Shown here one piece after another: positions 1-64,000 of a stretch of 64,000 nt of DNA. The first letter of the stretch is position 1; every line of letters begins with the position of its first letter. The stretch is from a virus, in IMG/VR virus record IMGVR_UViG_3300028840_001395, positions 310,001 to 374,000 of that record. One strand, written 5' to 3'. The notes below the pieces were generated by a model. The model saw only the letters and a program-made list of their open reading frames with translations, searched no databases and was not told the origin of the DNA. Made by a program: the position numbers and the translations under genes.

Positions 1-643
1 GCAACGCGATGTGCCCGACCTGTCGGGGCTGTATCTCGACTCGGGGTACGTCCATCCCTTTGAGATGCTCCAGCACCTTCGGGAACGCAGCCCGTTTGAG
101 TCCGAGCATGTCGATGCACTCGGTTGTCCGAGGGCCGATGACCCCATCCACGGGTCCGCAGTTCCGACCAACCCGATGAAGCTGGGCCTGCACGAATCTC
201 TCTTCGGCCTTGTCGCCCTTCCAGACCCCGGCATCCACCTGGGCAGCACAGCACATCGAGGGCCACGCCAGATGGCCACGCCCCTCGGACATGAGGCGGT
301 CATAGACGATGCGCCACAGCCCGCAGAAGTGGAACACGTCGTCTGCACCCGACCCGGCCAGGGGATAGCGGTTCCAGGGGGTGAACCCGAGCGGAACAGC
401 ATGACCCCAGGCTGCATTGAGCGCCTGCTGGGGGCCAGCACCCTCCTGGTGGAGTCGGAGCACCACCTGACGGCCTGCCTGGCAGAGGGAGAGAGGGCCT
501 TCCGGGGGCGGCACGGCTGGTGGAGCCGGGATGAGACTCACCCGCCATCCATTCTCGGTGGCGTTCTCCTCCAGGGTCTTGAGGGCTTCGATGGTGTCCG
601 CAGCGAGGGCTACCCCTTTGTGGTTGTAGAGTTGCTCTCGCAT
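1..643 (-). CDS. Peptidoglycan-binding-like phage protein (3' end outside window)
   Basis: This open frame begins at an ATG at 643 with a good ribosome site (GGAGG six bases upstream) and reads without a stop to the window edge, giving at least 214 residues. The N-terminal third is Pro-rich around residues 45-55. The middle (about 60-150) is Trp/Cys-containing and unrecognised. Residues about 155-185 match the PG_binding_1 pattern: a helix with V-Q-A-Q-L, then G-P-V-D-G-V-I-G-P-R-T at the position of the usual G-x-V-D-G-x-F-G-x-x-T. That fold binds cell-wall peptides and is common in endolysins and spike-associated hydrolases, so a role in lysis or wall binding is plausible. No catalytic domain is visible in the part present. 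It is the last leftward gene here, separated from the metallophosphoesterase by about 40 bases. Confidence 0.7.
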   Translation of the reverse strand, partial: MREQLYNHKGVALAADTIEALKTLEENATENGWRVSLIPAPPAVPPPEGPLSLCQAGRQVVLRLHQEGAGPQQALNAAWGHAVPLGFTPWNRYPLAGSGADDVFHFCGLWRIVYDRLMSEGRGHLAWPSMCCAAQVDAGVWKGDKAEERFVQAQLHRVGRNCGPVDGVIGPRTTECIDMLGLKRAAFPKVLEHLKGMDVPRVEIQPRQVGHIAL

Positions 644-685
644 CACGGGCCTCCAATCAGGTGCGGCTGATAGGCTAGCTACCGC

Positions 686-1414
686 TCACACCTCGATGAC
701 CTTCTTCCAGTCGAACCCAGCGTTCTCCTCCCGCCGGAGATAGCCGAACGGGTTGCAGATGAGCCGAGTCTTGCCGATGGTGAAGTCGTGGGAGTCGTGG
801 GTGTGACCGTAGACCCAGACTTCGGGCTGGGCCTCCCGGATGACCCCCTCCATGTCACAGGTGAAGAAGTAGTTCAAAGGCTCACCCTTGAACCGAGGGT
901 GACTCCCCTTGGGCGTCGGGACGTGATGCGTGACCACGATGTCGTCCGACTGGACAGTTTCCGCGAGAAACTGGCGCGAAGCCTGATTAAGTGCCGGGAA
1001 CCAGTCGGTGAACCCTCCGTTGATGATATGGAAATCATTGAGCCTTACGCGATAGGGGTGAGATTCTGGTTTGTCCTCGAACCAGAGAGTGCAGCCAACA
1101 AATCTCTGACCCTCGATGGTCACCGTGTCGTTCTCAAGGACGTGGAGGTTGGGGAGTTCCTCCTGTGCCCTTTGGAGGATACCAAGGATGCCCCGGCGGG
1201 TCGAGTGATAGAACTCGTGGTTCCCCATCACGTACACGACATGCGGCACCCGCTGACAGAGAAGGGTCAGGCAGTATCCGAGGTTGAAGTGGATACCCAA
1301 GTCCCCGGCAATGACCAGGACATCGGTGCCATCGAGAGGGATCTCATCGCAGAAGTACTTTCCCCGATCATGGTGGAATTCTGCGTGGATATCGCTCACG
1401 ATTTGGACTCTCAT
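686..1414 (-). CDS. Calcineurin-like metallophosphoesterase
   Basis: The 242-residue protein carries the full metallophosphoesterase signature: D8-I-H10 at the N-terminus, G37-D38, G64-N65-H66-E67, a V-T-H-H motif near residue 160 and G-H-T-H near 208. These residues bind two metal ions and hydrolyse phosphomono- or diesters. I chose the ATG at 1414 because GAGGAGG lies five bases before it; an upstream ATG at 1432 would place that Shine-Dalgarno inside the gene. The short single-domain form is common in phages and bacteria, and the substrate cannot be told from sequence. It is divergent from the helicase gene and cytosolic, with no signal peptide. It could act on nucleic acid ends or nucleotides during infection, but that is inference. 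Confidence 0.9.
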   Translation of the reverse strand: MRVQIVSDIHAEFHHDRGKYFCDEIPLDGTDVLVIAGDLGIHFNLGYCLTLLCQRVPHVVYVMGNHEFYHSTRRGILGILQRAQEELPNLHVLENDTVTIEGQRFVGCTLWFEDKPESHPYRVRLNDFHIINGGFTDWFPALNQASRQFLAETVQSDDIVVTHHVPTPKGSHPRFKGEPLNYFFTCDMEGVIREAQPEVWVYGHTHDSHDFTIGKTRLICNPFGYLRREENAGFDWKKVIEV

Positions 1415-1496
1415 GTCGGCCTCCTCGACCATTCTACCCTATCGAGAGCAATAAAGCGTCTATGCTCGGGTATCAGTGAGACTTGAGGAGAGGGCA
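1415..1496. promoter_or_regulatory. Divergent intergenic region, probable promoters
   Basis: This 82-base gap separates two divergent genes, so each should start transcription here. Candidate -10 hexamers are TATGCT at 1461-1466 (rightward, with CCTATC 17 bases upstream) and TAGAAT at 1431-1436 on the minus strand. Neither has a good TTGACA-like partner, and neither matches closely the TCTTAT-N17-TAGTCT element seen elsewhere in the window. The assignment is from context and weak motifs only. Confidence 0.35.
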
Positions 1497-4400
1497 ATGA
1501 ACAAGCCGAACGCCAAGCGGGTCAGCAAGCGATACCTCAAGGGCACCATGAAGCGGACGGCTGCCCCCAGAGGGGGAGGCGGTCGTGTCACCCCGAAGAT
1601 GATGGTGGACTTCATCAACTTCGAGGTAGCCCTCGCCACCTACATCCGGTGGCTCGTCAACCAGGACAAGAAAACTGACCCCCTGGCCGCCGAGGGAAAG
1701 GCCATCCTCCGCAAGATCTTTGGCAGGGCCGTCTCCGGCATGGAGAAATACCTGGAGAGCGTGGCCCTTGAAGCCAATCTCAAGCAGATCGGCATGGCGT
1801 ACCGGAAGGCCCGTCGAGGGAAGGACGTTCGTGCCGTCCGGCTGCACGCCGAGTTCTACTCCACCCTCCTGCCCTGGCTCAAGAAGAACCAGAAGCTCAA
1901 GACCACCCTGGATGACCAGCAAGCCGTCGATCTGGCCCGTCGCATCGCCCGTATCTGTCAGGAGGAGGGTCTCGAATCCAGACTGAACCAGGCGGCAGGC
2001 ACCAAGGCGGTGTCCTCCTTCAAGCAGGGCTACAAGTGGATTCGGAAGGCAGCCGAGGCCGTGGGTGCCGGGCTGACCGAGACCGAGCGCGTGTTGGCGG
2101 ACGCCTCCCTGGCGAAGTCACTGGGTGGTGAGCTGCAGGACATCGAGGCCCGCATCGCTCTGACCGACCCGAACACCCCCGAGGCAGCAGACCTGGAAGA
2201 AGAGCGTCTGAGCATCCTCGACCAGATCGAGGATCTGGCGGCGAACACCCCCGACAAGAGCGTCGTCATGGCGACGGCTGCTTCGGCACAGGATGCCGGG
2301 GGGCAGGAGTTCGCCACCGCGATGGGCAAGGAGATGTCGCTCTCCGAAGATCAGGAAGACGCGATGATGGTCCGGGACCGGGGCATCATCGCTGCCGGAG
2401 CGGGGTCGGGCAAGACCCGCGTGCTGGCAGCGAAGGTCGGCTATCACGTCAAGGAGCTTGGCGTGCCTCCAAGTGCCATCCTCGCTACGAGCTTTACCAA
2501 CAAGTCCTCCGCCGAGCTGATCAAGCGCATCGAGGAGAAGGCCGGAGTCAAGATCGGGAAGGGTGACAAGGGTGGCTTCGGCACGACCCACTCCATTGCC
2601 CTGAAGTTCCTCTACAACCAGGCCCGTCCGTTCCTGAGATCCAACGGCTACATCGGTAAGAAGGAGACCTACAAACAGATCAAGCTCATTCGTCTGGCCA
2701 TTGAGCAGGTGCAGATGCCGGGCGGCGGTGAAGACCAGGCCCCCGAGCCGGTGGGATTCTGGGAGGGCAAGGCGGTCGGCAAGAAGTCTCCGGGCAAGAC
2801 CCCGGCGGATATCTCTCAGAGTCCGGACGTTGACCCGCCTGACCCCGATGTGGCGATGGAAGCCGAAAGGCTGGATAACTTCCAGGATGCCATTGATGAT
2901 GCCAAGGGCTACTTCCGTTCCATCATCCGCAATCGAGACAGACGCCCCGCAGGGATGGTCGCATGGGCTGAACGGGCTATGGACCTCCTGGAGCGCCTTG
3001 AGAACATGGACCCGGAGAGCCTCTCCGCTGCGGACAAGAAGGATCTCAACTACTTCTTCGAGAAGGCCCAGAACAGCCCATACGCCAAGGTGAAGAACTA
3101 CCGGGTCGCCAAGGACAAGGACGAGGACGAGGGCGGCGAGAAGAAAAAGAAGAAGCACCAGCTCGATGATTACGTCTACTTCAAGAAGCCCGCAGGGGAG
3201 TGGTTCAACCTGAACCGCACGCTGAGCCGTGGCCCGGAGGGCAAGGAGACTCCCATCCCCCTCGGTGAGTTCAAGAATGCCATCTCCATCCTCAAAGGCA
3301 AGGGCATCAGCCCCTCCCAGGCATGGGCCGGTGAGGGTGGATACGGTGAAGGTTCTGACCAGGCTGCCGTCTATGCTGCCTATGAGTGGCTCAAGGGCTC
3401 CAAGGGAGAGCCCAAATTCGCGGGCAAGGGCGACATGGATGACGCCCTGATCGATGCCGTGACCGCTCTCGTGTCCAGCCCCAAGATCCGCCGCCAGATG
3501 CAGAATCGCTTCAAGGTCGTGCTGGTCGATGAAGCCCAGGATCTCAACCGCGTCCAGCACAACCTGTTCGGCCTCATCACGGGCTATCTCGACCCGCAGA
3601 CACTGGAGCCTGCCGAAGACAAGGGGATGACGGCAGACACCTACACCCTCATCGGTGACGACAAGCAGGCCATCTACGAGTTCCGTGGGGCTGACCCCGA
3701 GGAATTCATTGACAAATCCGACATGACCGACGGTGGTGACGACTTCCAGACCAAGCTGCTGGAGACCAACTACCGCTCGGGAGCCGCCATCGTGGATGCA
3801 GCACAGCGGCTCATCGACCACAACGAGAAGCAAGTTCCGATGGTCTGCAAGGCCCACGAGGATCGGACTGGCACGGGCCAGATCCTCTCTCGACCGATGG
3901 AAGACATCGAGGAAGCCGCCATCAACGTGGCCGAGGACATCGAAGAGACCATGAAGATGGGAGGGGGTGAGGACACCAAGTACGCCGACTTCGGTGTCGC
4001 CCTCCGTTCCAACGCCGAAGCCTACGAGTACGGCCTGGAGATGCTCAAGCGGGGCATCCCATTCAAGTCCAACGCCCGGTTCTTCAACGACCGGAACACC
4101 AAGGCGCTCATCGGCTGGATGACTGTCGTGGAACAGGGTCTCGACTCCAGCAGCAAGGAAGCCCTGAAAGCCTTGGGTGACGCAACTGCAGCCCCCTACT
4201 CGAAGCTCAAGGGTGATACCCTGGTCAAGATGCTGCAAGACCGCGTTCCGAAGGACGTGGGGTGGGGCCGCTGGCTTGTGGAGGGAGGCTACCTCCGCAT
4301 CTACGGCAGGATGCAAGACGAGATCAAGAGCTTCACCAACAACGTCGAGAGAGTCGCAGACATGGACGGCACCCCGTCCTCTCTCGTGGAGCGACTGCTC

Positions 4401-5063
4401 GTAATCGAGGGCCTCGACGGCGAGAGCATGATGGAAGCCCTCGTAAACAACGTGCGGAACGACGATGAGGTGATGTCTCAGTTGGCGGCAGAGTCGGAGA
4501 ACGGTGTCCCCTCCGAGAGCCAGATTCAGAACATGGCGATGGCCCCCATCCAGCCCTTGATGGGCCTGGCGGAGAGCCAGGAAGACCTGAACGGGGCAAT
4601 GCGGTATGTCCGCCAGCTTCAGAAGGTCAACGAGAAGATCACTTCGGCAGACACCGAGGATGAGATCGACCGGGATGCGGTGACCATCGGCACGATGCAC
4701 TCGTGGAAGGGTCTGGAGTGCCCGCAGATGTTCGTCCCGATGGTCGGTGGCAAGTTCCCCCGCACCCGTATCGGCGTCCCCACATCGCTGGGCATTGAGG
4801 AGGAGGGGGCGGTCGCGGAGCAGGAGGACTTTGCCGAGGAAGGCCCGGATCTCTGGTCGGAGCGTCGGCTCGCCTACGTCGCCATCACCCGCGCCGAGCA
4901 GCGCTGCATCCTGCTCGACATCCCGCATCCGAAGTTCGGCACCCACAGCCAGTTCATCACTGAGGCGTGCGCCCCTCTCGATGACAGTGATGAGGAGGGG
5001 GCCATGCCCAAGCTGGGCCAGGAGATCCGAGAGATTCTGGCCCAGTGGCCGGAGGAGTTCTGA
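1497..5063 (+). CDS. UvrD/Rep-like superfamily 1A DNA helicase with extended N-terminus
   Basis: All superfamily 1A helicase motifs are present in the 1188-residue protein: Walker A G-A-G-S-G-K-T near 301-307, motif Ia T-S-F-T-N-K, motif II V-D-E-A-Q-D near 676, motif III G-D-D-K-Q-A-I-Y-E-F-R-G near 720, motif IV N-Y-R near 758, motif V T-M-H-S-W-K-G-L-E near 1065, and motif VI V-A-I-T-R-A-E-Q-R near 1128. It should be an ATP-driven 3'-5' DNA translocase for phage replication, recombination or repair. It is much longer than typical UvrD (about 720 residues). About 270 residues of unrecognised, Lys/Arg-rich sequence precede the helicase core, and a charged insert (acidic, then poly-Lys, near 540-560) lies between motifs Ia and II. 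The ATG at 1497 has a GAGGAGAGGG ribosome site; an upstream GTG at 1476 is less likely. The next gene overlaps its stop by one base. Confidence 0.95.
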   Translation: MNKPNAKRVSKRYLKGTMKRTAAPRGGGGRVTPKMMVDFINFEVALATYIRWLVNQDKKTDPLAAEGKAILRKIFGRAVSGMEKYLESVALEANLKQIGMAYRKARRGKDVRAVRLHAEFYSTLLPWLKKNQKLKTTLDDQQAVDLARRIARICQEEGLESRLNQAAGTKAVSSFKQGYKWIRKAAEAVGAGLTETERVLADASLAKSLGGELQDIEARIALTDPNTPEAADLEEERLSILDQIEDLAANTPDKSVVMATAASAQDAGGQEFATAMGKEMSLSEDQEDAMMVRDRGIIAAGAGSGKTRVLAAKVGYHVKELGVPPSAILATSFTNKSSAELIKRIEEKAGVKIGKGDKGGFGTTHSIALKFLYNQARPFLRSNGYIGKKETYKQIKLIRLAIEQVQMPGGGEDQAPEPVGFWEGKAVGKKSPGKTPADISQSPDVDPPDPDVAMEAERLDNFQDAIDDAKGYFRSIIRNRDRRPAGMVAWAERAMDLLERLENMDPESLSAADKKDLNYFFEKAQNSPYAKVKNYRVAKDKDEDEGGEKKKKKHQLDDYVYFKKPAGEWFNLNRTLSRGPEGKETPIPLGEFKNAISILKGKGISPSQAWAGEGGYGEGSDQAAVYAAYEWLKGSKGEPKFAGKGDMDDALIDAVTALVSSPKIRRQMQNRFKVVLVDEAQDLNRVQHNLFGLITGYLDPQTLEPAEDKGMTADTYTLIGDDKQAIYEFRGADPEEFIDKSDMTDGGDDFQTKLLETNYRSGAAIVDAAQRLIDHNEKQVPMVCKAHEDRTGTGQILSRPMEDIEEAAINVAEDIEETMKMGGGEDTKYADFGVALRSNAEAYEYGLEMLKRGIPFKSNARFFNDRNTKALIGWMTVVEQGLDSSSKEALKALGDATAAPYSKLKGDTLVKMLQDRVPKDVGWGRWLVEGGYLRIYGRMQDEIKSFTNNVERVADMDGTPSSLVERLLVIEGLDGESMMEALVNNVRNDDEVMSQLAAESENGVPSESQIQNMAMAPIQPLMGLAESQEDLNGAMRYVRQLQKVNEKITSADTEDEIDRDAVTIGTMHSWKGLECPQMFVPMVGGKFPRTRIGVPTSLGIEEEGAVAEQEDFAEEGPDLWSERRLAYVAITRAEQRCILLDIPHPKFGTHSQFITEACAPLDDSDEEGAMPKLGQEIREILAQWPEEF

Positions 5064-5866
5064 TGGGCACCTACGTTCAGATCAGCCGTGATGAGCTAGA
5101 ACAGTGGATCAGCGGCCTCCCCCTCAAGGGCAAGTGGCAGGTCAAGCCCGGCTATGCTGGCGTCTACCTCCTTCCGCTGGGCCAGAATGTCGGCGTCAAG
5201 CTCTCCTCGACCATCGGGTCCAAGGACGATGCGATGGGTCGGGGCCGGGCCTCGATGCAACTGGCACTCGTGAGCCTGGTGACGAACCAGGTCTTGAACA
5301 AGAAGGCTCAGGGACAGAAACACTTCAAGCGCACCACGAACTGGAAGACCACCTGGCGCAAGGGCTTCGACCGGCTCAAGCAGGCCTACCTCAAGGCCCA
5401 GGGCTTCTACGACGCCATCGCGGTCATCGAGGACCGAGAGAAGTACAAGAACGATCTCCTACGGGAGATCGAGACCGCTCCGGCGTGGGCAGGTCACAAG
5501 ACCCTGGCTGACTTCCACGTCCGACTGGAGAAAGGCGGAGTCCTCACAGCCAAGCAAGTTGGCCTTCTCCGGGCCGAGGTCAGCAAGGCAGTGAAGAATT
5601 CGCCGGTACCGGCAGTGACTCCTGCCGAGCCGTCAGGCTCGCCTATCGATGATTCCCTGGTGGCTCGTCTGCGCGAACTATGGAAGGTCGCTCAGCGGTC
5701 AGGCGATAGCTGGCTCATGGACTTCGCACGGAACATCGGTGAGAAGGTGAAGGCAGGTGAATCCCTCACCCCTCGTCAGGAGGCGGTGATGGAGAAGAAT
5801 CTGAAACGCCATCGCTTGGCTAGTCTGATTCGGGAGCGTCTGGCCGTGGTCGAAGAACTTCCTTGA
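5063..5866 (+). CDS. Protein of unknown function coupled to the helicase
   Basis: The ATG at 5063 shares one base with the helicase stop (TGATG) and sits behind GGAGGAG, so translation is coupled. The 267-residue product is basic. Residues 1-110 contain a compact segment with V-K-L-S-S-T-I-G-S, a Met/Gly/Arg-rich stretch (A-M-G-R-G-R-A-S-M) and the phrase N-K-K-A-Q-G. Residues 105-175 are helical, and the C-terminal 65 residues form a second helical domain after a Pro-rich linker near 180-195. I believe related proteins exist in other phages but cannot name a family. Coupling to the helicase suggests a partner in DNA metabolism; that is inference. Its 3' end overlaps the convergent gene on the other strand by 47 bases. 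Confidence 0.8.
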   Translation: MGTYVQISRDELEQWISGLPLKGKWQVKPGYAGVYLLPLGQNVGVKLSSTIGSKDDAMGRGRASMQLALVSLVTNQVLNKKAQGQKHFKRTTNWKTTWRKGFDRLKQAYLKAQGFYDAIAVIEDREKYKNDLLREIETAPAWAGHKTLADFHVRLEKGGVLTAKQVGLLRAEVSKAVKNSPVPAVTPAEPSGSPIDDSLVARLRELWKVAQRSGDSWLMDFARNIGEKVKAGESLTPRQEAVMEKNLKRHRLASLIRERLAVVEELP

Positions 5867-6101
5867 TATCTCCGAGCTGAAGAATCTTCCCCCGACGAAC
5901 AACGGCACCCCCATACATCACAGGCTTGACCTTGACGCGCTTGGCGAAGTTGCCGGTCACTTTCTCCACCTCGGTGGTGCGGAAACCGTTGTCGTAGTAG
6001 GTCACAGCATCCCCGGCCTTGACCTTCTTCACGTCCCCAACAGCAGGGCTCCGGCCACTCGCGGCACGGTAGATGACTTCGTATTTCTCATTAGTTTCCA
6101 T
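5820..6101 (-). CDS. Small protein, possible SH3-like barrel, unknown function
   Basis: This 93-residue ORF starts at ATG 6101. The sequence is rich in short alternating beta segments broken by glycines (G-D-V-K-K-V-K-A-G-D-A-V near residues 22-33, then a V-K-V-K-P strand, then K-I-L-Q-L-G-D-I-K). That is compatible with a small SH3/KOW-like barrel, but no family is recognised. It is the last gene of the leftward cluster and has its own unusual leader: its start codon lies in one arm of a perfect 13-bp inverted repeat. Its 3' end overlaps the convergent gene by 47 bases, so one of the two ends might be slightly misassigned, although both frames look coding. Confidence 0.65.
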   Translation of the reverse strand: METNEKYEVIYRAASGRSPAVGDVKKVKAGDAVTYYDNGFRTTEVEKVTGNFAKRVKVKPVMYGGAVVRRGKILQLGDIKEVLRPRPDAPESD

Positions 6102-6139
6102 TGGATACCTCTCCCTTACTATACTCTATCCAATGGAAA
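6095..6139 (-). promoter_or_regulatory. 13-bp inverted repeat over a start codon, with -10-like element in the loop
   Basis: TTTCCATTGGATA at 6095-6107 and its exact complement at 6127-6139 flank a 19-base loop. On the minus strand the loop holds TATAGT (6118-6123) and a GGGAGAGG ribosome site, and the 3' arm contains the start codon of the downstream gene. A read-through transcript could fold the AUG into a stem, whereas a transcript starting from the loop could not. It could equally be an operator palindrome. The inverted repeat is directly seen; its function is inferred. Confidence 0.55.
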
Positions 6140-6156
6140 TTGAACCCCCTAGCGAG

Positions 6157-6885
6157 TCATCGGACGCAGCGGACGTGTCTCTCGTTGTTCTTGTGCGCCG
6201 TGAAGATCCACCCGTGAGAGAAAGACAGCCCCCACAGGGCCATCTCGTTATAGGAGGTCGAACTCCAGTGGATCTCACCGTCCAGGCAGTTTCCTCCGAG
6301 TCCCCCGGCCCAGTAGCAACCGCCCTCGGCACCACCCCCGAAGTTGCAGACCCCGTTGCATGTTGCATCCCAACAGTCTGTATCGTCCAATATGTCCCCG
6401 CTGTAGAACTTGCACTCGTGCGTGAGAGGGCACGACCCACCGGCCTCTACTGCGGGGCAGCCCCGCACCAACGACCGAAGCTCATCGATGGTGGGAAGCC
6501 TCATGCCCATGCCTTCGCAGTAGGTCTCGGCATCCGCGTAGGCGCGATCCTCGTCCGGGGTCTGCTCCCACTCCAGGCCCGTCGCGGGGTCGATGCAGGT
6601 CGAGCCATCGCACTCCAGGGACGTATCCGCGTCCGTGTCGGCGTCGGTGTCCGTGTCGGTGTCCGTATCGGTGTCCGTATCGGTGTCGGCGTCCGCGTCG
6701 CTATCGGCGTCTCCGGCCCCGCAGCTTCCTCCTTCGGGGATGCAGAAGCCCTCGCAGCACTCGAACCCACCCGGACAACCCTCGCTGGCATCACAGGCGA
6801 AGCGAGTCCCGGTCAAGTCCGTGTCCGTTCCACAGCCCGCGAGAGCGAAGCTGAACGCGATCAGGATGGTCAGCCAGGTCTTCAT
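6157..6885 (-). CDS. Lipoprotein with Asp-Thr repeat linker and DUF1566 (Lcl C-terminal) domain
   Basis: The 242-residue product begins with a lipoprotein signal peptide and lipobox L-A-G-C (C18), so it should be lipidated and exported. Residues 30-56 are a Cys-rich knot-like segment (eight cysteines). Residues 59-88 are a nearly pure Asp-Ala/Asp-Thr repeat. Residues about 97-242 match the DUF1566 pattern: D-x-A-T-G-L-x-W, Y-A-D-A-E-x-Y-C, R-L-P-T-I-D-E-L, W-S-S-T-S-Y, and a C-terminal R-H-V-R-C-V-R. This architecture is familiar from Myxococcota-type surface lipoproteins and unexpected for a phage. It starts one base inside the stop of the upstream gene (TGATG). It may alter the host surface during lysogeny or infection; that is inference. 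Confidence 0.85.
   Translation of the reverse strand: MKTWLTILIAFSFALAGCGTDTDLTGTRFACDASEGCPGGFECCEGFCIPEGGSCGAGDADSDADADTDTDTDTDTDTDTDADTDADTSLECDGSTCIDPATGLEWEQTPDEDRAYADAETYCEGMGMRLPTIDELRSLVRGCPAVEAGGSCPLTHECKFYSGDILDDTDCWDATCNGVCNFGGGAEGGCYWAGGLGGNCLDGEIHWSSTSYNEMALWGLSFSHGWIFTAHKNNERHVRCVR
6622..6711. repeat. In-frame hexanucleotide tandem repeat coding for an Asp-Thr/Asp-Ala linker
   Basis: About fifteen tandem six-base units (variants of GTGTCG/GTATCG read on the plus strand) encode residues 59-88 of the lipoprotein. Gain or loss of units would keep the frame and only change linker length. Confidence 0.85.
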
Positions 6886-7694
6886 CAGAACGTCCCTCCA
6901 ACAGCGAGACCCTTGAAGTCTCGATCCACTGCGGGAGCGACTGCGAATGCCGGTTCGTCCACCTCGAAGAAGTAGAGCAAGAGGGCCGTCACCGCCGCCA
7001 CCCCACCCACTCCAAGGATTACTCCACCAGCGATCTTTTCAGACCTACTTTTCTCTTCGATTTCCTGCACTTCGCTGTAGAACGTGCGGGTCGAGGTGCT
7101 CCGGTCAGCGAGACGCTGAGCTTCCGCGTCATCGGCATAACCCACACCTACCAGGACAGCCCCCGTAACCACGAGAGCGCCCGCCGTTCCTGTGGCCACC
7201 CACGTCCAGAGACGCTTCGGTTCCTGGGCCTCCAACTCAGCCTTGAACAGTCGGCGGAAGAGAACCGCCACCGCGTCAATAGCATCTTCCTCTGTGGCCC
7301 CCCGCAGTCGGCCTGCCTCGCGTCGCTCGACCTGGGCCGTCCGGATGTTGATGAGCTTGATGGAGATCAAGAGGGTCTCGCCCACCTTGTCCATCGAACC
7401 CGCCAGGAGCAAGTCCACTCCCAAGGCCCCGCCGATCTCCGCGAGGCAGGAGTCCTCGTCGCAGCCGACCATTTGCTTCTGTTGCTCGTGGTCGAACATC
7501 CTCTGGATGTCGTCGCGCCCGATGACCTGGTAGTCCCGCAGCCGGGCCGTCTCGTTGGCGAGGAACTCCTCGACCACGCGAGCGATCACCGGGTCAACGC
7601 CCCGGCGCACCTTGATCTCCGTCACGGCCAGCTTCGCTGCCCCCGCAGTCAGCGGGATGAGCAGTAGGACCAGGATGGTGAGGATCTTCTTCAT
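6885..7694 (-). CDS. Exported membrane protein of Myxococcota type
   Basis: The 269-residue protein has a signal peptide (residues 1-19, cleavage near A-G-A-A). Residues 20-150 form an alpha/beta domain with the phrases V-I-G-R-D-D-I-Q, G-C-D-E-D-S-C-L-A-E-I-G-G-A-L-G-V-D and L-L-A-G-S. I recognise this arrangement from deltaproteobacterial CsgG/TolB-like secreted proteins. Two hydrophobic segments follow (about 164-186 and 221-243), joined by a charged segment with helical features. It lies just after the WGR-like gene (11-base gap) and overlaps the lipoprotein by one base, so the two envelope proteins are co-expressed. Neither catalytic residues nor a phage family are evident. A role in envelope modification or superinfection exclusion is only a hypothesis. 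Confidence 0.75.
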   Translation of the reverse strand: MKKILTILVLLLIPLTAGAAKLAVTEIKVRRGVDPVIARVVEEFLANETARLRDYQVIGRDDIQRMFDHEQQKQMVGCDEDSCLAEIGGALGVDLLLAGSMDKVGETLLISIKLINIRTAQVERREAGRLRGATEEDAIDAVAVLFRRLFKAELEAQEPKRLWTWVATGTAGALVVTGAVLVGVGYADDAEAQRLADRSTSTRTFYSEVQEIEEKSRSEKIAGGVILGVGGVAAVTALLLYFFEVDEPAFAVAPAVDRDFKGLAVGGTF

Positions 7695-7705
7695 GTCAGC
7701 CCCCG

Positions 7706-8347
7706 TCACGCGAACTCGATGTCCACGTCGTAGTCGCGGGCGAACTCGACTCCGCCCTTGGGGTCGAACTTGAGCAGTTCGTCGCCGTTCTCGTCCACCG
7801 CCGAGTAGCCCTTGACCGTGGTGCCGTCGCGGAGCACCTTGAGGCTCCGGATGAGGCTCCAGGGCTCCCCCAACGCGAGGAGGTCGCTCGACACCTGGGC
7901 CGGGGTGTTCGTCGCCTGTGCGGGCGCTGACGCCGCCTGGGCCGGGTTGCCGAGCGGGTGGTTGGACACCGGAGCGGGCTTCGGCTTCTTCGGGGCCTTC
8001 GCCTTCTTGCCGGGCTTCGAGGGCGTCGCGCCTCCGAGCTTGGCGATGGCCTTGGCGCTCATCCTGACGTACCCGTGGTCGGTGTAGTCGTAGCCCTTGG
8101 CGAGCTTCTCTTCGGTCTTGTCGCGGAGCTTGTCCCAGTCCGCGAGCATCGAGCCGTGCGGGGGTGCCCCGTTCTTGCCCCAGGCGATCTCGACCGGCTC
8201 GCCCAGGCCCCTGCCCGTGGCGTACCAGTACTTGGACGACCACCCCGACTTGTTGGCCGCGTTGCTCCCGACGTACTCCAGCCGGAACGACCAGGGGCGA
8301 CCCCGGCGGGCGATGTCCTCAGCGTCGTGAATCGTCATCCGTGCCAT
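7706..8347 (-). CDS. WGR-like domain protein
   Basis: The product has 213 residues. Residues 18-95 resemble a WGR domain: Y-W-Y-A-T-G-R strand, then A-W-G-K-N-G (W56-G57-K58) in place of W-G-R-x-G, then a helix with K-x2-E-K-L-A-K-G-Y ending in Y. WGR domains bind nucleic-acid ends in PARPs and occur alone in many bacteria. Residues 107-155 are a low-complexity Lys/Pro/Ala linker, and residues 158-213 form a small beta-rich domain (G-Y-S-A-V-D-E-N-G-D-E). The start overlaps the upstream stop by one base (TGATG). The family call rests on pattern, not alignment. It is likely cytosolic and nucleic-acid associated. Confidence 0.65.
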   Translation of the reverse strand: MARMTIHDAEDIARRGRPWSFRLEYVGSNAANKSGWSSKYWYATGRGLGEPVEIAWGKNGAPPHGSMLADWDKLRDKTEEKLAKGYDYTDHGYVRMSAKAIAKLGGATPSKPGKKAKAPKKPKPAPVSNHPLGNPAQAASAPAQATNTPAQVSSDLLALGEPWSLIRSLKVLRDGTTVKGYSAVDENGDELLKFDPKGGVEFARDYDVDIEFA

Positions 8348-8472
8348 CACTTGCCTCCCTTGCGCTTGCGCCGTCCAGAGAACGTGCGCTTCCGCTTCCC
8401 CGTCCAGCGCCGGACGATGGTGACCTTGCCGGGCACCTCGACCAGCACCTCGGTCTTGACGCACTGTGCCAT
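8347..8472 (-). CDS. Very small basic protein (41 aa)
   Basis: This short ORF starts at ATG 8472, sharing one base with the upstream stop, and ends one base into the WGR-like gene. The first 22 residues form beta-like segments (T-E-V-L-V-E-V-P-G-K-V-T-I-V). The last 18 residues are almost all Lys, Arg and Gly, giving a strongly positive tail that should bind nucleic acid. No family is recognised. Support is the tight overlap chain on both sides and the ribosome site GGAGGCG. Confidence 0.6.
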   Translation of the reverse strand: MAQCVKTEVLVEVPGKVTIVRRWTGKRKRTFSGRRKRKGGK

Positions 8473-8654
8473 CACGCCTCCCCGGAGAAGCGGCCTCGGC
8501 ACGCCTTCTTGTTGGCCTGGTGCTTGCGGTCGCCCATCGTGACCGCCCGTCCGCGCCACTCGGCCAGGGTGCCCCCGGCGGCGAAGTGAGCGGCACGCGC
8601 CCCGCCCCGCTCGACGGAGGTGGCCTTGCTGTTGCCCTGATGCTGCCGTGCCAT
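8472..8654 (-). CDS. Small basic protein (60 aa), first gene of the leftward operon
   Basis: The ATG at 8654 follows AAAGGAGAAG at good spacing and lies only about 22 bases from the TAGTCT element of the leftward promoter, so this is the first translated gene. The 60-residue product is basic, with the phrase H-Q-A-N-K-K-A-C near residue 46 and a related H-Q-G-N-S-K-A-T near residue 5, suggesting two similar halves. Its stop overlaps the next start by one base. No family is recognised. Confidence 0.6.
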   Translation of the reverse strand: MARQHQGNSKATSVERGGARAAHFAAGGTLAEWRGRAVTMGDRKHQANKKACRGRFSGEA

Positions 8655-8676
8655 CGCACTTCTCCTTTCCTCCCCT

Positions 8677-8705
8677 AGACTACTCTGGCCCAGCCCGAAA
8701 TAAGA
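8677..8705 (-). promoter_or_regulatory. Leftward promoter, TCTTAT-N17-TAGTCT
   Basis: On the minus strand TCTTAT (8700-8705) is followed after exactly 17 bases by TAGTCT (8677-8682) and then AGGGG. The same arrangement recurs twice more in the window, each time just upstream of a gene. It should drive the operon 8654-5820. Confidence 0.7.
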
Positions 8706-8738
8706 CCCTTTCTTTCAAAAAGAATTCGCGCGCGAGGG

Positions 8739-8767
8739 TCTTATCTTGCCCCCCGACAGAGTAGTCT
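8739..8767 (+). promoter_or_regulatory. Rightward promoter, TCTTAT-N17-TAGTCT
   Basis: TCTTAT (8739-8744), a 17-base spacer and TAGTCT (8762-8767) followed by AGGGG mirror the leftward copy. It lies 19 bases before the start codon at 8787 and should drive the rightward accessory operon. Confidence 0.7.
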
Positions 8768-8786
8768 AGGGGAAGGGAGAGAGGCG

Positions 8787-9143
8787 ATGAACGGCATGGT
8801 CATTCACACCGCGAAAGTCGTCACCGAGCTGAAGGGGCTGACCTCCTGTGGCGAGGCCCGCAGGCTCATCGAGCGCGACCTGACCCCCGAGCAGCGGGAG
8901 CGGGTGCTGGCGCAGGAGGCCCGGTGGGAGGACTTCGAGCGCCGCGCCTGGGAGGGCGAGGACGAGGACGACGAGCCCGCCCCCGAGTGCGAGGGCTGCG
9001 ACTGCCCGGACGGGTGCGAGGGCTGCGTGGCGTGGGAGCTGGACGAGAGCATGGACGGCGACCACGAGAGCGGCCTGGCCAGCGCGGGCTTCGGGACGGA
9101 CGAGGACTACGGCTGCTTCGACGGCGGCTGCGACGAGTGGTAG
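8787..9143 (+). CDS. Acidic Cys-rich protein of unknown function
   Basis: The 118-residue product is strongly acidic. Residues 1-60 look helical. Residues 64-80 hold six cysteines in a short span (C-E-G-C-D-C-P-D-G-C-E-G-C pattern), which could bind metal. The C-terminal end is again acidic with two Cys and a final Trp. The ribosome site GGGAGAGAGG precedes ATG 8787; ATG 8796 is an alternative. It is the first gene after the rightward promoter, and no family is recognised. Confidence 0.7.
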   Translation: MNGMVIHTAKVVTELKGLTSCGEARRLIERDLTPEQRERVLAQEARWEDFERRAWEGEDEDDEPAPECEGCDCPDGCEGCVAWELDESMDGDHESGLASAGFGTDEDYGCFDGGCDEW

Positions 9144-9153
9144 GGAGGACGTG

Positions 9154-9753
9154 ATGGACCTGCAACTGATGAGAGCGGACATCGAGGCGGTTGCCGCCAA
9201 GGTGCTGCGTCGGCCCGTCAAGGTCAAGGTGGGCGAGATCACCGACATCGAGGGCGAGTCGGTCGAGGGCCTGACCGTGGACGGCGACATGTTCCTCTAC
9301 GCGGTCAAGCGGACGCGGAGCGGTCTGGGGGGCAAGCCCATCGAGTTCGAGATGGTCGCCATCGACATCCTGTTCGGCGGCGACGGGCAGTTCGTGGAGC
9401 CGGACGTGCGGCGTCACCCGAGCGACGGTGAGACGTTCCACGAAAGCGACGCCATCGCGGAGGTCATCGCGGTGCTGGCCCGTGCGGAAGCTCACGGGCA
9501 CCTGGAGGCCATCGGAGAGGCCCGGCACATCGCAGAGATGAACGAAGCCGCGAAGGGACTCGACGGCAAGACGGTGCCCCTGGTGCTGCCGCCGGGTTAC
9601 CCGGTCATGAAGATCGTCATCCAGCAGCGCACGGAGTGCAAGCACTGTGGCAAGGAGATGCCGAAGAACTCCGAGGGCTGGTGGGTGCGGACGACCGCCG
9701 AGCACAAGGGTGGGCTCTACCACACGGGCTGCATCAAGATCGAGGAGAAGTGA
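9154..9753 (+). CDS. Unknown protein with C-terminal zinc-ribbon-like motif
   Basis: I place the start at ATG 9154 because GGGAGG then sits five bases upstream; GTG 9151 is too close. The 199-residue protein has an alpha/beta N-terminal domain (residues 1-90) and a helical middle. A C-terminal segment has C-K-H-C near residue 164 and H-T-G-C about 24 residues later, a spacing that suits one zinc site. It is acidic overall. It lies ten bases after the previous gene, in the same operon. Function is unknown. Confidence 0.7.
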   Translation: MDLQLMRADIEAVAAKVLRRPVKVKVGEITDIEGESVEGLTVDGDMFLYAVKRTRSGLGGKPIEFEMVAIDILFGGDGQFVEPDVRRHPSDGETFHESDAIAEVIAVLARAEAHGHLEAIGEARHIAEMNEAAKGLDGKTVPLVLPPGYPVMKIVIQQRTECKHCGKEMPKNSEGWWVRTTAEHKGGLYHTGCIKIEEK

Positions 9754-9754
9754 C

Positions 9755-10198
9755 GTGAATCACGCTGCTATCCACACGGTCGTCCACACGAGCCATGAAC
9801 CCGACCGGCGACGCAGGCGTCGTCGGGCAGCCGATGGGATCACCCCCCGCGACAAGACCCGAGCGCCAGTCATCCCCGACCTGGACACGCTGCCTCCGTT
9901 CATGCTCGTGCCCGACACCGACGACCCCAAGGTCAGCCTCGTGTACGCCCTGGTGGACGGCATCGCCCGCTTCAAGGGTCGCATCTGGTTCACGGAGAAA
10001 TACCGCTACGGGGGCCGCGAGTATGGAGAGGGCTGGATGGCCGAAATCGCGGGCCGCGAGGATCCCGCTCAGCACGAGCACTTCTCCGACCGCACATGCA
10101 CCAAGAGCGGCAAGGCGACAGCCATCGGGAGGCTCGTGTCGCACCCCATCAGCCCGGAGATGTTGAAGAAAGGCTTATCTCGGGGTCGGGCAAAGTAG
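9755..10198 (+). CDS. Unknown protein, GTG start
   Basis: The frame opens at GTG 9755, one base after the previous stop, with GAGGAG eight bases upstream. The 147-residue product has a run of seven arginines near residues 19-25. A central beta-rich region follows (F-K-G-R-I-W-F-T, then Y-G-G-R-E-Y-G-E-G-W-M-A-E-I) that might be a nucleic-acid-binding or SH3-like fold. The last promoter copy of the window lies inside its final codons. No family is recognised. Confidence 0.65.
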   Translation: MNHAAIHTVVHTSHEPDRRRRRRRAADGITPRDKTRAPVIPDLDTLPPFMLVPDTDDPKVSLVYALVDGIARFKGRIWFTEKYRYGGREYGEGWMAEIAGREDPAQHEHFSDRTCTKSGKATAIGRLVSHPISPEMLKKGLSRGRAK

Positions 10199-10201
10199 TC
10201 T
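10173..10201 (+). promoter_or_regulatory. Rightward promoter copy, GCTTAT-N17-TAGTCT
   Basis: GCTTAT (10173-10178), a 17-base spacer and TAGTCT (10196-10201) followed by AGG repeat the arrangement at 8.7 kb with an unrelated spacer sequence. The copy overlaps the end of one gene and lies 16 bases before the start codon of the next, giving the DUF6011-like gene its own promoter. Confidence 0.65.
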
Positions 10202-10217
10202 AGGTGGAGGGATGATG

Positions 10218-11186
10218 ATGGATACCACAGCGACACCCAAGACCCCGGAGACCCACGCTGCCATCGCCCAGATCACCGCGAGCCACTGCTGCGTGTGCCG
10301 GGCGGAACTCACCGACGCCGAGAGCGTCGAGCACGGCATCGGGCCGGTCTGCTCCAAGCGTTACTACAACCCGCTGCACAAGCCCGACGCGAGCCAGATC
10401 AAGAACGCCCTCGGGCTGCTGGCCTGCTCCGACCTGCCCGAGCACATCCAGGACGGGTTCCTCAAGCTCGTCAACACCAAGGGCGGCGAGCCGCACGCCA
10501 ACGCCCGGCTCGCGTGCAACCTGCTGGTGTACTGGGCCTCGGCCCACTTCGACAACCGCGACGAGGTGTTCAAGTGCAGCGCCATCGTCCGCACGTTGGG
10601 CTACACCGAGCTGGCTGACAAGCTGGAAGCGGACCGCACGGTCGCCATCGTCCGCGAGCACTCCGACCACATCGAGGCCTTCATCCCCGACAAGTACCGC
10701 TTCCGGGGCGACATGCGGGACATCCCCGGCGCGGAGGCGCTCACGACCACCGAGTCCAGCCCCACGGGCGACACGGTGGAGAAGCCGCTCAAGGTCGGTC
10801 GCAAGGTCGGCTGGAAGGTGCCCATCGCGGAGAAGGACTACTTCCTGACCGTCCTGGGCTACCACTGCGGCGGCGACCTCGCCTGCGGTGACGGGCGCAT
10901 CTGGAAGATCCCGAACAAGCGGTGGGCAGACCTCCGACCCTTCAAGGCCCCCGCCCAGGCGACCACGGGGACGGCCCCGGCCAACGGGAGCATCCGGCTG
11001 GAGGACACCCCGAACGGTCACGTCCGCGTGTTCACCCCCTACAACACGGACTTCATCACCGACCTCAAGAAGATCCCCTGGAAGCAGCGCCGCTGGAACC
11101 CCAACGCCCGGTGTTGGGAGGTGGGCAAGAAGTACGAGGGTCGAGCCAAGGAGCTGATCAAGACCCACTACGGGGTGGCCCTGTGA
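10218..11186 (+). CDS. DUF6011-like / HARP-like two-domain protein
   Basis: Three ATG codons stand in a row; the third (10218) has the best spacing from GGAGGG, giving 322 residues. Residues 23-50 match DUF6011-type zinc motifs: C24-x2-C27, L-T-D-A-E-S-V, then G-I-G-P-V-C45. Residues 50-220 are helical and unrecognised. Residues about 265-320 resemble the HARP fold of SMARCAL1-type proteins: F-T-P-Y-N-T-D-F, then R-R-W-N-P-N-A-R-C-W-E-V and a final helix. HARP-like modules bind branched or single-stranded DNA, so DNA binding is likely. The next gene starts inside its stop (GTGA). Confidence 0.8.
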   Translation: MDTTATPKTPETHAAIAQITASHCCVCRAELTDAESVEHGIGPVCSKRYYNPLHKPDASQIKNALGLLACSDLPEHIQDGFLKLVNTKGGEPHANARLACNLLVYWASAHFDNRDEVFKCSAIVRTLGYTELADKLEADRTVAIVREHSDHIEAFIPDKYRFRGDMRDIPGAEALTTTESSPTGDTVEKPLKVGRKVGWKVPIAEKDYFLTVLGYHCGGDLACGDGRIWKIPNKRWADLRPFKAPAQATTGTAPANGSIRLEDTPNGHVRVFTPYNTDFITDLKKIPWKQRRWNPNARCWEVGKKYEGRAKELIKTHYGVAL

Positions 11187-11449
11187 AGCACCTGCTCACT
11201 TTTGTCCAGCCCCGAGATGAGTGGCGCACCCAGGGCGATTACATGGTGCTGCCCCCGCGCCCTGTCCCAGGCCGACTTGTCAAGAGCCAAGACACCCGAC
11301 CCGGTGCTTGCCCGTGGTACTGGCAGGTAGGCGAGTTCGTGCGAGGGTTTCGCAGCATGGAGGAAGGAGTGGTCTTCCTCGGGCGTGTCTATGATCTACT
11401 GGTCAAGGGGGTCGAACCGGAGGAGATCGAAGACGACCGGAGGGACTAG
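11183..11449 (+). CDS. Small unknown protein, GTG start
   Basis: GTG 11183 overlaps the previous stop by four bases, so translation is coupled. The 88-residue product has a Trp/Pro-rich first half (P-P-R-P-V-P near residue 25, P-W-Y-W near 44) and an acidic helical C-terminus. It ends tail to tail with the holin-like gene, the two stop codons overlapping by four bases. No family is recognised. Confidence 0.65.
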   Translation: MKHLLTFVQPRDEWRTQGDYMVLPPRPVPGRLVKSQDTRPGACPWYWQVGEFVRGFRSMEEGVVFLGRVYDLLVKGVEPEEIEDDRRD

Positions 11450-12060
11450 CCCTCGGCCTTCTTGGGCTTGGGCAGCGTGTGCTTGCCGAGCATCTCCCAC
11501 AGGCCGACCGCCGCAGCGCCCGTCAGGAAGCCCTGGATGAGCGCCGTGGTCAGGTCGAGCCCCGACGCCAGAGCGACACCCATGTAGCCCACCATGCCGA
11601 TGGCCGCAGAAACCCAGGGCACGGCCTTGTCCGGCAGGAACGAGATGACGTTGAACTTGCGGAGAACCCAGACGATCAACGTCAGCAGCAGGCCCACGAA
11701 AAGCTGCCAGTTGCCGCCCTTGGCCGCATTGATGAGCTGCTCAACCAGCAAGATGACCTCCTCCGGATCCTCCGGAATCGGGGCGGTCTTGTCGGCCTCG
11801 GCCTCCTTGACGACCTTCAAGACCTTCTTGGCCTCGGCGGGAGCGGGAGCCGCGTCCTTGACCTCGGCAGGCTTGGCCTCGATCTTGGCCTCCTCCGCAG
11901 GAGCGGGAACCGCTTCGGCCTTGGCATCGGGGGCCGGAGCCGGGGCGGCTTCTGTGGCCTTGGCGTCAGGTGCCGGAGCCTCGGTGGGCTTGGCCCCCTC
12001 GTCGGCCATCGCTGCCAAGGGCAGGGCGAGCAGGGACAGAACCAGGATTGCGCGTCGCAT
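11446..12060 (-). CDS. Holin-like membrane protein with signal peptide and Ala/Pro linker
   Basis: The 204-residue protein has a cleavable-looking signal peptide (residues 1-19, A-A-M-A). A 65-residue Ala/Pro/Glu/Lys-rich linker (21-90) and three hydrophobic segments follow (about 117-134, 148-165, 170-189), with a basic C-terminal tail. Three closely spaced segments and a K-P-K-P-K-K tail are typical of class I holins, which open the membrane for lysis. It is the last gene of the late operon, a usual place for a holin. The long exported linker is unusual; an alternative is a virion or envelope membrane protein. The ribosome site GAAGGAGG is strong. Confidence 0.6.
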   Translation of the reverse strand: MRRAILVLSLLALPLAAMADEGAKPTEAPAPDAKATEAAPAPAPDAKAEAVPAPAEEAKIEAKPAEVKDAAPAPAEAKKVLKVVKEAEADKTAPIPEDPEEVILLVEQLINAAKGGNWQLFVGLLLTLIVWVLRKFNVISFLPDKAVPWVSAAIGMVGYMGVALASGLDLTTALIQGFLTGAAAVGLWEMLGKHTLPKPKKAEG

Positions 12061-12072
12061 AGCGACCTCCTT

Positions 12073-12234
12073 CTAGTCGGACTTCTGAACGGCCCGAATC
12101 TTCTTCTGGATGGCTTCCTTCTGCTCCGGTGGCAGGCCCGGATTCCGCAGGGCTTCGCGGAGCCGGGCGATGTACTTGCGCTCGTAGGGAGCCCGGATCT
12201 TCTGGCTGATGTCACTGCGTCGGATGAAGGGCAT
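12073..12234 (-). CDS. 53-residue basic helical protein
   Basis: ATG 12234 shares its first base with the stop of the giant upstream gene (TGATG), and the frame runs 53 codons to TAG at 12073. The product is basic and amphipathic (R-S-D-I-S-Q-K-I-R near the start, Q-K-E-A-I-Q-K-K-I-R near the end), like a single long helical hairpin. It is too short for usual ORF cut-offs. The overlap and continued codon style support it, but no family is recognised. Confidence 0.6.
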   Translation of the reverse strand: MPFIRRSDISQKIRAPYERKYIARLREALRNPGLPPEQKEAIQKKIRAVQKSD

Positions 12235-15200
12235 CAGCACGGCCCCCCGCCCGGATCATCCGGCCCCTCCTCGGGGTACGGAGCGAGCACCACATTCGCC
12301 GGGTTCGGGATCTCCCGGTTGAAGCCCCGGAACATCGGGCGAGCGCCCAGACGGTAACGGTCAGCCGCAGCGAAGCCTTCGCCGTAGCCCGCCGGGGAGA
12401 TGTCACCACCGAGGGTGACACCATCCTCCTGCGTCGTGTCCGTTCCCAGAACCCCGTAGGTCACGATGACCATCTGGATCTCATCACCATCGGTCAACGT
12501 GTAGGATCCACCGATCAGGTCGGCCTCCTCGTAAAAGTTCCGCACCAGGAGCGCCCGGCAGACCAGTGCCCCACCCTTCATCACGGGCTGGAGCGAGTCC
12601 GAGAAGGTCTCGGTCACCCAGTCCACCGGCCCGCCGGGGTGCTGGCCATCGAGCACGTACACGGAGCCACCGCCCCGGAAGAGACGGAAGATGCGGGAGC
12701 CGCCCGTATTCTGTTCCGTCCAGGCCGAGTAGTCCGTGACCGACACGGAGCCATCCGACTGAGCGAAGAGAGCGCCGGGCTCACCGAAGAAGCGGTCATA
12801 CTCATCCCGCTCGACCAAGGGCATGAGCGTCTGGATGGGACGCGGCCCGGTCGGGCTGGCCTTCATCGCAGAGGCGTCATCCCGCAGCGGGTTCTCGCAG
12901 AGGAAGTCCGAGTCCTGGAGCAGGGCACCCAGCGGCAGGCGTTCGGTCATGCCGGTGATGTTGACCTGGCTGGTGCCATCGCCCGCGTTCATCGGACGGT
13001 CAACACCTCCCGAAAGTGGGCTGCTGGAGCGCAGGCTGAAGGGGAACTCGTTGGTCGTATCCGCGAACGGGATGATAGTCTGGAATGGTGAGTTGACCGT
13101 CGGTGGGACGCTCTCAGTGTACCACTTGGTCTCGTAGGTGACCTCGTTGCCCTCGGCACCCGTGGGGACAGCGGCGATCCGAACCTTGTCCGGCTTCTCG
13201 GGGATCGCCAGGCAGTTCTGGCTCAGCGTCGAGTGCCTGTTGATGGCCGAGGCCAGATTGGTCACGGTCTCGTTGAGGTCACCCGTATCGTGAATGACCG
13301 TGATGTCCAAGTACTTCCCATCGAGATCAACGGTGTGTGCCGCCACATCCTGTGGTTGCAGGATCGCAGCCAGGAATGGCATGATCGGCCCAGGGCCAAC
13401 AGGAGCCGCACTGGCGTTGTAGATCCAGTAATCCACTGTATCAGGAGCGACCACTGCAGCCGTCACAATCAATGCCTCATACCCAGGAGGCGGAGGCACG
13501 GTATGATCCTGTGACAACACCACCACATCTCCTGGAAGGACACCGGACAAGGTCTGCGCTGGAAAGGGAACCCCTGTATTTGCTGGGATGGCAGCCACGG
13601 GGATAGATACGGGGACGATGGTGTAACCAGGCACTCCCTGTGGCCAGTCGTAGGCGGTCGGCGTCCAGGTGTTGAACACACCCACTCTGACGATTCCATC
13701 TGTCGGGACATGGCCCTCGAATACGATGTGTTCCAGATCTTCACGGGCGTTGATGATCACAGTGTCCCCGACCGTGACCCCAGAAATCGCCTTGTTAGTG
13801 AAGGTGTAGAATCCCGGTGCGTAGGTGCCCACCAGTTGGGTCGAATCCTTGATGAACGACTGAATCGAAGTGGTGTCGATGTCCCAGACATCCTCCTCGG
13901 GAATGCCCAGGCCAGCCGGAGGAGCGTCAGTGAGCTTGGACTTGTAGGCAGCCTGTGCCCCGTAGAGATCGACGTAGGTGCCATCCAGCAACCCGAAGCG
14001 ACAGAACACGTAGTTCTCATCGTCCGGATTCAAGGTGTCCACACCCCCCTGCACGAACAGAGTCAACTCGGCCCGTGAGTCGTTGGTCTTCTGCCCTTCG
14101 GTGAAGGCCCGTGTCTTGATGCGCCAGGCAGGCTGGTCATCCGAAGAGGGCTGCCGCAGCGCCGCCGGAGGCTTGTTGCAGGTGAAGCCCACATCGAGCG
14201 GAGTGCCAGGGAACAGCTCTCCGCCGATCTTGCCCGTCCCCAACGTCGTGTAGAAGTCCATGCTGGCCAGAACCTCGAAGCCACGGGCGTTCGGGGTCTG
14301 CGGGATGTACTCGCCATCGAAGTACTGCTGGATGGGCGTCTCCATCGCGTACTGGCCCGAGATCGGCACCTGACCATAGCGGTGCTCGTAGTCCGACGCC
14401 ACCGTGACTTCGCCACCCCGCGTCATGTAGGGGTCGCCCTGGTACACGGTACGGTTGAAGTCGTTGTAGAGCTGATCGTTGTACCCCGCCGGACACGGGA
14501 TGCAGAGATGGATACCTTCGAGTTCCTCTTCATCCGAGTCGTCGTGGGGATCTCCCGAACCGTCGTGCCAGCGCACGAGCACGTAGTTGTTCTGGTCGAT
14601 CCAGCCCTTGGCGAAACCGAAGATGCAGCACTCGACCACGTAGTCGAGATCCTCGAAGGTCTCACCATCCGTGTAGTGCGTCGAGCGCGTCAGGTCGAGG
14701 ATGTTGGACGGCACGATGTAGGTGTGGTCACCCTCACTCTCCGTCATGGAGTCACTGCACAGATCCTTGGCCCCGTCCTGCAAGATGAACAGCGTCTGCT
14801 GGTCGGCATCCTCACGGATGAGGTTCGGAGCCGAATCAGAGAGCATCTCCCAGCGATTCCCCTGGAAGGTACGCCCACCGAAGGTGTCCCAGTCCCGCTT
14901 GTCATAGACCCCGTAGAGCCGGGCGATGCCCAGGTACGGCGGAAGCTGAATGCCCTTGAGACCGCGCCCCAGGTCGGAGGAGTTGACCGCGTTGAGCGCC
15001 TCGATCACCTCGTCCGCGTAGAGCACGGTGTCATCGATGTCCGTGGTCTTGCGGGCCTTGTAGTAGGGCAGGTTGTTCCACGCGGCGACGAAGGTACCCG
15101 ACCCACCGTAGTTGGACGGGGTGTCAGTCGTGAAGTACATCGAGTAGACGCCCGGCGACGGGCTCCCGTTGTTGTCCGAGCCACCGATGATGTGGAAAAC

Positions 15201-18200
15201 GTGAGCGTCCGTATCCGTGGTGTCCACGAACAGGTGGTTGATGCCCGGAAGGAACGGCCCCTGACCGTTCGAGGTGTCCGTGTAGTAGGGGATGTCCTGC
15301 CGCCCGAAGCGAGGCATCCACTCACGCGGCATGGCATAGGCCGACTGCTTGCCATTGCCGCCGATGGAGCCACCCTGCGTGAAGAGATTCAGGGCATCCT
15401 TGTAGCAGCCGTTGGGATACTGGTATGACCCGAGCAAGCAGTCGGGAATCTCCGCGAAGTAGGCGTCCTCGAAGCTAAGCTGCTTGAGGGTCATCTCCCG
15501 GTCGCGGAAGGGGCGGAACATGATGGTCTTGCTGCCCCGGTCGATGAACAGCTCGTGCTCCCGATCCTGCTCCGTGAAGCCGACCACCTGGCCACCCGCA
15601 CTCGGCATGTTCGGGGCATACCAACCCAGCGCCGGGAGCTTGTTCCAGAGCTGGATGTGGGCCGGATCCCAGTAGGTCTCGTTGGTCGGCATGTTCGGGA
15701 AGGTCAAGTCCAGGGACGCCGGGCTCTGTCGGAGGTAGGCTCCCAGCGTCTCTCCGAGGCCACCGACCATAGCGAAGCGGACGATCTCATCCGGAACACG
15801 GGCGCTGCCGCCCCGTCCGGGGTGGTACATGAGGGTGAAGGAGATCTCCAGCTTGGACTGGAGTGGATAGGTGAATTCGACCCCTCCGCAGGGGAGCGAC
15901 AGGTCGTAGGACTCTCCGAAACCGAGCCGATACCGCTCCCACGGGTAGTTGTAGATCGGATTCCAGGCATTGATCCCGTAGAAGGTGCCCGAGCTGAGCA
16001 TCTTGCCGCAGATGTCCGTGAACACGATCACCAAGTCCGCCGTGTTCGAGTCGTAGTCCGAGGTGTCGTCCGAGTTGTGCTCCTGCGACCGGAACTCCAC
16101 CGTGATGTTGTTCCCGGTGGCGGTATCGAAGGTGGTGAAGTCCTGGCTCATCGGCTCAACCCGAATACGGGTTGCTGCCGAAGCCGGGCTCGAAGTCAGA
16201 CCCAACGAGGCCGTCCCCGCCCCGATGACTCGGAAGGCACCGTTGTTGTTGCGGGAATCCGTGTCTCCGTAGAGTACCACGTAGATCTCGGACTGGCTCC
16301 CGGTGGAGTTCTTCCCGTTGTTGGTCAGCATCCCATACAACGTCCGGGTGCCTCGCAAGAGGGGCTTCGAGATAGCCGTGGGGTCATTCTGGAAGTTGGG
16401 GATATCGACGGTTCCCGGCCCCGTGTGGTCATCCTGCGACCACCAGATGCCTTCTCCGTCATCGAAGTCGATGCCCACATCAATCTCGTAGATGTCTCCG
16501 GATAGCTCCTCCAGGTCAGAGGCGCTCCGATTCTTCGTCAACTCGTTGCGGAGCAGACCTCCGAGCGCGATGAAGGGATACTCGAAGTTCGTTGCCCGCC
16601 ACGGGTACATCGGCCCCGCGTGCCTGGCGGCTTCCTCGGGCAAGATGGCCTCGGGAGCAGGCTCGAAAGCCCGGAAGTCGATGAGTCGGAGAGAGATGGG
16701 ATACTGGTTCCCGTTCTCCGGATCCACATCCGGGTAGCCGGACTTCCAGTACTCTCGGGGCATCACGGCCCGAACAGCCCGTGTGCTTCCATCACGGAAG
16801 GTTCCTCGTGCCCCGTGCGTTCCGTCATCCCCACCAAGGAAGAAGAACAGCGACGTGCCGTTCACCCAGCCGTCAGTGTCAGCCAAATTGGCCACGTTCA
16901 TGAAACCAGAGGGCTTGAAGTCCGCACCCACGTCCCAGTTGGTGTTGGTGTCGAAGGTGTCCGTGACGTTGAACCCGACCTTGTTGTCGTCCTGGCTCGC
17001 CTCGTTGTCCAGCAGGAGAGTCACCTCGGGCTGGATGACCGCCCCGTCCGACCAGATGTAGCGGATACCGTCCGGCCCATCGAGAGCCTCGGTGTGGTTC
17101 GGCGGGTCGAGGGGGCCAGGCCGACCAGCCCAGAGGTAGTCCACCTCGTTGACCGTGACGCCCTGGGTGTCGCCCGCCGCCGCGTCCTTCCAGGCCGACC
17201 GCAGCTCGTTCTTCGCCAGAGCCGCGACGTTGTGCTCCAGGAGTCGCTTGAAGTCCCAGTCGTTCGCGTTGACACCGTGCCGCAGGTCGAGCACGTCCTG
17301 CTGAGCAATCTCATCCGAGTAGAGACCGTCCGGGCGCGTGTTGAAGAACTGGAGCGAAGCCCCGGCAGAATGGCCCACCGCTGCGGTGCCCCACCGTCCC
17401 CGGCCACCTGCCGGGATAGTGACGGTTCCTGCCACGTCATCCACGGCGGAGATACCCATGATCTCCCCGTCGATGAGGATGAAGATGTTGGACAACGTGT
17501 GCTGGGGGTCGTCCCAACCCGACCCCTCCAGGTTCGAGACGCTGATCGTGGCATCGCTGACCCCCGCTGCCGCCGTGGGGCTCAAGTCCTCTGCCAACGT
17601 GGCGACCGGCAAGGGCTGGGCTCCGTCGAGCGGGATGGGCAGATGCTTGGAGTTCGGGGTGCGCTCGAAACCACCGTTCTGCTCGGGGTCACCCGCATCC
17701 GTGACAGCCTGATACACCTTCGAGTTACGCCGGAAGATGGCCGCGATGGGGATGGCGTAGGTGTATCCGTCGATGGTTCCCAGAGCGTTGCCTGCGTCTC
17801 CGTCGCCAGCCCGCCAGAGGCCGGGATCACCCAGATCCTCGCGCATGTTGTCGAAGGAGAATCCAGGAATCGGGTCGTCCGCCGTTCCCTGACCGAGAAT
17901 GTTGGGATCACCCAGACCGTCCGGGTGGACTTCGAGAGCCACGCTGCCCCCGACTCCCGCAGCGGCCCCGCCGAACACGCGGAGGCGATACTGAACCTGG
18001 ATGCGACCCGTGGTCTCCATCCCGATGCTCGGGTCTTCGAGGTCATCCGTCAGGTTCGTCCCGCCATAGAGGACGTTCCCGTACTTCCAGAGGGTCGAGG
18101 CGTTGGGCTTGTTGACCTCCGAGGGATTCGGGTCAACCCGGCACTGCCAGGCTTCGAGGAACAGGAAGTCGATGCGCCGGTCAGTCTCGGGCGGCGGGTA

Positions 18201-18587
18201 GAGCTTGATCCAGTTGGAGAGGTCACCCTCCTCCGTGACCTGGGTTCCGACGACGGGCAGAATCCAGCCGTTGACGTTGGCCCAGATCACGGGATCTTCT
18301 TCCGGAGTCTCCAGCTCGCCCTGCGGCACTCGCGGGTTGCCGAACTTGAACAGGTTGGCCCACTGGGGGTCGAACTGGAAATCCTCCAAGGAGCGCGTCG
18401 GGTCGAGAATGAAGCCCGAAGGCATCATCGCCCGGACGAGTTGCCGGAGGTTCTCCCAGGCGATCTGGTTGCCCAGGTTGGCCTCGGAATCGAGAGGCGG
18501 CTTCCCGGCCTGCCAGACGACAGAGGAGAACTGCCGCTTGATGGCCGTCAGGGTGCGAGAAACGCCGTTACCAAAGTCCAAGCTCAT
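12234..18587 (-). CDS. Giant phage appendage protein B (2117 aa), paralogue of the 1199-aa protein
   Basis: Residues 1-450 match the N-terminus of the 22642-26241 product through many landmarks in the same order: V-W-x-G-K-P-x-L-D-S-E near 24-35, F-L-F-L-E-A-W-Q near 140, N-K-P, G-N-V-L near 170, R-I-Q-V-Q-Y-R near 195, G-L-W-x-x-G-D-G near 258, Y-A-I-P-I-x-x-I-F-R near 285, and R-P-D-G-x-x-x-D-x-I-A-Q with L-D-L-R near 420. The shared part is probably the attachment domain. The remaining 1650 residues are beta-rich and acidic, as expected for a receptor-binding fibre or plate. Near residue 1777 lies a small module with A-S-A-I-N. No catalytic motif is seen. It is virion-located by context. 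Confidence 0.75.
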   Translation of the reverse strand: MSLDFGNGVSRTLTAIKRQFSSVVWQAGKPPLDSEANLGNQIAWENLRQLVRAMMPSGFILDPTRSLEDFQFDPQWANLFKFGNPRVPQGELETPEEDPVIWANVNGWILPVVGTQVTEEGDLSNWIKLYPPPETDRRIDFLFLEAWQCRVDPNPSEVNKPNASTLWKYGNVLYGGTNLTDDLEDPSIGMETTGRIQVQYRLRVFGGAAAGVGGSVALEVHPDGLGDPNILGQGTADDPIPGFSFDNMREDLGDPGLWRAGDGDAGNALGTIDGYTYAIPIAAIFRRNSKVYQAVTDAGDPEQNGGFERTPNSKHLPIPLDGAQPLPVATLAEDLSPTAAAGVSDATISVSNLEGSGWDDPQHTLSNIFILIDGEIMGISAVDDVAGTVTIPAGGRGRWGTAAVGHSAGASLQFFNTRPDGLYSDEIAQQDVLDLRHGVNANDWDFKRLLEHNVAALAKNELRSAWKDAAAGDTQGVTVNEVDYLWAGRPGPLDPPNHTEALDGPDGIRYIWSDGAVIQPEVTLLLDNEASQDDNKVGFNVTDTFDTNTNWDVGADFKPSGFMNVANLADTDGWVNGTSLFFFLGGDDGTHGARGTFRDGSTRAVRAVMPREYWKSGYPDVDPENGNQYPISLRLIDFRAFEPAPEAILPEEAARHAGPMYPWRATNFEYPFIALGGLLRNELTKNRSASDLEELSGDIYEIDVGIDFDDGEGIWWSQDDHTGPGTVDIPNFQNDPTAISKPLLRGTRTLYGMLTNNGKNSTGSQSEIYVVLYGDTDSRNNNGAFRVIGAGTASLGLTSSPASAATRIRVEPMSQDFTTFDTATGNNITVEFRSQEHNSDDTSDYDSNTADLVIVFTDICGKMLSSGTFYGINAWNPIYNYPWERYRLGFGESYDLSLPCGGVEFTYPLQSKLEISFTLMYHPGRGGSARVPDEIVRFAMVGGLGETLGAYLRQSPASLDLTFPNMPTNETYWDPAHIQLWNKLPALGWYAPNMPSAGGQVVGFTEQDREHELFIDRGSKTIMFRPFRDREMTLKQLSFEDAYFAEIPDCLLGSYQYPNGCYKDALNLFTQGGSIGGNGKQSAYAMPREWMPRFGRQDIPYYTDTSNGQGPFLPGINHLFVDTTDTDAHVFHIIGGSDNNGSPSPGVYSMYFTTDTPSNYGGSGTFVAAWNNLPYYKARKTTDIDDTVLYADEVIEALNAVNSSDLGRGLKGIQLPPYLGIARLYGVYDKRDWDTFGGRTFQGNRWEMLSDSAPNLIREDADQQTLFILQDGAKDLCSDSMTESEGDHTYIVPSNILDLTRSTHYTDGETFEDLDYVVECCIFGFAKGWIDQNNYVLVRWHDGSGDPHDDSDEEELEGIHLCIPCPAGYNDQLYNDFNRTVYQGDPYMTRGGEVTVASDYEHRYGQVPISGQYAMETPIQQYFDGEYIPQTPNARGFEVLASMDFYTTLGTGKIGGELFPGTPLDVGFTCNKPPAALRQPSSDDQPAWRIKTRAFTEGQKTNDSRAELTLFVQGGVDTLNPDDENYVFCRFGLLDGTYVDLYGAQAAYKSKLTDAPPAGLGIPEEDVWDIDTTSIQSFIKDSTQLVGTYAPGFYTFTNKAISGVTVGDTVIINAREDLEHIVFEGHVPTDGIVRVGVFNTWTPTAYDWPQGVPGYTIVPVSIPVAAIPANTGVPFPAQTLSGVLPGDVVVLSQDHTVPPPPGYEALIVTAAVVAPDTVDYWIYNASAAPVGPGPIMPFLAAILQPQDVAAHTVDLDGKYLDITVIHDTGDLNETVTNLASAINRHSTLSQNCLAIPEKPDKVRIAAVPTGAEGNEVTYETKWYTESVPPTVNSPFQTIIPFADTTNEFPFSLRSSSPLSGGVDRPMNAGDGTSQVNITGMTERLPLGALLQDSDFLCENPLRDDASAMKASPTGPRPIQTLMPLVERDEYDRFFGEPGALFAQSDGSVSVTDYSAWTEQNTGGSRIFRLFRGGGSVYVLDGQHPGGPVDWVTETFSDSLQPVMKGGALVCRALLVRNFYEEADLIGGSYTLTDGDEIQMVIVTYGVLGTDTTQEDGVTLGGDISPAGYGEGFAAADRYRLGARPMFRGFNREIPNPANVVLAPYPEEGPDDPGGGPC

Positions 18588-18596
18588 GTCGCCCTC

Positions 18597-19376
18597 TCAG
18601 AACAGCACTGCGAAGTTCGCCAGGAAGATCTTGGCGTCCGCCGTGCTCTTGAATGCTACCCGGAACGTGGTCGTGGGTGCTGCCACCGTCACCGTTTCCA
18701 GCAGATTCACGGGAGTCCATGTGTATGGAGCCCCACTATCGGTAGTGATATAGGCGAAAAACTCATCCGGCTCCTGGTCTGTCTCGTAAACCCGCCGAAT
18801 CGCAGGGGTATTCTGTCCTGTTGTGGCCCCGTACTCGGATCGGACATCGTGGCTCACGTCGAAGTCGAGGAGCTTCCAGTAGACCATGAAGTCGGTCACC
18901 CCGGTCGGCTCCAGGGCGCTGATGTCGATATCCTGGGTGACCATGAGCCCAGGACGGGCGTAGTCCCCCGCATCGTTCTGGGGGAGGAGCGCCGTGTGGG
19001 TCGGCATCTGGCCTTCAAAGGGGTATCCCGTCTGGAAGCGGGGGTAGTAGACCGCTGGGATAAGGGGGTCGGTGAACAAGAAGAACGGGTCGAGTTCGAG
19101 AAGCTGGGTGTCCGTGATGAGCGGGTTGAAGTAGATGTTGGCGAACTCGGGGAACATCGCCAGGAGATGGCTGAACGAGATGCTGGACAGGTCTCCGCCG
19201 TCCACGGGGAGGATGTAGTCGTCCGAGGTGATGGGGAACTCGACACTCGTGACGATGGGGAGCACGAAGCGCCCGTTGATGGGCGTCCCCTCTTCCGGTG
19301 CCGGAGTCTTCTCCACCTGGGTCACCTCTGGGGTACCTGTGGTGAAGAGGGTCTTGAGGTCAGCGAGCACGCGCAT
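18597..19376 (-). CDS. Small structural protein of the adhesin cluster
   Basis: The 259-residue acidic protein lies between two giant fibre-type genes, with gaps of nine and eight bases. Its N-terminal half is Pro-rich, and the C-terminal 90 residues alternate beta segments (F-F-A-Y-I-T-T-D, then F-R-V-A-F-K-S-T, then I-F-L-A-N-F-A-V-L-F), compatible with a jelly-roll ligand-binding domain. No family is recognised. Virion location is inferred from position. Confidence 0.65.
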   Translation of the reverse strand: MRVLADLKTLFTTGTPEVTQVEKTPAPEEGTPINGRFVLPIVTSVEFPITSDDYILPVDGGDLSSISFSHLLAMFPEFANIYFNPLITDTQLLELDPFFLFTDPLIPAVYYPRFQTGYPFEGQMPTHTALLPQNDAGDYARPGLMVTQDIDISALEPTGVTDFMVYWKLLDFDVSHDVRSEYGATTGQNTPAIRRVYETDQEPDEFFAYITTDSGAPYTWTPVNLLETVTVAAPTTTFRVAFKSTADAKIFLANFAVLF

Positions 19377-19384
19377 GGTTCACC

Positions 19385-22300
19385 CTAAGTGTTGTTGTCC
19401 ACGATGTTCGCCGGGCCAACGGAACCATTCGGAACGGGGGCACCGAAATAGCCGGTGGCGTTGTCCGAAATCCGATTGCCTACGATGGTATTGCCGCCAG
19501 GATCTCCACCGGCCAAGCTGTCGATTGAGTTCATCCGATTCCCCATGATGATTGCCGTGGTCTGGGAGTTTGACAGAGTGATCTGATTGAACACGCCATT
19601 GCCAACCACTACAACCCCCATACCACTACCCGCGACCCCAAGGAGCATGTCATTCTGGACCCGGTTGCCGTTCACTGTGGAAAAGTCTCCGTAGATGGTC
19701 ATGTCGTTTGCGACGACATTCCCGGATACAGTGGAACGCACAGCACCGGAACCCACAAAGAAATCCCCTTCGGTGTTGTTCCCCGAGGCAGAATTCTCAT
19801 CCTCAAGAATACTGATTTTCAGGGCGCTGTTCCCTGAAACCGTATTATGCACTCCATCGCTCGTAAGCTCGTTGAGGACACGATTCCCAGTAATCGTGCA
19901 ACGAGGCCCCTCGACCAAAAGATCTGCACAGATGTTATCCCCAAAGGTGCATTGGCTGCTTGAATTCGTCCCGTGGATGATTCCCTCCACTCGGTTCCCC
20001 GAGACGGTGATGTTGACACCCCCAACAACGATATCGGAGGCATCGTTGTCTCCCACCGTGACCTTGAGGCTGGTGACCGTGATGTTCCCCGTGACCTTGT
20101 TGTTGTCCACCGTGCATTCGTTCGCGTTGACCGTAACAGTCAAGAGAACACGGTTTCCTGTCACAGTGCAGCCCGAGGCCCCCGCCGCGATAAATATGGA
20201 TTCTCCGACGACATTGTCTCCAATGGTCGAATCCGCACTGCCCACCAAAATCTCTTCGGCCTCGTTGTCCCCGATGGTGAGAGATGACCCAGGCCCGGTG
20301 CTGATCGCATTCTGCACCCAGTTGCCTGTGATGGTAGTGTCCTGTCCGCTCGATTGGATGTCGCCACCGACACGGTTTCCTGTGACCGTGGTTCTGGCCC
20401 CGAAAGTGCTGATGTTGTTGACAACATTGTTGCCGGTAATGGTGCAATCGGGAACATTGACCGCGACATTGAGGGCTCCCACCCAGTTCCCGGTGATCGT
20501 GGAATAGGGGCCACCGTTCATGACGATGTTATCGCTGTGGTTGCCGTCCACCACGATGACCCCGGAGCCGTTTCCAACCACGATGTTGTTGTCCCCGTAG
20601 TTCCCAGCCACCATGACATCCGAACCCGTGATGGAGATGTCAGACCCCACATTGTTGCCGGTGATCGTAGACTCATCCCCCAAGTAAGAAAGGGCCGCAT
20701 CAATGGTGTTGCCAGTGACCGATGCCCGGTCACTGTTGATAGTCATATTGGTCGAAATCTTGTTCCCGGAGATGACAGACCCATCACCGGCCCACTCCAA
20801 CTCCTCACACACGTTGTCAGCGACCACGCAGTCGTCCACGCCAGCCGCATCATGGAGGCGGCCCTCGACCTGATTCCCCGTGATGGTGTGGTTGGATCCC
20901 CCCGTAAAATCCACGAACACGAGTTCGCCTACGACTCGGTTGCCGCTTACGGTTGCCTTGTCCCCAGTGACCGCGAGACCCACCTGAATTTCATTGTCTC
21001 CAATGACGCAGTCGTCTCCCTGTACGATCACACCATCCATGAACTTGTTGCCGGTGATCTCCCATTCCTGTCCGAGTCCCGTATCGAACCCCCCGCCAAC
21101 GATGTTCCCCGTGACGGTGCATCGAGAACCCTGGGATAGGATGTCGCCTACGATGTAGTTGCCCGTGATGGTGTGGAGGCCACTGTCTGCGGGGATCGTG
21201 AAATCCCCACCAATCTCGTTGTCTCCGATGGTGCATCGGTTGGGTGCCCCGGTCAGAGTGAAGTCTCCGTCAACCCAGTTGCCCTGGGCGATACAGGCGT
21301 TGCCGCTCAGGATGAATCCGGCGCAGTGGTTCCCCTCCGCGATGGATTCATCCGTCAACAGGTTGATTTCCCCGTTGCTCTGCAGGGCGTCATTGTCGCA
21401 CACCGTATTCCTGTCACCGCCCGTCACCAGAATAGGGATGTCCCCTGGGATATCCCCATCAAGGCCGACGATGTTCTCCCGGCAGACGTTGCTGTTCCCC
21501 GTGATGGAGATACCAGTCTTCGGGGAGGGGTCGCTGTAGCAGTTCAAGAGCCCGTTCTTCAGGACACGGTTGATGACCCCCCGAGTGATGATGGCCTCTT
21601 CTTCACTCTCCTGGCAGAAGTTGTTGTCGATGGTGTTCCCGTTCCCGAGCACGTTCACGCTATGCCGATACCCGGTGAAGGTATTCTCCCCGATCACGTT
21701 GAGGTCGGACTGCTGTACCAGGTTCACGTCATAGGCCATCACCCCATCGAAGTGCTGGTATGCCGAACCTTCGATAGTGAATCGGTTGCGGGTGATATTG
21801 CAGTTCCCCATCCTCCCGTAAATGGGAGGATGCAAGAGGCTTCCGCCGTTCGTAGTCGAGATACCGAAGGAGCCAGTGTTGGCCTGGTTGTTCACCACCG
21901 TCCAGTTGATGATGTCCGTATCGGAAAGGATGAAACCATGAGCAGAGGGACCCTTACTTCGGCAGTTGTCCACCACTACATTTGAGGACGTGGTCACGGA
22001 AGAATTGCGGAAAACCACCCTACTGAAAGGAGGTATGGGGGTAGAGACTCCATCCCGATCACTGTTGAACGACAGATTCCGGAAGATGAGGTCACTGTGC
22101 CCGTCAATATCGAAGAGAGGGACATTGCCTCCCCTCCAGGTGATCTCCACCGCCGGGGGAGGGCCTCCGTCGTTCGTCCAGGCAGCACCCTCGATGATCA
22201 GTCCGTCCGTGGGGATGGTGATCGGCACACTGCCTGTAGGCTCCAGGGTCGGGCCAATGACCCAGATGCGGACGTTACGGCCAGCCGCATCCGCCTGCGG

Positions 22301-22639
22301 ATCCATCAAGGCCCCTGCCGCCGCCACCGCCTCGCCCAGCGTCGCGTAGTCCGGGGTCACACCCGTCCAACCGGGATGCAGCGTCGGGTCACCAACCGTG
22401 AGAACCGTGTCCTCGACCGAACCGCCCCCACCGATGGAACCCCCGCTGCCACCGGCTCCACCACAGGCCCGACACGGAAGCGCAGGGTATCCGGCTCTCG
22501 GCATCCCACCGCCCGGCGGGATGTGGGCACCCTCTCCGGCTCCGCCCGCGTAGCTCCGGAGAACAAGCTCATCCGTATCAGACGAAACCGTCTTGCCCGG
22601 CCCCGTGGTGATGTCACCTGGGTTAGTCTTCCGAGGCAT
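19385..22639 (-). CDS. Beta-helix tail fibre/spike with about 31 short regular rungs
   Basis: The 1084-residue protein has an N-terminal Gly-rich, Cys-containing linker (residues 33-75) and a pectate-lyase-like start (A-T-L-G-E-A-V-A-A-A near 100). Irregular rungs follow to about 465. A remarkably regular array then covers about 470-1055 with consensus T-I-T-G-N-x-V-x-x-x-I-x-x-x-G and a period of 18-20 residues. The stacked Asn after Gly would form an asparagine ladder typical of parallel beta-helices. Such proteins are usually trimeric tail spikes that bind or cleave surface polysaccharide. I see no obvious catalytic Asp/Glu cluster. It sits among adhesin genes in the late operon. Confidence 0.85.
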   Translation of the reverse strand: MPRKTNPGDITTGPGKTVSSDTDELVLRSYAGGAGEGAHIPPGGGMPRAGYPALPCRACGGAGGSGGSIGGGGSVEDTVLTVGDPTLHPGWTGVTPDYATLGEAVAAAGALMDPQADAAGRNVRIWVIGPTLEPTGSVPITIPTDGLIIEGAAWTNDGGPPPAVEITWRGGNVPLFDIDGHSDLIFRNLSFNSDRDGVSTPIPPFSRVVFRNSSVTTSSNVVVDNCRSKGPSAHGFILSDTDIINWTVVNNQANTGSFGISTTNGGSLLHPPIYGRMGNCNITRNRFTIEGSAYQHFDGVMAYDVNLVQQSDLNVIGENTFTGYRHSVNVLGNGNTIDNNFCQESEEEAIITRGVINRVLKNGLLNCYSDPSPKTGISITGNSNVCRENIVGLDGDIPGDIPILVTGGDRNTVCDNDALQSNGEINLLTDESIAEGNHCAGFILSGNACIAQGNWVDGDFTLTGAPNRCTIGDNEIGGDFTIPADSGLHTITGNYIVGDILSQGSRCTVTGNIVGGGFDTGLGQEWEITGNKFMDGVIVQGDDCVIGDNEIQVGLAVTGDKATVSGNRVVGELVFVDFTGGSNHTITGNQVEGRLHDAAGVDDCVVADNVCEELEWAGDGSVISGNKISTNMTINSDRASVTGNTIDAALSYLGDESTITGNNVGSDISITGSDVMVAGNYGDNNIVVGNGSGVIVVDGNHSDNIVMNGGPYSTITGNWVGALNVAVNVPDCTITGNNVVNNISTFGARTTVTGNRVGGDIQSSGQDTTITGNWVQNAISTGPGSSLTIGDNEAEEILVGSADSTIGDNVVGESIFIAAGASGCTVTGNRVLLTVTVNANECTVDNNKVTGNITVTSLKVTVGDNDASDIVVGGVNITVSGNRVEGIIHGTNSSSQCTFGDNICADLLVEGPRCTITGNRVLNELTSDGVHNTVSGNSALKISILEDENSASGNNTEGDFFVGSGAVRSTVSGNVVANDMTIYGDFSTVNGNRVQNDMLLGVAGSGMGVVVVGNGVFNQITLSNSQTTAIIMGNRMNSIDSLAGGDPGGNTIVGNRISDNATGYFGAPVPNGSVGPANIVDNNT
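19466..21245. repeat. Degenerate 54-60 bp tandem repeats coding for beta-helix rungs
   Basis: About 31 in-frame units, each 54-60 bases, share the codons for (T/V)-(I/V)-(T/S/G)-(G/D)-N and little else. Divergence between units is high outside the core, so the array is old or under diversifying selection. Confidence 0.8.
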
Positions 22640-22641
22640 CG

Positions 22642-25600
22642 TCAGACTCCCTCGTTTCGCGGCCCTACGACGAGCAACAGGTTCCGCGTCCGGTAAAGCG
22701 CAGCACTGGTGCGGTTGTCGGTGTCCACGAACCGGACGGTGTTGTCGTCGTCCAACTCCGCGAACCGGCTGATCACGATGAGCAGCAACTCATCCTTGCG
22801 ATACAGGAGACCACCATCGCTACCTTCGACCTCCTCCGTCGCCCGACACAAGATAGGCACGATGACCTTGTGCCTCGTCGCCCCATACAAGGGCTGCGAC
22901 ATGATCGTCGGACGATACGAGGTGTCATCCGCGAACGGATAGTAGGCCCGGAACTCGGCATCCTTCTCCGGCCCGGCTCCGGCACCGATGCTGCCGAACT
23001 CCAGGTCATTCTGGACATCGCCCTGGACGAAGGGGTGGAGCGCCAGGAGTCCCGTGTCTGCGTCGAAGTCATCGATGGCGATAGAGGCAGAAGCGCAGAA
23101 GTACCACTCCTTCGTCGTGTTCATCGCCCCATCGTTGACAGCGATCTGGTCAAGCGGCGACCCGTAGGGGAACGCCAGGTCGAGTGAACCCATGCCGACC
23201 TGTCCCGACCAGACATTCTGGCCCATCGCCAGAGGCTCGACCCGCAGGATGGTCGGCAGCACCCCGTCGCCCGCAGTCGTGATGCTCCCCTCCTTCACAC
23301 CCGCCGTCTGCGGAGCGTTGGAGCGGAAGTACACGCCGATCTGGTAGCCCGCACCGATGGGGCCGTAGTTCGGGATGGCGTCCTGCGGGAAGTACTCGAT
23401 GTAGCACAACTCCTGCGGAGAGTTGAGCGGGGTGAAGTTGCTGATGACCATCTTCCGACTGCTGGAGCCGAACTCGCACTGAGTGAAGTCCAGGGACACC
23501 GCCCCCGCGTCATCACCCTCGACATGAATCTGCTGCGGCCCCCAGACCCGACGCGGGAAGTACAGCTCGTCGTCCCGGCTCACGAGACTCTCGGTGTGAA
23601 CCTCTCCAACCGGAGCCCCCTCAAGCCGGTCGCCCGGCGTCAAACCGTTCGTGTCGTTGGCCACGTACTCCAGCATGACTTCGCGGTAGCCCTGCCGGAA
23701 CGCAGGCTCCATGAGATCCTCGAAGTCGTTGGGCCGCTGGTTCGTGCTGTTCTCGATCTGCGGGCCAGGCCCTCCCTGGCTGCCATCGTAGATGTCCGGG
23801 TCAGGCTCAATCTCGAAGTCCGGCGTGTCCGTGGTGCCGACGCCCAGCGGATACGTGATCTCGACTTCGAGGAAGATGCGACGCGGAGACCCCGAGTCTC
23901 CGATGCTCCCGTCACTTCCGACGAGGGGGTAGGTCGCGGCTCCCCTGATGCCGCCGTTGGCCCGGCGATCATTGACATCGAGTTCCACCCGCAGATGGTC
24001 AGTCCCCAGACCACCGATGGTCTTGATCTCGACCCGCTGGTCGATGGGCAGCTCGAAGTTTCCATCATCGTGATAGGCCGACAGGACATCCGTGATCTTC
24101 GTCCCCGGAGGTGCGAAGTAAGTGAAGCTCGTGTCCGGCATCCCCACACCCGAGGAGCCGCCTCCGCTGATGCCCTGGAACACACCACCCAGAGAGGTCA
24201 CATCGAGCTTGGTCAGGTCGAGATGGAGGATGTCCCCGTAAGACCACTGCAGGACACTCGCCCCCATCGGGTTCTCGACGTACTTGCCAGGATTGACCGT
24301 GCCAGCCCCGATGGACGGCCCCGTCTCCTGGTCAGACGGGTGGTAGGCGACCACCAGGCGCTCAACCACGGGCTGGTCACCGAAGCGCCGGGCCACATGG
24401 TCGAAGTTCCGGATGGTCTCTCCACGCTGGGTGTCTCCCGAGAAAGGAGGGGCTCCCTGCTGGGCAGCCTCCCGACCTACCTCGTTGCAGACGAGGAAGC
24501 GGGTGGACACGTCTCCCGAGCCACCACCCAGCGTCTGCTTGCTGTCGGTGTCGATGGCCCACGTCCGTAGCGAGCCGTCCAGCAGCGACTGAATCTGGTA
24601 GAGGGCCTCGGCCTGCAAGTCGGCCCCGGCGAACATGACGTGCCGCCGGAGGTCGAGGAGGCGGCTCTGGGCAATGACATCGGCCCACTCACCGTCAGGA
24701 CGATCCGTGTGCCCAGCCCCGATGGAGCCCAGAGCGCCCGTGTAGGCCGTGTGCTGGTAGCGGGGGGCTCCGTTGGTGTTGTAGACGGGATTGAAGCCCT
24801 TGGCGGCTGCTGCCGGGTCTCCCGCGTCGTTGTAGCGGAAGATGAAGCAGATGGGGATGGCATAGACGAAACCGTCCACAGTGCCCAAGTCCTTCGCGGA
24901 CTGGGACGACCCATCTCCGGAGACCCAGAGTCCGTTGTCCTCGACACCGTATTCGACAGCCGACGACTCATCCCAGGTGCTCACCTTGTCCGCCGGGACG
25001 AACGGGTAAGAGCGACCGGAGACATTCGCTGCCGGAGTGGCTCTCGCCCCCTGGGCGAAGATACCTGCGTTGGGGCCGAGAACCTTGGTCGAGAAGCCGT
25101 CCGGGTGGGTCTTGAAGTTGACGCCTTCGGCGGCTCCCGTGGCCCGGATGCGATACTGGAACTGGATGCGCTGGCTGGTCTCCGACCGAAGGACGGGATC
25201 CACCATCACGTCATCGAGGTAGCTGGCAGGGGCCGAGAGCACGTTCCCATGCCGGAACAGCTTGTCCTGGGCGTTGACGGGCTTGTTGGGCCGGTCTTCA
25301 CCGCCCGTGAGGTTCGGGCCAGAGATGGACATGGCTCCGATGACCGCCGTGGTCACCGCGAGGGTGATGTAGTTGCCGGACGGGGGTGGCCCCACTTCAC
25401 CGTAGCCCGGTTCGTAAGACCAGAGCTGAACGACGTTGGCATACTCCTGGGCCGTCACGGTGGTCGAGAAGGAGTTGGCCGGGTTGTTGAGTGCCGCTGC
25501 CAGGCTCGTGGCCGTCGCGTTGTCGTCTCCGGGCACGATGAGGAACTCATCCAGGCCCGGAACGGCCAGCGTCGCGGTCATGTCCATGCCGTTGATGGTG

Positions 25601-26241
25601 ATCTTGTCACCGGCCACCAGGCTGCTCGAATCCGCGATGGTCGCGGCCCCCGTTGCCTTGGGCGACGGGGCGACGAGGGCCTGCCAGCACTCCAGAAACA
25701 CGAAGTCGGTTCGGTGAATGGTGCCGCTCGTCCCATCGTAGATGGTCGGGGGATCCAGGGTCACCAGGTTGTATCCCGCAGTCCGGGTGTTGGTGAACTC
25801 CACCACCACAGGCCGTCCGGCAACAACGGCTTCGAGACGGGGCAGCAGAATAGCATCGATCAGGGTGCGGTCATCGAGGATGTGAGCGCCATCCCCCACC
25901 GAGCCCAGTGACTCACCGATGGACTCGACCTGCTCCGAGTCGTCCACGACCTCGGAGGGGGCGCTCCCCAGGATGTAGTCGTTGTACACGTCGTGATGGG
26001 TCTGGCCTCGGAGCCAGCCCGAGTGAACTTGCCAGCGACGCAGGAGGTAGTTCTCCCAGAAAGACGCATCCTGGGCGGCGTCGAGTTCCGAGTCGAGGAC
26101 AGGCTTGCCGGATTCCCACACCATCGTCTGGAAGGAGCGGTCTCCGACCCGAAGGTTGCGTGACACCGAATTGGGCGTCTGCGCGACGCTGTCGGGCTCT
26201 GCGAGCGCCCGGTAGTGCTTGTCTCGGTCCTTTACAGACAT
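22642..26241 (-). CDS. Phage appendage protein A (1199 aa), paralogue of the 2117-aa protein
   Basis: Its first 540 residues share the ordered landmarks of appendage protein B (V-W-E-S-G-K-P-V-L-D-S-E near 40-51, F-L-E-C-W-Q near 182, G-N-V-L near 332, R-I-Q-F-Q-Y-R near 363, G-L-W-V-S-G-D-G near 440, Y-A-I-P-I near 462, R-P-D-G-E-W-A-D-V-I-A-Q with L-D-L-R near 510). An insert near 195-320 carries an A-T-S-L-A-A-A-L-N module absent from that position in B. The C-terminal 650 residues are beta-rich and differ from B. No enzyme motif is seen. The gene starts ten bases after the upstream stop. It probably forms a baseplate or neck appendage that carries receptor-binding domains. Confidence 0.75.
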   Translation of the reverse strand: MSVKDRDKHYRALAEPDSVAQTPNSVSRNLRVGDRSFQTMVWESGKPVLDSELDAAQDASFWENYLLRRWQVHSGWLRGQTHHDVYNDYILGSAPSEVVDDSEQVESIGESLGSVGDGAHILDDRTLIDAILLPRLEAVVAGRPVVVEFTNTRTAGYNLVTLDPPTIYDGTSGTIHRTDFVFLECWQALVAPSPKATGAATIADSSSLVAGDKITINGMDMTATLAVPGLDEFLIVPGDDNATATSLAAALNNPANSFSTTVTAQEYANVVQLWSYEPGYGEVGPPPSGNYITLAVTTAVIGAMSISGPNLTGGEDRPNKPVNAQDKLFRHGNVLSAPASYLDDVMVDPVLRSETSQRIQFQYRIRATGAAEGVNFKTHPDGFSTKVLGPNAGIFAQGARATPAANVSGRSYPFVPADKVSTWDESSAVEYGVEDNGLWVSGDGSSQSAKDLGTVDGFVYAIPICFIFRYNDAGDPAAAAKGFNPVYNTNGAPRYQHTAYTGALGSIGAGHTDRPDGEWADVIAQSRLLDLRRHVMFAGADLQAEALYQIQSLLDGSLRTWAIDTDSKQTLGGGSGDVSTRFLVCNEVGREAAQQGAPPFSGDTQRGETIRNFDHVARRFGDQPVVERLVVAYHPSDQETGPSIGAGTVNPGKYVENPMGASVLQWSYGDILHLDLTKLDVTSLGGVFQGISGGGSSGVGMPDTSFTYFAPPGTKITDVLSAYHDDGNFELPIDQRVEIKTIGGLGTDHLRVELDVNDRRANGGIRGAATYPLVGSDGSIGDSGSPRRIFLEVEITYPLGVGTTDTPDFEIEPDPDIYDGSQGGPGPQIENSTNQRPNDFEDLMEPAFRQGYREVMLEYVANDTNGLTPGDRLEGAPVGEVHTESLVSRDDELYFPRRVWGPQQIHVEGDDAGAVSLDFTQCEFGSSSRKMVISNFTPLNSPQELCYIEYFPQDAIPNYGPIGAGYQIGVYFRSNAPQTAGVKEGSITTAGDGVLPTILRVEPLAMGQNVWSGQVGMGSLDLAFPYGSPLDQIAVNDGAMNTTKEWYFCASASIAIDDFDADTGLLALHPFVQGDVQNDLEFGSIGAGAGPEKDAEFRAYYPFADDTSYRPTIMSQPLYGATRHKVIVPILCRATEEVEGSDGGLLYRKDELLLIVISRFAELDDDNTVRFVDTDNRTSAALYRTRNLLLVVGPRNEGV

Positions 26242-26250
26242 ACTCGCGTC

Positions 26251-27009
26251 CTAGCTGATAGTCGCCATCAACTCGCCCACATAGGGCAACTGGGCCGGGT
26301 CAGCCATCGGATATTTCGCCTTTGCTGATCCCACGGCATCATTTGCTTCCTCATGGACGACCTTCAGAGCTTCTGCCACCGACTGTTCGTATTGCTGGGC
26401 GATACCCTTGAAGCGCCTCTTGACGAAAGCGATGGCCTTCTTCGTCTGGTCGGCCACTGCTGCCATGTCCGGCTTGTCCGAGATCACGATCCCGGCATTG
26501 ACCAGCTTCACCACTGCGGAGGCACCCCGCTTCTCGGCTTCCTCGACCACATGGTTCCGCGCGATGGCGCGGTTCGCATTCTTCTTGAGGAGAATCAGGC
26601 GCCCCTGGTACTCCGCAGGCCCGTCAATGGGAGCGATGATGCCCTTGATGTCCTCGATGGACTTCGCCTTCCGGAGAACACCCAACTGCTGACGCATCTC
26701 TTCGAGGCGTTCCTTGAGCTTCTCCTCGGATCCCACCAGGCTGAGCCAGTCATCCCACAACCGGCCCCGGCCAGATGACAGTTCCTTGACCTGGCGCTCC
26801 CAGCTCTTGACGTAATCTGCGAAGGCCTTGGCTCCCGCCTTGGCCTCGTCATCCCGCACGTATCCCTCGGTCGTCCGGGCTCCAGACCCGAATGGAACGT
26901 ACAAGATAGTGGCGGGGTTGTATGTCCCCGGCTTGTCGAAGGCCGAGATGTCGAACCCGCGAGCGGATTCATGGATCGTTGGCCCCCACTGATCAGCCAA
27001 GTGTGTCAT
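26251..27009 (-). CDS. Coiled-coil structural or accessory protein
   Basis: The 252-residue protein is mainly helical, with charged heptad-like stretches at about 60-135 (E-E-K-L-K-E-R-L-E-E-M-R) and about 180-235. It overlaps the upstream homing-endonuclease-like gene by four bases (ATGA). No family is recognised. Position suggests a virion assembly or chaperone role, but a partner role for the upstream nuclease-like protein is also possible. Confidence 0.6.
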   Translation of the reverse strand: MTHLADQWGPTIHESARGFDISAFDKPGTYNPATILYVPFGSGARTTEGYVRDDEAKAGAKAFADYVKSWERQVKELSSGRGRLWDDWLSLVGSEEKLKERLEEMRQQLGVLRKAKSIEDIKGIIAPIDGPAEYQGRLILLKKNANRAIARNHVVEEAEKRGASAVVKLVNAGIVISDKPDMAAVADQTKKAIAFVKRRFKGIAQQYEQSVAEALKVVHEEANDAVGSAKAKYPMADPAQLPYVGELMATIS

Positions 27010-27839
27010 CGTCCTTCTCCTCGAATCTTGAGCTTCCGGCGAGGAAACTCCCAGTCGGGAATCTCGGTCGAGTAGATGCTCTCGATGGCCTTCCAGAGCA
27101 CCGTGCTCTGGCTGATGATGAACACGTCCTCTCCCGTGGCTTCCTTGAAATCCTGGATCTTCTGGGCCAGTCCCGAAGGCAGGAACCCAGCCCGCTGCTG
27201 CCAGCCCACCACCTCAACCCATCCCACGGGAGCCAGGTCATAGAGGGACTGAAGCAATCGGAACGAAGGCACCCACGAAAGCCCGAAGATGGTCGGTCGA
27301 TACTCGTAGGGCACCCGCTCCCGAAGAAGCACCCGAGCGAAGTTCGCCTCCATGATCGACCGGCACGGATGCGGGATGCCCTTCCTGCGCCCGGCCTTCT
27401 TCCGACCCCCGTGGGGCCGTGGTCCGCTACCACTGCGGGGCAAGATGGCTTCGGAGAACTTCGACACCCGCTGACCGAGCCGTCCCAGGCTGATCGCCCG
27501 GCGATGGTCATCCGAGAGCTTCTTGCCCTTCCACGGGGCCGACTTCTTCAGCCGCTTCGACTGGGCCTCACGCTCATCGACCGAAGCCCAGCGACGCTTC
27601 GCGGCTGCCGACTGCTTGGCCCGGCACTCATCCGAGCGACGACGGCTGGCAGGCATGTCAAGGGCGGCTCCGGGGAACATAGCCAGATAGTTCGCCGGGG
27701 TCATGTCGTGAGCGGTTCGCAGATGACGCCCCAACTGCCGTCTCATCGCCCCACAGATACGACATTCGACCGCAAAGAGGCCGTTATCCTCCCTGGTCTG
27801 GGCCACAGCCCCTCCATTCTGGGCGACAGTGGCCAGCAT
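27006..27839 (-). CDS. Homing-endonuclease-like protein: MucR-type zinc finger, NUMOD3, degenerate PD-(D/E)XK
   Basis: The 277-residue protein has a Ros/MucR-type finger (C26-x2-C29-x9-H39-x4-H44, followed by the typical T-P-A-N-Y-L). A NUMOD3-like DNA-binding segment lies at 104-123 (K-L-S-D-D-H-R-R-A-I-S-L-G), and a nuclease fold at about 160-255. In free-standing phage nucleases of this fold the core reads E-A-N-F-A-R, then Y-x-P-D-F, then V-E-V-K-G. Here E164 is kept, but the aspartate is Ser192 (W-V-P-S-F) and the lysine is Val211 (V-E-V-V-G-W). It may therefore be inactive or use a shifted site. It is wedged by one- and four-base overlaps between tail genes, as expected of a free-standing mobile gene. 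Confidence 0.75.
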   Translation of the reverse strand: MLATVAQNGGAVAQTREDNGLFAVECRICGAMRRQLGRHLRTAHDMTPANYLAMFPGAALDMPASRRRSDECRAKQSAAAKRRWASVDEREAQSKRLKKSAPWKGKKLSDDHRRAISLGRLGQRVSKFSEAILPRSGSGPRPHGGRKKAGRRKGIPHPCRSIMEANFARVLLRERVPYEYRPTIFGLSWVPSFRLLQSLYDLAPVGWVEVVGWQQRAGFLPSGLAQKIQDFKEATGEDVFIISQSTVLWKAIESIYSTEIPDWEFPRRKLKIRGEGR

Positions 27840-28498
27840 CAGAAGGTGAATCTCCAGGTGATCGTCAGAACCGCCGTGGCGGGCTTGGTCACTACGCTGA
27901 AAGTCAGGTAGTTGGCCATGATGTCCTTGCCCGTCACGTCGATGGTCGGGTCGTAGTCGGTCGGCCCGTTGTTGATGGGGTTCTTGTTGTTCGGGTTGAG
28001 CGAGTAGGTGCTCATGAGCCCCATCTCGTTGAGCGGCCCGACCGCCTCGGACTCCCCGAAGGTGCAGGTGAAGTCCACGATGTTCGTCGGGTAGCTGACG
28101 GCCACGCCATCGGAGTTCCGATACGTCGTGGCCGAGAACGCCTTCCGGGCGACCTCGCTGTTGAGCTTCCGCTGCTCCGGCTGCGGAGCGTCCGGGTTGA
28201 GGATGTTCCCCGTGGCTCCCGTGCCCACGCCCAGCATCGTCAGGCCATTGTTCTGGGTCGGGTTGGGCTGAAGGCTGTCCTTGAACAGCCTGGCGGCCAG
28301 AATCCCAGCATCGAGGGTGACCACGTTGTCCACTTCGTAGGACAACAGAATCTCGTCGGAAGCAGCGTCCCGCATCTCGATGAAGACCTGGCCCCTGGCA
28401 TTGGCCAAGAGTCTCATGATCTCCTGGTTGGGACCAAGGCTCATGCCGAGTTTCACGGCTGTCTGGGCTCGCCTGATTTTCTCCTGAAACTGGGACAT
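27839..28498 (-). CDS. Small fibre/tail protein
   Basis: The 219-residue product has a helical N-terminus (residues 1-32) and a beta-rich body. It includes V-T-L-D-A-G-I-L-A-A-R near 61 and L-G-V-G-T-G-A-T-G near 88, a phrase typical of short fibre or fibre-attachment proteins where a helix precedes an M-x-V-G-T-G strand. It ends in alternating beta residues (L-T-I-T-W-R-F-T-F). It is the first gene after the largest gap of the late operon and may have its own promoter. Virion location is inferred. Confidence 0.65.
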   Translation of the reverse strand: MSQFQEKIRRAQTAVKLGMSLGPNQEIMRLLANARGQVFIEMRDAASDEILLSYEVDNVVTLDAGILAARLFKDSLQPNPTQNNGLTMLGVGTGATGNILNPDAPQPEQRKLNSEVARKAFSATTYRNSDGVAVSYPTNIVDFTCTFGESEAVGPLNEMGLMSTYSLNPNNKNPINNGPTDYDPTIDVTGKDIMANYLTFSVVTKPATAVLTITWRFTF

Positions 28499-28636
28499 AT
28501 CTGCTCTCCAGCGAGTCCTGTTCCCTACTCTTGCTCCATCATAGGCGATTTACCGACTAGAAGCCGGGCAGGACACCCCCGGCCCTTGCCGGAAAATCGC
28601 TCTCTCCTCTACACCATACCGAGTTCCGGGGCCGAA
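28499..28636 (-). promoter_or_regulatory. 138-base non-coding leader with nested inverted repeats
   Basis: This is the longest non-coding stretch inside the late operon. GCGATTT (28546-28552) pairs with AAATCGC (28594-28600), and between them CCGGC (28579-28583) pairs with GCCGG (28588-28592). On the minus strand a -10-like TATGAT (28539-28544) lies downstream of the stem. No T-tract follows the hairpin, so it is not a classical terminator. It may be a processing site or a promoter for the next genes. Confidence 0.4.
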
Positions 28637-31600
28637 TCACCGATATGAGCCAGGCGGTGCATTTTTGAAGAGAACGGCAGAGTTCAACTCGCCGCCCAAC
28701 GCATGTTGCCCGATGACCTTGCCTGTATCATCTACCACCGGCCCCACATAGTTCCCGCCGCTGGCATAGAGGTAGTTGTTCGGAAGCTCGACGCCACCCA
28801 CGGTGGGCAGAAGCTCATCCACAGGGGTAGGGGGCTTCTCCCAGAACGCAGACCCGCTCAAGGTCAGAAGGAAGCCACCAAAGGGGCTCCCCGTAGTCTG
28901 ACCTGTCTCATACAGCCCAGCACTGGCTCCGGTGCCCCCCAGAGGAGGCCCCGTGCCATCGGGACTGTAGATGGGGTCTCCACCCACATCCGAGTAGCCC
29001 GATTCACCCAGCGGAAGCCCACCCTCGCACATGGTCGAGAGCAGCCCCTCATCCCCAGAACTGACCTCGAAGAAGTCCAGTTCTTCATAAAGAGCTTCGG
29101 GATCATTCGTGAAATTCAGGATGCGGTAGTCCAAGCTGCCAATCGAGGCCCCGAGAGAAGCCCCGAGAGAAGCCCCCACCGAGTCAGGAACCGTGGCGAT
29201 CTCCCAGTGGTCGGTGCCCTGCTGGCTCTTGGGGACCGGAGGGGTGCCCTCGTTGAGCAGCGTCACGCTGTCCAGGAGGGGCTGAGCTTCGAGGTAGGTG
29301 TTCGTGACCGGCTTGCCGGGGATGAAAACGATGGTGACGGGGACGTTATCCCCGGAGAACGTGTAGTCGTTCCCCTCGTCGTCCTGGCCTAGCGTGATGG
29401 TCTGGCCGTCCGCCGCGAGGGTGAACATCTCGTAGGTGAAGATGGTATCCCCATCCACGATCTTCCAGATGCTCTGGGCGAAGAGATGGGCGGGCTTCAG
29501 CGTCACCCGGCGGCTATCGAGGGTGGTGACTACCACGCTCTCGTGGAGCAAGTCCTTGGTCATCTCACCGCTGGTGATGACGTTGCTGTAATTCAAGACC
29601 ATGTGCTGCGGTGCGGTGTAGTCGTTCGTGATGGGCTTGAACAGCTTGTAGCGAACGAAGTCCCACCGCTGCTGGGTCACGGACTCGGGATTCAAAGCAC
29701 CCCAGGAGACCTTCCCGAAGTTCGATTCCACCCTCGGCAGATCGGGGTACTCGACGTTGATCCATCCCGCCGAAGGCTCGGTCGTGTAGGTGGCGAATCC
29801 GGTGCCGGGAACGCCCGGAGTCTCCGGCTTGTAGTAGGGCGGCAGCGGGAGGTCAGGCCGGAATACGGTGACACCCCAGTCCGGCGTCTGGAACACCCGC
29901 AGATCCACGTAGTCGCGCCAGTCCATCTCCTCGATGACGGGGCCATACTGGGCCGAGTTCTGGGCCGATGAGTTATCCGTCCGGGGGATCTCCCAGGAGT
30001 TGATGTCGGTCTTGTCTCCGCCCCGCCAGACTCCGAGCGTGCGCTTGCACTCGTCGGTGGGCCGGAGGGAGTAGCTCAGCGACCGCCACCGCGATTCGCT
30101 AGCCAGACTCTGCGTAACGCCGGATACCGTGTTGTGCGCCCCAAACACGCAGGTATTCTGTCCCGTGTTGCCGGGGAAATCGAAGAGGTTGCGTGGGGGT
30201 GACTGCGCCTCGTCATCGATGTAGAGCGTGACCGCACTGAGCGGCGCGACGACACGGTAGGTATGGAACTCCCCGTCGTCCCACTCGAAAGGGTATTCCT
30301 GAACCACAAGGTCATCGATATCGATGAGTTGGACGCTGCTGTTTGGTCCGCCTCGAAGACGTACTCCGACATGGTGGTCGCCGCCCACGTCGGCGTGGAA
30401 CCGGATGCCAGTGTTGCCATTCGCATCTCCCGTCCATGAGTCCACAGCAATCCGGGCCTCGATGATACGCCCGCCCTGGTCAGAGAACGGCAATCCCGTC
30501 TTGTCCAGATGGCTCGTGAACTGGATGGTCTCCCCGGCACTCTGGCTCACCACCAGGTCTTGGGCCTGAACCGCCCTCGACCCATCCGAACCCGAGACCA
30601 CCTCCCAACCCTGCTCGGTCGGGTCGAGGATCCCCGAGATGCTCTCCACGGGCAGATCAACAAGCTGACGCCAGCTTGTGCCAGGTTGGTTCTCCACGTA
30701 CAAGAGCGTCGCCAGGCGAACCTCGCGCTGACCATCGTTCAGAATCGCCTCGGCATCTCCAGCACCCAACGTCCCTGACTCAACTTTGAACTTCAGTCGG
30801 AGGTCGAAGTTCGAGTCCGGGGCGAAGAATGGCTCCAATCTTTCGTAACCGAAGCTGAAATCCAAACTTTCGGAGGCCGTTGTGCCCTTGAGAAGCAGAA
30901 CATCGCCGCTGGAGTCAACTTCCGAGTACCCAAAGGGCTGGGTGATGAACCACAGTTCCGCGTCTTCCTCGCACTCGGGCAACTCGTCCATCTCGGTGTA
31001 CACCCGGAGGGCGAAGTCCCGAAGGTTCGTCTGATCTGGCACCACAGCGTAGCGGGTGAACGACCAGACCGACTGGTTCGTCCCTCGGCGGCTCAGTGAC
31101 CCCCAGAAGAACTGCCCACCCTGGCCGATGACAAGGTTCAAGCCCGTGTTGGCGGGCTCCTCCAGAGTGCAGACCGTCGAGGTCAGGTCGAGGAGGGTCG
31201 CCGTAGTCAGACCCGACATCGTGAGCTGAATACGCTGGGTGTCGGGGTCAACCACGAAGCGGTAGGACGAAGCCGTCCCCTGCCACTGGGTCTCGAAGAT
31301 GACTTCGGGGTAAGTGTTCCCGAACAGCTTGGGGTCAGCCGGGAAGGCCGGGCTCACCGTGATGGTCGTTGTCCCGTCACACTGGGCCACGACATGCTCT
31401 GCCGTGTACACCCCAGCCTGGGTGCCCTCAAGGATCTGGAACCTGTCACCGTCTGCCAGGTCTTGTGGGGCCTCGGCGGTGTTGACGATGAGGGTCGTGC
31501 TGTCCTCGATAGTCCCGGTGGTCTTGGAACCAAGCTCCCAGGACTCGACATTGTGGATGTAGCGGGCGTCGAGCAGCATCCCGACATGTTGTAGGCCATT

Positions 31601-34039
31601 CACCGACAGTGCGCCGACCAGGTAGAGATGCTGATCGTTGTGGAAGCCGAACCCGACTCCAGTGAACACACCGTCAGGAGAGAGGTTCTCTTCCTCGACA
31701 TGGAATCGAGCGACCATGCTGATCGAGGCCGGGAAGGTCAGGTCTTCCAGCCTGTAATACTCGGCCACCTGGGGGTCGTCGGGGTCGAAGGAACCACTCT
31801 GGAGATCGATGACGGTGTAGGTGCCCTCGTTGATGTTGACCTGGCCCGTATCCGTCCCCAGAAGCTCCCAGACGGGCGAACTCGCTATGGGGGTCTGTGT
31901 GCCCTCATAGGAGACAGCATAGCCCGCCAGCGCCCTCTCAAAGCCCTCCTGCTGCCCTGCGTGGGGACTCTGGTTCATCAGGAGCGTCGTGGGGCTGTTC
32001 AGGAGTGCGGAGTACTCCCTCTCGAAGCCCATGTAGCGGTGCCCGATGAGCTTGGGCTGAGGCCGACTGATCGGCCCCATGACGAGACCCATCGGGAACC
32101 GGGCCGTATCCGCTGCCCCCAGTCCAGCATCTGTGTCACCGTGCCAGGCCGGGTCGTGGTGCCCTCGGGCTCGGTTCCACTTGTTGAACACCAGGCCCAG
32201 CGTGTTGAGGCCCTCCATCACCATGATGGGGGTGTTCATCCACTTGTAGTCGAGCGACACGTCGAAGTCAGGGGTGCCCGGTGGCATCAGTGGGATGGGA
32301 ATGGCGGTCTTGATCTCCCCGATGTAGGGATTGACCGATGCAACCTCGACCGGGACTCCATTGACCTCGACCGTCACGTCCTGGTCTGTCGCGGGAGTCG
32401 CATCACCCCAGCCCTTGACCAGCGGCCCCCGCTTGGTCAACACCGAGTCATTGGCCAGCGAGGGGTCACCGATGAAGGATGACCCGGCGTTGTGCATGAA
32501 GTTCCAGGCTGCCGAGAACACGGTCTTGGTCGCCGTGTAGGAGATACCCCGGACGGTGAAACCCTCGACACTGAACGCCTCGTCGTAAAAGAACCAAGAA
32601 GCCCCACCATCACCCATCGAGGGCTGGTCGAAGAGAGCCTCGGCCCCCGAGGTGAGGGGAAGCTCGTTGAACAGGATGGCGTAGATGCCACCCTTGCGGT
32701 TCCTGACCACCGATACGGTGTTGGTGCCTGTGCTCCACTCGACGTTGAGCGTCGTATCGAAGGTTCCACACTGGATGCGAAGCTGATCAGCTCCGAGATT
32801 CTGCTGGAACGTGATGTCCACCTGGACACCCATGCCAGGCGGGCCACTCTGCACCCGGAACACCCCGACGTGAGGGTTCGGGAAAGATGAGAGCGGCGGA
32901 ACGTACTGGGTCGTCTCGGCGTTGAACGTGAAGTCCACCCGGAAGCTCGCCGGGTCGAGGGACGCCTTGCCCGTCGTATCCCAGAATCCCCAGCCGTAGG
33001 GTTCGTTGGCGACCTTGGACATCCACAGGTAGTTCGACACGATCTGCGATGTGCCGTTGGCCGGGAAGATCTCGATGCCGTCGAAGGTCGGGTCATCGCT
33101 CGGGAGCACAGAGCCGTCGTAGCTGATGGCTGTCGCAGGAGAGATGCTGGTTGCATAGTCCAGGGAGGTCATCCCCGTGACCTGCATGTGGACTTGATGC
33201 GGATCCCCACCATAGGGGTGCGTCACCGTCACGGGCGTGATGTCGATGGGGTAGTCCGGCGTCGGGGTGAACCCGTAGGACTCGGGGGCCAGGATGCCGT
33301 AGAGGTTCCCGACCGGCTCCTCTGCCTCGGGGAGCATGGCATGGAGGAAACTGAAGATCAGTTCATCCCCACTGATGGGGTAGACCACATAGGGCGGAGG
33401 CTCACCCTTGGTGTAGAGCGTCACCGGCACGTTGAGGATGGGGTTGCCCGAGATGTCGGTCGGCCCAGAGCAGTTGATCTGGTAGGTGCCACCCAGCATC
33501 GTTCCCGTGTGGGTGAGGATGACCGATGTAACCCCCCGCAGGTAGTCTCCGACCGAGATGCCCAGCGAGCCCATATCCCCGATATCGACGCGGGTGACCA
33601 CCGAGGGGCCACCGATGAGCGGTGTCAACGTGTAGCTGGCCGGGTCGGTCAGTGCGGGGTTGTTCGGGTCCATCGGCTCGGAGAAGAAGACCTCGATCTC
33701 CCAGCCGTTGAGGCTCAAGGCTGAGAGCATCCGGGGTGGGATGTGCTCGATAGACCCGTAGGGGCCTGTCCCGAAGGCGTCGCCGCCGTAGCCGCCGTCC
33801 ACCTCGATGTCGGGAGCCGGGAACATCCGACTGCCGTAGGAGGCCATCCCGTAGGGACTTCCTACAGGAGAAGTCCCCTGCCCGCCTCCGGGAACCCATC
33901 CCACGCCGCCGTAGCCAGAACCTTCGGGGTAGGAAGGGCAATCGTAGACCGCCTCCTGTCCCGGAGGGGGGAACGGCCCAGACCCGAACACGCTCCACTG
34001 GTAGCACTCGCTCGGGTCAGTATCAGGAGTCCAGCCCAA
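28637..34039 (-). CDS. Giant adhesin-like structural protein with Ig-like and lectin-like domains (1800 aa)
   Basis: The start is a TTG at 34039, directly after an in-frame TAG and eight bases from AGGGGG; the next Met is about residue 65. Residues 30-95 are Gly/Pro/Tyr-rich. Residues 100-215 resemble a bacterial Ig-like (SbsA/Big_5) domain: L-N-G-W-E-I-E-V-F-F-S-E-P-M-D, then D-I-S-G-N-P-I. Two regions look like concanavalin-type lectin folds (around 770-830 with G-V-G-F-G-F-H-N-D, and around 1165-1320 with N-T-G-I-R-F-H-A-D and H-T-Y-R-V). A short G-A-S-L repeat lies near 1625-1640. It should be virion-exposed and bind host glycans. No catalytic motif is recognised. Confidence 0.75.
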   Translation of the reverse strand: MGWTPDTDPSECYQWSVFGSGPFPPPGQEAVYDCPSYPEGSGYGGVGWVPGGGQGTSPVGSPYGMASYGSRMFPAPDIEVDGGYGGDAFGTGPYGSIEHIPPRMLSALSLNGWEIEVFFSEPMDPNNPALTDPASYTLTPLIGGPSVVTRVDIGDMGSLGISVGDYLRGVTSVILTHTGTMLGGTYQINCSGPTDISGNPILNVPVTLYTKGEPPPYVVYPISGDELIFSFLHAMLPEAEEPVGNLYGILAPESYGFTPTPDYPIDITPVTVTHPYGGDPHQVHMQVTGMTSLDYATSISPATAISYDGSVLPSDDPTFDGIEIFPANGTSQIVSNYLWMSKVANEPYGWGFWDTTGKASLDPASFRVDFTFNAETTQYVPPLSSFPNPHVGVFRVQSGPPGMGVQVDITFQQNLGADQLRIQCGTFDTTLNVEWSTGTNTVSVVRNRKGGIYAILFNELPLTSGAEALFDQPSMGDGGASWFFYDEAFSVEGFTVRGISYTATKTVFSAAWNFMHNAGSSFIGDPSLANDSVLTKRGPLVKGWGDATPATDQDVTVEVNGVPVEVASVNPYIGEIKTAIPIPLMPPGTPDFDVSLDYKWMNTPIMVMEGLNTLGLVFNKWNRARGHHDPAWHGDTDAGLGAADTARFPMGLVMGPISRPQPKLIGHRYMGFEREYSALLNSPTTLLMNQSPHAGQQEGFERALAGYAVSYEGTQTPIASSPVWELLGTDTGQVNINEGTYTVIDLQSGSFDPDDPQVAEYYRLEDLTFPASISMVARFHVEEENLSPDGVFTGVGFGFHNDQHLYLVGALSVNGLQHVGMLLDARYIHNVESWELGSKTTGTIEDSTTLIVNTAEAPQDLADGDRFQILEGTQAGVYTAEHVVAQCDGTTTITVSPAFPADPKLFGNTYPEVIFETQWQGTASSYRFVVDPDTQRIQLTMSGLTTATLLDLTSTVCTLEEPANTGLNLVIGQGGQFFWGSLSRRGTNQSVWSFTRYAVVPDQTNLRDFALRVYTEMDELPECEEDAELWFITQPFGYSEVDSSGDVLLLKGTTASESLDFSFGYERLEPFFAPDSNFDLRLKFKVESGTLGAGDAEAILNDGQREVRLATLLYVENQPGTSWRQLVDLPVESISGILDPTEQGWEVVSGSDGSRAVQAQDLVVSQSAGETIQFTSHLDKTGLPFSDQGGRIIEARIAVDSWTGDANGNTGIRFHADVGGDHHVGVRLRGGPNSSVQLIDIDDLVVQEYPFEWDDGEFHTYRVVAPLSAVTLYIDDEAQSPPRNLFDFPGNTGQNTCVFGAHNTVSGVTQSLASESRWRSLSYSLRPTDECKRTLGVWRGGDKTDINSWEIPRTDNSSAQNSAQYGPVIEEMDWRDYVDLRVFQTPDWGVTVFRPDLPLPPYYKPETPGVPGTGFATYTTEPSAGWINVEYPDLPRVESNFGKVSWGALNPESVTQQRWDFVRYKLFKPITNDYTAPQHMVLNYSNVITSGEMTKDLLHESVVVTTLDSRRVTLKPAHLFAQSIWKIVDGDTIFTYEMFTLAADGQTITLGQDDEGNDYTFSGDNVPVTIVFIPGKPVTNTYLEAQPLLDSVTLLNEGTPPVPKSQQGTDHWEIATVPDSVGASLGASLGASIGSLDYRILNFTNDPEALYEELDFFEVSSGDEGLLSTMCEGGLPLGESGYSDVGGDPIYSPDGTGPPLGGTGASAGLYETGQTTGSPFGGFLLTLSGSAFWEKPPTPVDELLPTVGGVELPNNYLYASGGNYVGPVVDDTGKVIGQHALGGELNSAVLFKNAPPGSYR

Positions 34040-34050
34040 CTATGCGCCCC

Positions 34051-37000
34051 CTAGCAGATGAACCAGTTCAGTCCATCTGAATAGAGTCGAATCGCCTGAC
34101 CGTTGACAGCCACCATCACGACGGGGGCTCCATCGATGGTTTCAGGGCCGCCGGGAAGGATAGCGAATGGTGCCAGTCCCGCATTCAGGCTCTCATCCTT
34201 GATGGTGACCTCTCGCCCCGGCGGGGGAGGAGTTGGAAGTACCACAGCGTAACCCGGCAAAGCCACTGGGTTAAACATCCCGACCAAACGAGCCGTGGCA
34301 GTCACAGGCACGGCGAATGGGGGCGGGGGGAGCAGAGTGCAGTCGATCTTCTGATAGACCAGCGTCGGGCCACCACCGCCACCACCGCAACAAGAACCTC
34401 CCGCCGTGATGTCGCCGGTAGCGTGCAGGTCACCAAAGATCGTCAACTCGTCCGTGTCGGTACAGCCGATGTCCACGTACTTGTTGTAGTCACCGGGCGT
34501 GAAGGTCGCCCCCGAGGCCACTCGAAGCTCACCCAGGTTGGCGGTGTTGAGTGTGGGGGGTTCCGATGCGATGAACAGCACATCGCCATTCGGCCCCGGT
34601 GTCAGGCTCCTCAACCGGAGAGCGCCGCCTTGATTTGAGGCTACGAACTGATAGCTCGAAAGATTGATCCGAGTAACAAGAGCATTCAGGTCATCCGCAG
34701 CATCAACCAGGAACCTCTCAACGCCATTCAGACCCCCGACATAGAACACCCCGGAACCACCCGCGACAAAGGGGTTCGCTGCGTCAAGAGAGGCCCACGA
34801 GATAGTGTTGTCCAAGAGACAGACTCGAATCGTAGAGGCAGTCGAATCCGCCAAATTCGTTGCCATCCCTGGAGCCAAGAAGATAGTGCCGCCCAAAGCC
34901 GGGAAAGGCGCGGCACCCGAAGGCTGATAGCACGTCCCGCCTTGGACATAGACACTGCCGCCCAACGTGTCCCCACTGCCCACCGACCCGAAGTCCGGGT
35001 AGGACTCACCACCACCCAGAACGATACGACCAAGCTCGTCCGTGTCGGACTCGTAGTTGTTCCGTGTCCGCAGGTGCAGATTGAACGGCGCATGTCCGTC
35101 CGTGGCATTCATCGCGTTCGGATTGCCACCCATGATGAGGCCAGCGGGCAGACCCCGGTGAGTGCCGCTTGCTGCGAAGTCATTGGACACGACCGAGCGG
35201 CCCAGAGACATCGAAGCTGCTCCGGCATAGGTACCCGGACGCAGATTGATCTCGGAACCCAGGTTGTCGAGGGCTCCGTTGGGGGCACCGGACACGAAGG
35301 GGCCGATGTCCACGTTGCCTTCGACCTGAAGGCCGCCGGTCAGAACCTCGTCTTCCAGCCAGTCCTCGACGGGCGTTTCTGCCCCGCCGATCTGTACGGC
35401 CCCTGCGTCGGCGGTGATCGTCCGCCCGGCTCCGTCGCCGTAGGTCAAGGGCTGCAACGAATCGAGGCCGTCATAGGCCGAGTCCAGCGAGTAGTAGGGG
35501 GAGGTACCCAGCGGGAGAGCAGCCCCCACGAGCATGTCGATGGCGTTCTGCACCTTGTTCGTGGGCAGAAGCCCCGGCACACCACCCACGGGATCCACCG
35601 GGTCAACGTAGGCGTTGTCGTAGAGCAGCGACTCGCCCCTCGTCAGGGGCTCCCACTCATCCGGGGCTCCCGTGGGGAAGATGTAGTCGCCACCGAACCG
35701 GATGGACGACGGATAGAATCCCACAGTGTTCGAGGTCTGCTTCGTCCGAACGCTGATGTCCTCCTCGACCCGCGTGTTGTTGAGGAAGATCTGGACATCG
35801 TAGCTGACCGCACCCACCCCAGCGAGCACCCCCGATGTATCGGCCAGCTCGAAGGCCAGGAGGGGATTGACCGAGGTTTCCTCACCGTCGAACTCGCAGT
35901 TCGTGCCGTAGAAGATGCCGGGCAATCCACGGAAGGCGTAGCCGTTCACGGCCATTGCCCGAACCCAGGACTGCTCGAACCTGACCTCGGCCCCGTCCGG
36001 GTCATCCTGGAAGTTCGTGTTGTACCGGACACCCGAGTCACCCCAGATGTTGGATCGGAGACCGTAGATGACTCCGATATCAGTCATGGTGACCGCATAG
36101 TTGGTCGGGTCATCCACCTGTGCGTACACGAAGCTGTCCCGGAAGAAGATCTGCGGGGGAAGCGCACCATTCGCTTCGGATACGATAGCCCCGGTTGCCG
36201 CCCCCGTCTGAACGACGTTGCAGCGGTCGAACAGCATCAGACCGCCGATGTGACGAAGGACTGGTTCAGTGCTGGGTGCGAAGTTCAGAAGTTCGATTCC
36301 ACGGAGCACCACGAAGTCTCCGGGATTCGTCCCCGTGAAGAAGTGGTGCGCCCCTGGATTGGTGGTGGGGAAGATTGCCACCCCGATCATCTGACCGGGA
36401 TTAGGTTCTGTGACCACCACCTCACCGGGGGTATCCGCGATCAGGTGAACGTGTGGGATAAGCCGCAAGTCCTCCTGATACGCACCCGGAGCGATCTTGA
36501 TGATGTAGGGGTTGAACTCATCGAGGGGAGCTTCCCCCCGACTGACACAGTTCTCCGCGTAGGTGATGGCCAGGTTGATGCTGGAGAAGTCCGCGAAGCC
36601 CTCGCAGGCAATCCGCATCCCTGTCTCGTCCTCGCGCCCTGTCTCCGGCCCTGGCATCCTGACGATGTTGGTCGGATCGTTGGGCTCGATAGGACTTGTG
36701 TAGCTACGCCCCCTGTTGTGATCGACGTAGAGGACACGCCCGCTCATCGAAGCACGCCGCACAAGGAGCATCAACCGCTGGAGGTTCGAGTTCTGCTCAT
36801 TGGCCCAACCCTGGGCCGACACGTCAGCGGGGATCGTGCCACTCTCGTCTCGCCGCTCACCCGCCGAGATCAGGAACAGCTCCGCGAAGGTCGTCTTGAC
36901 CCGGAGCCGGACGAACTGGACATCCTCGGTGGCCTCTCCTGCATCTGTCACCAGGCGGATGAGGTAGGCCCCCTCATTATCCACCGTGAACTTGGTCTGC

Positions 37001-37254
37001 TGGGTCACCGTGCTCGTCAGGTTGGCCGTCGAATCCTCACGGGTGTAGGCATCGGCGTCCGGAGCAGCCGCCTCTGGCCCCGAAGTCTCGGGGGTAAAGG
37101 ACAACTGCCAGCTATAGCTGACAGCCGAATGGACGGATGTGCAGGTGACCTCATAACCCTTGCGGAGGTCGTTCCGGCTCGTCCCCTCGGTCATGGGGCC
37201 GATAGGAACACCCGTGGGCGAAGTCTTCAGGGTTACACGGATGATGGCGGGCAT
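34051..37254 (-). CDS. Beta-helix tail spike (1067 aa)
   Basis: Residues 20-120 form an Ig-like domain. Residues about 215-500 are pectin-lyase-like (F-A-D-F-S-S-I-N-L-A-I, then I-I-K-I-A-P-G-A-Y-Q-E-D-L, the pectinesterase-type entry to a beta-helix). A beta-rich middle follows, then a small A-D-D-L-N-A-L-V-T-R-I-N module near 855, a Cys/Gly linker (S-C-C followed by Gly run) near 958, and a C-terminal cap with E-V-T-I-K-D-E-S, T-I-D-G and L-Y-S-D-G-L-N-W-F-I. I recognise that cap from phage fibre tips. The protein is probably trimeric and binds or degrades a surface polysaccharide. It starts 49 bases after the baseplate-type gene with an AGAAGGAGGG ribosome site. Confidence 0.8.
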   Translation of the reverse strand: MPAIIRVTLKTSPTGVPIGPMTEGTSRNDLRKGYEVTCTSVHSAVSYSWQLSFTPETSGPEAAAPDADAYTREDSTANLTSTVTQQTKFTVDNEGAYLIRLVTDAGEATEDVQFVRLRVKTTFAELFLISAGERRDESGTIPADVSAQGWANEQNSNLQRLMLLVRRASMSGRVLYVDHNRGRSYTSPIEPNDPTNIVRMPGPETGREDETGMRIACEGFADFSSINLAITYAENCVSRGEAPLDEFNPYIIKIAPGAYQEDLRLIPHVHLIADTPGEVVVTEPNPGQMIGVAIFPTTNPGAHHFFTGTNPGDFVVLRGIELLNFAPSTEPVLRHIGGLMLFDRCNVVQTGAATGAIVSEANGALPPQIFFRDSFVYAQVDDPTNYAVTMTDIGVIYGLRSNIWGDSGVRYNTNFQDDPDGAEVRFEQSWVRAMAVNGYAFRGLPGIFYGTNCEFDGEETSVNPLLAFELADTSGVLAGVGAVSYDVQIFLNNTRVEEDISVRTKQTSNTVGFYPSSIRFGGDYIFPTGAPDEWEPLTRGESLLYDNAYVDPVDPVGGVPGLLPTNKVQNAIDMLVGAALPLGTSPYYSLDSAYDGLDSLQPLTYGDGAGRTITADAGAVQIGGAETPVEDWLEDEVLTGGLQVEGNVDIGPFVSGAPNGALDNLGSEINLRPGTYAGAASMSLGRSVVSNDFAASGTHRGLPAGLIMGGNPNAMNATDGHAPFNLHLRTRNNYESDTDELGRIVLGGGESYPDFGSVGSGDTLGGSVYVQGGTCYQPSGAAPFPALGGTIFLAPGMATNLADSTASTIRVCLLDNTISWASLDAANPFVAGGSGVFYVGGLNGVERFLVDAADDLNALVTRINLSSYQFVASNQGGALRLRSLTPGPNGDVLFIASEPPTLNTANLGELRVASGATFTPGDYNKYVDIGCTDTDELTIFGDLHATGDITAGGSCCGGGGGGPTLVYQKIDCTLLPPPPFAVPVTATARLVGMFNPVALPGYAVVLPTPPPPGREVTIKDESLNAGLAPFAILPGGPETIDGAPVVMVAVNGQAIRLYSDGLNWFIC

Positions 37255-37303
37255 GTGACCCTCCTTCTAGCGCACGCTCTATGTAGTCGGGCCTATACCC
37301 TTA

Positions 37304-38689
37304 CTACCGGAGGAAAAAGACGGTCGCATCCTCGTCTTCGACCTCCTGGGGCACCTGCACACCCAGCCGGTCAACCACGACCTCGTATTCCTGGCCCGTA
37401 GCGGCCTGGGCCATCCTGCGGCGTACTCGCAGGATGCTGGGTGCCACTCTCACTCTTGTCCCCGGCCCCGGAGCGAACCCCACAGGCCCTCCATCGTTGC
37501 CCAGCACCATCTTCAGCCGGTAACTCCCAGCGTTGGGGCCGTCCGAGAACACCAGAATCTCGCCCTCGACGGCCAAAGCCCAGTTCTGGCTGTCATCCTC
37601 GACCACATCCCCTGTGACCGTCGCCGTCCCAGTCAGCCCAGTCGGGATTGTCGTGTATTCCCGCGCCACTGGGTCAGTCCCAACTGGGAAGGCCAGGATC
37701 TCCTCGACCCGATACCGACCGATGTGTCCCTCATCCGTCGAAGCCGGAGTGCCCTCGATGCCCCCGACATGGATGGAGTTCGGGCCGGACAACACTGTCA
37801 GATAGGCACCTACCTGAACCGATGTGAAGTCCCGATAGGGGTCGCTGAACAGCGTGCGGTCAGTCAGGGTCTCCCCTTCCGTTCCTGCAATTCTCTTGGC
37901 CCCGAGGCAATAACGCCGAAAATCCTCATAGTAGTAGTTCGACCACTCGAAGCTGTAAGACTCCGAAAACAGAGGGCCAAACGCCTCCCTGAACAGGAAT
38001 CGGAAGTCATACAAAGTGTGGGCAGGCTTGAGGGCTCGCAGGACAATCCTGACGTTGTTGACGAGGGTGAACGGGTCGTCGGGGAAGTCCGGCAGGATGA
38101 CAGTGGTTTCGCCCACGGTGAGGGTTCGGGTGTCCTCGACGTTGATCTCGAAGGAGAACTGGTCATCGAAGCCCCAGGCCGAAGTGCCCTTGAGCTTCCG
38201 GTCTTCGATGACCTTCTCGATCACCTCGACCGTGGCGTCGGTGAGAAGCTCAACACCCTCCTTGACGGTCTTCTTGGTGGCTCCCTGGAGCAGCAAGATG
38301 ACCATGCGCTTGAGGAACTGGCGGTAGGAGATGTCACCGTCGATCTCGGGCCAGCCGTCCGTCCGGGCGTCCGGGAACACCAGAGCACCGAGAATCTGGT
38401 AGAGGAACTCCGACCGCGTGTAGTCGTACACCGAGTCGGCATAGACCTCCTGGGCCGAGATCTGGAACTTGGCGATCTGCTCGGCTGCCGCCTGGTAGCG
38501 CAGGGTGTAGAAGGGACCGGGGACATCCGACACGTAGTTGGACGGCAGCAGTTGGAGGAACACCTCCATGATGCGGTCAACCTGACTCCGCTCGGCGTCG
38601 ATGCGATCCTGCGAAGGCTTGTCTACGGGAGCAGGGTTCTGCTCCAGCAGAGAGGGCAGCATCGTCTTGTCAGAAGGCTGGTCTGCCAT
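37304..38689 (-). CDS. Baseplate wedge-like / tail protein I-like
   Basis: The 461-residue protein directly follows the baseplate-J gene (TGATG overlap), the place of the gpI or wedge-partner protein in contractile phages. Residues 25-130 are helical with L-L-P-S-N-Y, then Q-I-A-K-F-Q-I, and F-L-Y-Q-I-L-G-A-L, similar to tail-I-type N-termini that describe trajectories along the wedge. Residues 280-461 form beta domains with G-R-Y-R-V-E-E-I-L. It likely links the wedge to the receptor-binding proteins encoded just downstream. Family membership rests on gene order and weak similarity. Confidence 0.6.
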   Translation of the reverse strand: MADQPSDKTMLPSLLEQNPAPVDKPSQDRIDAERSQVDRIMEVFLQLLPSNYVSDVPGPFYTLRYQAAAEQIAKFQISAQEVYADSVYDYTRSEFLYQILGALVFPDARTDGWPEIDGDISYRQFLKRMVILLLQGATKKTVKEGVELLTDATVEVIEKVIEDRKLKGTSAWGFDDQFSFEINVEDTRTLTVGETTVILPDFPDDPFTLVNNVRIVLRALKPAHTLYDFRFLFREAFGPLFSESYSFEWSNYYYEDFRRYCLGAKRIAGTEGETLTDRTLFSDPYRDFTSVQVGAYLTVLSGPNSIHVGGIEGTPASTDEGHIGRYRVEEILAFPVGTDPVAREYTTIPTGLTGTATVTGDVVEDDSQNWALAVEGEILVFSDGPNAGSYRLKMVLGNDGGPVGFAPGPGTRVRVAPSILRVRRRMAQAATGQEYEVVVDRLGVQVPQEVEDEDATVFFLR

Positions 38690-41600
38690 CAGACTCTCCG
38701 ATTCCCTCCGGTCAGCAGCCGCGCCCGGTCTTCGTCCTCATCGTAGCTGAAGTCCAGATCGCCAAGCTCCAGGAACTCGGTCGGACCCGGCTCGATGTTC
38801 TTCACACCCTCGTCTCCGTACACGACGTAGGTGGCCGTGTAGTCGTAGTTCTCGGGAGTGTCACCCTTGGCTAGCGACACCAGAATCCGCCGCTGGGTGA
38901 TCTCCTTCCGCTTGTCATCGATCTCGGCATCCGTGGCGAACGGATACTGCTCCTTGAGCGTCGTGTCGTCACTGTATCCGGGGATGAACAGACCGTCGTT
39001 GCCGATGATGAATGCCCGCCCCGCTGCGTTCTTGATGGGGATGCCATTGAGGTTGGGCGGGTCGTTGTAGATGATGAGAGGTTCCTCGCTGGCGAAAACC
39101 CCACGCGGGTCGTTGATCTCGCCCCCACCGTTGACCGTGCCCGACTCCAACGGATTGACCAGCAGATACACGTCCACCAACTCGGTAGACCAGTCCGATA
39201 TCAAGGAGAAGTCGATGTCCTCGTCCGTGGTCACTTCCTCCCGGATGACCAGGGAACCGTCCGTCTTGGCCAACCTGACCAGCGGAACCACGGTGTAGGA
39301 CACTCCAGCCACCGTCTCGATCACATCGATCACGTCACTCTGCCGGACAGGCTCACCCAGCACCAGCGACCCGAAGAACCGAGCCAGTGCCGTCCGCACC
39401 GCGCTGTCCACCGTCGAGGCCGTCTGGTTGGGCTGAAGAACGAGGGTGCCCCAGATGTCCACCCCGACCGGAGCAGCCTCCTTGGTCAACACGTCTGCCG
39501 TGACGTGGCGGGTGTCATCCAGGTCATCCTGCACCACTCCGACCAGGGAGTTGTAGGTGTAGGTGACCACGAAGTTCTCGTCATGCTGGTAGTCCACCAG
39601 CACCGTCTGGCCTTCCACGATGCGAGAGCTGGCTGTCGGAAGGATGCCCAGTGGAGTGCCTTCCGACTCATCTACGAAGGTGAAATCGGGAGCCACGTTC
39701 GGCTCGTAGGGGCCATAGTACTCGATGGTGCGCTCGTCGTTGTACACCCGGACGGTGATGGGATTGATGCCGAGATTGTTCAGGTATTCGGCCCCATCGA
39801 GGATGACGTGCTCCTCGTTCTCGACCGGGATGGGGTCACCAGAAGGAACAGTCACCGGAGCCGAACCATCTGTGGGCTGGATGACCTGTACGTAGTCTCC
39901 GGCCTCGTTCGAGCGCCCCATGTCGAGGGGCAGGCTGCCAGGGAACAGCTTGTAGGTCGAATCGAGCAGCGTTCCCGACACGGTGCCGGTGAACTCGGTG
40001 ACCTCCCGGACGGGCTGCCGGGTCATCACGTAGCGGTCGCTCGTCCGGAAGCGGTAGGAACCCGTGAACACGTCCGTCAGGAAGATGTTGGTCGGGTCGT
40101 TGTAGGTCGATGAAAGCTGAATCCCGTCCGGCGGGATGATGGTCACATCGGTCAGGTCGAACACCTTGCCCGTGGTGATGTCCTTGAACTCGAAGCCCCA
40201 GTCGGGATTGTCCAGCATCTCGATGATGGGGTTGGAATCGTTGATATCCGCATTGATGGCCCGGAACTTCAGGTTGCGGATGTCCCCCACGGGCTCGAAC
40301 TGACCGTCCTCCACGATCTCGAAGGAGAAGGCAAAGGCATCGGTGACGTTGGAGAGGTTCTCTCCACGAATCCACACGTCCACCTTGCCGCCCACATGCT
40401 CCCCGGTCGCGGGGTCGCGGTCACGCTGCATCAGGACGTTGCCCGCGTCCACCACGATAGTCTGGAGCACGCCCGGCACATCGATGGCATTCTGGATGTA
40501 GCCCTGGTAGGTGCCAGAGTCCACCGAGGCCAGCACGCGGTCAGCCCGAGCCGCCAGGTCGCGGTTGCTCTCGACATCCCGGCCACCGAAGGTTGCCCCC
40601 TCGTTGACCACCTGGACGCCCGCCGGGCCGCTGATGATGCTCGTGATCTGCCCCGCAGCGAGGTTACCCGCCAGGCCCGGCTGCTCGGCCTGGATGAAGG
40701 CTCGGGCCGAGAAGCGTCCCGTCTGGGGGTTGTAGGTGGTCTGTGCTCCGCTGGACGTGATCTGGGCCGCCGAAGTCGTGCGGAAACGGACGCTGCCGCC
40801 TCCGGTGATGGTGCCGATGGGCATGAAGCGGGTCGTGTCGGGCCGTCTGGTCGTGTAGAAGGTGACTTCGCCCCGAGACTGGGTGCCGGGGCGACGGGTG
40901 ATACCCCGCCTGGCAGCAAGCTGGTCAAACATGTTGTCGATGAGATTCTGCACATCACCGTTCGTCTGAAGGAAGAACGCCTGCTTGATGGCCAGCTTGT
41001 AGGGAGACTGCTCGACCGGGATGCTTGACCCCGAAAAACCGGGGTCATCGATCACCAGGAGGGTGGCGAAGGACTGGGCTGCTTGCATGAAGTTGACGAT
41101 GAAGCGGACACGCTCCGCCTCGGTCGAGAACGGGTCGATGTAGGTGTCCCGCTGGACAGAACCAGGCTTCACGTCAAGCTCAGGGTGCGTCCTGAAAATG
41201 GAGCGCACCGTGTCCCGCACGATCTGCTGCCGACTCACGGTGGGCAGGGCCGAGATGCCGGGGGTCACCGTCAGCGGACTGGCAGCAACCTCGGGCGAGA
41301 AGGCCGACTCATACTCCTGATCCTCGATGAGATACACCGCCGTCGCCACGTAGTAGAGCGGGTCTTCGTCCGGCAACGCATTGAACTCGGAGTTCGGCAG
41401 GGCCGGATAGGGTGTCGAGGTCGGCGTGGCCACACGGTCATGGGTGAAGGAGAACTGCTGGGTCAGCCGGATCGAGTCCACGTTCACGACGGTCTTGACC
41501 CGTGTGACGGTCTCGGGCACTTCGACTACCTGGTCGAAGTCTGTCTGGATGATGTTGCCAAGCTGGTCGGTCTGCTGACCGACGTAGCGCAGGTAGAGCG

Positions 41601-42210
41601 GGTCGGCTGCGGGACTGCCATCCTCATTGGTGGCGATGAGGTCATCCACGGTCAACTGGCCCAAGGAGTCGGTGTCCTCAATGGTCTCACTGGAGATGAC
41701 CATCGTGGGGTTGATGCGCTTGAACCCTGTGGTGCCCCCACCGGGGTCTGTGGCAGCGTAGAAGTGGTAGCCGACGACGTTCTGATCCTCGATACCCTCG
41801 ACGGTGATCGTGACCACCCTGTCCTTCCGCTCCACGAAGATGCCGGAAGGGGCGATGACGCCCGCCTTGATATCCCGCTCCAGGGAGAGTTCGGCCTGCA
41901 CACGACCAGAGGCCGTGACCTCCCCATTGGTCAGAATCGACCGCACCTCGATGATGTTGTCGCCGGGGAACAGTTGCAGGCCCTCGGGATAGGCCGAAGG
42001 GTTGGGGACGGTGAAGGTCTCACCCTCGAACACGATGCTGTCCGGGTCAGAGGTGAATCCGCTGCCCCTGATGGATACCTGCATGTCTGCCGTGTCGGGC
42101 GACATGACACCCCGGAAGAATCGGGTCGAGATGTCCGTGGTGAAGATGTATTCCGCGCGCAGCACCCCATCGGGTCCCATGAAGCGGGGAGTCTTGCTCG
42201 CTGTCGCCAT
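38689..42210 (-). CDS. Baseplate J-like protein (1173 aa)
   Basis: Residues about 350-600 hold the baseplate-J core. It has a helical segment after R-Q-Q-I-V-R-D, then P-G-L-A-G-N-L-A-A-G-Q-I-T with G-P-A-G-V-Q-V-V-N, then the hallmark G-G-R-D-V-E-S-N-R-D-L-A-A-R and S-G-T-Y-Q-G-Y near 540-570. Proteins of this family (P2 gpJ, T4 gp6) form the wedge ring of contractile tails. At 1173 residues it is far larger than gpJ (about 300) or gp6 (about 660). An N-terminal 340 residues of Ig-like repeats and a C-terminal extension after residue 640 account for the excess. It overlaps the next gene by one base. Confidence 0.9.
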   Translation of the reverse strand: MATASKTPRFMGPDGVLRAEYIFTTDISTRFFRGVMSPDTADMQVSIRGSGFTSDPDSIVFEGETFTVPNPSAYPEGLQLFPGDNIIEVRSILTNGEVTASGRVQAELSLERDIKAGVIAPSGIFVERKDRVVTITVEGIEDQNVVGYHFYAATDPGGGTTGFKRINPTMVISSETIEDTDSLGQLTVDDLIATNEDGSPAADPLYLRYVGQQTDQLGNIIQTDFDQVVEVPETVTRVKTVVNVDSIRLTQQFSFTHDRVATPTSTPYPALPNSEFNALPDEDPLYYVATAVYLIEDQEYESAFSPEVAASPLTVTPGISALPTVSRQQIVRDTVRSIFRTHPELDVKPGSVQRDTYIDPFSTEAERVRFIVNFMQAAQSFATLLVIDDPGFSGSSIPVEQSPYKLAIKQAFFLQTNGDVQNLIDNMFDQLAARRGITRRPGTQSRGEVTFYTTRRPDTTRFMPIGTITGGGSVRFRTTSAAQITSSGAQTTYNPQTGRFSARAFIQAEQPGLAGNLAAGQITSIISGPAGVQVVNEGATFGGRDVESNRDLAARADRVLASVDSGTYQGYIQNAIDVPGVLQTIVVDAGNVLMQRDRDPATGEHVGGKVDVWIRGENLSNVTDAFAFSFEIVEDGQFEPVGDIRNLKFRAINADINDSNPIIEMLDNPDWGFEFKDITTGKVFDLTDVTIIPPDGIQLSSTYNDPTNIFLTDVFTGSYRFRTSDRYVMTRQPVREVTEFTGTVSGTLLDSTYKLFPGSLPLDMGRSNEAGDYVQVIQPTDGSAPVTVPSGDPIPVENEEHVILDGAEYLNNLGINPITVRVYNDERTIEYYGPYEPNVAPDFTFVDESEGTPLGILPTASSRIVEGQTVLVDYQHDENFVVTYTYNSLVGVVQDDLDDTRHVTADVLTKEAAPVGVDIWGTLVLQPNQTASTVDSAVRTALARFFGSLVLGEPVRQSDVIDVIETVAGVSYTVVPLVRLAKTDGSLVIREEVTTDEDIDFSLISDWSTELVDVYLLVNPLESGTVNGGGEINDPRGVFASEEPLIIYNDPPNLNGIPIKNAAGRAFIIGNDGLFIPGYSDDTTLKEQYPFATDAEIDDKRKEITQRRILVSLAKGDTPENYDYTATYVVYGDEGVKNIEPGPTEFLELGDLDFSYDEDEDRARLLTGGNRRV

Positions 42211-42211
42211 A

Positions 42212-43390
42212 TTAGCTCCCGTCGTTTAGCAGAAGCCGAGCACCGTTCGGGACATTGATCCGGCTCTGGCCAAGTCCGGCGGCCTCCGTCCCGAGCATGA
42301 GGCCATTCGACCCCATCAGGGCCACCACATCGGGCACCGTGAACACGATTGTCAGCTCGATGGGTTCCCCCGAGGCGTTCTGCACTGTCAGGTCGATCAT
42401 GTAGGTCGTCGGATCTTCCTCATGAGGATAGACATCCACCGACACAATCGAGTAGAGGCGCTCCTTGAAAGTGACTTTCTGGTACTTGGCCTGGTCCTCC
42501 TGCAAGCTCTGGTAGCGACCCAACGCCTGGCGAACATCATCGCTCAAGACGGAAGCCACTCCAGCCAGCGCCTTCTGGCCAATACGGGACCGGAGAGTTG
42601 TCCCATACCAGGCGTGGTATGGGTTGCTCCCCTGGTCGGTCAAGAGGATCTTCAGGGCCGCCTGATAGAGCAGGTTCTCATCTTGGATGAGCAGGGACTT
42701 GCCATCAGGAGAGAAGCGGAAGTCGTTCTCGATATAGGTGGCCTTGCAGCGGAGACAACGGTTCACCGGCACCGAGTAGGTCACCTTGAACATCGGGTTG
42801 CCCCGGACAGCCTGGATGAACTGCGGGAAGCGGTTGGTGATGGTGTCCGGCCTCTGGGCCAACACCCAGCCAGGATAGATCATCTTGCCCTGGGCTCGAT
42901 ACTGATAGCCCACCGTCGCACAAGGTCCGGCCCCGAACCCCAGCGTGGCAGCCATCGTGCCGCCCACCTGGACATAGGAGTCGGTGCCCACCGTCGAGGT
43001 GTCACTGAACAAGAGGTGGCCGTTCGAGTTCTCGGCCAGTACTACCGAGAGATTCTGCTGGAGCATCGCCTTGATGATCTGGTCAGTCGTCATCCGCTGG
43101 GTGCCTGTGACCCCGAAGGAAAAGGTCTCAGACCCCCGAGGAGATGTGATTGTCAGGGTGTCCTCGTTCTCGGTAACGTCGTAAGGCCCCGAGATAGATG
43201 AGAAAATCCGACCGACCGAGTATAGCCCCGCCTGGGGGATGAAGACCTCGTTGTTGACGAGGATACGGACTGTTCCCGCACCAGCCACGGGTTGCCGGGT
43301 CGGAAGAGAGCGCCGGTTGCTCCCCAGGTTGACCACTTCCTCCATCGTCATGTGAGGACAGGGCCAAGCTAGCTGAAAGTCCTGCGACAC
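42212..43390 (-). CDS. gp25-like baseplate wedge protein with N-terminal insert
   Basis: The start is GTG 43390 with GAGGTGA upstream; the frame is closed just before it. Residues about 228-350 follow the gp25/W family: F-R-F-S-P-D-G-K-S-L-L-I, a helix, L-L-T-D-Q-G-S-N-P-Y-H-A-W-Y-G-T-T-L-R-S-R-I-G, and a C-terminal beta hairpin. Residues 70-155 carry a small beta-alpha module (T-T-D-Q-I-I-K-A-M-L-Q-Q, then S-Y-V-Q-V-G-G) also seen in other tail proteins here. A C-x2-C near 212 could bind a metal. The order gp25-like then J-like matches contractile phage tails. Confidence 0.75.
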   Translation of the reverse strand: MSQDFQLAWPCPHMTMEEVVNLGSNRRSLPTRQPVAGAGTVRILVNNEVFIPQAGLYSVGRIFSSISGPYDVTENEDTLTITSPRGSETFSFGVTGTQRMTTDQIIKAMLQQNLSVVLAENSNGHLLFSDTSTVGTDSYVQVGGTMAATLGFGAGPCATVGYQYRAQGKMIYPGWVLAQRPDTITNRFPQFIQAVRGNPMFKVTYSVPVNRCLRCKATYIENDFRFSPDGKSLLIQDENLLYQAALKILLTDQGSNPYHAWYGTTLRSRIGQKALAGVASVLSDDVRQALGRYQSLQEDQAKYQKVTFKERLYSIVSVDVYPHEEDPTTYMIDLTVQNASGEPIELTIVFTVPDVVALMGSNGLMLGTEAAGLGQSRINVPNGARLLLNDGS

Positions 43391-43443
43391 TACGTCACCT
43401 CATTGAAGGAACCGTATAGCCTAGACACCGGCCCGCCCGCACG
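43391..43443 (-). promoter_or_regulatory. 53-base gap with weak promoter-like sequence
   Basis: The gap before the gp25-like gene holds TGTCTAGG followed by CTATACGG on the minus strand. TGTCTAGG partly resembles the TAGTCTAGG element, but no TCTTAT lies 17 bases upstream. An internal promoter is possible but weakly supported. Confidence 0.25.
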
Positions 43444-44334
43444 TCAGCCTCCCAAAGGATCTCTGATTTCAGAGGGTTCGTCCTCAAAGGTGAAGTTCAG
43501 GAAGGCCACACGGGGAGCCGCCTTGTAGGCCTGGACTGTCCCGTCGCTCCGCATGTCATAGATCTGCTCGTACATGTCCTGCACGAGGTTCTGCACCTGA
43601 AGGTCACGACTGAAGCGGTCTTCGTTGAACTCCCCGACGCCCGTGAGGGCTCCCCCGAACGCAGACACCAGGACTTCATCCACCTCCTTGAGAAGCTGCT
43701 CTCGAAGGTCGCAGAGCTTGATGATGCGCCACTCGATATCCTGCACCCGCTCCTTGATGTCCTGCTTGGCCCAGCGCCGGATCGAGTGCATGTAACGGAC
43801 GATGGTGTTCGAGTCGAAGGCCCCCCGGCTCATCCGGCCACCCATCCGAGCCGGGTAGTAGCGGTCGGTGTTCAGATAGCCCCCCTCGTAGTCCCCGAAG
43901 CCCGAACTGGTGCCCGTCTTGGGCTGCGGGTCGTTGTATTCGACCGACCTGGGAGCCACGACGCCACCGTGGGGGTATCGCTGCATGGACTGGGTGGCAT
44001 TCCCTCTAGCGTCCGCCTCCAAGACCTCTGTGCTGTCCGGATACATGAACGGGGAGATGTCGAGAGGATTGCCCCCCTGGGCGACATAGGCCCGGCAGAG
44101 GCGCTCCAGGGAGGAACCCTTGGTGACCCCGAAACCCACCCGCTGCTCGGTCAGGGTGGTCTGCCCGTCCTCCGTCTTGGATGCGTAGTAGACCGTGATG
44201 AAGCCAATGCGGGAGATCTCGGCCTTGATTGCAGCGATACGGGCTGCCACAGTCCGGCGGTTCCGGAGGAGCCAACTGGAGTAGGCCCGGAAGTATCCGA
44301 CCGGCCAGACTGCGAGTTTCTGGAACGAAGCCAT
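43444..44334 (-). CDS. Virion structural protein, unknown
   Basis: The 296-residue product has a helical N-terminus (residues 1-45, Arg/Ala rich), a Gly/Tyr/Arg-rich loop region near 120-175, and a C-terminal helical domain (180-240) ending in beta segments. No family is recognised. Its location between the 984-residue protein and the gp25-like protein, nine bases from the former, suggests a baseplate component. Confidence 0.65.
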   Translation of the reverse strand: MASFQKLAVWPVGYFRAYSSWLLRNRRTVAARIAAIKAEISRIGFITVYYASKTEDGQTTLTEQRVGFGVTKGSSLERLCRAYVAQGGNPLDISPFMYPDSTEVLEADARGNATQSMQRYPHGGVVAPRSVEYNDPQPKTGTSSGFGDYEGGYLNTDRYYPARMGGRMSRGAFDSNTIVRYMHSIRRWAKQDIKERVQDIEWRIIKLCDLREQLLKEVDEVLVSAFGGALTGVGEFNEDRFSRDLQVQNLVQDMYEQIYDMRSDGTVQAYKAAPRVAFLNFTFEDEPSEIRDPLGG

Positions 44335-44342
44335 GTGTCCTC

Positions 44343-47297
44343 CTAGAGCACGTCCGGCGGCGGATCCGGCGGCGGTGGTGGCGGAGGCGGCAGTTCCTCG
44401 GCATTGATCGCATCGGAGGGGGTGCTCCCATCCGACAGGGTAGCTCCAGGCTGCGGAGACTCTCCGGGCTCCACTTCGAGAAGGGCCTTGATGATGTCGT
44501 AGGCGAAGGCCGGGCCACCGGGAATGACGATGGCGATACCGGCCCCGAAGGCAAGAGGGCTGTCGCTGGGCTTGTTGTCCGCTGACACGAGATCGGAGAG
44601 CACTCCCGCCGACCCGTCAGAGATGAGCATGAGCGCCGAGCACTGGGGGATCTGGAACATAAAGCCCAGGATGGTCTGGATGAGCGAGTTGATGCGCCGA
44701 ATGAGCTGCTGGATCTCGATGACGCGGGCCTCCACGAACTCGATGTACTTCAGGATGGTGTCCACGATGGACTGGATAGACGCCCGGATCTGCCGCATCC
44801 AGTTGACAATGGCCTCCAGGAAGTCCTCCATCCCCGGCACCGTGTCGAAGAATCGGATGACCTCCCACGCTCCGTCCTCGGGACTCCGGCTCAAAGCCGC
44901 AGCCGCGACGTTCAAAGCCGTGGCTGCCTGGCGGAACAGGAGGCCGTCCTGATACTGGTAGAGCAGGTTGCGGCAGAAGTACATGGCCGCCTGGTCAGAC
45001 GGCGTGTATTGACTGTAGTAGGTATATTGGGACTCGATAGCCCAGCGGTTGATCACGAACACAGGCGAGTCATCCGCCGACCCCTCAAGGAACTCGTTGT
45101 CCCGGTAGTAGAGCATCGCCTCATACTCTGACTCGGGAACAAGGATGCTGCCGTCCTCCTGGATGAACTTCTCGTAGAAGATGCGAAGGCCAGGAGCAGC
45201 CAGGGTCATCAACTCCTGGGCCTGTTCGGGGTCTGCCGTGGACAACAGGTAGAACGAGTCGTCCGGCGGAGTCCGAGGAGCCTCCATGAAGTGCGGCTTG
45301 CGGTCTCGGATCACCGCGTCTCCCAAGTAGAAGAGATCGGTCACCGTTCCTTCTGGCAAGCCCGCACAGAATGGGTTGAGGGCCAGCCCGAAGTCGGGGT
45401 TCGCGCCCTTCCTCTCACCCGACTCGACGGCTTCCCAGAGGGTCATCTGGGCGACCTCCTCGGGGAGTGCCCTCTCCATTCCGGGATGCACTTCCTTGAA
45501 GATATCGCCCCAGGTGATCGTCCGGAGAAGTTCGGTCTGCTCGACAATGGCCTTCTCGACGCCGGGCATCGGCCCCGAAGTCGAGAAGAAGTCATTGATC
45601 GTCCGCTCGATGCGCCTCCGCAGGTCGCTCCTGAAGGAGAGAGGAACGCCGTCCTTCTGCTGTCGCTCCTTGGCGTAGTCGTCGTAGAGGAATCCCAGGA
45701 GGTGCTTCAGGGTCTCCAGGCCACCGGGTTGCAGGGCCACACCTTCGAGAACGAGCTTGTCATCGATGATGAGACCAAGTTCCTCCGGGGTGAGCGTGTC
45801 CTCGATCTCCGCCACCGTGGTCAGGTCTGGCCGGGTGAGGGCCAGAATCAGGAGTGCCGACCGCAGCGATTGCATGTAGGCCAGCGTGTTGGCGTTCGGG
45901 AAGGTGATTTCCCGTGGAATCGAGAACTCGCCCACGTCCGACACACCGACTGTTGCATCGGTGAGTCCGACCGAGAGCGGGATGCTGGTGGCGTCCTTCT
46001 TCCCGGCAGCGGTGGGGAAGTCGAACTTGTACTCCTTCTCCCCGCTGGAGATGGCGTTGGTGCAGGTGGCGACCCGGACATAGACCGTGGTGGCATGGCC
46101 GTCCGCGTTCACGACCATCTTGTTGTCCTCGATGGTGATGTCCGCTTCGAGGGGCATGTTCTCCAGATTGAGGACGATGGAGTACTCCTCGGTGACCCAC
46201 TGGGAGCCTGCTACCGTCATGGGCACGAAGTGGGTCGCCTGGAAGACCGGCTTCCCTCCCTGGGTGAGTTCTTCCAGAGGGATGACCGCATCCTTGGCCG
46301 GGTTCTGGAGCCCGTAGACACGGGTAACACCGTTCTTGATATTGCCGTCACTGTCGATGGAGTCGTTGTACGCCATGCTGGGGGCGGTCTTGAGCATCTC
46401 CGCCCCACCGAACAGAATCAAGGGCTTCCCGTCGAAGGCCCTCCGCACCACGTCATACTGATGCGGCTGAACCTTCTTCTCGGGGTCCGCCACGCTCGGT
46501 TGCAACTCGGTGTTCGCCACCGTCCGGTCATAGACGATGGGGATACCGTCCGGGAACGTCGAGAGAGTGACCAGGAAACCGCCCGGCATGTAGAGGTCAG
46601 TGAAGGGCAGGAACGGATCCTTCCTGCCTGGCGGGGTGATCTTCCACTTGATCTCGACCAGATTGGGCGGAGTCCTCTCGGTCCCGGCATCCCCGTCACC
46701 GTCGAGGTAGGGGGCCAGGAAGTAGGAGGCCAGCGTCTTGGGGTAGAAGATGCTCGTGGCGCTCATGTCGTAGCGGATGTCCGTGATGAAGGGGACAGGG
46801 AGCCCGCTGGTGGGCCGGAAGGTCATCTGGAAGTAGGCCATCAGCTTGAGGATGAAGTCGATCAGCCGCTCGATCTCCGATACGTCCACCGACAGGTAGA
46901 AGAAGAAGCTGAGCACCTTGGTTCGGGCCGACACGTCAGGCCGGGTCGGATCCGTCCGGTCGGTGAGCCGGGCGATCATGCGGCGCTCGTACTCGGAGAA
47001 GCCACCCCGGAGCAGGTCGAAGGGGTAGCCGGGGTTCATGATGAGCCCCCAGTCCCCGGTGACGTAGAAGCCCAGCTTCCGCAGATCTTCGAGCAACGCC
47101 TCCAACTCATCAATCACGGCCTGGACAATGGCCAGGATAGGATTGAGGTAGCCCGTCAAGAAGGACTTGGCCAGATCCATCGCCGCCAGCACCAGATCCA
47201 AGACGGAGACGAGGAACTCCGCGATGTCGTTGATTCCCTCCCGGAGATCCTTGAGGAAATCCGGAATCTGGAAGGATACTGTTCCCCACTCTGACAT
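44343..47297 (-). CDS. Large structural protein with amphipathic helices and poly-Pro tail (984 aa)
   Basis: Residues 10-75 form long hydrophobic/amphipathic helices (L-V-S-V-L-D-L-V-L-A-A-M, then I-L-A-I-V-Q-A-V-I). Residues 130-170 are again hydrophobic and helical, the middle is mixed, and residues about 820-890 form another helical bundle (I-Q-S-I-V-D-T-I-L-K-Y-I-E-F-V). The C-terminus ends in eight prolines, then D-P-P-P-D-V-L. The helices could insert into membrane or pack as a hub bundle. No family is recognised. It overlaps the small upstream gene by one base. Confidence 0.65.
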   Translation of the reverse strand: MSEWGTVSFQIPDFLKDLREGINDIAEFLVSVLDLVLAAMDLAKSFLTGYLNPILAIVQAVIDELEALLEDLRKLGFYVTGDWGLIMNPGYPFDLLRGGFSEYERRMIARLTDRTDPTRPDVSARTKVLSFFFYLSVDVSEIERLIDFILKLMAYFQMTFRPTSGLPVPFITDIRYDMSATSIFYPKTLASYFLAPYLDGDGDAGTERTPPNLVEIKWKITPPGRKDPFLPFTDLYMPGGFLVTLSTFPDGIPIVYDRTVANTELQPSVADPEKKVQPHQYDVVRRAFDGKPLILFGGAEMLKTAPSMAYNDSIDSDGNIKNGVTRVYGLQNPAKDAVIPLEELTQGGKPVFQATHFVPMTVAGSQWVTEEYSIVLNLENMPLEADITIEDNKMVVNADGHATTVYVRVATCTNAISSGEKEYKFDFPTAAGKKDATSIPLSVGLTDATVGVSDVGEFSIPREITFPNANTLAYMQSLRSALLILALTRPDLTTVAEIEDTLTPEELGLIIDDKLVLEGVALQPGGLETLKHLLGFLYDDYAKERQQKDGVPLSFRSDLRRRIERTINDFFSTSGPMPGVEKAIVEQTELLRTITWGDIFKEVHPGMERALPEEVAQMTLWEAVESGERKGANPDFGLALNPFCAGLPEGTVTDLFYLGDAVIRDRKPHFMEAPRTPPDDSFYLLSTADPEQAQELMTLAAPGLRIFYEKFIQEDGSILVPESEYEAMLYYRDNEFLEGSADDSPVFVINRWAIESQYTYYSQYTPSDQAAMYFCRNLLYQYQDGLLFRQAATALNVAAAALSRSPEDGAWEVIRFFDTVPGMEDFLEAIVNWMRQIRASIQSIVDTILKYIEFVEARVIEIQQLIRRINSLIQTILGFMFQIPQCSALMLISDGSAGVLSDLVSADNKPSDSPLAFGAGIAIVIPGGPAFAYDIIKALLEVEPGESPQPGATLSDGSTPSDAINAEELPPPPPPPPDPPPDVL

Positions 47298-47530
47298 CAG
47301 CGCCCTCCGCCGAACTGCAGCCGATTCAACTGCTCACGGAGCTGAAGGATCGTCTTTCGGTCATCCTCCACCGCACCTTCCAAGAGGGTCTTCAGCTTCT
47401 CCAACGCCACTTTCTGACGGTCAACCATCGGCAGCCGGACGGTACGCTCGGGGGAATCGCCCCACTGGCCTGGGTCGAGGCCTAGCTTCTTCAGAAGCTC
47501 CTGGATCTCCTTCAGGTCAGACTCATTCAT
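47297..47530 (-). CDS. Small coiled-coil protein (77 aa)
   Basis: The ATG at 47530 overlaps the giant gene's stop by four bases, and its own stop overlaps the next start by one base. The product is charged and helical (I-Q-E-L-L-K-K-L-G-L at the start, K-V-A-L-E-K-L-K-T-L-L-E later, and R-E-Q-L-N-R-L), compatible with a two-helix coiled coil. Such small genes between large tail genes often encode assembly chaperones or small wedge parts. No family is recognised. Confidence 0.7.
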   Translation of the reverse strand: MNESDLKEIQELLKKLGLDPGQWGDSPERTVRLPMVDRQKVALEKLKTLLEGAVEDDRKTILQLREQLNRLQFGGGR

Positions 47531-50500
47531 TCGCCAATTCCCTCAATCGAGTCTTCAAGGAGGAGCAGACGCTTCTGCTCCTCCAGGCGCTCGGGAAGTT
47601 CCTCATCAAACCGCACGATGGACGCCAGAGTGCCCAGCTTCACATGGGTACGGTAGGCCAGCCACACGAAGCGGATGGGCCGGAAGCGGTCTCGGGTGTC
47701 GAGCACCTCGTCCACCCGCTCGGGCAGCACGGGGCGCACCACCCCTCCTGTAGAGAAATCGGTATAGGCCGTGTAGGCAGTATCACCGGGGCTGATCCTG
47801 ACCATCTTCAGCGTCGGGTCAGCGGGGTCGGGCTTCAGGAAGTCAAGCCGCCAGTCCTGAATCCAGAATCGACGGTCGAGCAAGGACAGGCAGCTCTCGT
47901 TGTTGATGTAGGGCACCACGTCCAGGCGTCCCAGGATGGACGTGATGTAGTCGTTGGACAGCAGACCCAGACCGGCCTGTGGGTTGGTCGTGTTGCCCAG
48001 GTCGCTGATGTGCTCATCCCGCTGGAAGATGAAGTAGCTGCCGCTCTTGTAGCCCGAGATCACCGCCCGGATCATCTCAATCCACGAGAGCATCCTCTCC
48101 CTGGTCGAGAGCACCAGGTCGATAGTCTCGTCTGTGAACAGCCCGGAAGCCCGGATGACCCGGTAGCCGAAGGGCCGGATGGAGTAGTACTGAAGGTGGT
48201 TTGTCGGGTAGTTCGAGAACGTCCCGTTCGCCGCCCGCTCGTAGGTCGGGCGTAGATCCATCTGGCCCTCGTCCGCGTCCTGTCCGAAGTAGTCCCGAAG
48301 CTGCGAATCATGGATGGTCGGATACACGGCGTACTCGTAGGCATCTGTCGGGGGTGTCCCGAAGATCACGTCATTGTCCACGTCACCCGTGAATGTCGTC
48401 ACCGGGTCCACTTCCAGGTAGGGCGGGTTGCTCGCATCCGCCAGACTGGTGACCCGATAGAAGCCCCGGTTGTCATCCAGGTCGTCAGGAGTCCCCGCCG
48501 TGTAGATGTTATTGGGGGGCGGGGGGCCAGGACGACTGGCCACACCGTCATCTCCGATAGGCCGGGCTCCCTGCTCCTGAGTCGAGGGCAGGCCACTCTT
48601 CCTCGGAATCTTGCCCACCGGGTCAACGATCACGATGTCACCCGGCTGGATACCCAAAGCACTGAACGGCTGGTCAGGAGTCGGGGCATGGAGGTCGTCC
48701 ATGAGTCGGTTGGCGACATCTCCCCAGTCCGGTGTCGGGGCACCCTCCATGTCCGGAACATGACCACCGAGTTCGCCTGCCACGTCGCCCCAGGTGGGGA
48801 ACGTGCGATGCACCACTCGGTCGGTGATGAGTTCGAGAAGCTGCTCGTTCGACTGCTCATGTGGGACAGGAGGCCGCCGGAGGTAGATCTCGAACCGCAT
48901 CCCGCCATCCGGGTTGCCACTCTCGGTCATCTCCGCGACCGTGTACTTGGTCAGGCCCGGCGCAGCCAGGAGAATCTCCCGGTCGCTCAAGATGCTTTCG
49001 ATCTGGGCCTCGTCCACCAGGTCACCGAACTCATCGAGCAATCGAAGCTGGTCGCCTGCGTTGACGTTCACATCCTCGTCGTTGAACGGACCGAGGTTCG
49101 TGCCCGTGTAGGTGTAGCCGTCGTTCCAGGGGTCAGCCTGATGCGGGGTGTGGGAGTCGTCCCAGTTCATCACGAAGTCGTTGGCTGTCAGGATTCCGCC
49201 CTGCTTGGCCGTGACCAAGTAGTTCTTGATGCGTCCTCGCCGGATCTCATAGGCATAGCGGAGAGGCTTGAGGTTCGAGTCGGCCTCCTCCTGAATCTCG
49301 TGCCACCTGCGGATACGTCGAACCTCGTAGTTGACCTGCTCGGGCTGATTGAGGAATCCAGGCGTGATGTTGTAGCTCCAGGCGTCCCGCATCCCCACCT
49401 GACGGTCTTCATCAACAAGGGGCTGGGGGTCGGGCAAGCTGTGGGACGTGTCCACCACCTTGGCATCGCTGTTCGCCAGGTCGAGGGTGGGCCGGGGCAC
49501 CGAGGGCTCCAGGAAGATGCCCGCCTGGGCGTAGTGGCCGGGTGCAAAAGGAGGCCCGATGGAGAGTGGAACGCTATCCCGGATCTCCAGGGAGGTGCCC
49601 GGCAAAATGCACTTGAGCTGTGTTCCGTTGAAGCCGTTGAGGTTCCGCCAGCTCGGAGAGGGTGCCGCAGCACCCACGGTCGGAATGGAGTCCAATCGAA
49701 TGGTGTGAACCACGTAGTCATAGACTGGCGCAAGCTCATCGTTCTCGAAGATCCAGGGTGTCGGCGGGTTGTCTGTCTCAATCCCCAGATGAGGCGGCGT
49801 AGGGGCGACCGGGTAGGGGGCGACGTTGAGTTCGATCTCGCTCGGCCCAGCCGAGGCATCCCAGAAAATACCCGTGCCCGCGTTCAAGGCAGGCTGGAAC
49901 GTCACATACTTGAACCCTGCGACGCTTCCCACTCCAGAGGGGTCGTGCCAGCCCACCGTGTTGTTGTCTGGCAGCCCGTAGGACTCGCCGGACACGTTCA
50001 CAGGCAGGAACATCATCCCCGACACCTGGTAGGGCTTGTCTGTGATGAGGGCCTTAAACTCATCGGGCGTCATGCCGGTAACGGTGCCATCCGAATATCG
50101 GACGGCGGTTAGTCCCTCGATGACAAGCCGTTCGCCATCGAGAGAAAGACCCGTGTAATTAGCCATGATCACAGCCCGGCGGCGGGTCTCCAGGTCGCTG
50201 CTGTTGAGGTCATTCACGCTACGGATGATGTACACCCGCTCGCCCGCTATCGCCGGGAGGAAACCCGTGGTCGTGCCTCCTACCGGAGTGCCGCCCCTTG
50301 CGGGAGCCGGGTCAGAAAGGGTCAGGTTCCGGGTGGCCGTATCGAAGTCCACCACGGTCGGGAAGTGAATAGGACACCACCCCGACTCCGAGCCCGCCAA
50401 CGTCACGGGTGCGTCACCACCCGAGTCCTGGGAGATCCGATAGTCCGAGTGGAGCCCGAAGTTATCGGACTCCACGACATGCCGGACAACGTAGGTGCCC

Positions 50501-53500
50501 GCCTTGGTCGAGGCCAGATGATTACCACCTGGGTTCGACTCAACCACCAGAATGTCCCCCGACTCGATGTTCTCCAAGAGCCCGTTGGTGGGAGCAACCG
50601 AGATGATCACCCGGTTGTCCACCAGGAGGGGGTCATACGGACCCGCAATGATGTCCGGGTTGTACTGACTCGCCATTCCACCAGCACCTCGGCAGATACG
50701 CCCGCCAGAGAAGCGTTCGTCGGAAGGAATGGCCGAGAAGGTCACGTCGTCGGACGTGGTGATCTCGGTGTTGTTCCAGCCCTCGAAGGCCATCGCCTTG
50801 ATTGTCCCCTGCTCGTAGTCCAGCAAGAGATCGGTCTTCCTCTGCCAGTCGCCGGGGGTGCTCCCTACCGTTCGGGTCTTGAACGTGAACGGGTTGGGGA
50901 TGACCCCAGTGAAACCATTGGCTGTGGCGTTGACCCAGCTCTGAATCGCTCCGACCGAAGGGTGGTTCATCGTCACCAGGGTCACGACGAGCCCAGCTTC
51001 AAGCTGCAACTGGGTGTAGGGTGGAGGTGGAGGGCCTCCCGAGTAGGGATAGACCGTCCCACGCTCCTGAGCCATCCGCAGGTCAAACACCTCATGGAAA
51101 GTGAGCCGGTCGTTGTCCACCCAGGCCGTGTCCGACTCCCCGGTGGCCGCATTGAAGGTGTCGATGTCGAAGGTGAACTCGAAGCCGTAGTTCATCGTGT
51201 AGGTCGGGCCTGCCGTCACCGTATGCGGAAGGAACCACTCGGCTGTCGTGCCCGGACCAGGCCCCCAAGGAATCATCCCGATCTGCGGGATGATGATCTC
51301 CTTGTTGTCGAGTACAGCCTCCGCAGGTGGCCCGTTCACCGGAACCGGCCACTTCGTCCCGAAGGCCACATCGAATCCAGGGATGAGCGCGAACGGCCCG
51401 TAGATATTCCCCTGATAGTCCGTCAGGGTGATGGAGCCACCCTGAATCTGGATGGTCAAGGCCACCACCCCACCCGAAACGCTGGGCAGCGGGTTGCCTC
51501 CCAGCGGCCCATTCAAGATGGCGGGGTCGAGCCTGGAGATGAGCTTGATGGTGATGATGTTGTTGGACTTCGGCCCTATCAAGCTCCAGATCCGGTTCAG
51601 ATTCCCTGTGGGAGTGCCTCCAGGGCTGGGGCCATACACAGGAACCGGAGTGAACCCGTCATTGAGGGCGAACTGGCCCAGCGAACTGAAGTCGAGACGG
51701 GTGATGTTGTTGGCCTGATCCTCGATGATCTGCACACCGGGGCTGGCAGGCGGTCCGGAGTCGGCAGGAGCCCCGTCCGCATAGGACATGGCATTCGTGA
51801 ATATGTAGCTGACCGGCGAAGGGGTCACCGGGACGCCACCAGGTGGCGGCGGTGTCGTCTGAGTGATGAAACGAGGCGGCTCGAACTTCGACCCCGCCGG
51901 AGGCGGAGTCAGAGTGTCAATCTCCCCGATAGACTGGATGCCCATCGGGCCTACCGTCGTTGCAGGGCCACCCGAGACCTCGAACTTGCTTGCACTCGCC
52001 TCGGCGGCCTGGATGAGAAGCAAGTCGTAACGCTTGATGTCCCCGATACCAGGCTCAGTGATACCGTGGAGCCTGGGCTCCGCGTCCTCGTCCGTGAGGA
52101 GAGAAGCCGGAGTTGCAAAGCCCGGCGGCTGGGCTGGCCCTAGAACCGCACCGTCCGTCCCCAAGATCTCATCGGGATAGATGTATCCGCCCAAATCGTC
52201 CACCTCGGTCATCACGGGCGAGATACCGATCATCGCCTCATCGAAGCGATCAAGCTCGGTGTTGGCAGCCTTGATGTAGGGGATCTGGTAGTCCCCGGAA
52301 TCATCCACAACCTCGCCCCGCAACGCCGGGAACTGGAATGGGTTCAGGCCGTCGTAGTAGAACCGGACATCCGCTTCCAGGTAAGAAAGCGGGTCCGGCG
52401 GATGCTGCCCGAAGATCTCCTTGATGCCGAAAAGCGAAGGGTCGTAGAAGGACGGCCAGGTCTTGTCCACCACCCGACCGCTGCCCGTGACCCTCACATC
52501 GTAGCCCGTCCGGTAGTCATCGAGGCCCTGAGCCAGTTCGATGATGTCGTCCTGAGTCGCAGCGTTGCTCGTCCCTCCCGCGATAGGCGCATCGAGGCTC
52601 TTGAGCGGAGGCCCTGCGAAGATGGTGTCGTGAGTCTCCACCGGGAAGTCCGCGAACGGGATGCCGACATCCGTTCCCGTTCCTACGAGGATGTCGTTCG
52701 GGTTCGTGATGGGTGCCTTGGGCGGCACGACCCCAAGCCCCTGGGGGGACTGGAAGCGAATGACACAGCCATAGCTGATGTCATAGACCTGCAACCCCAG
52801 AAACGTCCATGTCGGGTCGAAGGGGTTTGCGAGAATCTTGCGGTTCCAGAACGCATCGTAGGTCGTCCCGTCCGGCTTCCCCAGAGAGACCTCATCCCCC
52901 CTCTCAAAGCCAGGTACGACCAACTCGGGATCACCAGCCACAGCGTCCGGGAGCCATGCCTCCGAGTTGGAGAGCCCGAAGCCCTGCGAGATGAGCTGTG
53001 AGTCGTCCGGGAACCCTGTCCCCGGATCGATAGGGATGTCCCTCAAGAGAGCCGGAACCGCGATGAGGCATGGCTCGGTGATGGACGGGTCTGCTCCGCC
53101 GGGCTCCGTTCCTCCCTGGAAGGAGAAGTCAGGGATGCCGTTCGGGAAGTATCCCCAGATGCGAGCCCGTGCCCGGCGACGCGACAGCTTGACGTTCGAC
53201 ACCCGCCGGTCGATGTCCCCCAGCGCCGGGTTCCAGAGCTGTCCAATGGTCTTGCCCGTCGTGCGCTTCTTGTCCCCGAAGAAGATGGCCCCATAGGTGT
53301 AGCGGCCAGCACTCCAGGCATCCGGATCCTCTGTCTCCTGGTTGCCCCCGACGCCGGGGTACGACATGAAGAAGGCCCGAGTCTCGGTCGGGAAGATGCG
53401 GGAGAACCGGCTCCGCTGATAGAGGGTGCGGAAGCGGCCCTTGACCTTGTAGTAGAAGAACGGGTAGCGCAGCTTGAAGAACAGCTTGGGCCTCGCCAGG

Positions 53501-56500
53501 CTGGTCATCACCATGTCGTCCACGTCGTTCTTGATGAGCGGACGCTGCTGTTCCAGAAGGCGTCCCACACGATCAGGGTTGGGGAAGGAGCCCTCCACCA
53601 CCCCGCCGTCGAGGTCTTGCGAGCCCGGCCTGACAATCCAGTCCGTGGTCAGGTAGAACAGCTCGGCTCCAGGGTCGGCCTGATTGAACACCTCTGACCA
53701 GATGTTCCGCCGCGTCAGGTCACCCGAGATGTCGTCCTCGTAGCCCGGAGTCGGGTAGTCCTTCCCCCGACCGACCCAGAATCGGAACTTGCCATCCCGG
53801 TCACCGATGAAGCCACCGGAGATGGTCTCGTTGATCTGCTCGAAGGACACGATGGATGAGTTGTAGAAGTCGAGGAACGCCCGTGCCGCCCGATCCTGAT
53901 CCTCCAGGGCACTGCGCTCCGACTTGAGCCCGATGCGACCCTGCTCCCAGTTCTCCTGGCCAGGGCCAGAGGTCAGGATGGCCCCGCCAGCGGGCTCCTG
54001 GCTCCGGATGTCCTCGATAGCATCCTGGGCCGCTTCGACCAGGAACTCCGGCATCGAGACCGCCCGGTAGTAGAAGCTGTCCGGGTTGCGGAAGGTGAAC
54101 GTCCCTGTGAGCTGAGCGTTGAGGAAGCCGTTGTCGTCGCTCGGGGCGATGTTGTAGAGGTAGCTCGCCGCATAGCGCGGGAAAGACACCGTGCCGCCGT
54201 CCCAGAAGGGCTGAAGCACCCGGAGCCGGGTGAAGGTGAAAACGAGCTTCTGGGTGGGCTCCAGGGGCTCCTGGAGGGGTTCCAGGAGCGTGATGGCACC
54301 CGTGTCCGGGTCGAGGGTGTATTCGACCCCCTCGATGAGCGTCCGGCCCGGCAGTTCGTTGCCTGCGGTGTCCGTCTCCCCGTAGAGGATCAACTCGTAG
54401 GGTTCATCGATGACCAGCGGCCCAACACCATTGAACTCGAAGCTCTGTGGAGCGTAGATGGGCCGGTAGGTCAACTTGATGGTCGTGGCTTCCTCGACCG
54501 AGTAGCCCGTCTTGAACTGGTTGGTGACGGTGATCTTGGTTCGGGTGCCGTCATCGGTCAACTCGGCCTGGCCGATGGTGTGAGGCTCCCCGCCCACCTC
54601 GATGATGTGCCCCGGCTGGGCGAACGCCAGGAGGTTGCCGAGGAAGATGACCTCCATCTGTCCCCGGTTGATAGGCTCGAATGGGAAGTCCGTGAGGTCG
54701 ATGGCCGACATGAGCCCCGCAGCGGCACTGGTCGGGATAGGGCTCGACCCATCCGGGTCGATGACAGACGTGATCGGCAGGTTGGACACCGCGCTGATCG
54801 AGTCGTTGCCCGGTGACCGACTACCGACTTCCGTGACAGTCGAGGGGAAGATATTGACCGCCGTGACATCCCCGGTGCCTTCGTCATTCTGGGGGTAGTA
54901 CTTGGTGCTCTCGATGTAGAATGTCTCGTTGTCCACCCGGAGAATCTGCCCCGGCTGGAACTCATCGGCTCGGTCTCCTCGAAGGCCGAAGCGGGACTGG
55001 CCCGCCTCGATGAAGAACGGGGGCCGATAGAGAGGCTTGGTGCTCGCGTCATAGGCCCGCTCGCCCCCGATGGCTTCAAGGACAGCGTAGGACACCTGGA
55101 CGGTCACATGGTCAGGGATTTCCCTGGTGAATGAGAGCCTTCCCTGACCGTTGAGGTAATCCGGGTAGTCGAGGATGTAGTCCAGGGCGTTGTAGTTCTG
55201 CATCACCGCGCCGATGTACACGAGGGGCTCGATGCGCTGATCGATGGTGCGCCGAGGATCGACGTTGAAGTAGAACACGCTGGGGGACACAGCATCTTCG
55301 TCCCGAACCGCCTCCTCGTCCTGGATGTACACCGGAAGGAACTCGGTGATCTGGTCGCCAACCTTGCGACCTTCCAGGTCAGCCGCCCAGTAGGACACCT
55401 CCACGGTCGAGTTCTCGGACACGGGCTGGTTGAAGGCGAACGACCCCAGAAGCGGGTTGATAGCCACGTCCTCCCGCTCCTCGGTGATCATGCGCTCCAC
55501 GAAGTAGGCCGTCGTGGAACCCCCGAAGGTACTGATCTCGGTCGCGGAGAAGTTGAGCCGACCGTTCGTGGGGTCATACTCAACCGTCAGAGCGGCCAGA
55601 TCCGCCGGAGGCTGGAACGCCTGGGCATAGTGAACCACCGAGGACTCGTAGTTGACCAGGAGGTTCGAGCCGAACTTGAGCCGACCGATGGGGTTCACCA
55701 CACCATCGATGGTCGCCTCCTGGGTCAGATACTCAATGCCGTCACCACCACCCGGATTCGAGCTGAAAGTCGTCACACCCTTGAGGAGCACACCATCATT
55801 CTCGAATACCGTGGTGCCGATCTTGATGGAGAAGGAGCCCGTCGTGAACCGCTGCGAGTCCGTCTCCGGCACATCCAGGGCGTTGTTCGCCAGGGTGCCA
55901 AGCTCCGTCTGAGTCAGAGCGATCATCGAAGCCGTGTTCGCCGCCGTGGCTGCCACAAGCCCGAAGCGGATACCGATGGGCCGGTTGCTCGCCAGGGCCT
56001 TCTCCATGTAGGCGAACAGCCGAGAGTTCTCCTGAGCAGTAGAACTCTCGGGCACCGTACCCACGGGCGACAACAGAAAGACCTCGAAGGGCTCTGATTG
56101 CAGGTGGTTGAACGTCTTGTAGGACATATCAGCCACGATGGACGGGTCGTACACGTCCTCGGTGACGCCCTCATACAGTTCCCAGGTGACCAATCGCTCG
56201 GGTGTCCCGGTCGGTGTGGGAGAGATCCTGATATTCTGGGCGTCCACCACCTCCTGCACGACGTAGGAGCCTGCCACGGGCTCTCCGCCGGACAGCACCT
56301 TGAGCCGGTAACCGGGCTCGGCCTGGGTGAAGTCGGTGTCGGTGGAGTCGTCGGAGAAGGTGTCACTCCCCTCCGTGATGACACCTCGGGCACCCGAAGA
56401 GACCACCGACCCCAGCTTCTCGACCAGAACCGCGATGCCCGGAATCCCGTTCTCGGGAAGCAGGTAGTCGGTGTCCTGTGTCTGGAACTCGGCAGAACCA

Positions 56501-59322
56501 CCACCCTCCGAGACGTACAGACCCCCACCAATCTCGGGCGCACCCAGCATGGACTCTGGCACCACCACCGACTGTTCGAGGTTGATGCTCGCCGCCGGGG
56601 CCTGGAGAGACTCCGAGATGGCGTTGCTCACCACCCAGTCGAACTTGGACTGGCCGAAGCGGTAGATGATGTCGTCGTAGTGGTCGAGATACCTCTGGAC
56701 GATGGTGACCGAGAATCCATCATCCACCGTGGTTGAGAGGCTGAAGAAGATGTTCTCATCGAACCCAGCCACGTCCTGCAACGGCGGGTTGTCGAGGAAC
56801 TGGAACGGGTTGGCCGACACCGCCTCCTGAAGGATCTCCTCGTCCAGCCGGTTGGTGTCCTTGAAGTCCGGGATCGCCCGAGTGCGATCCAGGTTGAGAG
56901 GGCTTCGGAACAGCCCCAGGGACGTTCCACTGTCCGGCAGCCAGTTGGTGAGCCCCCCTCGCGCCTTCCAGCCCGGCATGAAGCCCAGCACGGCTGCCCC
57001 GGAGAGATCCTTCTCCCCTCCCTCTCCCCAGCCGATCTCGACGTTGCCAGTGGCCTCATTGGTGGCTCCCAGAACCACACGACCGTTCATCTCGTAGGCT
57101 GTGCCAGTGATGAGTCCCGTGCCGGGGCCAGGGAGCTGCTCCGAGTCATTGGTGATGCTCTCGGCCACCTCGGTGGCCGTATAGAAGTCAGACCCCGTGA
57201 GGTTGGAGGACTCCCACTTGTAGAGCTGACCGTCGATGGCGAAGTAGAGGATCTCTTCTCCGTCGAAGCGGAACACGTCCCGCGTCTTGGAGAACAACCG
57301 GGCCGTGAGCGTATGAACCGCCGGAGTGAACGAGGACTGAAGGAAGTACACCTTGTCCCCAGACCAGGAACGCAAGTCCGACCGGCTCAAGGACACCCGC
57401 GACGGATAGATGGTGACTGGCCCCGGAAGCGTGAGAGGGGTGTCCTCCTGGGCGATGTAGGCCCGGCCTCGCCGTACCTTGTAGCTCGGGAAAGGCAGGT
57501 CGCTGTTTCGGGGCTCATCATAGACCGTATCGGTCGAGCGTGTCCGCCCGAACACGATGATGTCACCCACGCCATCAGAGATCTGGCGGAGCCGCCCTGT
57601 GGTCACATCACTTTCGTCATCCCCACCAGGTCGAACACTGCCTGGCACTCCAGGCTGGGCCGGGAGGGCTCCTGTGCCATCTGGCGCGTCGATGACGCCA
57701 GAACGGCCCAGTCCTCGGTAGAGGTCGGTGCCCGAGTAGTCATCTGGCAGCGTGACCGCCTCGGGCAAATAGAACGCATCCGAAGTCCCGGCGATGGCGT
57801 CATCACCATCTTCATCGATCAGGGCGACCGGAGCCTTCGTGGGCTGGGGCACCTGATTGAGAGCCGTCCCGTCATAGACGAGATCCTCGCCCAAGAAGTA
57901 CTTGTCGAAGGACGTGATGTTCGTCGGGTCGGCCTTGGCAATGTCCTCTGGGCTGAGCTTCACCCGACCCGTAGAGAGCGCCACGATGGCCTGCCCCGTG
58001 GACGGGTTGGGGAGGGCCGCCAGTTCGGCCTCCGTGTCGGTCATGGTGATGCTCAGATACTTCCGGCTCCCCAGTCGGAGGAGAGGGGTGTCGGTCGGCC
58101 CAGGGACAGGGGCGATGAACAGCGGGCGGATATCAGCCCCGTTGAGCTTCCCGACGATTCCGTCCTCTTCCTCGGAGAAGCTCTTGTAGACGAACCAGAC
58201 CGTCTTGCCTGCATGGAGCTGAACGTAGGACGGGTTGAACTCCAGCTTGCCCGTGGTCTGGCCCATGACACCGGCCAGACCTGGGTCGGTGCTGAAGTCG
58301 AATCCATCCTCGACCTGACTGTCCGACTTGACCTGGATGCCGGTATAGCCGTCCGGGTCTCCTGTACCGACCGGGGTGCTCGATGCTCCGGGATTCGGAC
58401 CCAACCTGATCATTGCATAGGCGTCCGGGTCATTTCCGTCACCCGGCAGGAACGCATTGACCGGCAGGTTGGTGATCTTCGGGGACATCTGGTAGCTCTC
58501 GTCAAAGAGCAGAATCCCGAGATCCTTTGGTGCCGACCCCTTGATGGGAGCCCACCGCTGCTGCTGGCCGTTCCAGGCGAAGCGGGTCTCGTAACGGTCG
58601 TTCCTCGTCCAGTAGAACCTGACCGGCGACAGGGTGTAGGTCACGCTGATGATCTGGTCACCTCGTTCGGCGGACAGACCCCCACCCAGTTCATCGAGGA
58701 TCTGCTGACCGTCCCAGGGCGGGAGGGCCTCCAGAGTATCCCGAGTCAACCTGACGATCCCTGCCTGAGTGTCCTGGTCTTGCTCGGTCAGAACCACCGT
58801 GATGTAGGGGCGGAAGCCGTTGCGGCCCTGTGTCGGGTCTTCGGAGTCACGCCACCCGAGATCGAAGTAACGCACGTCGCCACGGGCGATGACGATGGTG
58901 GTGATGATTCCGATACTCCGGCCACCATTATCAGTGACCACCGCCCGGTCGGTCCCATCCTCATAGGGATTGGGTTCATCGTCGTCGGGATCCGCGTTCT
59001 CCACTTCGAGGGTGCCGTTGGGGATAGACCCGGAACCTTCCTCCACCCACCAGTCGGGGTTGTCCACCATCGCCAGGCTGCCAGTATTCTGCGCCCAGAC
59101 GAGATACTCGGCAGCGGTTGTTCCGGGGGCATCCAGGACGGAAGCCCTGTACTGGTCAGCGTAGGCATCCACGAACGCGGGCGCGTCGGCCTGGCTGTCA
59201 TATTCGGAAGGCACCGGCTTGGGGCATCGGGTGACCCCCGTGGTCGGTTCCGCCGTGGACTGGGCGTTGGCCGGAGAGACCCTCGGCCCGCGCAGTACGT
59301 ATCCCTCGAACTTGTCAGCCAT
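47527..59322 (-). CDS. Giant virion protein (3931 aa), unknown
   Basis: This single uninterrupted frame of 11.8 kb encodes a protein of roughly 425 kDa. Most of it is acidic and beta-rich. Several stretches read like tandem fibronectin/Ig-like units with a recurring G-V-E-Y-T-L-D-P-D-T-G-A-I-T-L type hairpin (near residues 1660-1690). A helical, Arg/Phe-rich section lies near 1780-2040 (S-L-A-R-P-K-L-F-F-K-L-R-Y-P-F-F-Y-Y-K, then R-R-R-A-R-A-R). A Pro-rich region surrounds residue 2480. The last 300 residues are helical with aromatic clusters (M-L-S-W-I-E-M-I-R-A-V). No enzymatic motif or membrane segment is evident. Downstream of the spike gene and upstream of the wedge genes, it may be a baseplate scaffold or shell. 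Confidence 0.75.
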   Translation of the reverse strand: MADKFEGYVLRGPRVSPANAQSTAEPTTGVTRCPKPVPSEYDSQADAPAFVDAYADQYRASVLDAPGTTAAEYLVWAQNTGSLAMVDNPDWWVEEGSGSIPNGTLEVENADPDDDEPNPYEDGTDRAVVTDNGGRSIGIITTIVIARGDVRYFDLGWRDSEDPTQGRNGFRPYITVVLTEQDQDTQAGIVRLTRDTLEALPPWDGQQILDELGGGLSAERGDQIISVTYTLSPVRFYWTRNDRYETRFAWNGQQQRWAPIKGSAPKDLGILLFDESYQMSPKITNLPVNAFLPGDGNDPDAYAMIRLGPNPGASSTPVGTGDPDGYTGIQVKSDSQVEDGFDFSTDPGLAGVMGQTTGKLEFNPSYVQLHAGKTVWFVYKSFSEEEDGIVGKLNGADIRPLFIAPVPGPTDTPLLRLGSRKYLSITMTDTEAELAALPNPSTGQAIVALSTGRVKLSPEDIAKADPTNITSFDKYFLGEDLVYDGTALNQVPQPTKAPVALIDEDGDDAIAGTSDAFYLPEAVTLPDDYSGTDLYRGLGRSGVIDAPDGTGALPAQPGVPGSVRPGGDDESDVTTGRLRQISDGVGDIIVFGRTRSTDTVYDEPRNSDLPFPSYKVRRGRAYIAQEDTPLTLPGPVTIYPSRVSLSRSDLRSWSGDKVYFLQSSFTPAVHTLTARLFSKTRDVFRFDGEEILYFAIDGQLYKWESSNLTGSDFYTATEVAESITNDSEQLPGPGTGLITGTAYEMNGRVVLGATNEATGNVEIGWGEGGEKDLSGAAVLGFMPGWKARGGLTNWLPDSGTSLGLFRSPLNLDRTRAIPDFKDTNRLDEEILQEAVSANPFQFLDNPPLQDVAGFDENIFFSLSTTVDDGFSVTIVQRYLDHYDDIIYRFGQSKFDWVVSNAISESLQAPAASINLEQSVVVPESMLGAPEIGGGLYVSEGGGSAEFQTQDTDYLLPENGIPGIAVLVEKLGSVVSSGARGVITEGSDTFSDDSTDTDFTQAEPGYRLKVLSGGEPVAGSYVVQEVVDAQNIRISPTPTGTPERLVTWELYEGVTEDVYDPSIVADMSYKTFNHLQSEPFEVFLLSPVGTVPESSTAQENSRLFAYMEKALASNRPIGIRFGLVAATAANTASMIALTQTELGTLANNALDVPETDSQRFTTGSFSIKIGTTVFENDGVLLKGVTTFSSNPGGGDGIEYLTQEATIDGVVNPIGRLKFGSNLLVNYESSVVHYAQAFQPPADLAALTVEYDPTNGRLNFSATEISTFGGSTTAYFVERMITEEREDVAINPLLGSFAFNQPVSENSTVEVSYWAADLEGRKVGDQITEFLPVYIQDEEAVRDEDAVSPSVFYFNVDPRRTIDQRIEPLVYIGAVMQNYNALDYILDYPDYLNGQGRLSFTREIPDHVTVQVSYAVLEAIGGERAYDASTKPLYRPPFFIEAGQSRFGLRGDRADEFQPGQILRVDNETFYIESTKYYPQNDEGTGDVTAVNIFPSTVTEVGSRSPGNDSISAVSNLPITSVIDPDGSSPIPTSAAAGLMSAIDLTDFPFEPINRGQMEVIFLGNLLAFAQPGHIIEVGGEPHTIGQAELTDDGTRTKITVTNQFKTGYSVEEATTIKLTYRPIYAPQSFEFNGVGPLVIDEPYELILYGETDTAGNELPGRTLIEGVEYTLDPDTGAITLLEPLQEPLEPTQKLVFTFTRLRVLQPFWDGGTVSFPRYAASYLYNIAPSDDNGFLNAQLTGTFTFRNPDSFYYRAVSMPEFLVEAAQDAIEDIRSQEPAGGAILTSGPGQENWEQGRIGLKSERSALEDQDRAARAFLDFYNSSIVSFEQINETISGGFIGDRDGKFRFWVGRGKDYPTPGYEDDISGDLTRRNIWSEVFNQADPGAELFYLTTDWIVRPGSQDLDGGVVEGSFPNPDRVGRLLEQQRPLIKNDVDDMVMTSLARPKLFFKLRYPFFYYKVKGRFRTLYQRSRFSRIFPTETRAFFMSYPGVGGNQETEDPDAWSAGRYTYGAIFFGDKKRTTGKTIGQLWNPALGDIDRRVSNVKLSRRRARARIWGYFPNGIPDFSFQGGTEPGGADPSITEPCLIAVPALLRDIPIDPGTGFPDDSQLISQGFGLSNSEAWLPDAVAGDPELVVPGFERGDEVSLGKPDGTTYDAFWNRKILANPFDPTWTFLGLQVYDISYGCVIRFQSPQGLGVVPPKAPITNPNDILVGTGTDVGIPFADFPVETHDTIFAGPPLKSLDAPIAGGTSNAATQDDIIELAQGLDDYRTGYDVRVTGSGRVVDKTWPSFYDPSLFGIKEIFGQHPPDPLSYLEADVRFYYDGLNPFQFPALRGEVVDDSGDYQIPYIKAANTELDRFDEAMIGISPVMTEVDDLGGYIYPDEILGTDGAVLGPAQPPGFATPASLLTDEDAEPRLHGITEPGIGDIKRYDLLLIQAAEASASKFEVSGGPATTVGPMGIQSIGEIDTLTPPPAGSKFEPPRFITQTTPPPPGGVPVTPSPVSYIFTNAMSYADGAPADSGPPASPGVQIIEDQANNITRLDFSSLGQFALNDGFTPVPVYGPSPGGTPTGNLNRIWSLIGPKSNNIITIKLISRLDPAILNGPLGGNPLPSVSGGVVALTIQIQGGSITLTDYQGNIYGPFALIPGFDVAFGTKWPVPVNGPPAEAVLDNKEIIIPQIGMIPWGPGPGTTAEWFLPHTVTAGPTYTMNYGFEFTFDIDTFNAATGESDTAWVDNDRLTFHEVFDLRMAQERGTVYPYSGGPPPPPYTQLQLEAGLVVTLVTMNHPSVGAIQSWVNATANGFTGVIPNPFTFKTRTVGSTPGDWQRKTDLLLDYEQGTIKAMAFEGWNNTEITTSDDVTFSAIPSDERFSGGRICRGAGGMASQYNPDIIAGPYDPLLVDNRVIISVAPTNGLLENIESGDILVVESNPGGNHLASTKAGTYVVRHVVESDNFGLHSDYRISQDSGGDAPVTLAGSESGWCPIHFPTVVDFDTATRNLTLSDPAPARGGTPVGGTTTGFLPAIAGERVYIIRSVNDLNSSDLETRRRAVIMANYTGLSLDGERLVIEGLTAVRYSDGTVTGMTPDEFKALITDKPYQVSGMMFLPVNVSGESYGLPDNNTVGWHDPSGVGSVAGFKYVTFQPALNAGTGIFWDASAGPSEIELNVAPYPVAPTPPHLGIETDNPPTPWIFENDELAPVYDYVVHTIRLDSIPTVGAAAPSPSWRNLNGFNGTQLKCILPGTSLEIRDSVPLSIGPPFAPGHYAQAGIFLEPSVPRPTLDLANSDAKVVDTSHSLPDPQPLVDEDRQVGMRDAWSYNITPGFLNQPEQVNYEVRRIRRWHEIQEEADSNLKPLRYAYEIRRGRIKNYLVTAKQGGILTANDFVMNWDDSHTPHQADPWNDGYTYTGTNLGPFNDEDVNVNAGDQLRLLDEFGDLVDEAQIESILSDREILLAAPGLTKYTVAEMTESGNPDGGMRFEIYLRRPPVPHEQSNEQLLELITDRVVHRTFPTWGDVAGELGGHVPDMEGAPTPDWGDVANRLMDDLHAPTPDQPFSALGIQPGDIVIVDPVGKIPRKSGLPSTQEQGARPIGDDGVASRPGPPPPNNIYTAGTPDDLDDNRGFYRVTSLADASNPPYLEVDPVTTFTGDVDNDVIFGTPPTDAYEYAVYPTIHDSQLRDYFGQDADEGQMDLRPTYERAANGTFSNYPTNHLQYYSIRPFGYRVIRASGLFTDETIDLVLSTRERMLSWIEMIRAVISGYKSGSYFIFQRDEHISDLGNTTNPQAGLGLLSNDYITSILGRLDVVPYINNESCLSLLDRRFWIQDWRLDFLKPDPADPTLKMVRISPGDTAYTAYTDFSTGGVVRPVLPERVDEVLDTRDRFRPIRFVWLAYRTHVKLGTLASIVRFDEELPERLEEQKRLLLLEDSIEGIGE

Positions 59323-59936
59323 TACACCACCTGCGAACTCGTCGCCCCAGCACCCGGAATAGTCGGAACAATAGGCCCACCCTGAATCGACCCCGCACCT
59401 GTCCCCTGAAGTAGCTGGCTCGCAATACCGCTCCCCAAAGCTCGGGCCATCATGGGCAGAGCAGGCCCCGACGAAGCAGGGGCCGCTGCTGCAATCGTCC
59501 CCATCAGGATCTTGGTCAATGTCCCACCATTGGCTGTCGTGATCTTGGACACGTCAGCCCCCACCGCTACGCTGGCGGACGGCCCCGTGTAGTTCCCTGA
59601 CCCGCTGAAGGCCTGGGCGATAGCCACAGCCGTCACCGTCGCCAGGCTGGTTCCCAGCGGGCCATTCAATCCAGCGCCCTTGAACTCAGCCAGCACGATC
59701 CCCACGTTGGCAGGCACCGCGAGCTTGGACAGCAAGGGCACGATGGTTCCTGTACCGGCGAGACCCGAGGCTCCCCCTGTCAGTCCCAGATTGGCCTGGT
59801 TTCCCACACCCCACTGGGCCACTCCGTTGGCAATCCCGATGGCGAGCTTGTCATACTGGCTCCCCAGAAACGGGTAGGGAGCGGCTGCCCTCGCCGCCTG
59901 AAATGCCTGGAGAATGGTGCCCGCGTTCAAAGCCAT
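59322..59936 (-). CDS. Gly/Ala-rich small tail protein
   Basis: The 204-residue product is low in charge and rich in Gly, Ala and Ser. Residues 1-45 are helical (I-L-Q-A-F-Q-A-A-R-A-A-A). The centre has repeated G-x-G-T/G-P-L-G turns (near 52-65 and 85-100). It overlaps the start of the 3931-residue gene by one base and follows the spike gene. Similar Gly/Ala-rich proteins accompany spike genes in other large phages, where they may cap or chaperone the spike; I cannot name a family. The ribosome site is weak. Confidence 0.6.
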   Translation of the reverse strand: MALNAGTILQAFQAARAAAPYPFLGSQYDKLAIGIANGVAQWGVGNQANLGLTGGASGLAGTGTIVPLLSKLAVPANVGIVLAEFKGAGLNGPLGTSLATVTAVAIAQAFSGSGNYTGPSASVAVGADVSKITTANGGTLTKILMGTIAAAAPASSGPALPMMARALGSGIASQLLQGTGAGSIQGGPIVPTIPGAGATSSQVV

Positions 59937-59949
59937 CAGAACATCATAC

Positions 59950-62388
59950 CTAGCCAGTGGTCACGATGTGGTTCTTCGCACCCAACCCCCAAGTGGAAAA
60001 GGGCAGGTTCGTGAACGGCTCCAGAGTGCCTGCACAGATGATTGGCCCCTGATCAGGCCCCGTCACGGGAGCCGAAAGGACGATCTGCTGGGTGCTGCGG
60101 AGCTTGACGGCCCCGGCCAAAGAGGTCACCGTAACCCCCGTGAAGCCCTTCATCTCGACAGAGCCCGTGGTGGCCGAGAGGGTCATGTTCCCAACCTGTG
60201 CCTTCTGCTCGATGCCCTCCCCGTCCATCTTCAGGGAGGAAGTCATTGCACTGGCCTTCCACTCGCCCAGTGCAATGCGATGTTCCAGGTCACCAGCCAA
60301 GATGGTCGTCTTGTGGTTGCCGATGACGAACTTCTCTTCGCGGTCGCCCTGGTTGTAGGTGACCTTCTCGCATACGGTATCAGGCAACGTCGGCGTGTAT
60401 GTCCGCTCATGGAGAGGGCCGTTGGTCGGCATGTTGGTCTTGGGGCCAGACCAGGTTTCCTGCGACTTGCCGCTGACGTTGCTCTGGAAGCTCTCGGTGG
60501 TGACCGACACCTTCTTGACGCCGTTGATCTCCACGTCCTGGTGACCCTGGAGCTTGACCGAACTACCGTTCAACTCGACGTTATTGCCCTTCACCAAGAT
60601 CTTCTTCTCGGCTCGGATGCGGGTGTTCGTCCGAGACTGGATATCCACCGCCGGAAGATCGCCCTCTCCTCCATCAGTCCCGGTCATCCGGGATACCGTG
60701 GTCTCGCTGCTCTTGATCGGCCCACCACCGTAGATGACGACCGGCCCGGACTCGGCTCGCAGATCGAGACTCTCCTTCCCCTTGGTCTCCAGACCGACAT
60801 GCCCGTTGAAGCTGAGGTTGAACTCCCCCGCCACACCGAGCTTCAGGCCACCTCGCAGGTAGGCCTCGACCGAGTTCTCCTTGGGGTCTCCCCCGATGGC
60901 TGCCTTGAGCTGACCGGCCTTGTTGACCCCCCAGAATGTCGGAGGGCCTCCTGTCGGCGGTGAGAGCCGGAACAGTGACGCCAACTGATACTTGAGCGGG
61001 GTCGGCGTCAACGGGGCGTTCTCGGTGACGAGCTTCGCCGCCGTCAATCGGGGATTGCCCTGATCCCCATCAAAGATTTCCGCTACCAGCGGAAGGCCAT
61101 ACTGTTGACGGCCCTGCTGGGTGAATGCGTCGTTGCCCACGACGGAGCCCATGACGAACTCCATGAACGGCCAGTTGGGTGGGAGATCCACCGAACTCCC
61201 TGTCTCGGGATCCGTCGTGGGGAGCCTCTCGGCGTCGAACAGGTCCGTCTGTTCACTCACAGGGAGTCGCCCATCCGACGTGTGGGCCACCTCGATACGA
61301 TGCTCGGTCAGCGTCGGGGCGTCCGGCAACTTGGCGGCGTTGTCACTCCTCTGGGCAGCCACCCGGAAGATGGGCTTCCCGCCGTAGGTGACATCAGACT
61401 CCCAGCGGTTGTCCACGACGAATCCGGCGTCGGTGATGAAGCCGCCATGTCGGAGGAACACGTAGGGGTCGATGTTCTCCCCCATCGGGATGACGCTACG
61501 GCCCAGATAGCCCTCATCTGACGTGCCCTTGCTCTTCTTCCGCAGGATACGGGCGGGGGTGAGGAAATCCTTGGGGGCTGTGGAGTCAACCGGCAGTTGG
61601 GTCTCATCGAGGGGCTTCCCCTGCATGGACTGGATAGGGCCATCCCACTCGTAGCCGTCCGACACCATCATCGGGTTGAGGAACGTCGCGTCCCGCTGCA
61701 CCATGCCCGCGTAGGTGCGTGCCCCGGAGAGGGCCTGGAAGCTCTGACACGCCCGGAGCACGGCGGCCTGATCCTGGTCGCGGAGCCGGAACTCGTTTCC
61801 TCGACGGTTCGCCAGGGTCACCCCCTCGTCCAGCACCATGTCAGAGCCCTGGGAGGACGATGCGACGATGTTGCCCGGCTGGATGTGCCGGAGCTTGAAA
61901 CGTGTCCGATCATGGACGCCCTTGACGAACTCCTGGTCGGTCGGGGAGTCGAGGTCGTATTCGTCCACCTCGAAGTCCGCACCTGTGACCCACTCACGAC
62001 CCATCCAGGGGCCAGGGACGGCCCAGGCCAGGATGACCGGAACCTTGGTTCCTCCGTGGGGGGAGGCGGTCTCCTGGGGCATCCAGCCGACGATGCAGTA
62101 GTCCCCGACCTCGGGCATGGCTCCGAAGAAGTGGCGCTTTCCGGCTCCGGGCACCGTGAGTGGAATCGGAACGCGGTCATGGGTCTCCGCAACACCCGTG
62201 AGGGTACGGAGGGTCACCATGAAGTCCTCGTAGTCGATGACCATGACCTTGGCGACACCCAGACCGTAGTTACGATCTGGCCCCATCTGACTCAAGTCCA
62301 TCTCGGCCTTGAGTGTGGACTGACGGATCTGTCCCCGATTTACTTGTCTGAGCGCCGAAAACGGAGGGAGTCCGCCCCTTTTAGCCAT
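59950..62388 (-). CDS. Tail spike / baseplate hub protein, gpV/gp5-like (812 aa)
   Basis: Residues about 40-130 match the OB-fold of phage spike and VgrG proteins: G-V-A-K-V-M-V-I-D-Y, R-V-P-I-P-L-T-V-P-G, P-E-V-G-D-Y-C-I-V-G-W-M, then P-V-I-L-A-W. Residues about 520-800 are alternating, repeated V-x-I/V-x-G units (V-E-L-N-G-S-S-V-K-L-Q-G-H, V-E-M-K-G-F-T-G-V), typical of the triple-stranded beta-helix that forms the membrane-piercing needle. A long insert separates the two, and there is no lysozyme domain. The protein should trimerise at the tail tip. It overlaps the upstream gene by one base (TGATG). Confidence 0.8.
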   Translation of the reverse strand: MAKRGGLPPFSALRQVNRGQIRQSTLKAEMDLSQMGPDRNYGLGVAKVMVIDYEDFMVTLRTLTGVAETHDRVPIPLTVPGAGKRHFFGAMPEVGDYCIVGWMPQETASPHGGTKVPVILAWAVPGPWMGREWVTGADFEVDEYDLDSPTDQEFVKGVHDRTRFKLRHIQPGNIVASSSQGSDMVLDEGVTLANRRGNEFRLRDQDQAAVLRACQSFQALSGARTYAGMVQRDATFLNPMMVSDGYEWDGPIQSMQGKPLDETQLPVDSTAPKDFLTPARILRKKSKGTSDEGYLGRSVIPMGENIDPYVFLRHGGFITDAGFVVDNRWESDVTYGGKPIFRVAAQRSDNAAKLPDAPTLTEHRIEVAHTSDGRLPVSEQTDLFDAERLPTTDPETGSSVDLPPNWPFMEFVMGSVVGNDAFTQQGRQQYGLPLVAEIFDGDQGNPRLTAAKLVTENAPLTPTPLKYQLASLFRLSPPTGGPPTFWGVNKAGQLKAAIGGDPKENSVEAYLRGGLKLGVAGEFNLSFNGHVGLETKGKESLDLRAESGPVVIYGGGPIKSSETTVSRMTGTDGGEGDLPAVDIQSRTNTRIRAEKKILVKGNNVELNGSSVKLQGHQDVEINGVKKVSVTTESFQSNVSGKSQETWSGPKTNMPTNGPLHERTYTPTLPDTVCEKVTYNQGDREEKFVIGNHKTTILAGDLEHRIALGEWKASAMTSSLKMDGEGIEQKAQVGNMTLSATTGSVEMKGFTGVTVTSLAGAVKLRSTQQIVLSAPVTGPDQGPIICAGTLEPFTNLPFSTWGLGAKNHIVTTG

Positions 62389-64000
62389 CAGAGTTCTCCG
62401 TCATCTACGACTTCCACGTCGTTCCTGATTCGCCGGGCCTCCTCCTCAATGGACTCAGCCTGGGCGGTCAATGCCCTTGTCTGTTCCGAGATTCTGTCCA
62501 CCTGGTCACGGAAAGCCTCTCCCGTCGAGAGGATGGTCGAGACAATCGTGCTCTTTCTCGTGTCAGGCACCGTCCCCCGCAGCGCATCCTGGCTGACCTT
62601 CCAGGCCCCAGACTGTCGCGCCACCTCGGCCATGAGCCACTGAGTCGGACGATCTTCCTCACCCGTCCCCGCCGTGTCCGCCGTCTGGTTGGCCGGAGCG
62701 GCGAAGTCAAGGAAGTTGTCCTGCCCAGCGGCGTCTAGCATCACCTCGGCCTCGGCCATCTTGCAGGAGCAGATGCGCTTGCTCGTGTGCAAGGTCATGT
62801 CGGCCAGCGAATAGGCCGCGTTGTTGATGGGCAGCTTCTGGACACCCTCCTTGCCCTTCTCCGAGAACCAGTTCATGAAGTTGATCTCAAGCATGTTCGG
62901 GTCACTGGTCTTCTCCGCCAGGCCCAGGTCGAGAAGCTGCTTGTCTGTGTATTCCCTCCGGAGAGCTGCGATGACCTGACGGGACGCCTCATCGTAGGCA
63001 TCCTGGCCTTCCAGCAACTCCTTGCGAGTCACCGGGTTGCCGTTCTTGTCCGTCTTGACGCTGCCGTCTGGATTCTCGACAGGGACATCGGCGTAGAGGC
63101 CCTCCTTCTTCACGATGACTCGCAGGATGAGATCCATCTGGTGTTTGTCGAGGATATCCAGCGGGGACTGGTTGTGCAGGGCATCGAACACCCCGTTGGG
63201 ATCGATGTCCACGTCACGCCCGTAGCGATACGACCCGAAGACTTCGTATCCACGGGCATCCGACACGGGGAACACAGGCGTCTGGAGCCTGAACGGACGC
63301 TTGGCCTCCGTGCTCTGTTTCGCCTTCTCCACGGTAGGCATCGAAGCATCGTAGTGCCCACCGAGGGATTGCTCGAACAAGCCGAGCCGATACTTGGCCT
63401 CTGTGAACGGAAGACCCATGCTCCGCATCGAGTCGAACCACTCATACTTGGCTGCCGCGATCATCACCCGATATGCCTGAGTCCCCAGTTCCACCGCCAT
63501 CCTCTCCCAGAACGCTCGGAGGGTGGTGTTCTTTGATGACCCAGGCCACGCCTCGGGGAGACCTGTGGTGGCCGAGTTCACGTCCGAGAATCTGTAGCTG
63601 GAGCCGATGGGGGTCTCGAAGTCGAATACCGTCCCGCCAACGGTCAGGCTCAATATCACCGGGAGTTGGGGGAAAACGGGAATCGAGGAGGGGTCTATCC
63701 CAGGGGTGTTCTTGGTGGCTTCTGCGGACTGGTTTACGTTGGTGTTGAAGTTCACCAGCCACGACCCGAAGATATCTTCGAGGGTCTGGCTTGTGTTCCC
63801 CTGCTGGTACTGCTGAACCTCGGTCAGTGCCGACTTCTGAAGGGCCTCTCGAAGCTGGGCCTCTCCGTCAGAAACCTCCCGGCGGCGTTGCGTACTGATG
63901 ATCCTCCGGCTGATGTCCGCCGAGTGGGTGGCGAACATCAACTCCCGGATCTCACTTGTCGGAAGGATCTCTCCATCGGCCTGCTCTGGGTTGTTGGTGA
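62388..64000 (-). CDS. Virion protein upstream of the spike (5' end outside window)
   Basis: The frame is open to the right edge: the codons between the in-frame TTG at 63941 and the window end contain no stop, so the true start lies outside and at least 536 residues are present. The N-terminal part visible is helical and basic (T-S-E-I-R-E-L-M, I-I-S-T-Q-R-R-R). Residues corresponding to 63600-63200 include beta-rich segments. Near 62780 there is a short C-S-C motif. The C-terminal 60 residues form a predicted coiled coil (S-E-Q-T-R-A-L-T-A-Q-A-E-S-I-E-E-E-A). No family is recognised. Position just before the spike gene suggests a tail-hub or tail-completion protein. Confidence 0.7.
   Translation of the reverse strand, partial: TNNPEQADGEILPTSEIRELMFATHSADISRRIISTQRRREVSDGEAQLREALQKSALTEVQQYQQGNTSQTLEDIFGSWLVNFNTNVNQSAEATKNTPGIDPSSIPVFPQLPVILSLTVGGTVFDFETPIGSSYRFSDVNSATTGLPEAWPGSSKNTTLRAFWERMAVELGTQAYRVMIAAAKYEWFDSMRSMGLPFTEAKYRLGLFEQSLGGHYDASMPTVEKAKQSTEAKRPFRLQTPVFPVSDARGYEVFGSYRYGRDVDIDPNGVFDALHNQSPLDILDKHQMDLILRVIVKKEGLYADVPVENPDGSVKTDKNGNPVTRKELLEGQDAYDEASRQVIAALRREYTDKQLLDLGLAEKTSDPNMLEINFMNWFSEKGKEGVQKLPINNAAYSLADMTLHTSKRICSCKMAEAEVMLDAAGQDNFLDFAAPANQTADTAGTGEEDRPTQWLMAEVARQSGAWKVSQDALRGTVPDTRKSTIVSTILSTGEAFRDQVDRISEQTRALTAQAESIEEEARRIRNDVEVVDDGEL

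Follow-up and report, generated by a model that had tools for sequence, protein, structure and literature searches.

A two-block promoter element across a huge phage genome, with a phage-encoded ECF-like sigma factor as its probable reader

Three copies of a two-part sequence stand just ahead of genes in the DNA of a huge phage, and we ask whether they are promoters and, if so, which factor reads them. The window (the whole stretch of 64,000 bases that was analysed) comprises bases 310,001-374,000 of a virus record that is 435,804 bases long in full. An earlier note had described the element as TCTTAT and a second hexamer, held 17 bases apart and always followed by AGG, and had named a phage-encoded sigma factor, a host alternative sigma factor and sigma appropriation as possible explanations. 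A sequence check found all three copies where they had been reported. TCTTAT is the first half in two of the three; the third has GCTTAT, the first base being G or T. The copies, with coordinates running to the end of AGG, and the first genes under them are as follows:

Copy 1, 8674..8705, minus strand: TCTTAT-N17-TAGTCTAGG, upstream of the leftward gene 8472-8654; forms a divergent pair with copy 2.
Copy 2, 8739..8770, plus strand: TCTTAT-N17-TAGTCTAGG, upstream of the rightward gene 8787-9143.
Copy 3, 10173..10204, plus strand: GCTTAT-N17-TAGTCTAGG, then GGAGG and the start codon of gene 10218-11186; overlaps the preceding ORF at its 3' end.
First gene under copy 1, 8472..8654, minus strand: 60 aa, without a Pfam match.
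First gene under copy 2, 8787..9143, plus strand: 118 aa, without a Pfam match.
First gene under copy 3, 10218..11186, plus strand: DUF6011 match (E 3e-8); three possible ATGs, from 10212, and a product of 322-324 aa accordingly.

Within the window, four matches at three or fewer mismatches were found against 0.4 expected from window shuffles, the fourth being a 3-mismatch, intragenic match at 55155. Over the whole record, the original pattern gave 49 copies at up to two mismatches, compared with 2 for the reversed pattern. A refined consensus, KCTTAYY-N13-RAGTAGTCTAGG followed by a ribosome site, occurs at 26, 45, 54 and 57 sites when 0, 1, 2 and 3 mismatches are allowed. The 17-base distance between the hexamers held throughout: a spacer of 17 yields 54 matches at up to two mismatches, and each spacer of 12-16 or 18-22 yields 0-11. 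A same-strand gene start lies within 110 nt downstream of 45 of the 57 sites (79%, against 6.5% for random positions), and 44 of the 57 have an intergenic centre in a genome of which about 7% is intergenic. As gene starts were the output of a simple purpose-written gene caller, individual assignments may be wrong. The genome-wide scan proposed in the earlier note thus revealed an element enriched at intergenic, gene-proximal, same-strand sites, with about 57 copies rather than none, or a scatter inside genes at the rate of chance. Because of its genome-wide placement, orientation and fixed spacing, chance is excluded and the promoter reading of the element is supported.

An alignment of 63 sites, which takes in weak sites as well, resolves two information-rich blocks, gGKCTTAYYT and nAGAGTAGTCTAGG. 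The spacer between them is uninformative. AGG is frequent after the element rather than invariable (A in 43, G in 55 and G in 49 of the aligned sites); the downstream half is conserved as reported, although its block is longer, namely RAGTAGTCTAGG. The remoteness of the hexamers from those of sigma-70 was confirmed as well: the upstream block matches TTGACA at one of six bases, and the element does not fit TTGACA-N17-TATAAT. From the end of the element to the start codon there are usually 12-18 nt, with the ribosome site in between. Divergent pairs number eight, including the window pair 8674/8739.

All but eight of the sites (49/57) fall within 41-276 kb, a region with many small genes that also holds the tmRNA and almost every one of the roughly 70 predicted tRNAs. 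No copy fell in the long block of structural genes (322-390 kb) when the whole record was scanned. Genes immediately downstream of element sites include those for an NAD-dependent DNA ligase, a PARP-type ADP-ribosyltransferase, AAA ATPases and a polynucleotide kinase/phosphatase-like protein; the site at genome 84,897 leads into a tRNA array whose first tRNA is at about 85,246. This census suggests that the element class serves early or middle genes, a timing that, like the transcription start site, we infer.

Several other features of the record were observed. Four element copies lie in about 220 bases between the divergent genes for an 872-aa protein and an AAA ATPase (record 95,335-99,429). 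An orphan plus-strand copy at record 391,127, flanked on both sides by leftward structural genes, has no rightward gene called in the 14 kb downstream and could drive a small or antisense RNA. The tmRNA tag is ANDEAVLQAA, and several of the predicted tRNA genes are of undetermined or doubtful type. The structural block holds an ORF of 3931 aa (window 47,527-59,322, minus strand) that is kept in relatives. An exact search of IMG/VR with the element returned three low-GC contigs with single matches each, which were set aside as chance.

To ask what might read the element, we searched for polymerases and sigma-like proteins. The phage genome contains neither an RNA polymerase beta domain (PF00562) nor a beta-prime catalytic motif, and a pattern search, which is a weak test, gave no convincing motif set of a T7-type polymerase. 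The phage appears to be without a detectable multisubunit RNA polymerase. Its sigma-like proteins are:

Candidate sigma, genome 158,752-159,789, minus strand: 345 aa, with sigma regions 2 and 4.
201-aa protein, 31,416-32,021, minus strand: two region-4 helix-turn-helix domains; core gene.
382-aa sigma-like protein, 63,762-64,910, plus strand: core gene, weak region-4 match.
171-aa region-4 protein, record 241,411-241,926, minus strand: cysteine-rich N-terminal part (RPCPYVTCKYNLYLDV).

Searches with region 2 and with region 4 both lead to the orthologous gene of the 345-aa protein, and in two relatives weak matches to the two regions share one frame. By itself the sequence from this phage (G000) stays below the curated Pfam score (PF07638, 14.9 bits against 21.1), and the G004 ortholog reaches 21.0 bits against the same cut-off. 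A profile of four orthologs matches the sigma-H structure 3mzy in the PDB (2.7e-5), a profile of 38 homologs matches sigma-H with an E-value of 8.2e-8, and 16 of these 38 match Sigma70_r2 (best 2.3e-8). The AlphaFold model has two confident helical domains, residues 155-235 and 270-344 (pLDDT mostly over 90). A further domain, N-terminal and separate, spans about 90 modelled residues; the protein's N-terminal extension measures about 150 residues. The leading Foldseek matches of this model are nearly all sigma factors, ECF sigma-H first; their E-values reach a modest 0.003 at best, owing to a different placement of the two domains. Among 50,697 phage records, a relative was detectable only in the uncultured LR745208.1. 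Homologs also occur in two GTDB bins, Altiarchaeales (an archaeon) and Terriglobia (a bacterium); these contigs are probably misbinned phage DNA and offer a possible host lead.

A search with the 201-aa protein identified relatives of the phage: W01 (LR745208.1, 485 kb), G001 (536 kb), G004 (402 kb) and one 68-kb fragment, with no cultured member of the lineage in the collections searched. Counterparts of 113 phage genes are present in all three large relatives. The element of G000 is not enriched in any of the three, and motifs were therefore discovered in them de novo. Each was found to have one dominant two-block motif upstream of genes: CTTACTT-N-GCGTAGAT (99 sites), CTAAAAA-N-GCCGATAGGG (42) and AGGTAAC-N-GAGTAG (40). 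The same analysis was extended to eight further records that encode homologs of the candidate sigma, using stretches of 100-160 kb. Seven of the eight have an abundant two-block motif, six of them in the layout of G000; G014 has none within the stretch analysed, where 95% of the DNA is coding and the genes may be structural. One layout is thus common to 10 of the 11 phages that have both the sigma family and an abundant upstream motif. Within it, the -10 is [CA]GTA[GT] in nine phages and CCGATA in W01, and the -35 differs in almost every phage of the set. In G011 the -35 is a few bases closer to the -10 than elsewhere. The stretch 400,001-560,000 of G017, a 618-kb record that encodes a sigma homolog, has an abundant motif outside the common layout, CTTGA....TATCACATCGG.CCCATA.TAA.

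Matrices for these motifs were aligned on the -10 through hand-chosen seeds from dyad tables, the position of the -35 then being free. Scanned across the phages, they proved nearly orthogonal: each recovers 13-130 sites from the sequence that it belongs to and hardly any from the others. The exception is the G009 matrix, with 19 matches in G000; GAGTAG is common to both. Reversed matrices gave no matches at the same threshold.

Region 2 of a sigma factor reads the -10, and region 4 reads the -35. Mean identity among the eleven sigmas is 58% in region 2 and 24% in region 4. A conserved region 2 and a divergent region 4 parallel the similar -10 and the diverse -35, as expected, though not proof, if the 345-aa protein is the reader. 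Pairwise comparisons by Mantel test were not significant, either for region 4 against -35 similarity (r=0.19, p=0.12) or for region 2 against -10 similarity (r=0.36, p=0.10). Similar region 4 sequences predicted a promoter of the G010/G012 type for G014 and one of the G016 type for G017; neither was found in the stretches scanned.

Of the options in the earlier note, a phage-encoded sigma is favoured because there is a protein with regions 2 and 4, no detectable polymerase, and a layout common to 10 of 11 phages; that the 345-aa protein is the reader, and the host core polymerase its partner, we infer. Sigma appropriation could be carried out by the encoded proteins that have region 4 only. 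A phage-specific promoter read by the 201-aa or the 382-aa protein, as a sigma or by appropriating a host sigma, is an unlikely alternative. No sigma match is stronger than that of the 201-aa protein (PF08281, 1.2e-12; PHROG sigma factor, 6.7e-15), whose core gene is separated from a clamp-loader-like gene by a single gene; the 382-aa protein is likewise core and matches region 4 weakly. However, no region 2, which is needed for a -10, was detected in the 201-aa protein, and this protein is well conserved among relatives (53-71%), whereas the -35 is not.

These two factors could instead serve another class of promoters. Once the sites of the first class had been masked, CGGTA-N6-CCTATA emerged as an element upstream of 34 genes, some of them structural. 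Examples are:

Gene starting at record 26,296, minus strand: CGGTA-N6-CCTATA upstream.
Gene starting at record 338,498 (window 28,498), minus strand: CGGTA-N6-CCTATA upstream.
Gene starting at record 428,792, minus strand: CGGTA-N6-CCTATA upstream.

In the upstream regions of G000, G001, G004, G012 and G014, the sense strand carries the dyad CGGT-N7-CTAT 2-5 times as often as the antisense strand does. Matches of the G000 matrix for this class lie near gene starts in 18 of 23 cases in G014 and 17 of 30 in G004, although most genomes also yield matches to the reversed matrix. The element looks like a promoter class common to the clade, perhaps a late one.

The sigma-like genes may themselves be under host control. 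Upstream of the 201-aa gene in G000 is a sigma-70-like match of 11/12, in the top 0.6% of all gene upstreams; the two other sigma-like genes have matches of 9/12 (top 5%), and the W01 ortholog of the candidate sigma has one of 11/12. Such matches are absent in G001 and for two of the three sigma-like genes in G004, and gene upstream regions as a whole show no general enrichment of sigma-70-like promoters. In a plausible cascade, host sigma-70 would serve the gene of the phage sigma, which would in turn serve the element-controlled genes. A second paralog of the double region-4 protein was seen only in W01 (153,904-154,695, plus strand), which also has the sigma-28-looking class 1 motif. The 171-aa protein was set aside as reader, having neither a region 2 nor a relative in the phage collection; it is possibly a host-derived regulator.

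That a host alternative sigma reads the element is improbable, given that the -35 differs between related phages. The W01 motif, TAAA-N15-GCCGATAGGG, equals the FliA/sigma-28 consensus. W01 is alone in fitting the sigma-28 pattern TAAA-N15-GCCGATAA, G000 having CTTA-N15-GAGTAGTC, and the sigma-28 consensus is highly conserved across bacteria. For the motifs of G000, G001 and G009 we know of no matching host sigma consensus. Ten phages would need ten different host sigmas in one layout, yet all encode homologs of one sigma. The motifs of several relatives do resemble the promoters of bacterial ECF sigmas, which have AAC at -35 and CGT at -10 (PMC4153023): this feature is present or nearly so in G004, G010, G011 and G016, with CGTA at -10 in several (e.g. 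TGTAAAC-N16-CGTA in G016).

The element can hardly be the operator of a phage regulator, nor a ribosome-site element or RNA leader. Start codons do lie nearby, and at its AGG end it runs into the ribosome site, but its two separate blocks have strictly fixed spacing and a single orientation relative to the gene, it also precedes the tRNA array, where a ribosome site is unneeded, and the median distance from motif to start codon in other phages is 20-61 nt.

The favoured reading, in which a phage-encoded sigma reads the element, has counterparts in known systems. In phiEco32 and 7-11, which encode a sigma of their own, phage-specific middle and late promoters were likewise found from sequence alone; host polymerase is assumed to be redirected, and the early promoters are sigma-70-like (PMC4331800). 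Their promoters consist of one compact TGATGT/TATA-type block in low copy, whereas here there are two blocks with fixed spacing in about 57 copies, and the sigma family matches, in the phage collection, only LR745208.1. Bacterial ECF (group 4) sigmas, which consist of regions 2 and 4 on a linker and lack regions 1.1 and 3, resemble the candidate in having these two regions and provide the closest solved structures. The candidate departs from them in its N-terminal extension and separate N-terminal domain and in its scores below the Pfam cut-offs, and where ECF promoters have AAC and CGT, that of G000 has CTTAT and AGTAG. We call the candidate ECF-like, without placing it as a member of the ECF group, because G000 fits ECF promoters in layout alone and several relatives fit more fully. 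Jumbo phages of the phiKZ/AR9 type have very large genomes and genome-wide phage-specific promoters as well, but carry their own multisubunit polymerases (PMC5312081, PMC9209446). In jumbo phages that lack a polymerase, sigma factors are expected to bring the host polymerase to phage-specific promoters, according to two accounts (PMC7824862, PMC13282480), the latter a recent review that considers this use of phage sigmas probable. The passages concerned name no promoters, whereas here the promoter sets of ten phages were read and found to diverge. Phage sigma factors are already known; this lineage and its series of diverged promoters appear undescribed, no description of its promoters having been found in an open-access library, which covers only a minor part of the subscription literature.

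We consider it likely that an ECF-like sigma encoded by the phage uses these elements as its promoters and redirects the host RNA polymerase to them. The huge phage would depend on the host enzyme and, after infection, would make its own divergent ECF-like sigma, the 345-aa protein, which would bind the host core polymerase. Region 2 would recognise the AGTAG-type -10 and region 4 the phage-specific -35 of a two-block promoter (-35-like GKCTTAYY and -10-like RAGTAGTCTAGG) that would control one gene class. Transcription would start a few bases downstream of the element, giving a leader of roughly 12-15 nt with the ribosome site.

The promoter sets and the candidate sigma, read from sequence, make the transcription programme of an uncultured lineage testable in vitro. 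The diverged promoters represent a natural experiment on the evolution of region 4 specificity and might supply orthogonal parts for expression systems in the laboratory. More tentatively, and with doubt prevailing, the lineage as a whole may possess a single ECF-like sigma that evolves fast and changes its -35 specificity between phages, with the -10 and the separate, probably late promoter conserved. If this is true, these phages would offer, as a series that arose in nature, sigma-promoter systems almost orthogonal to one another, which may bar co-infecting relatives from using each other's genes.
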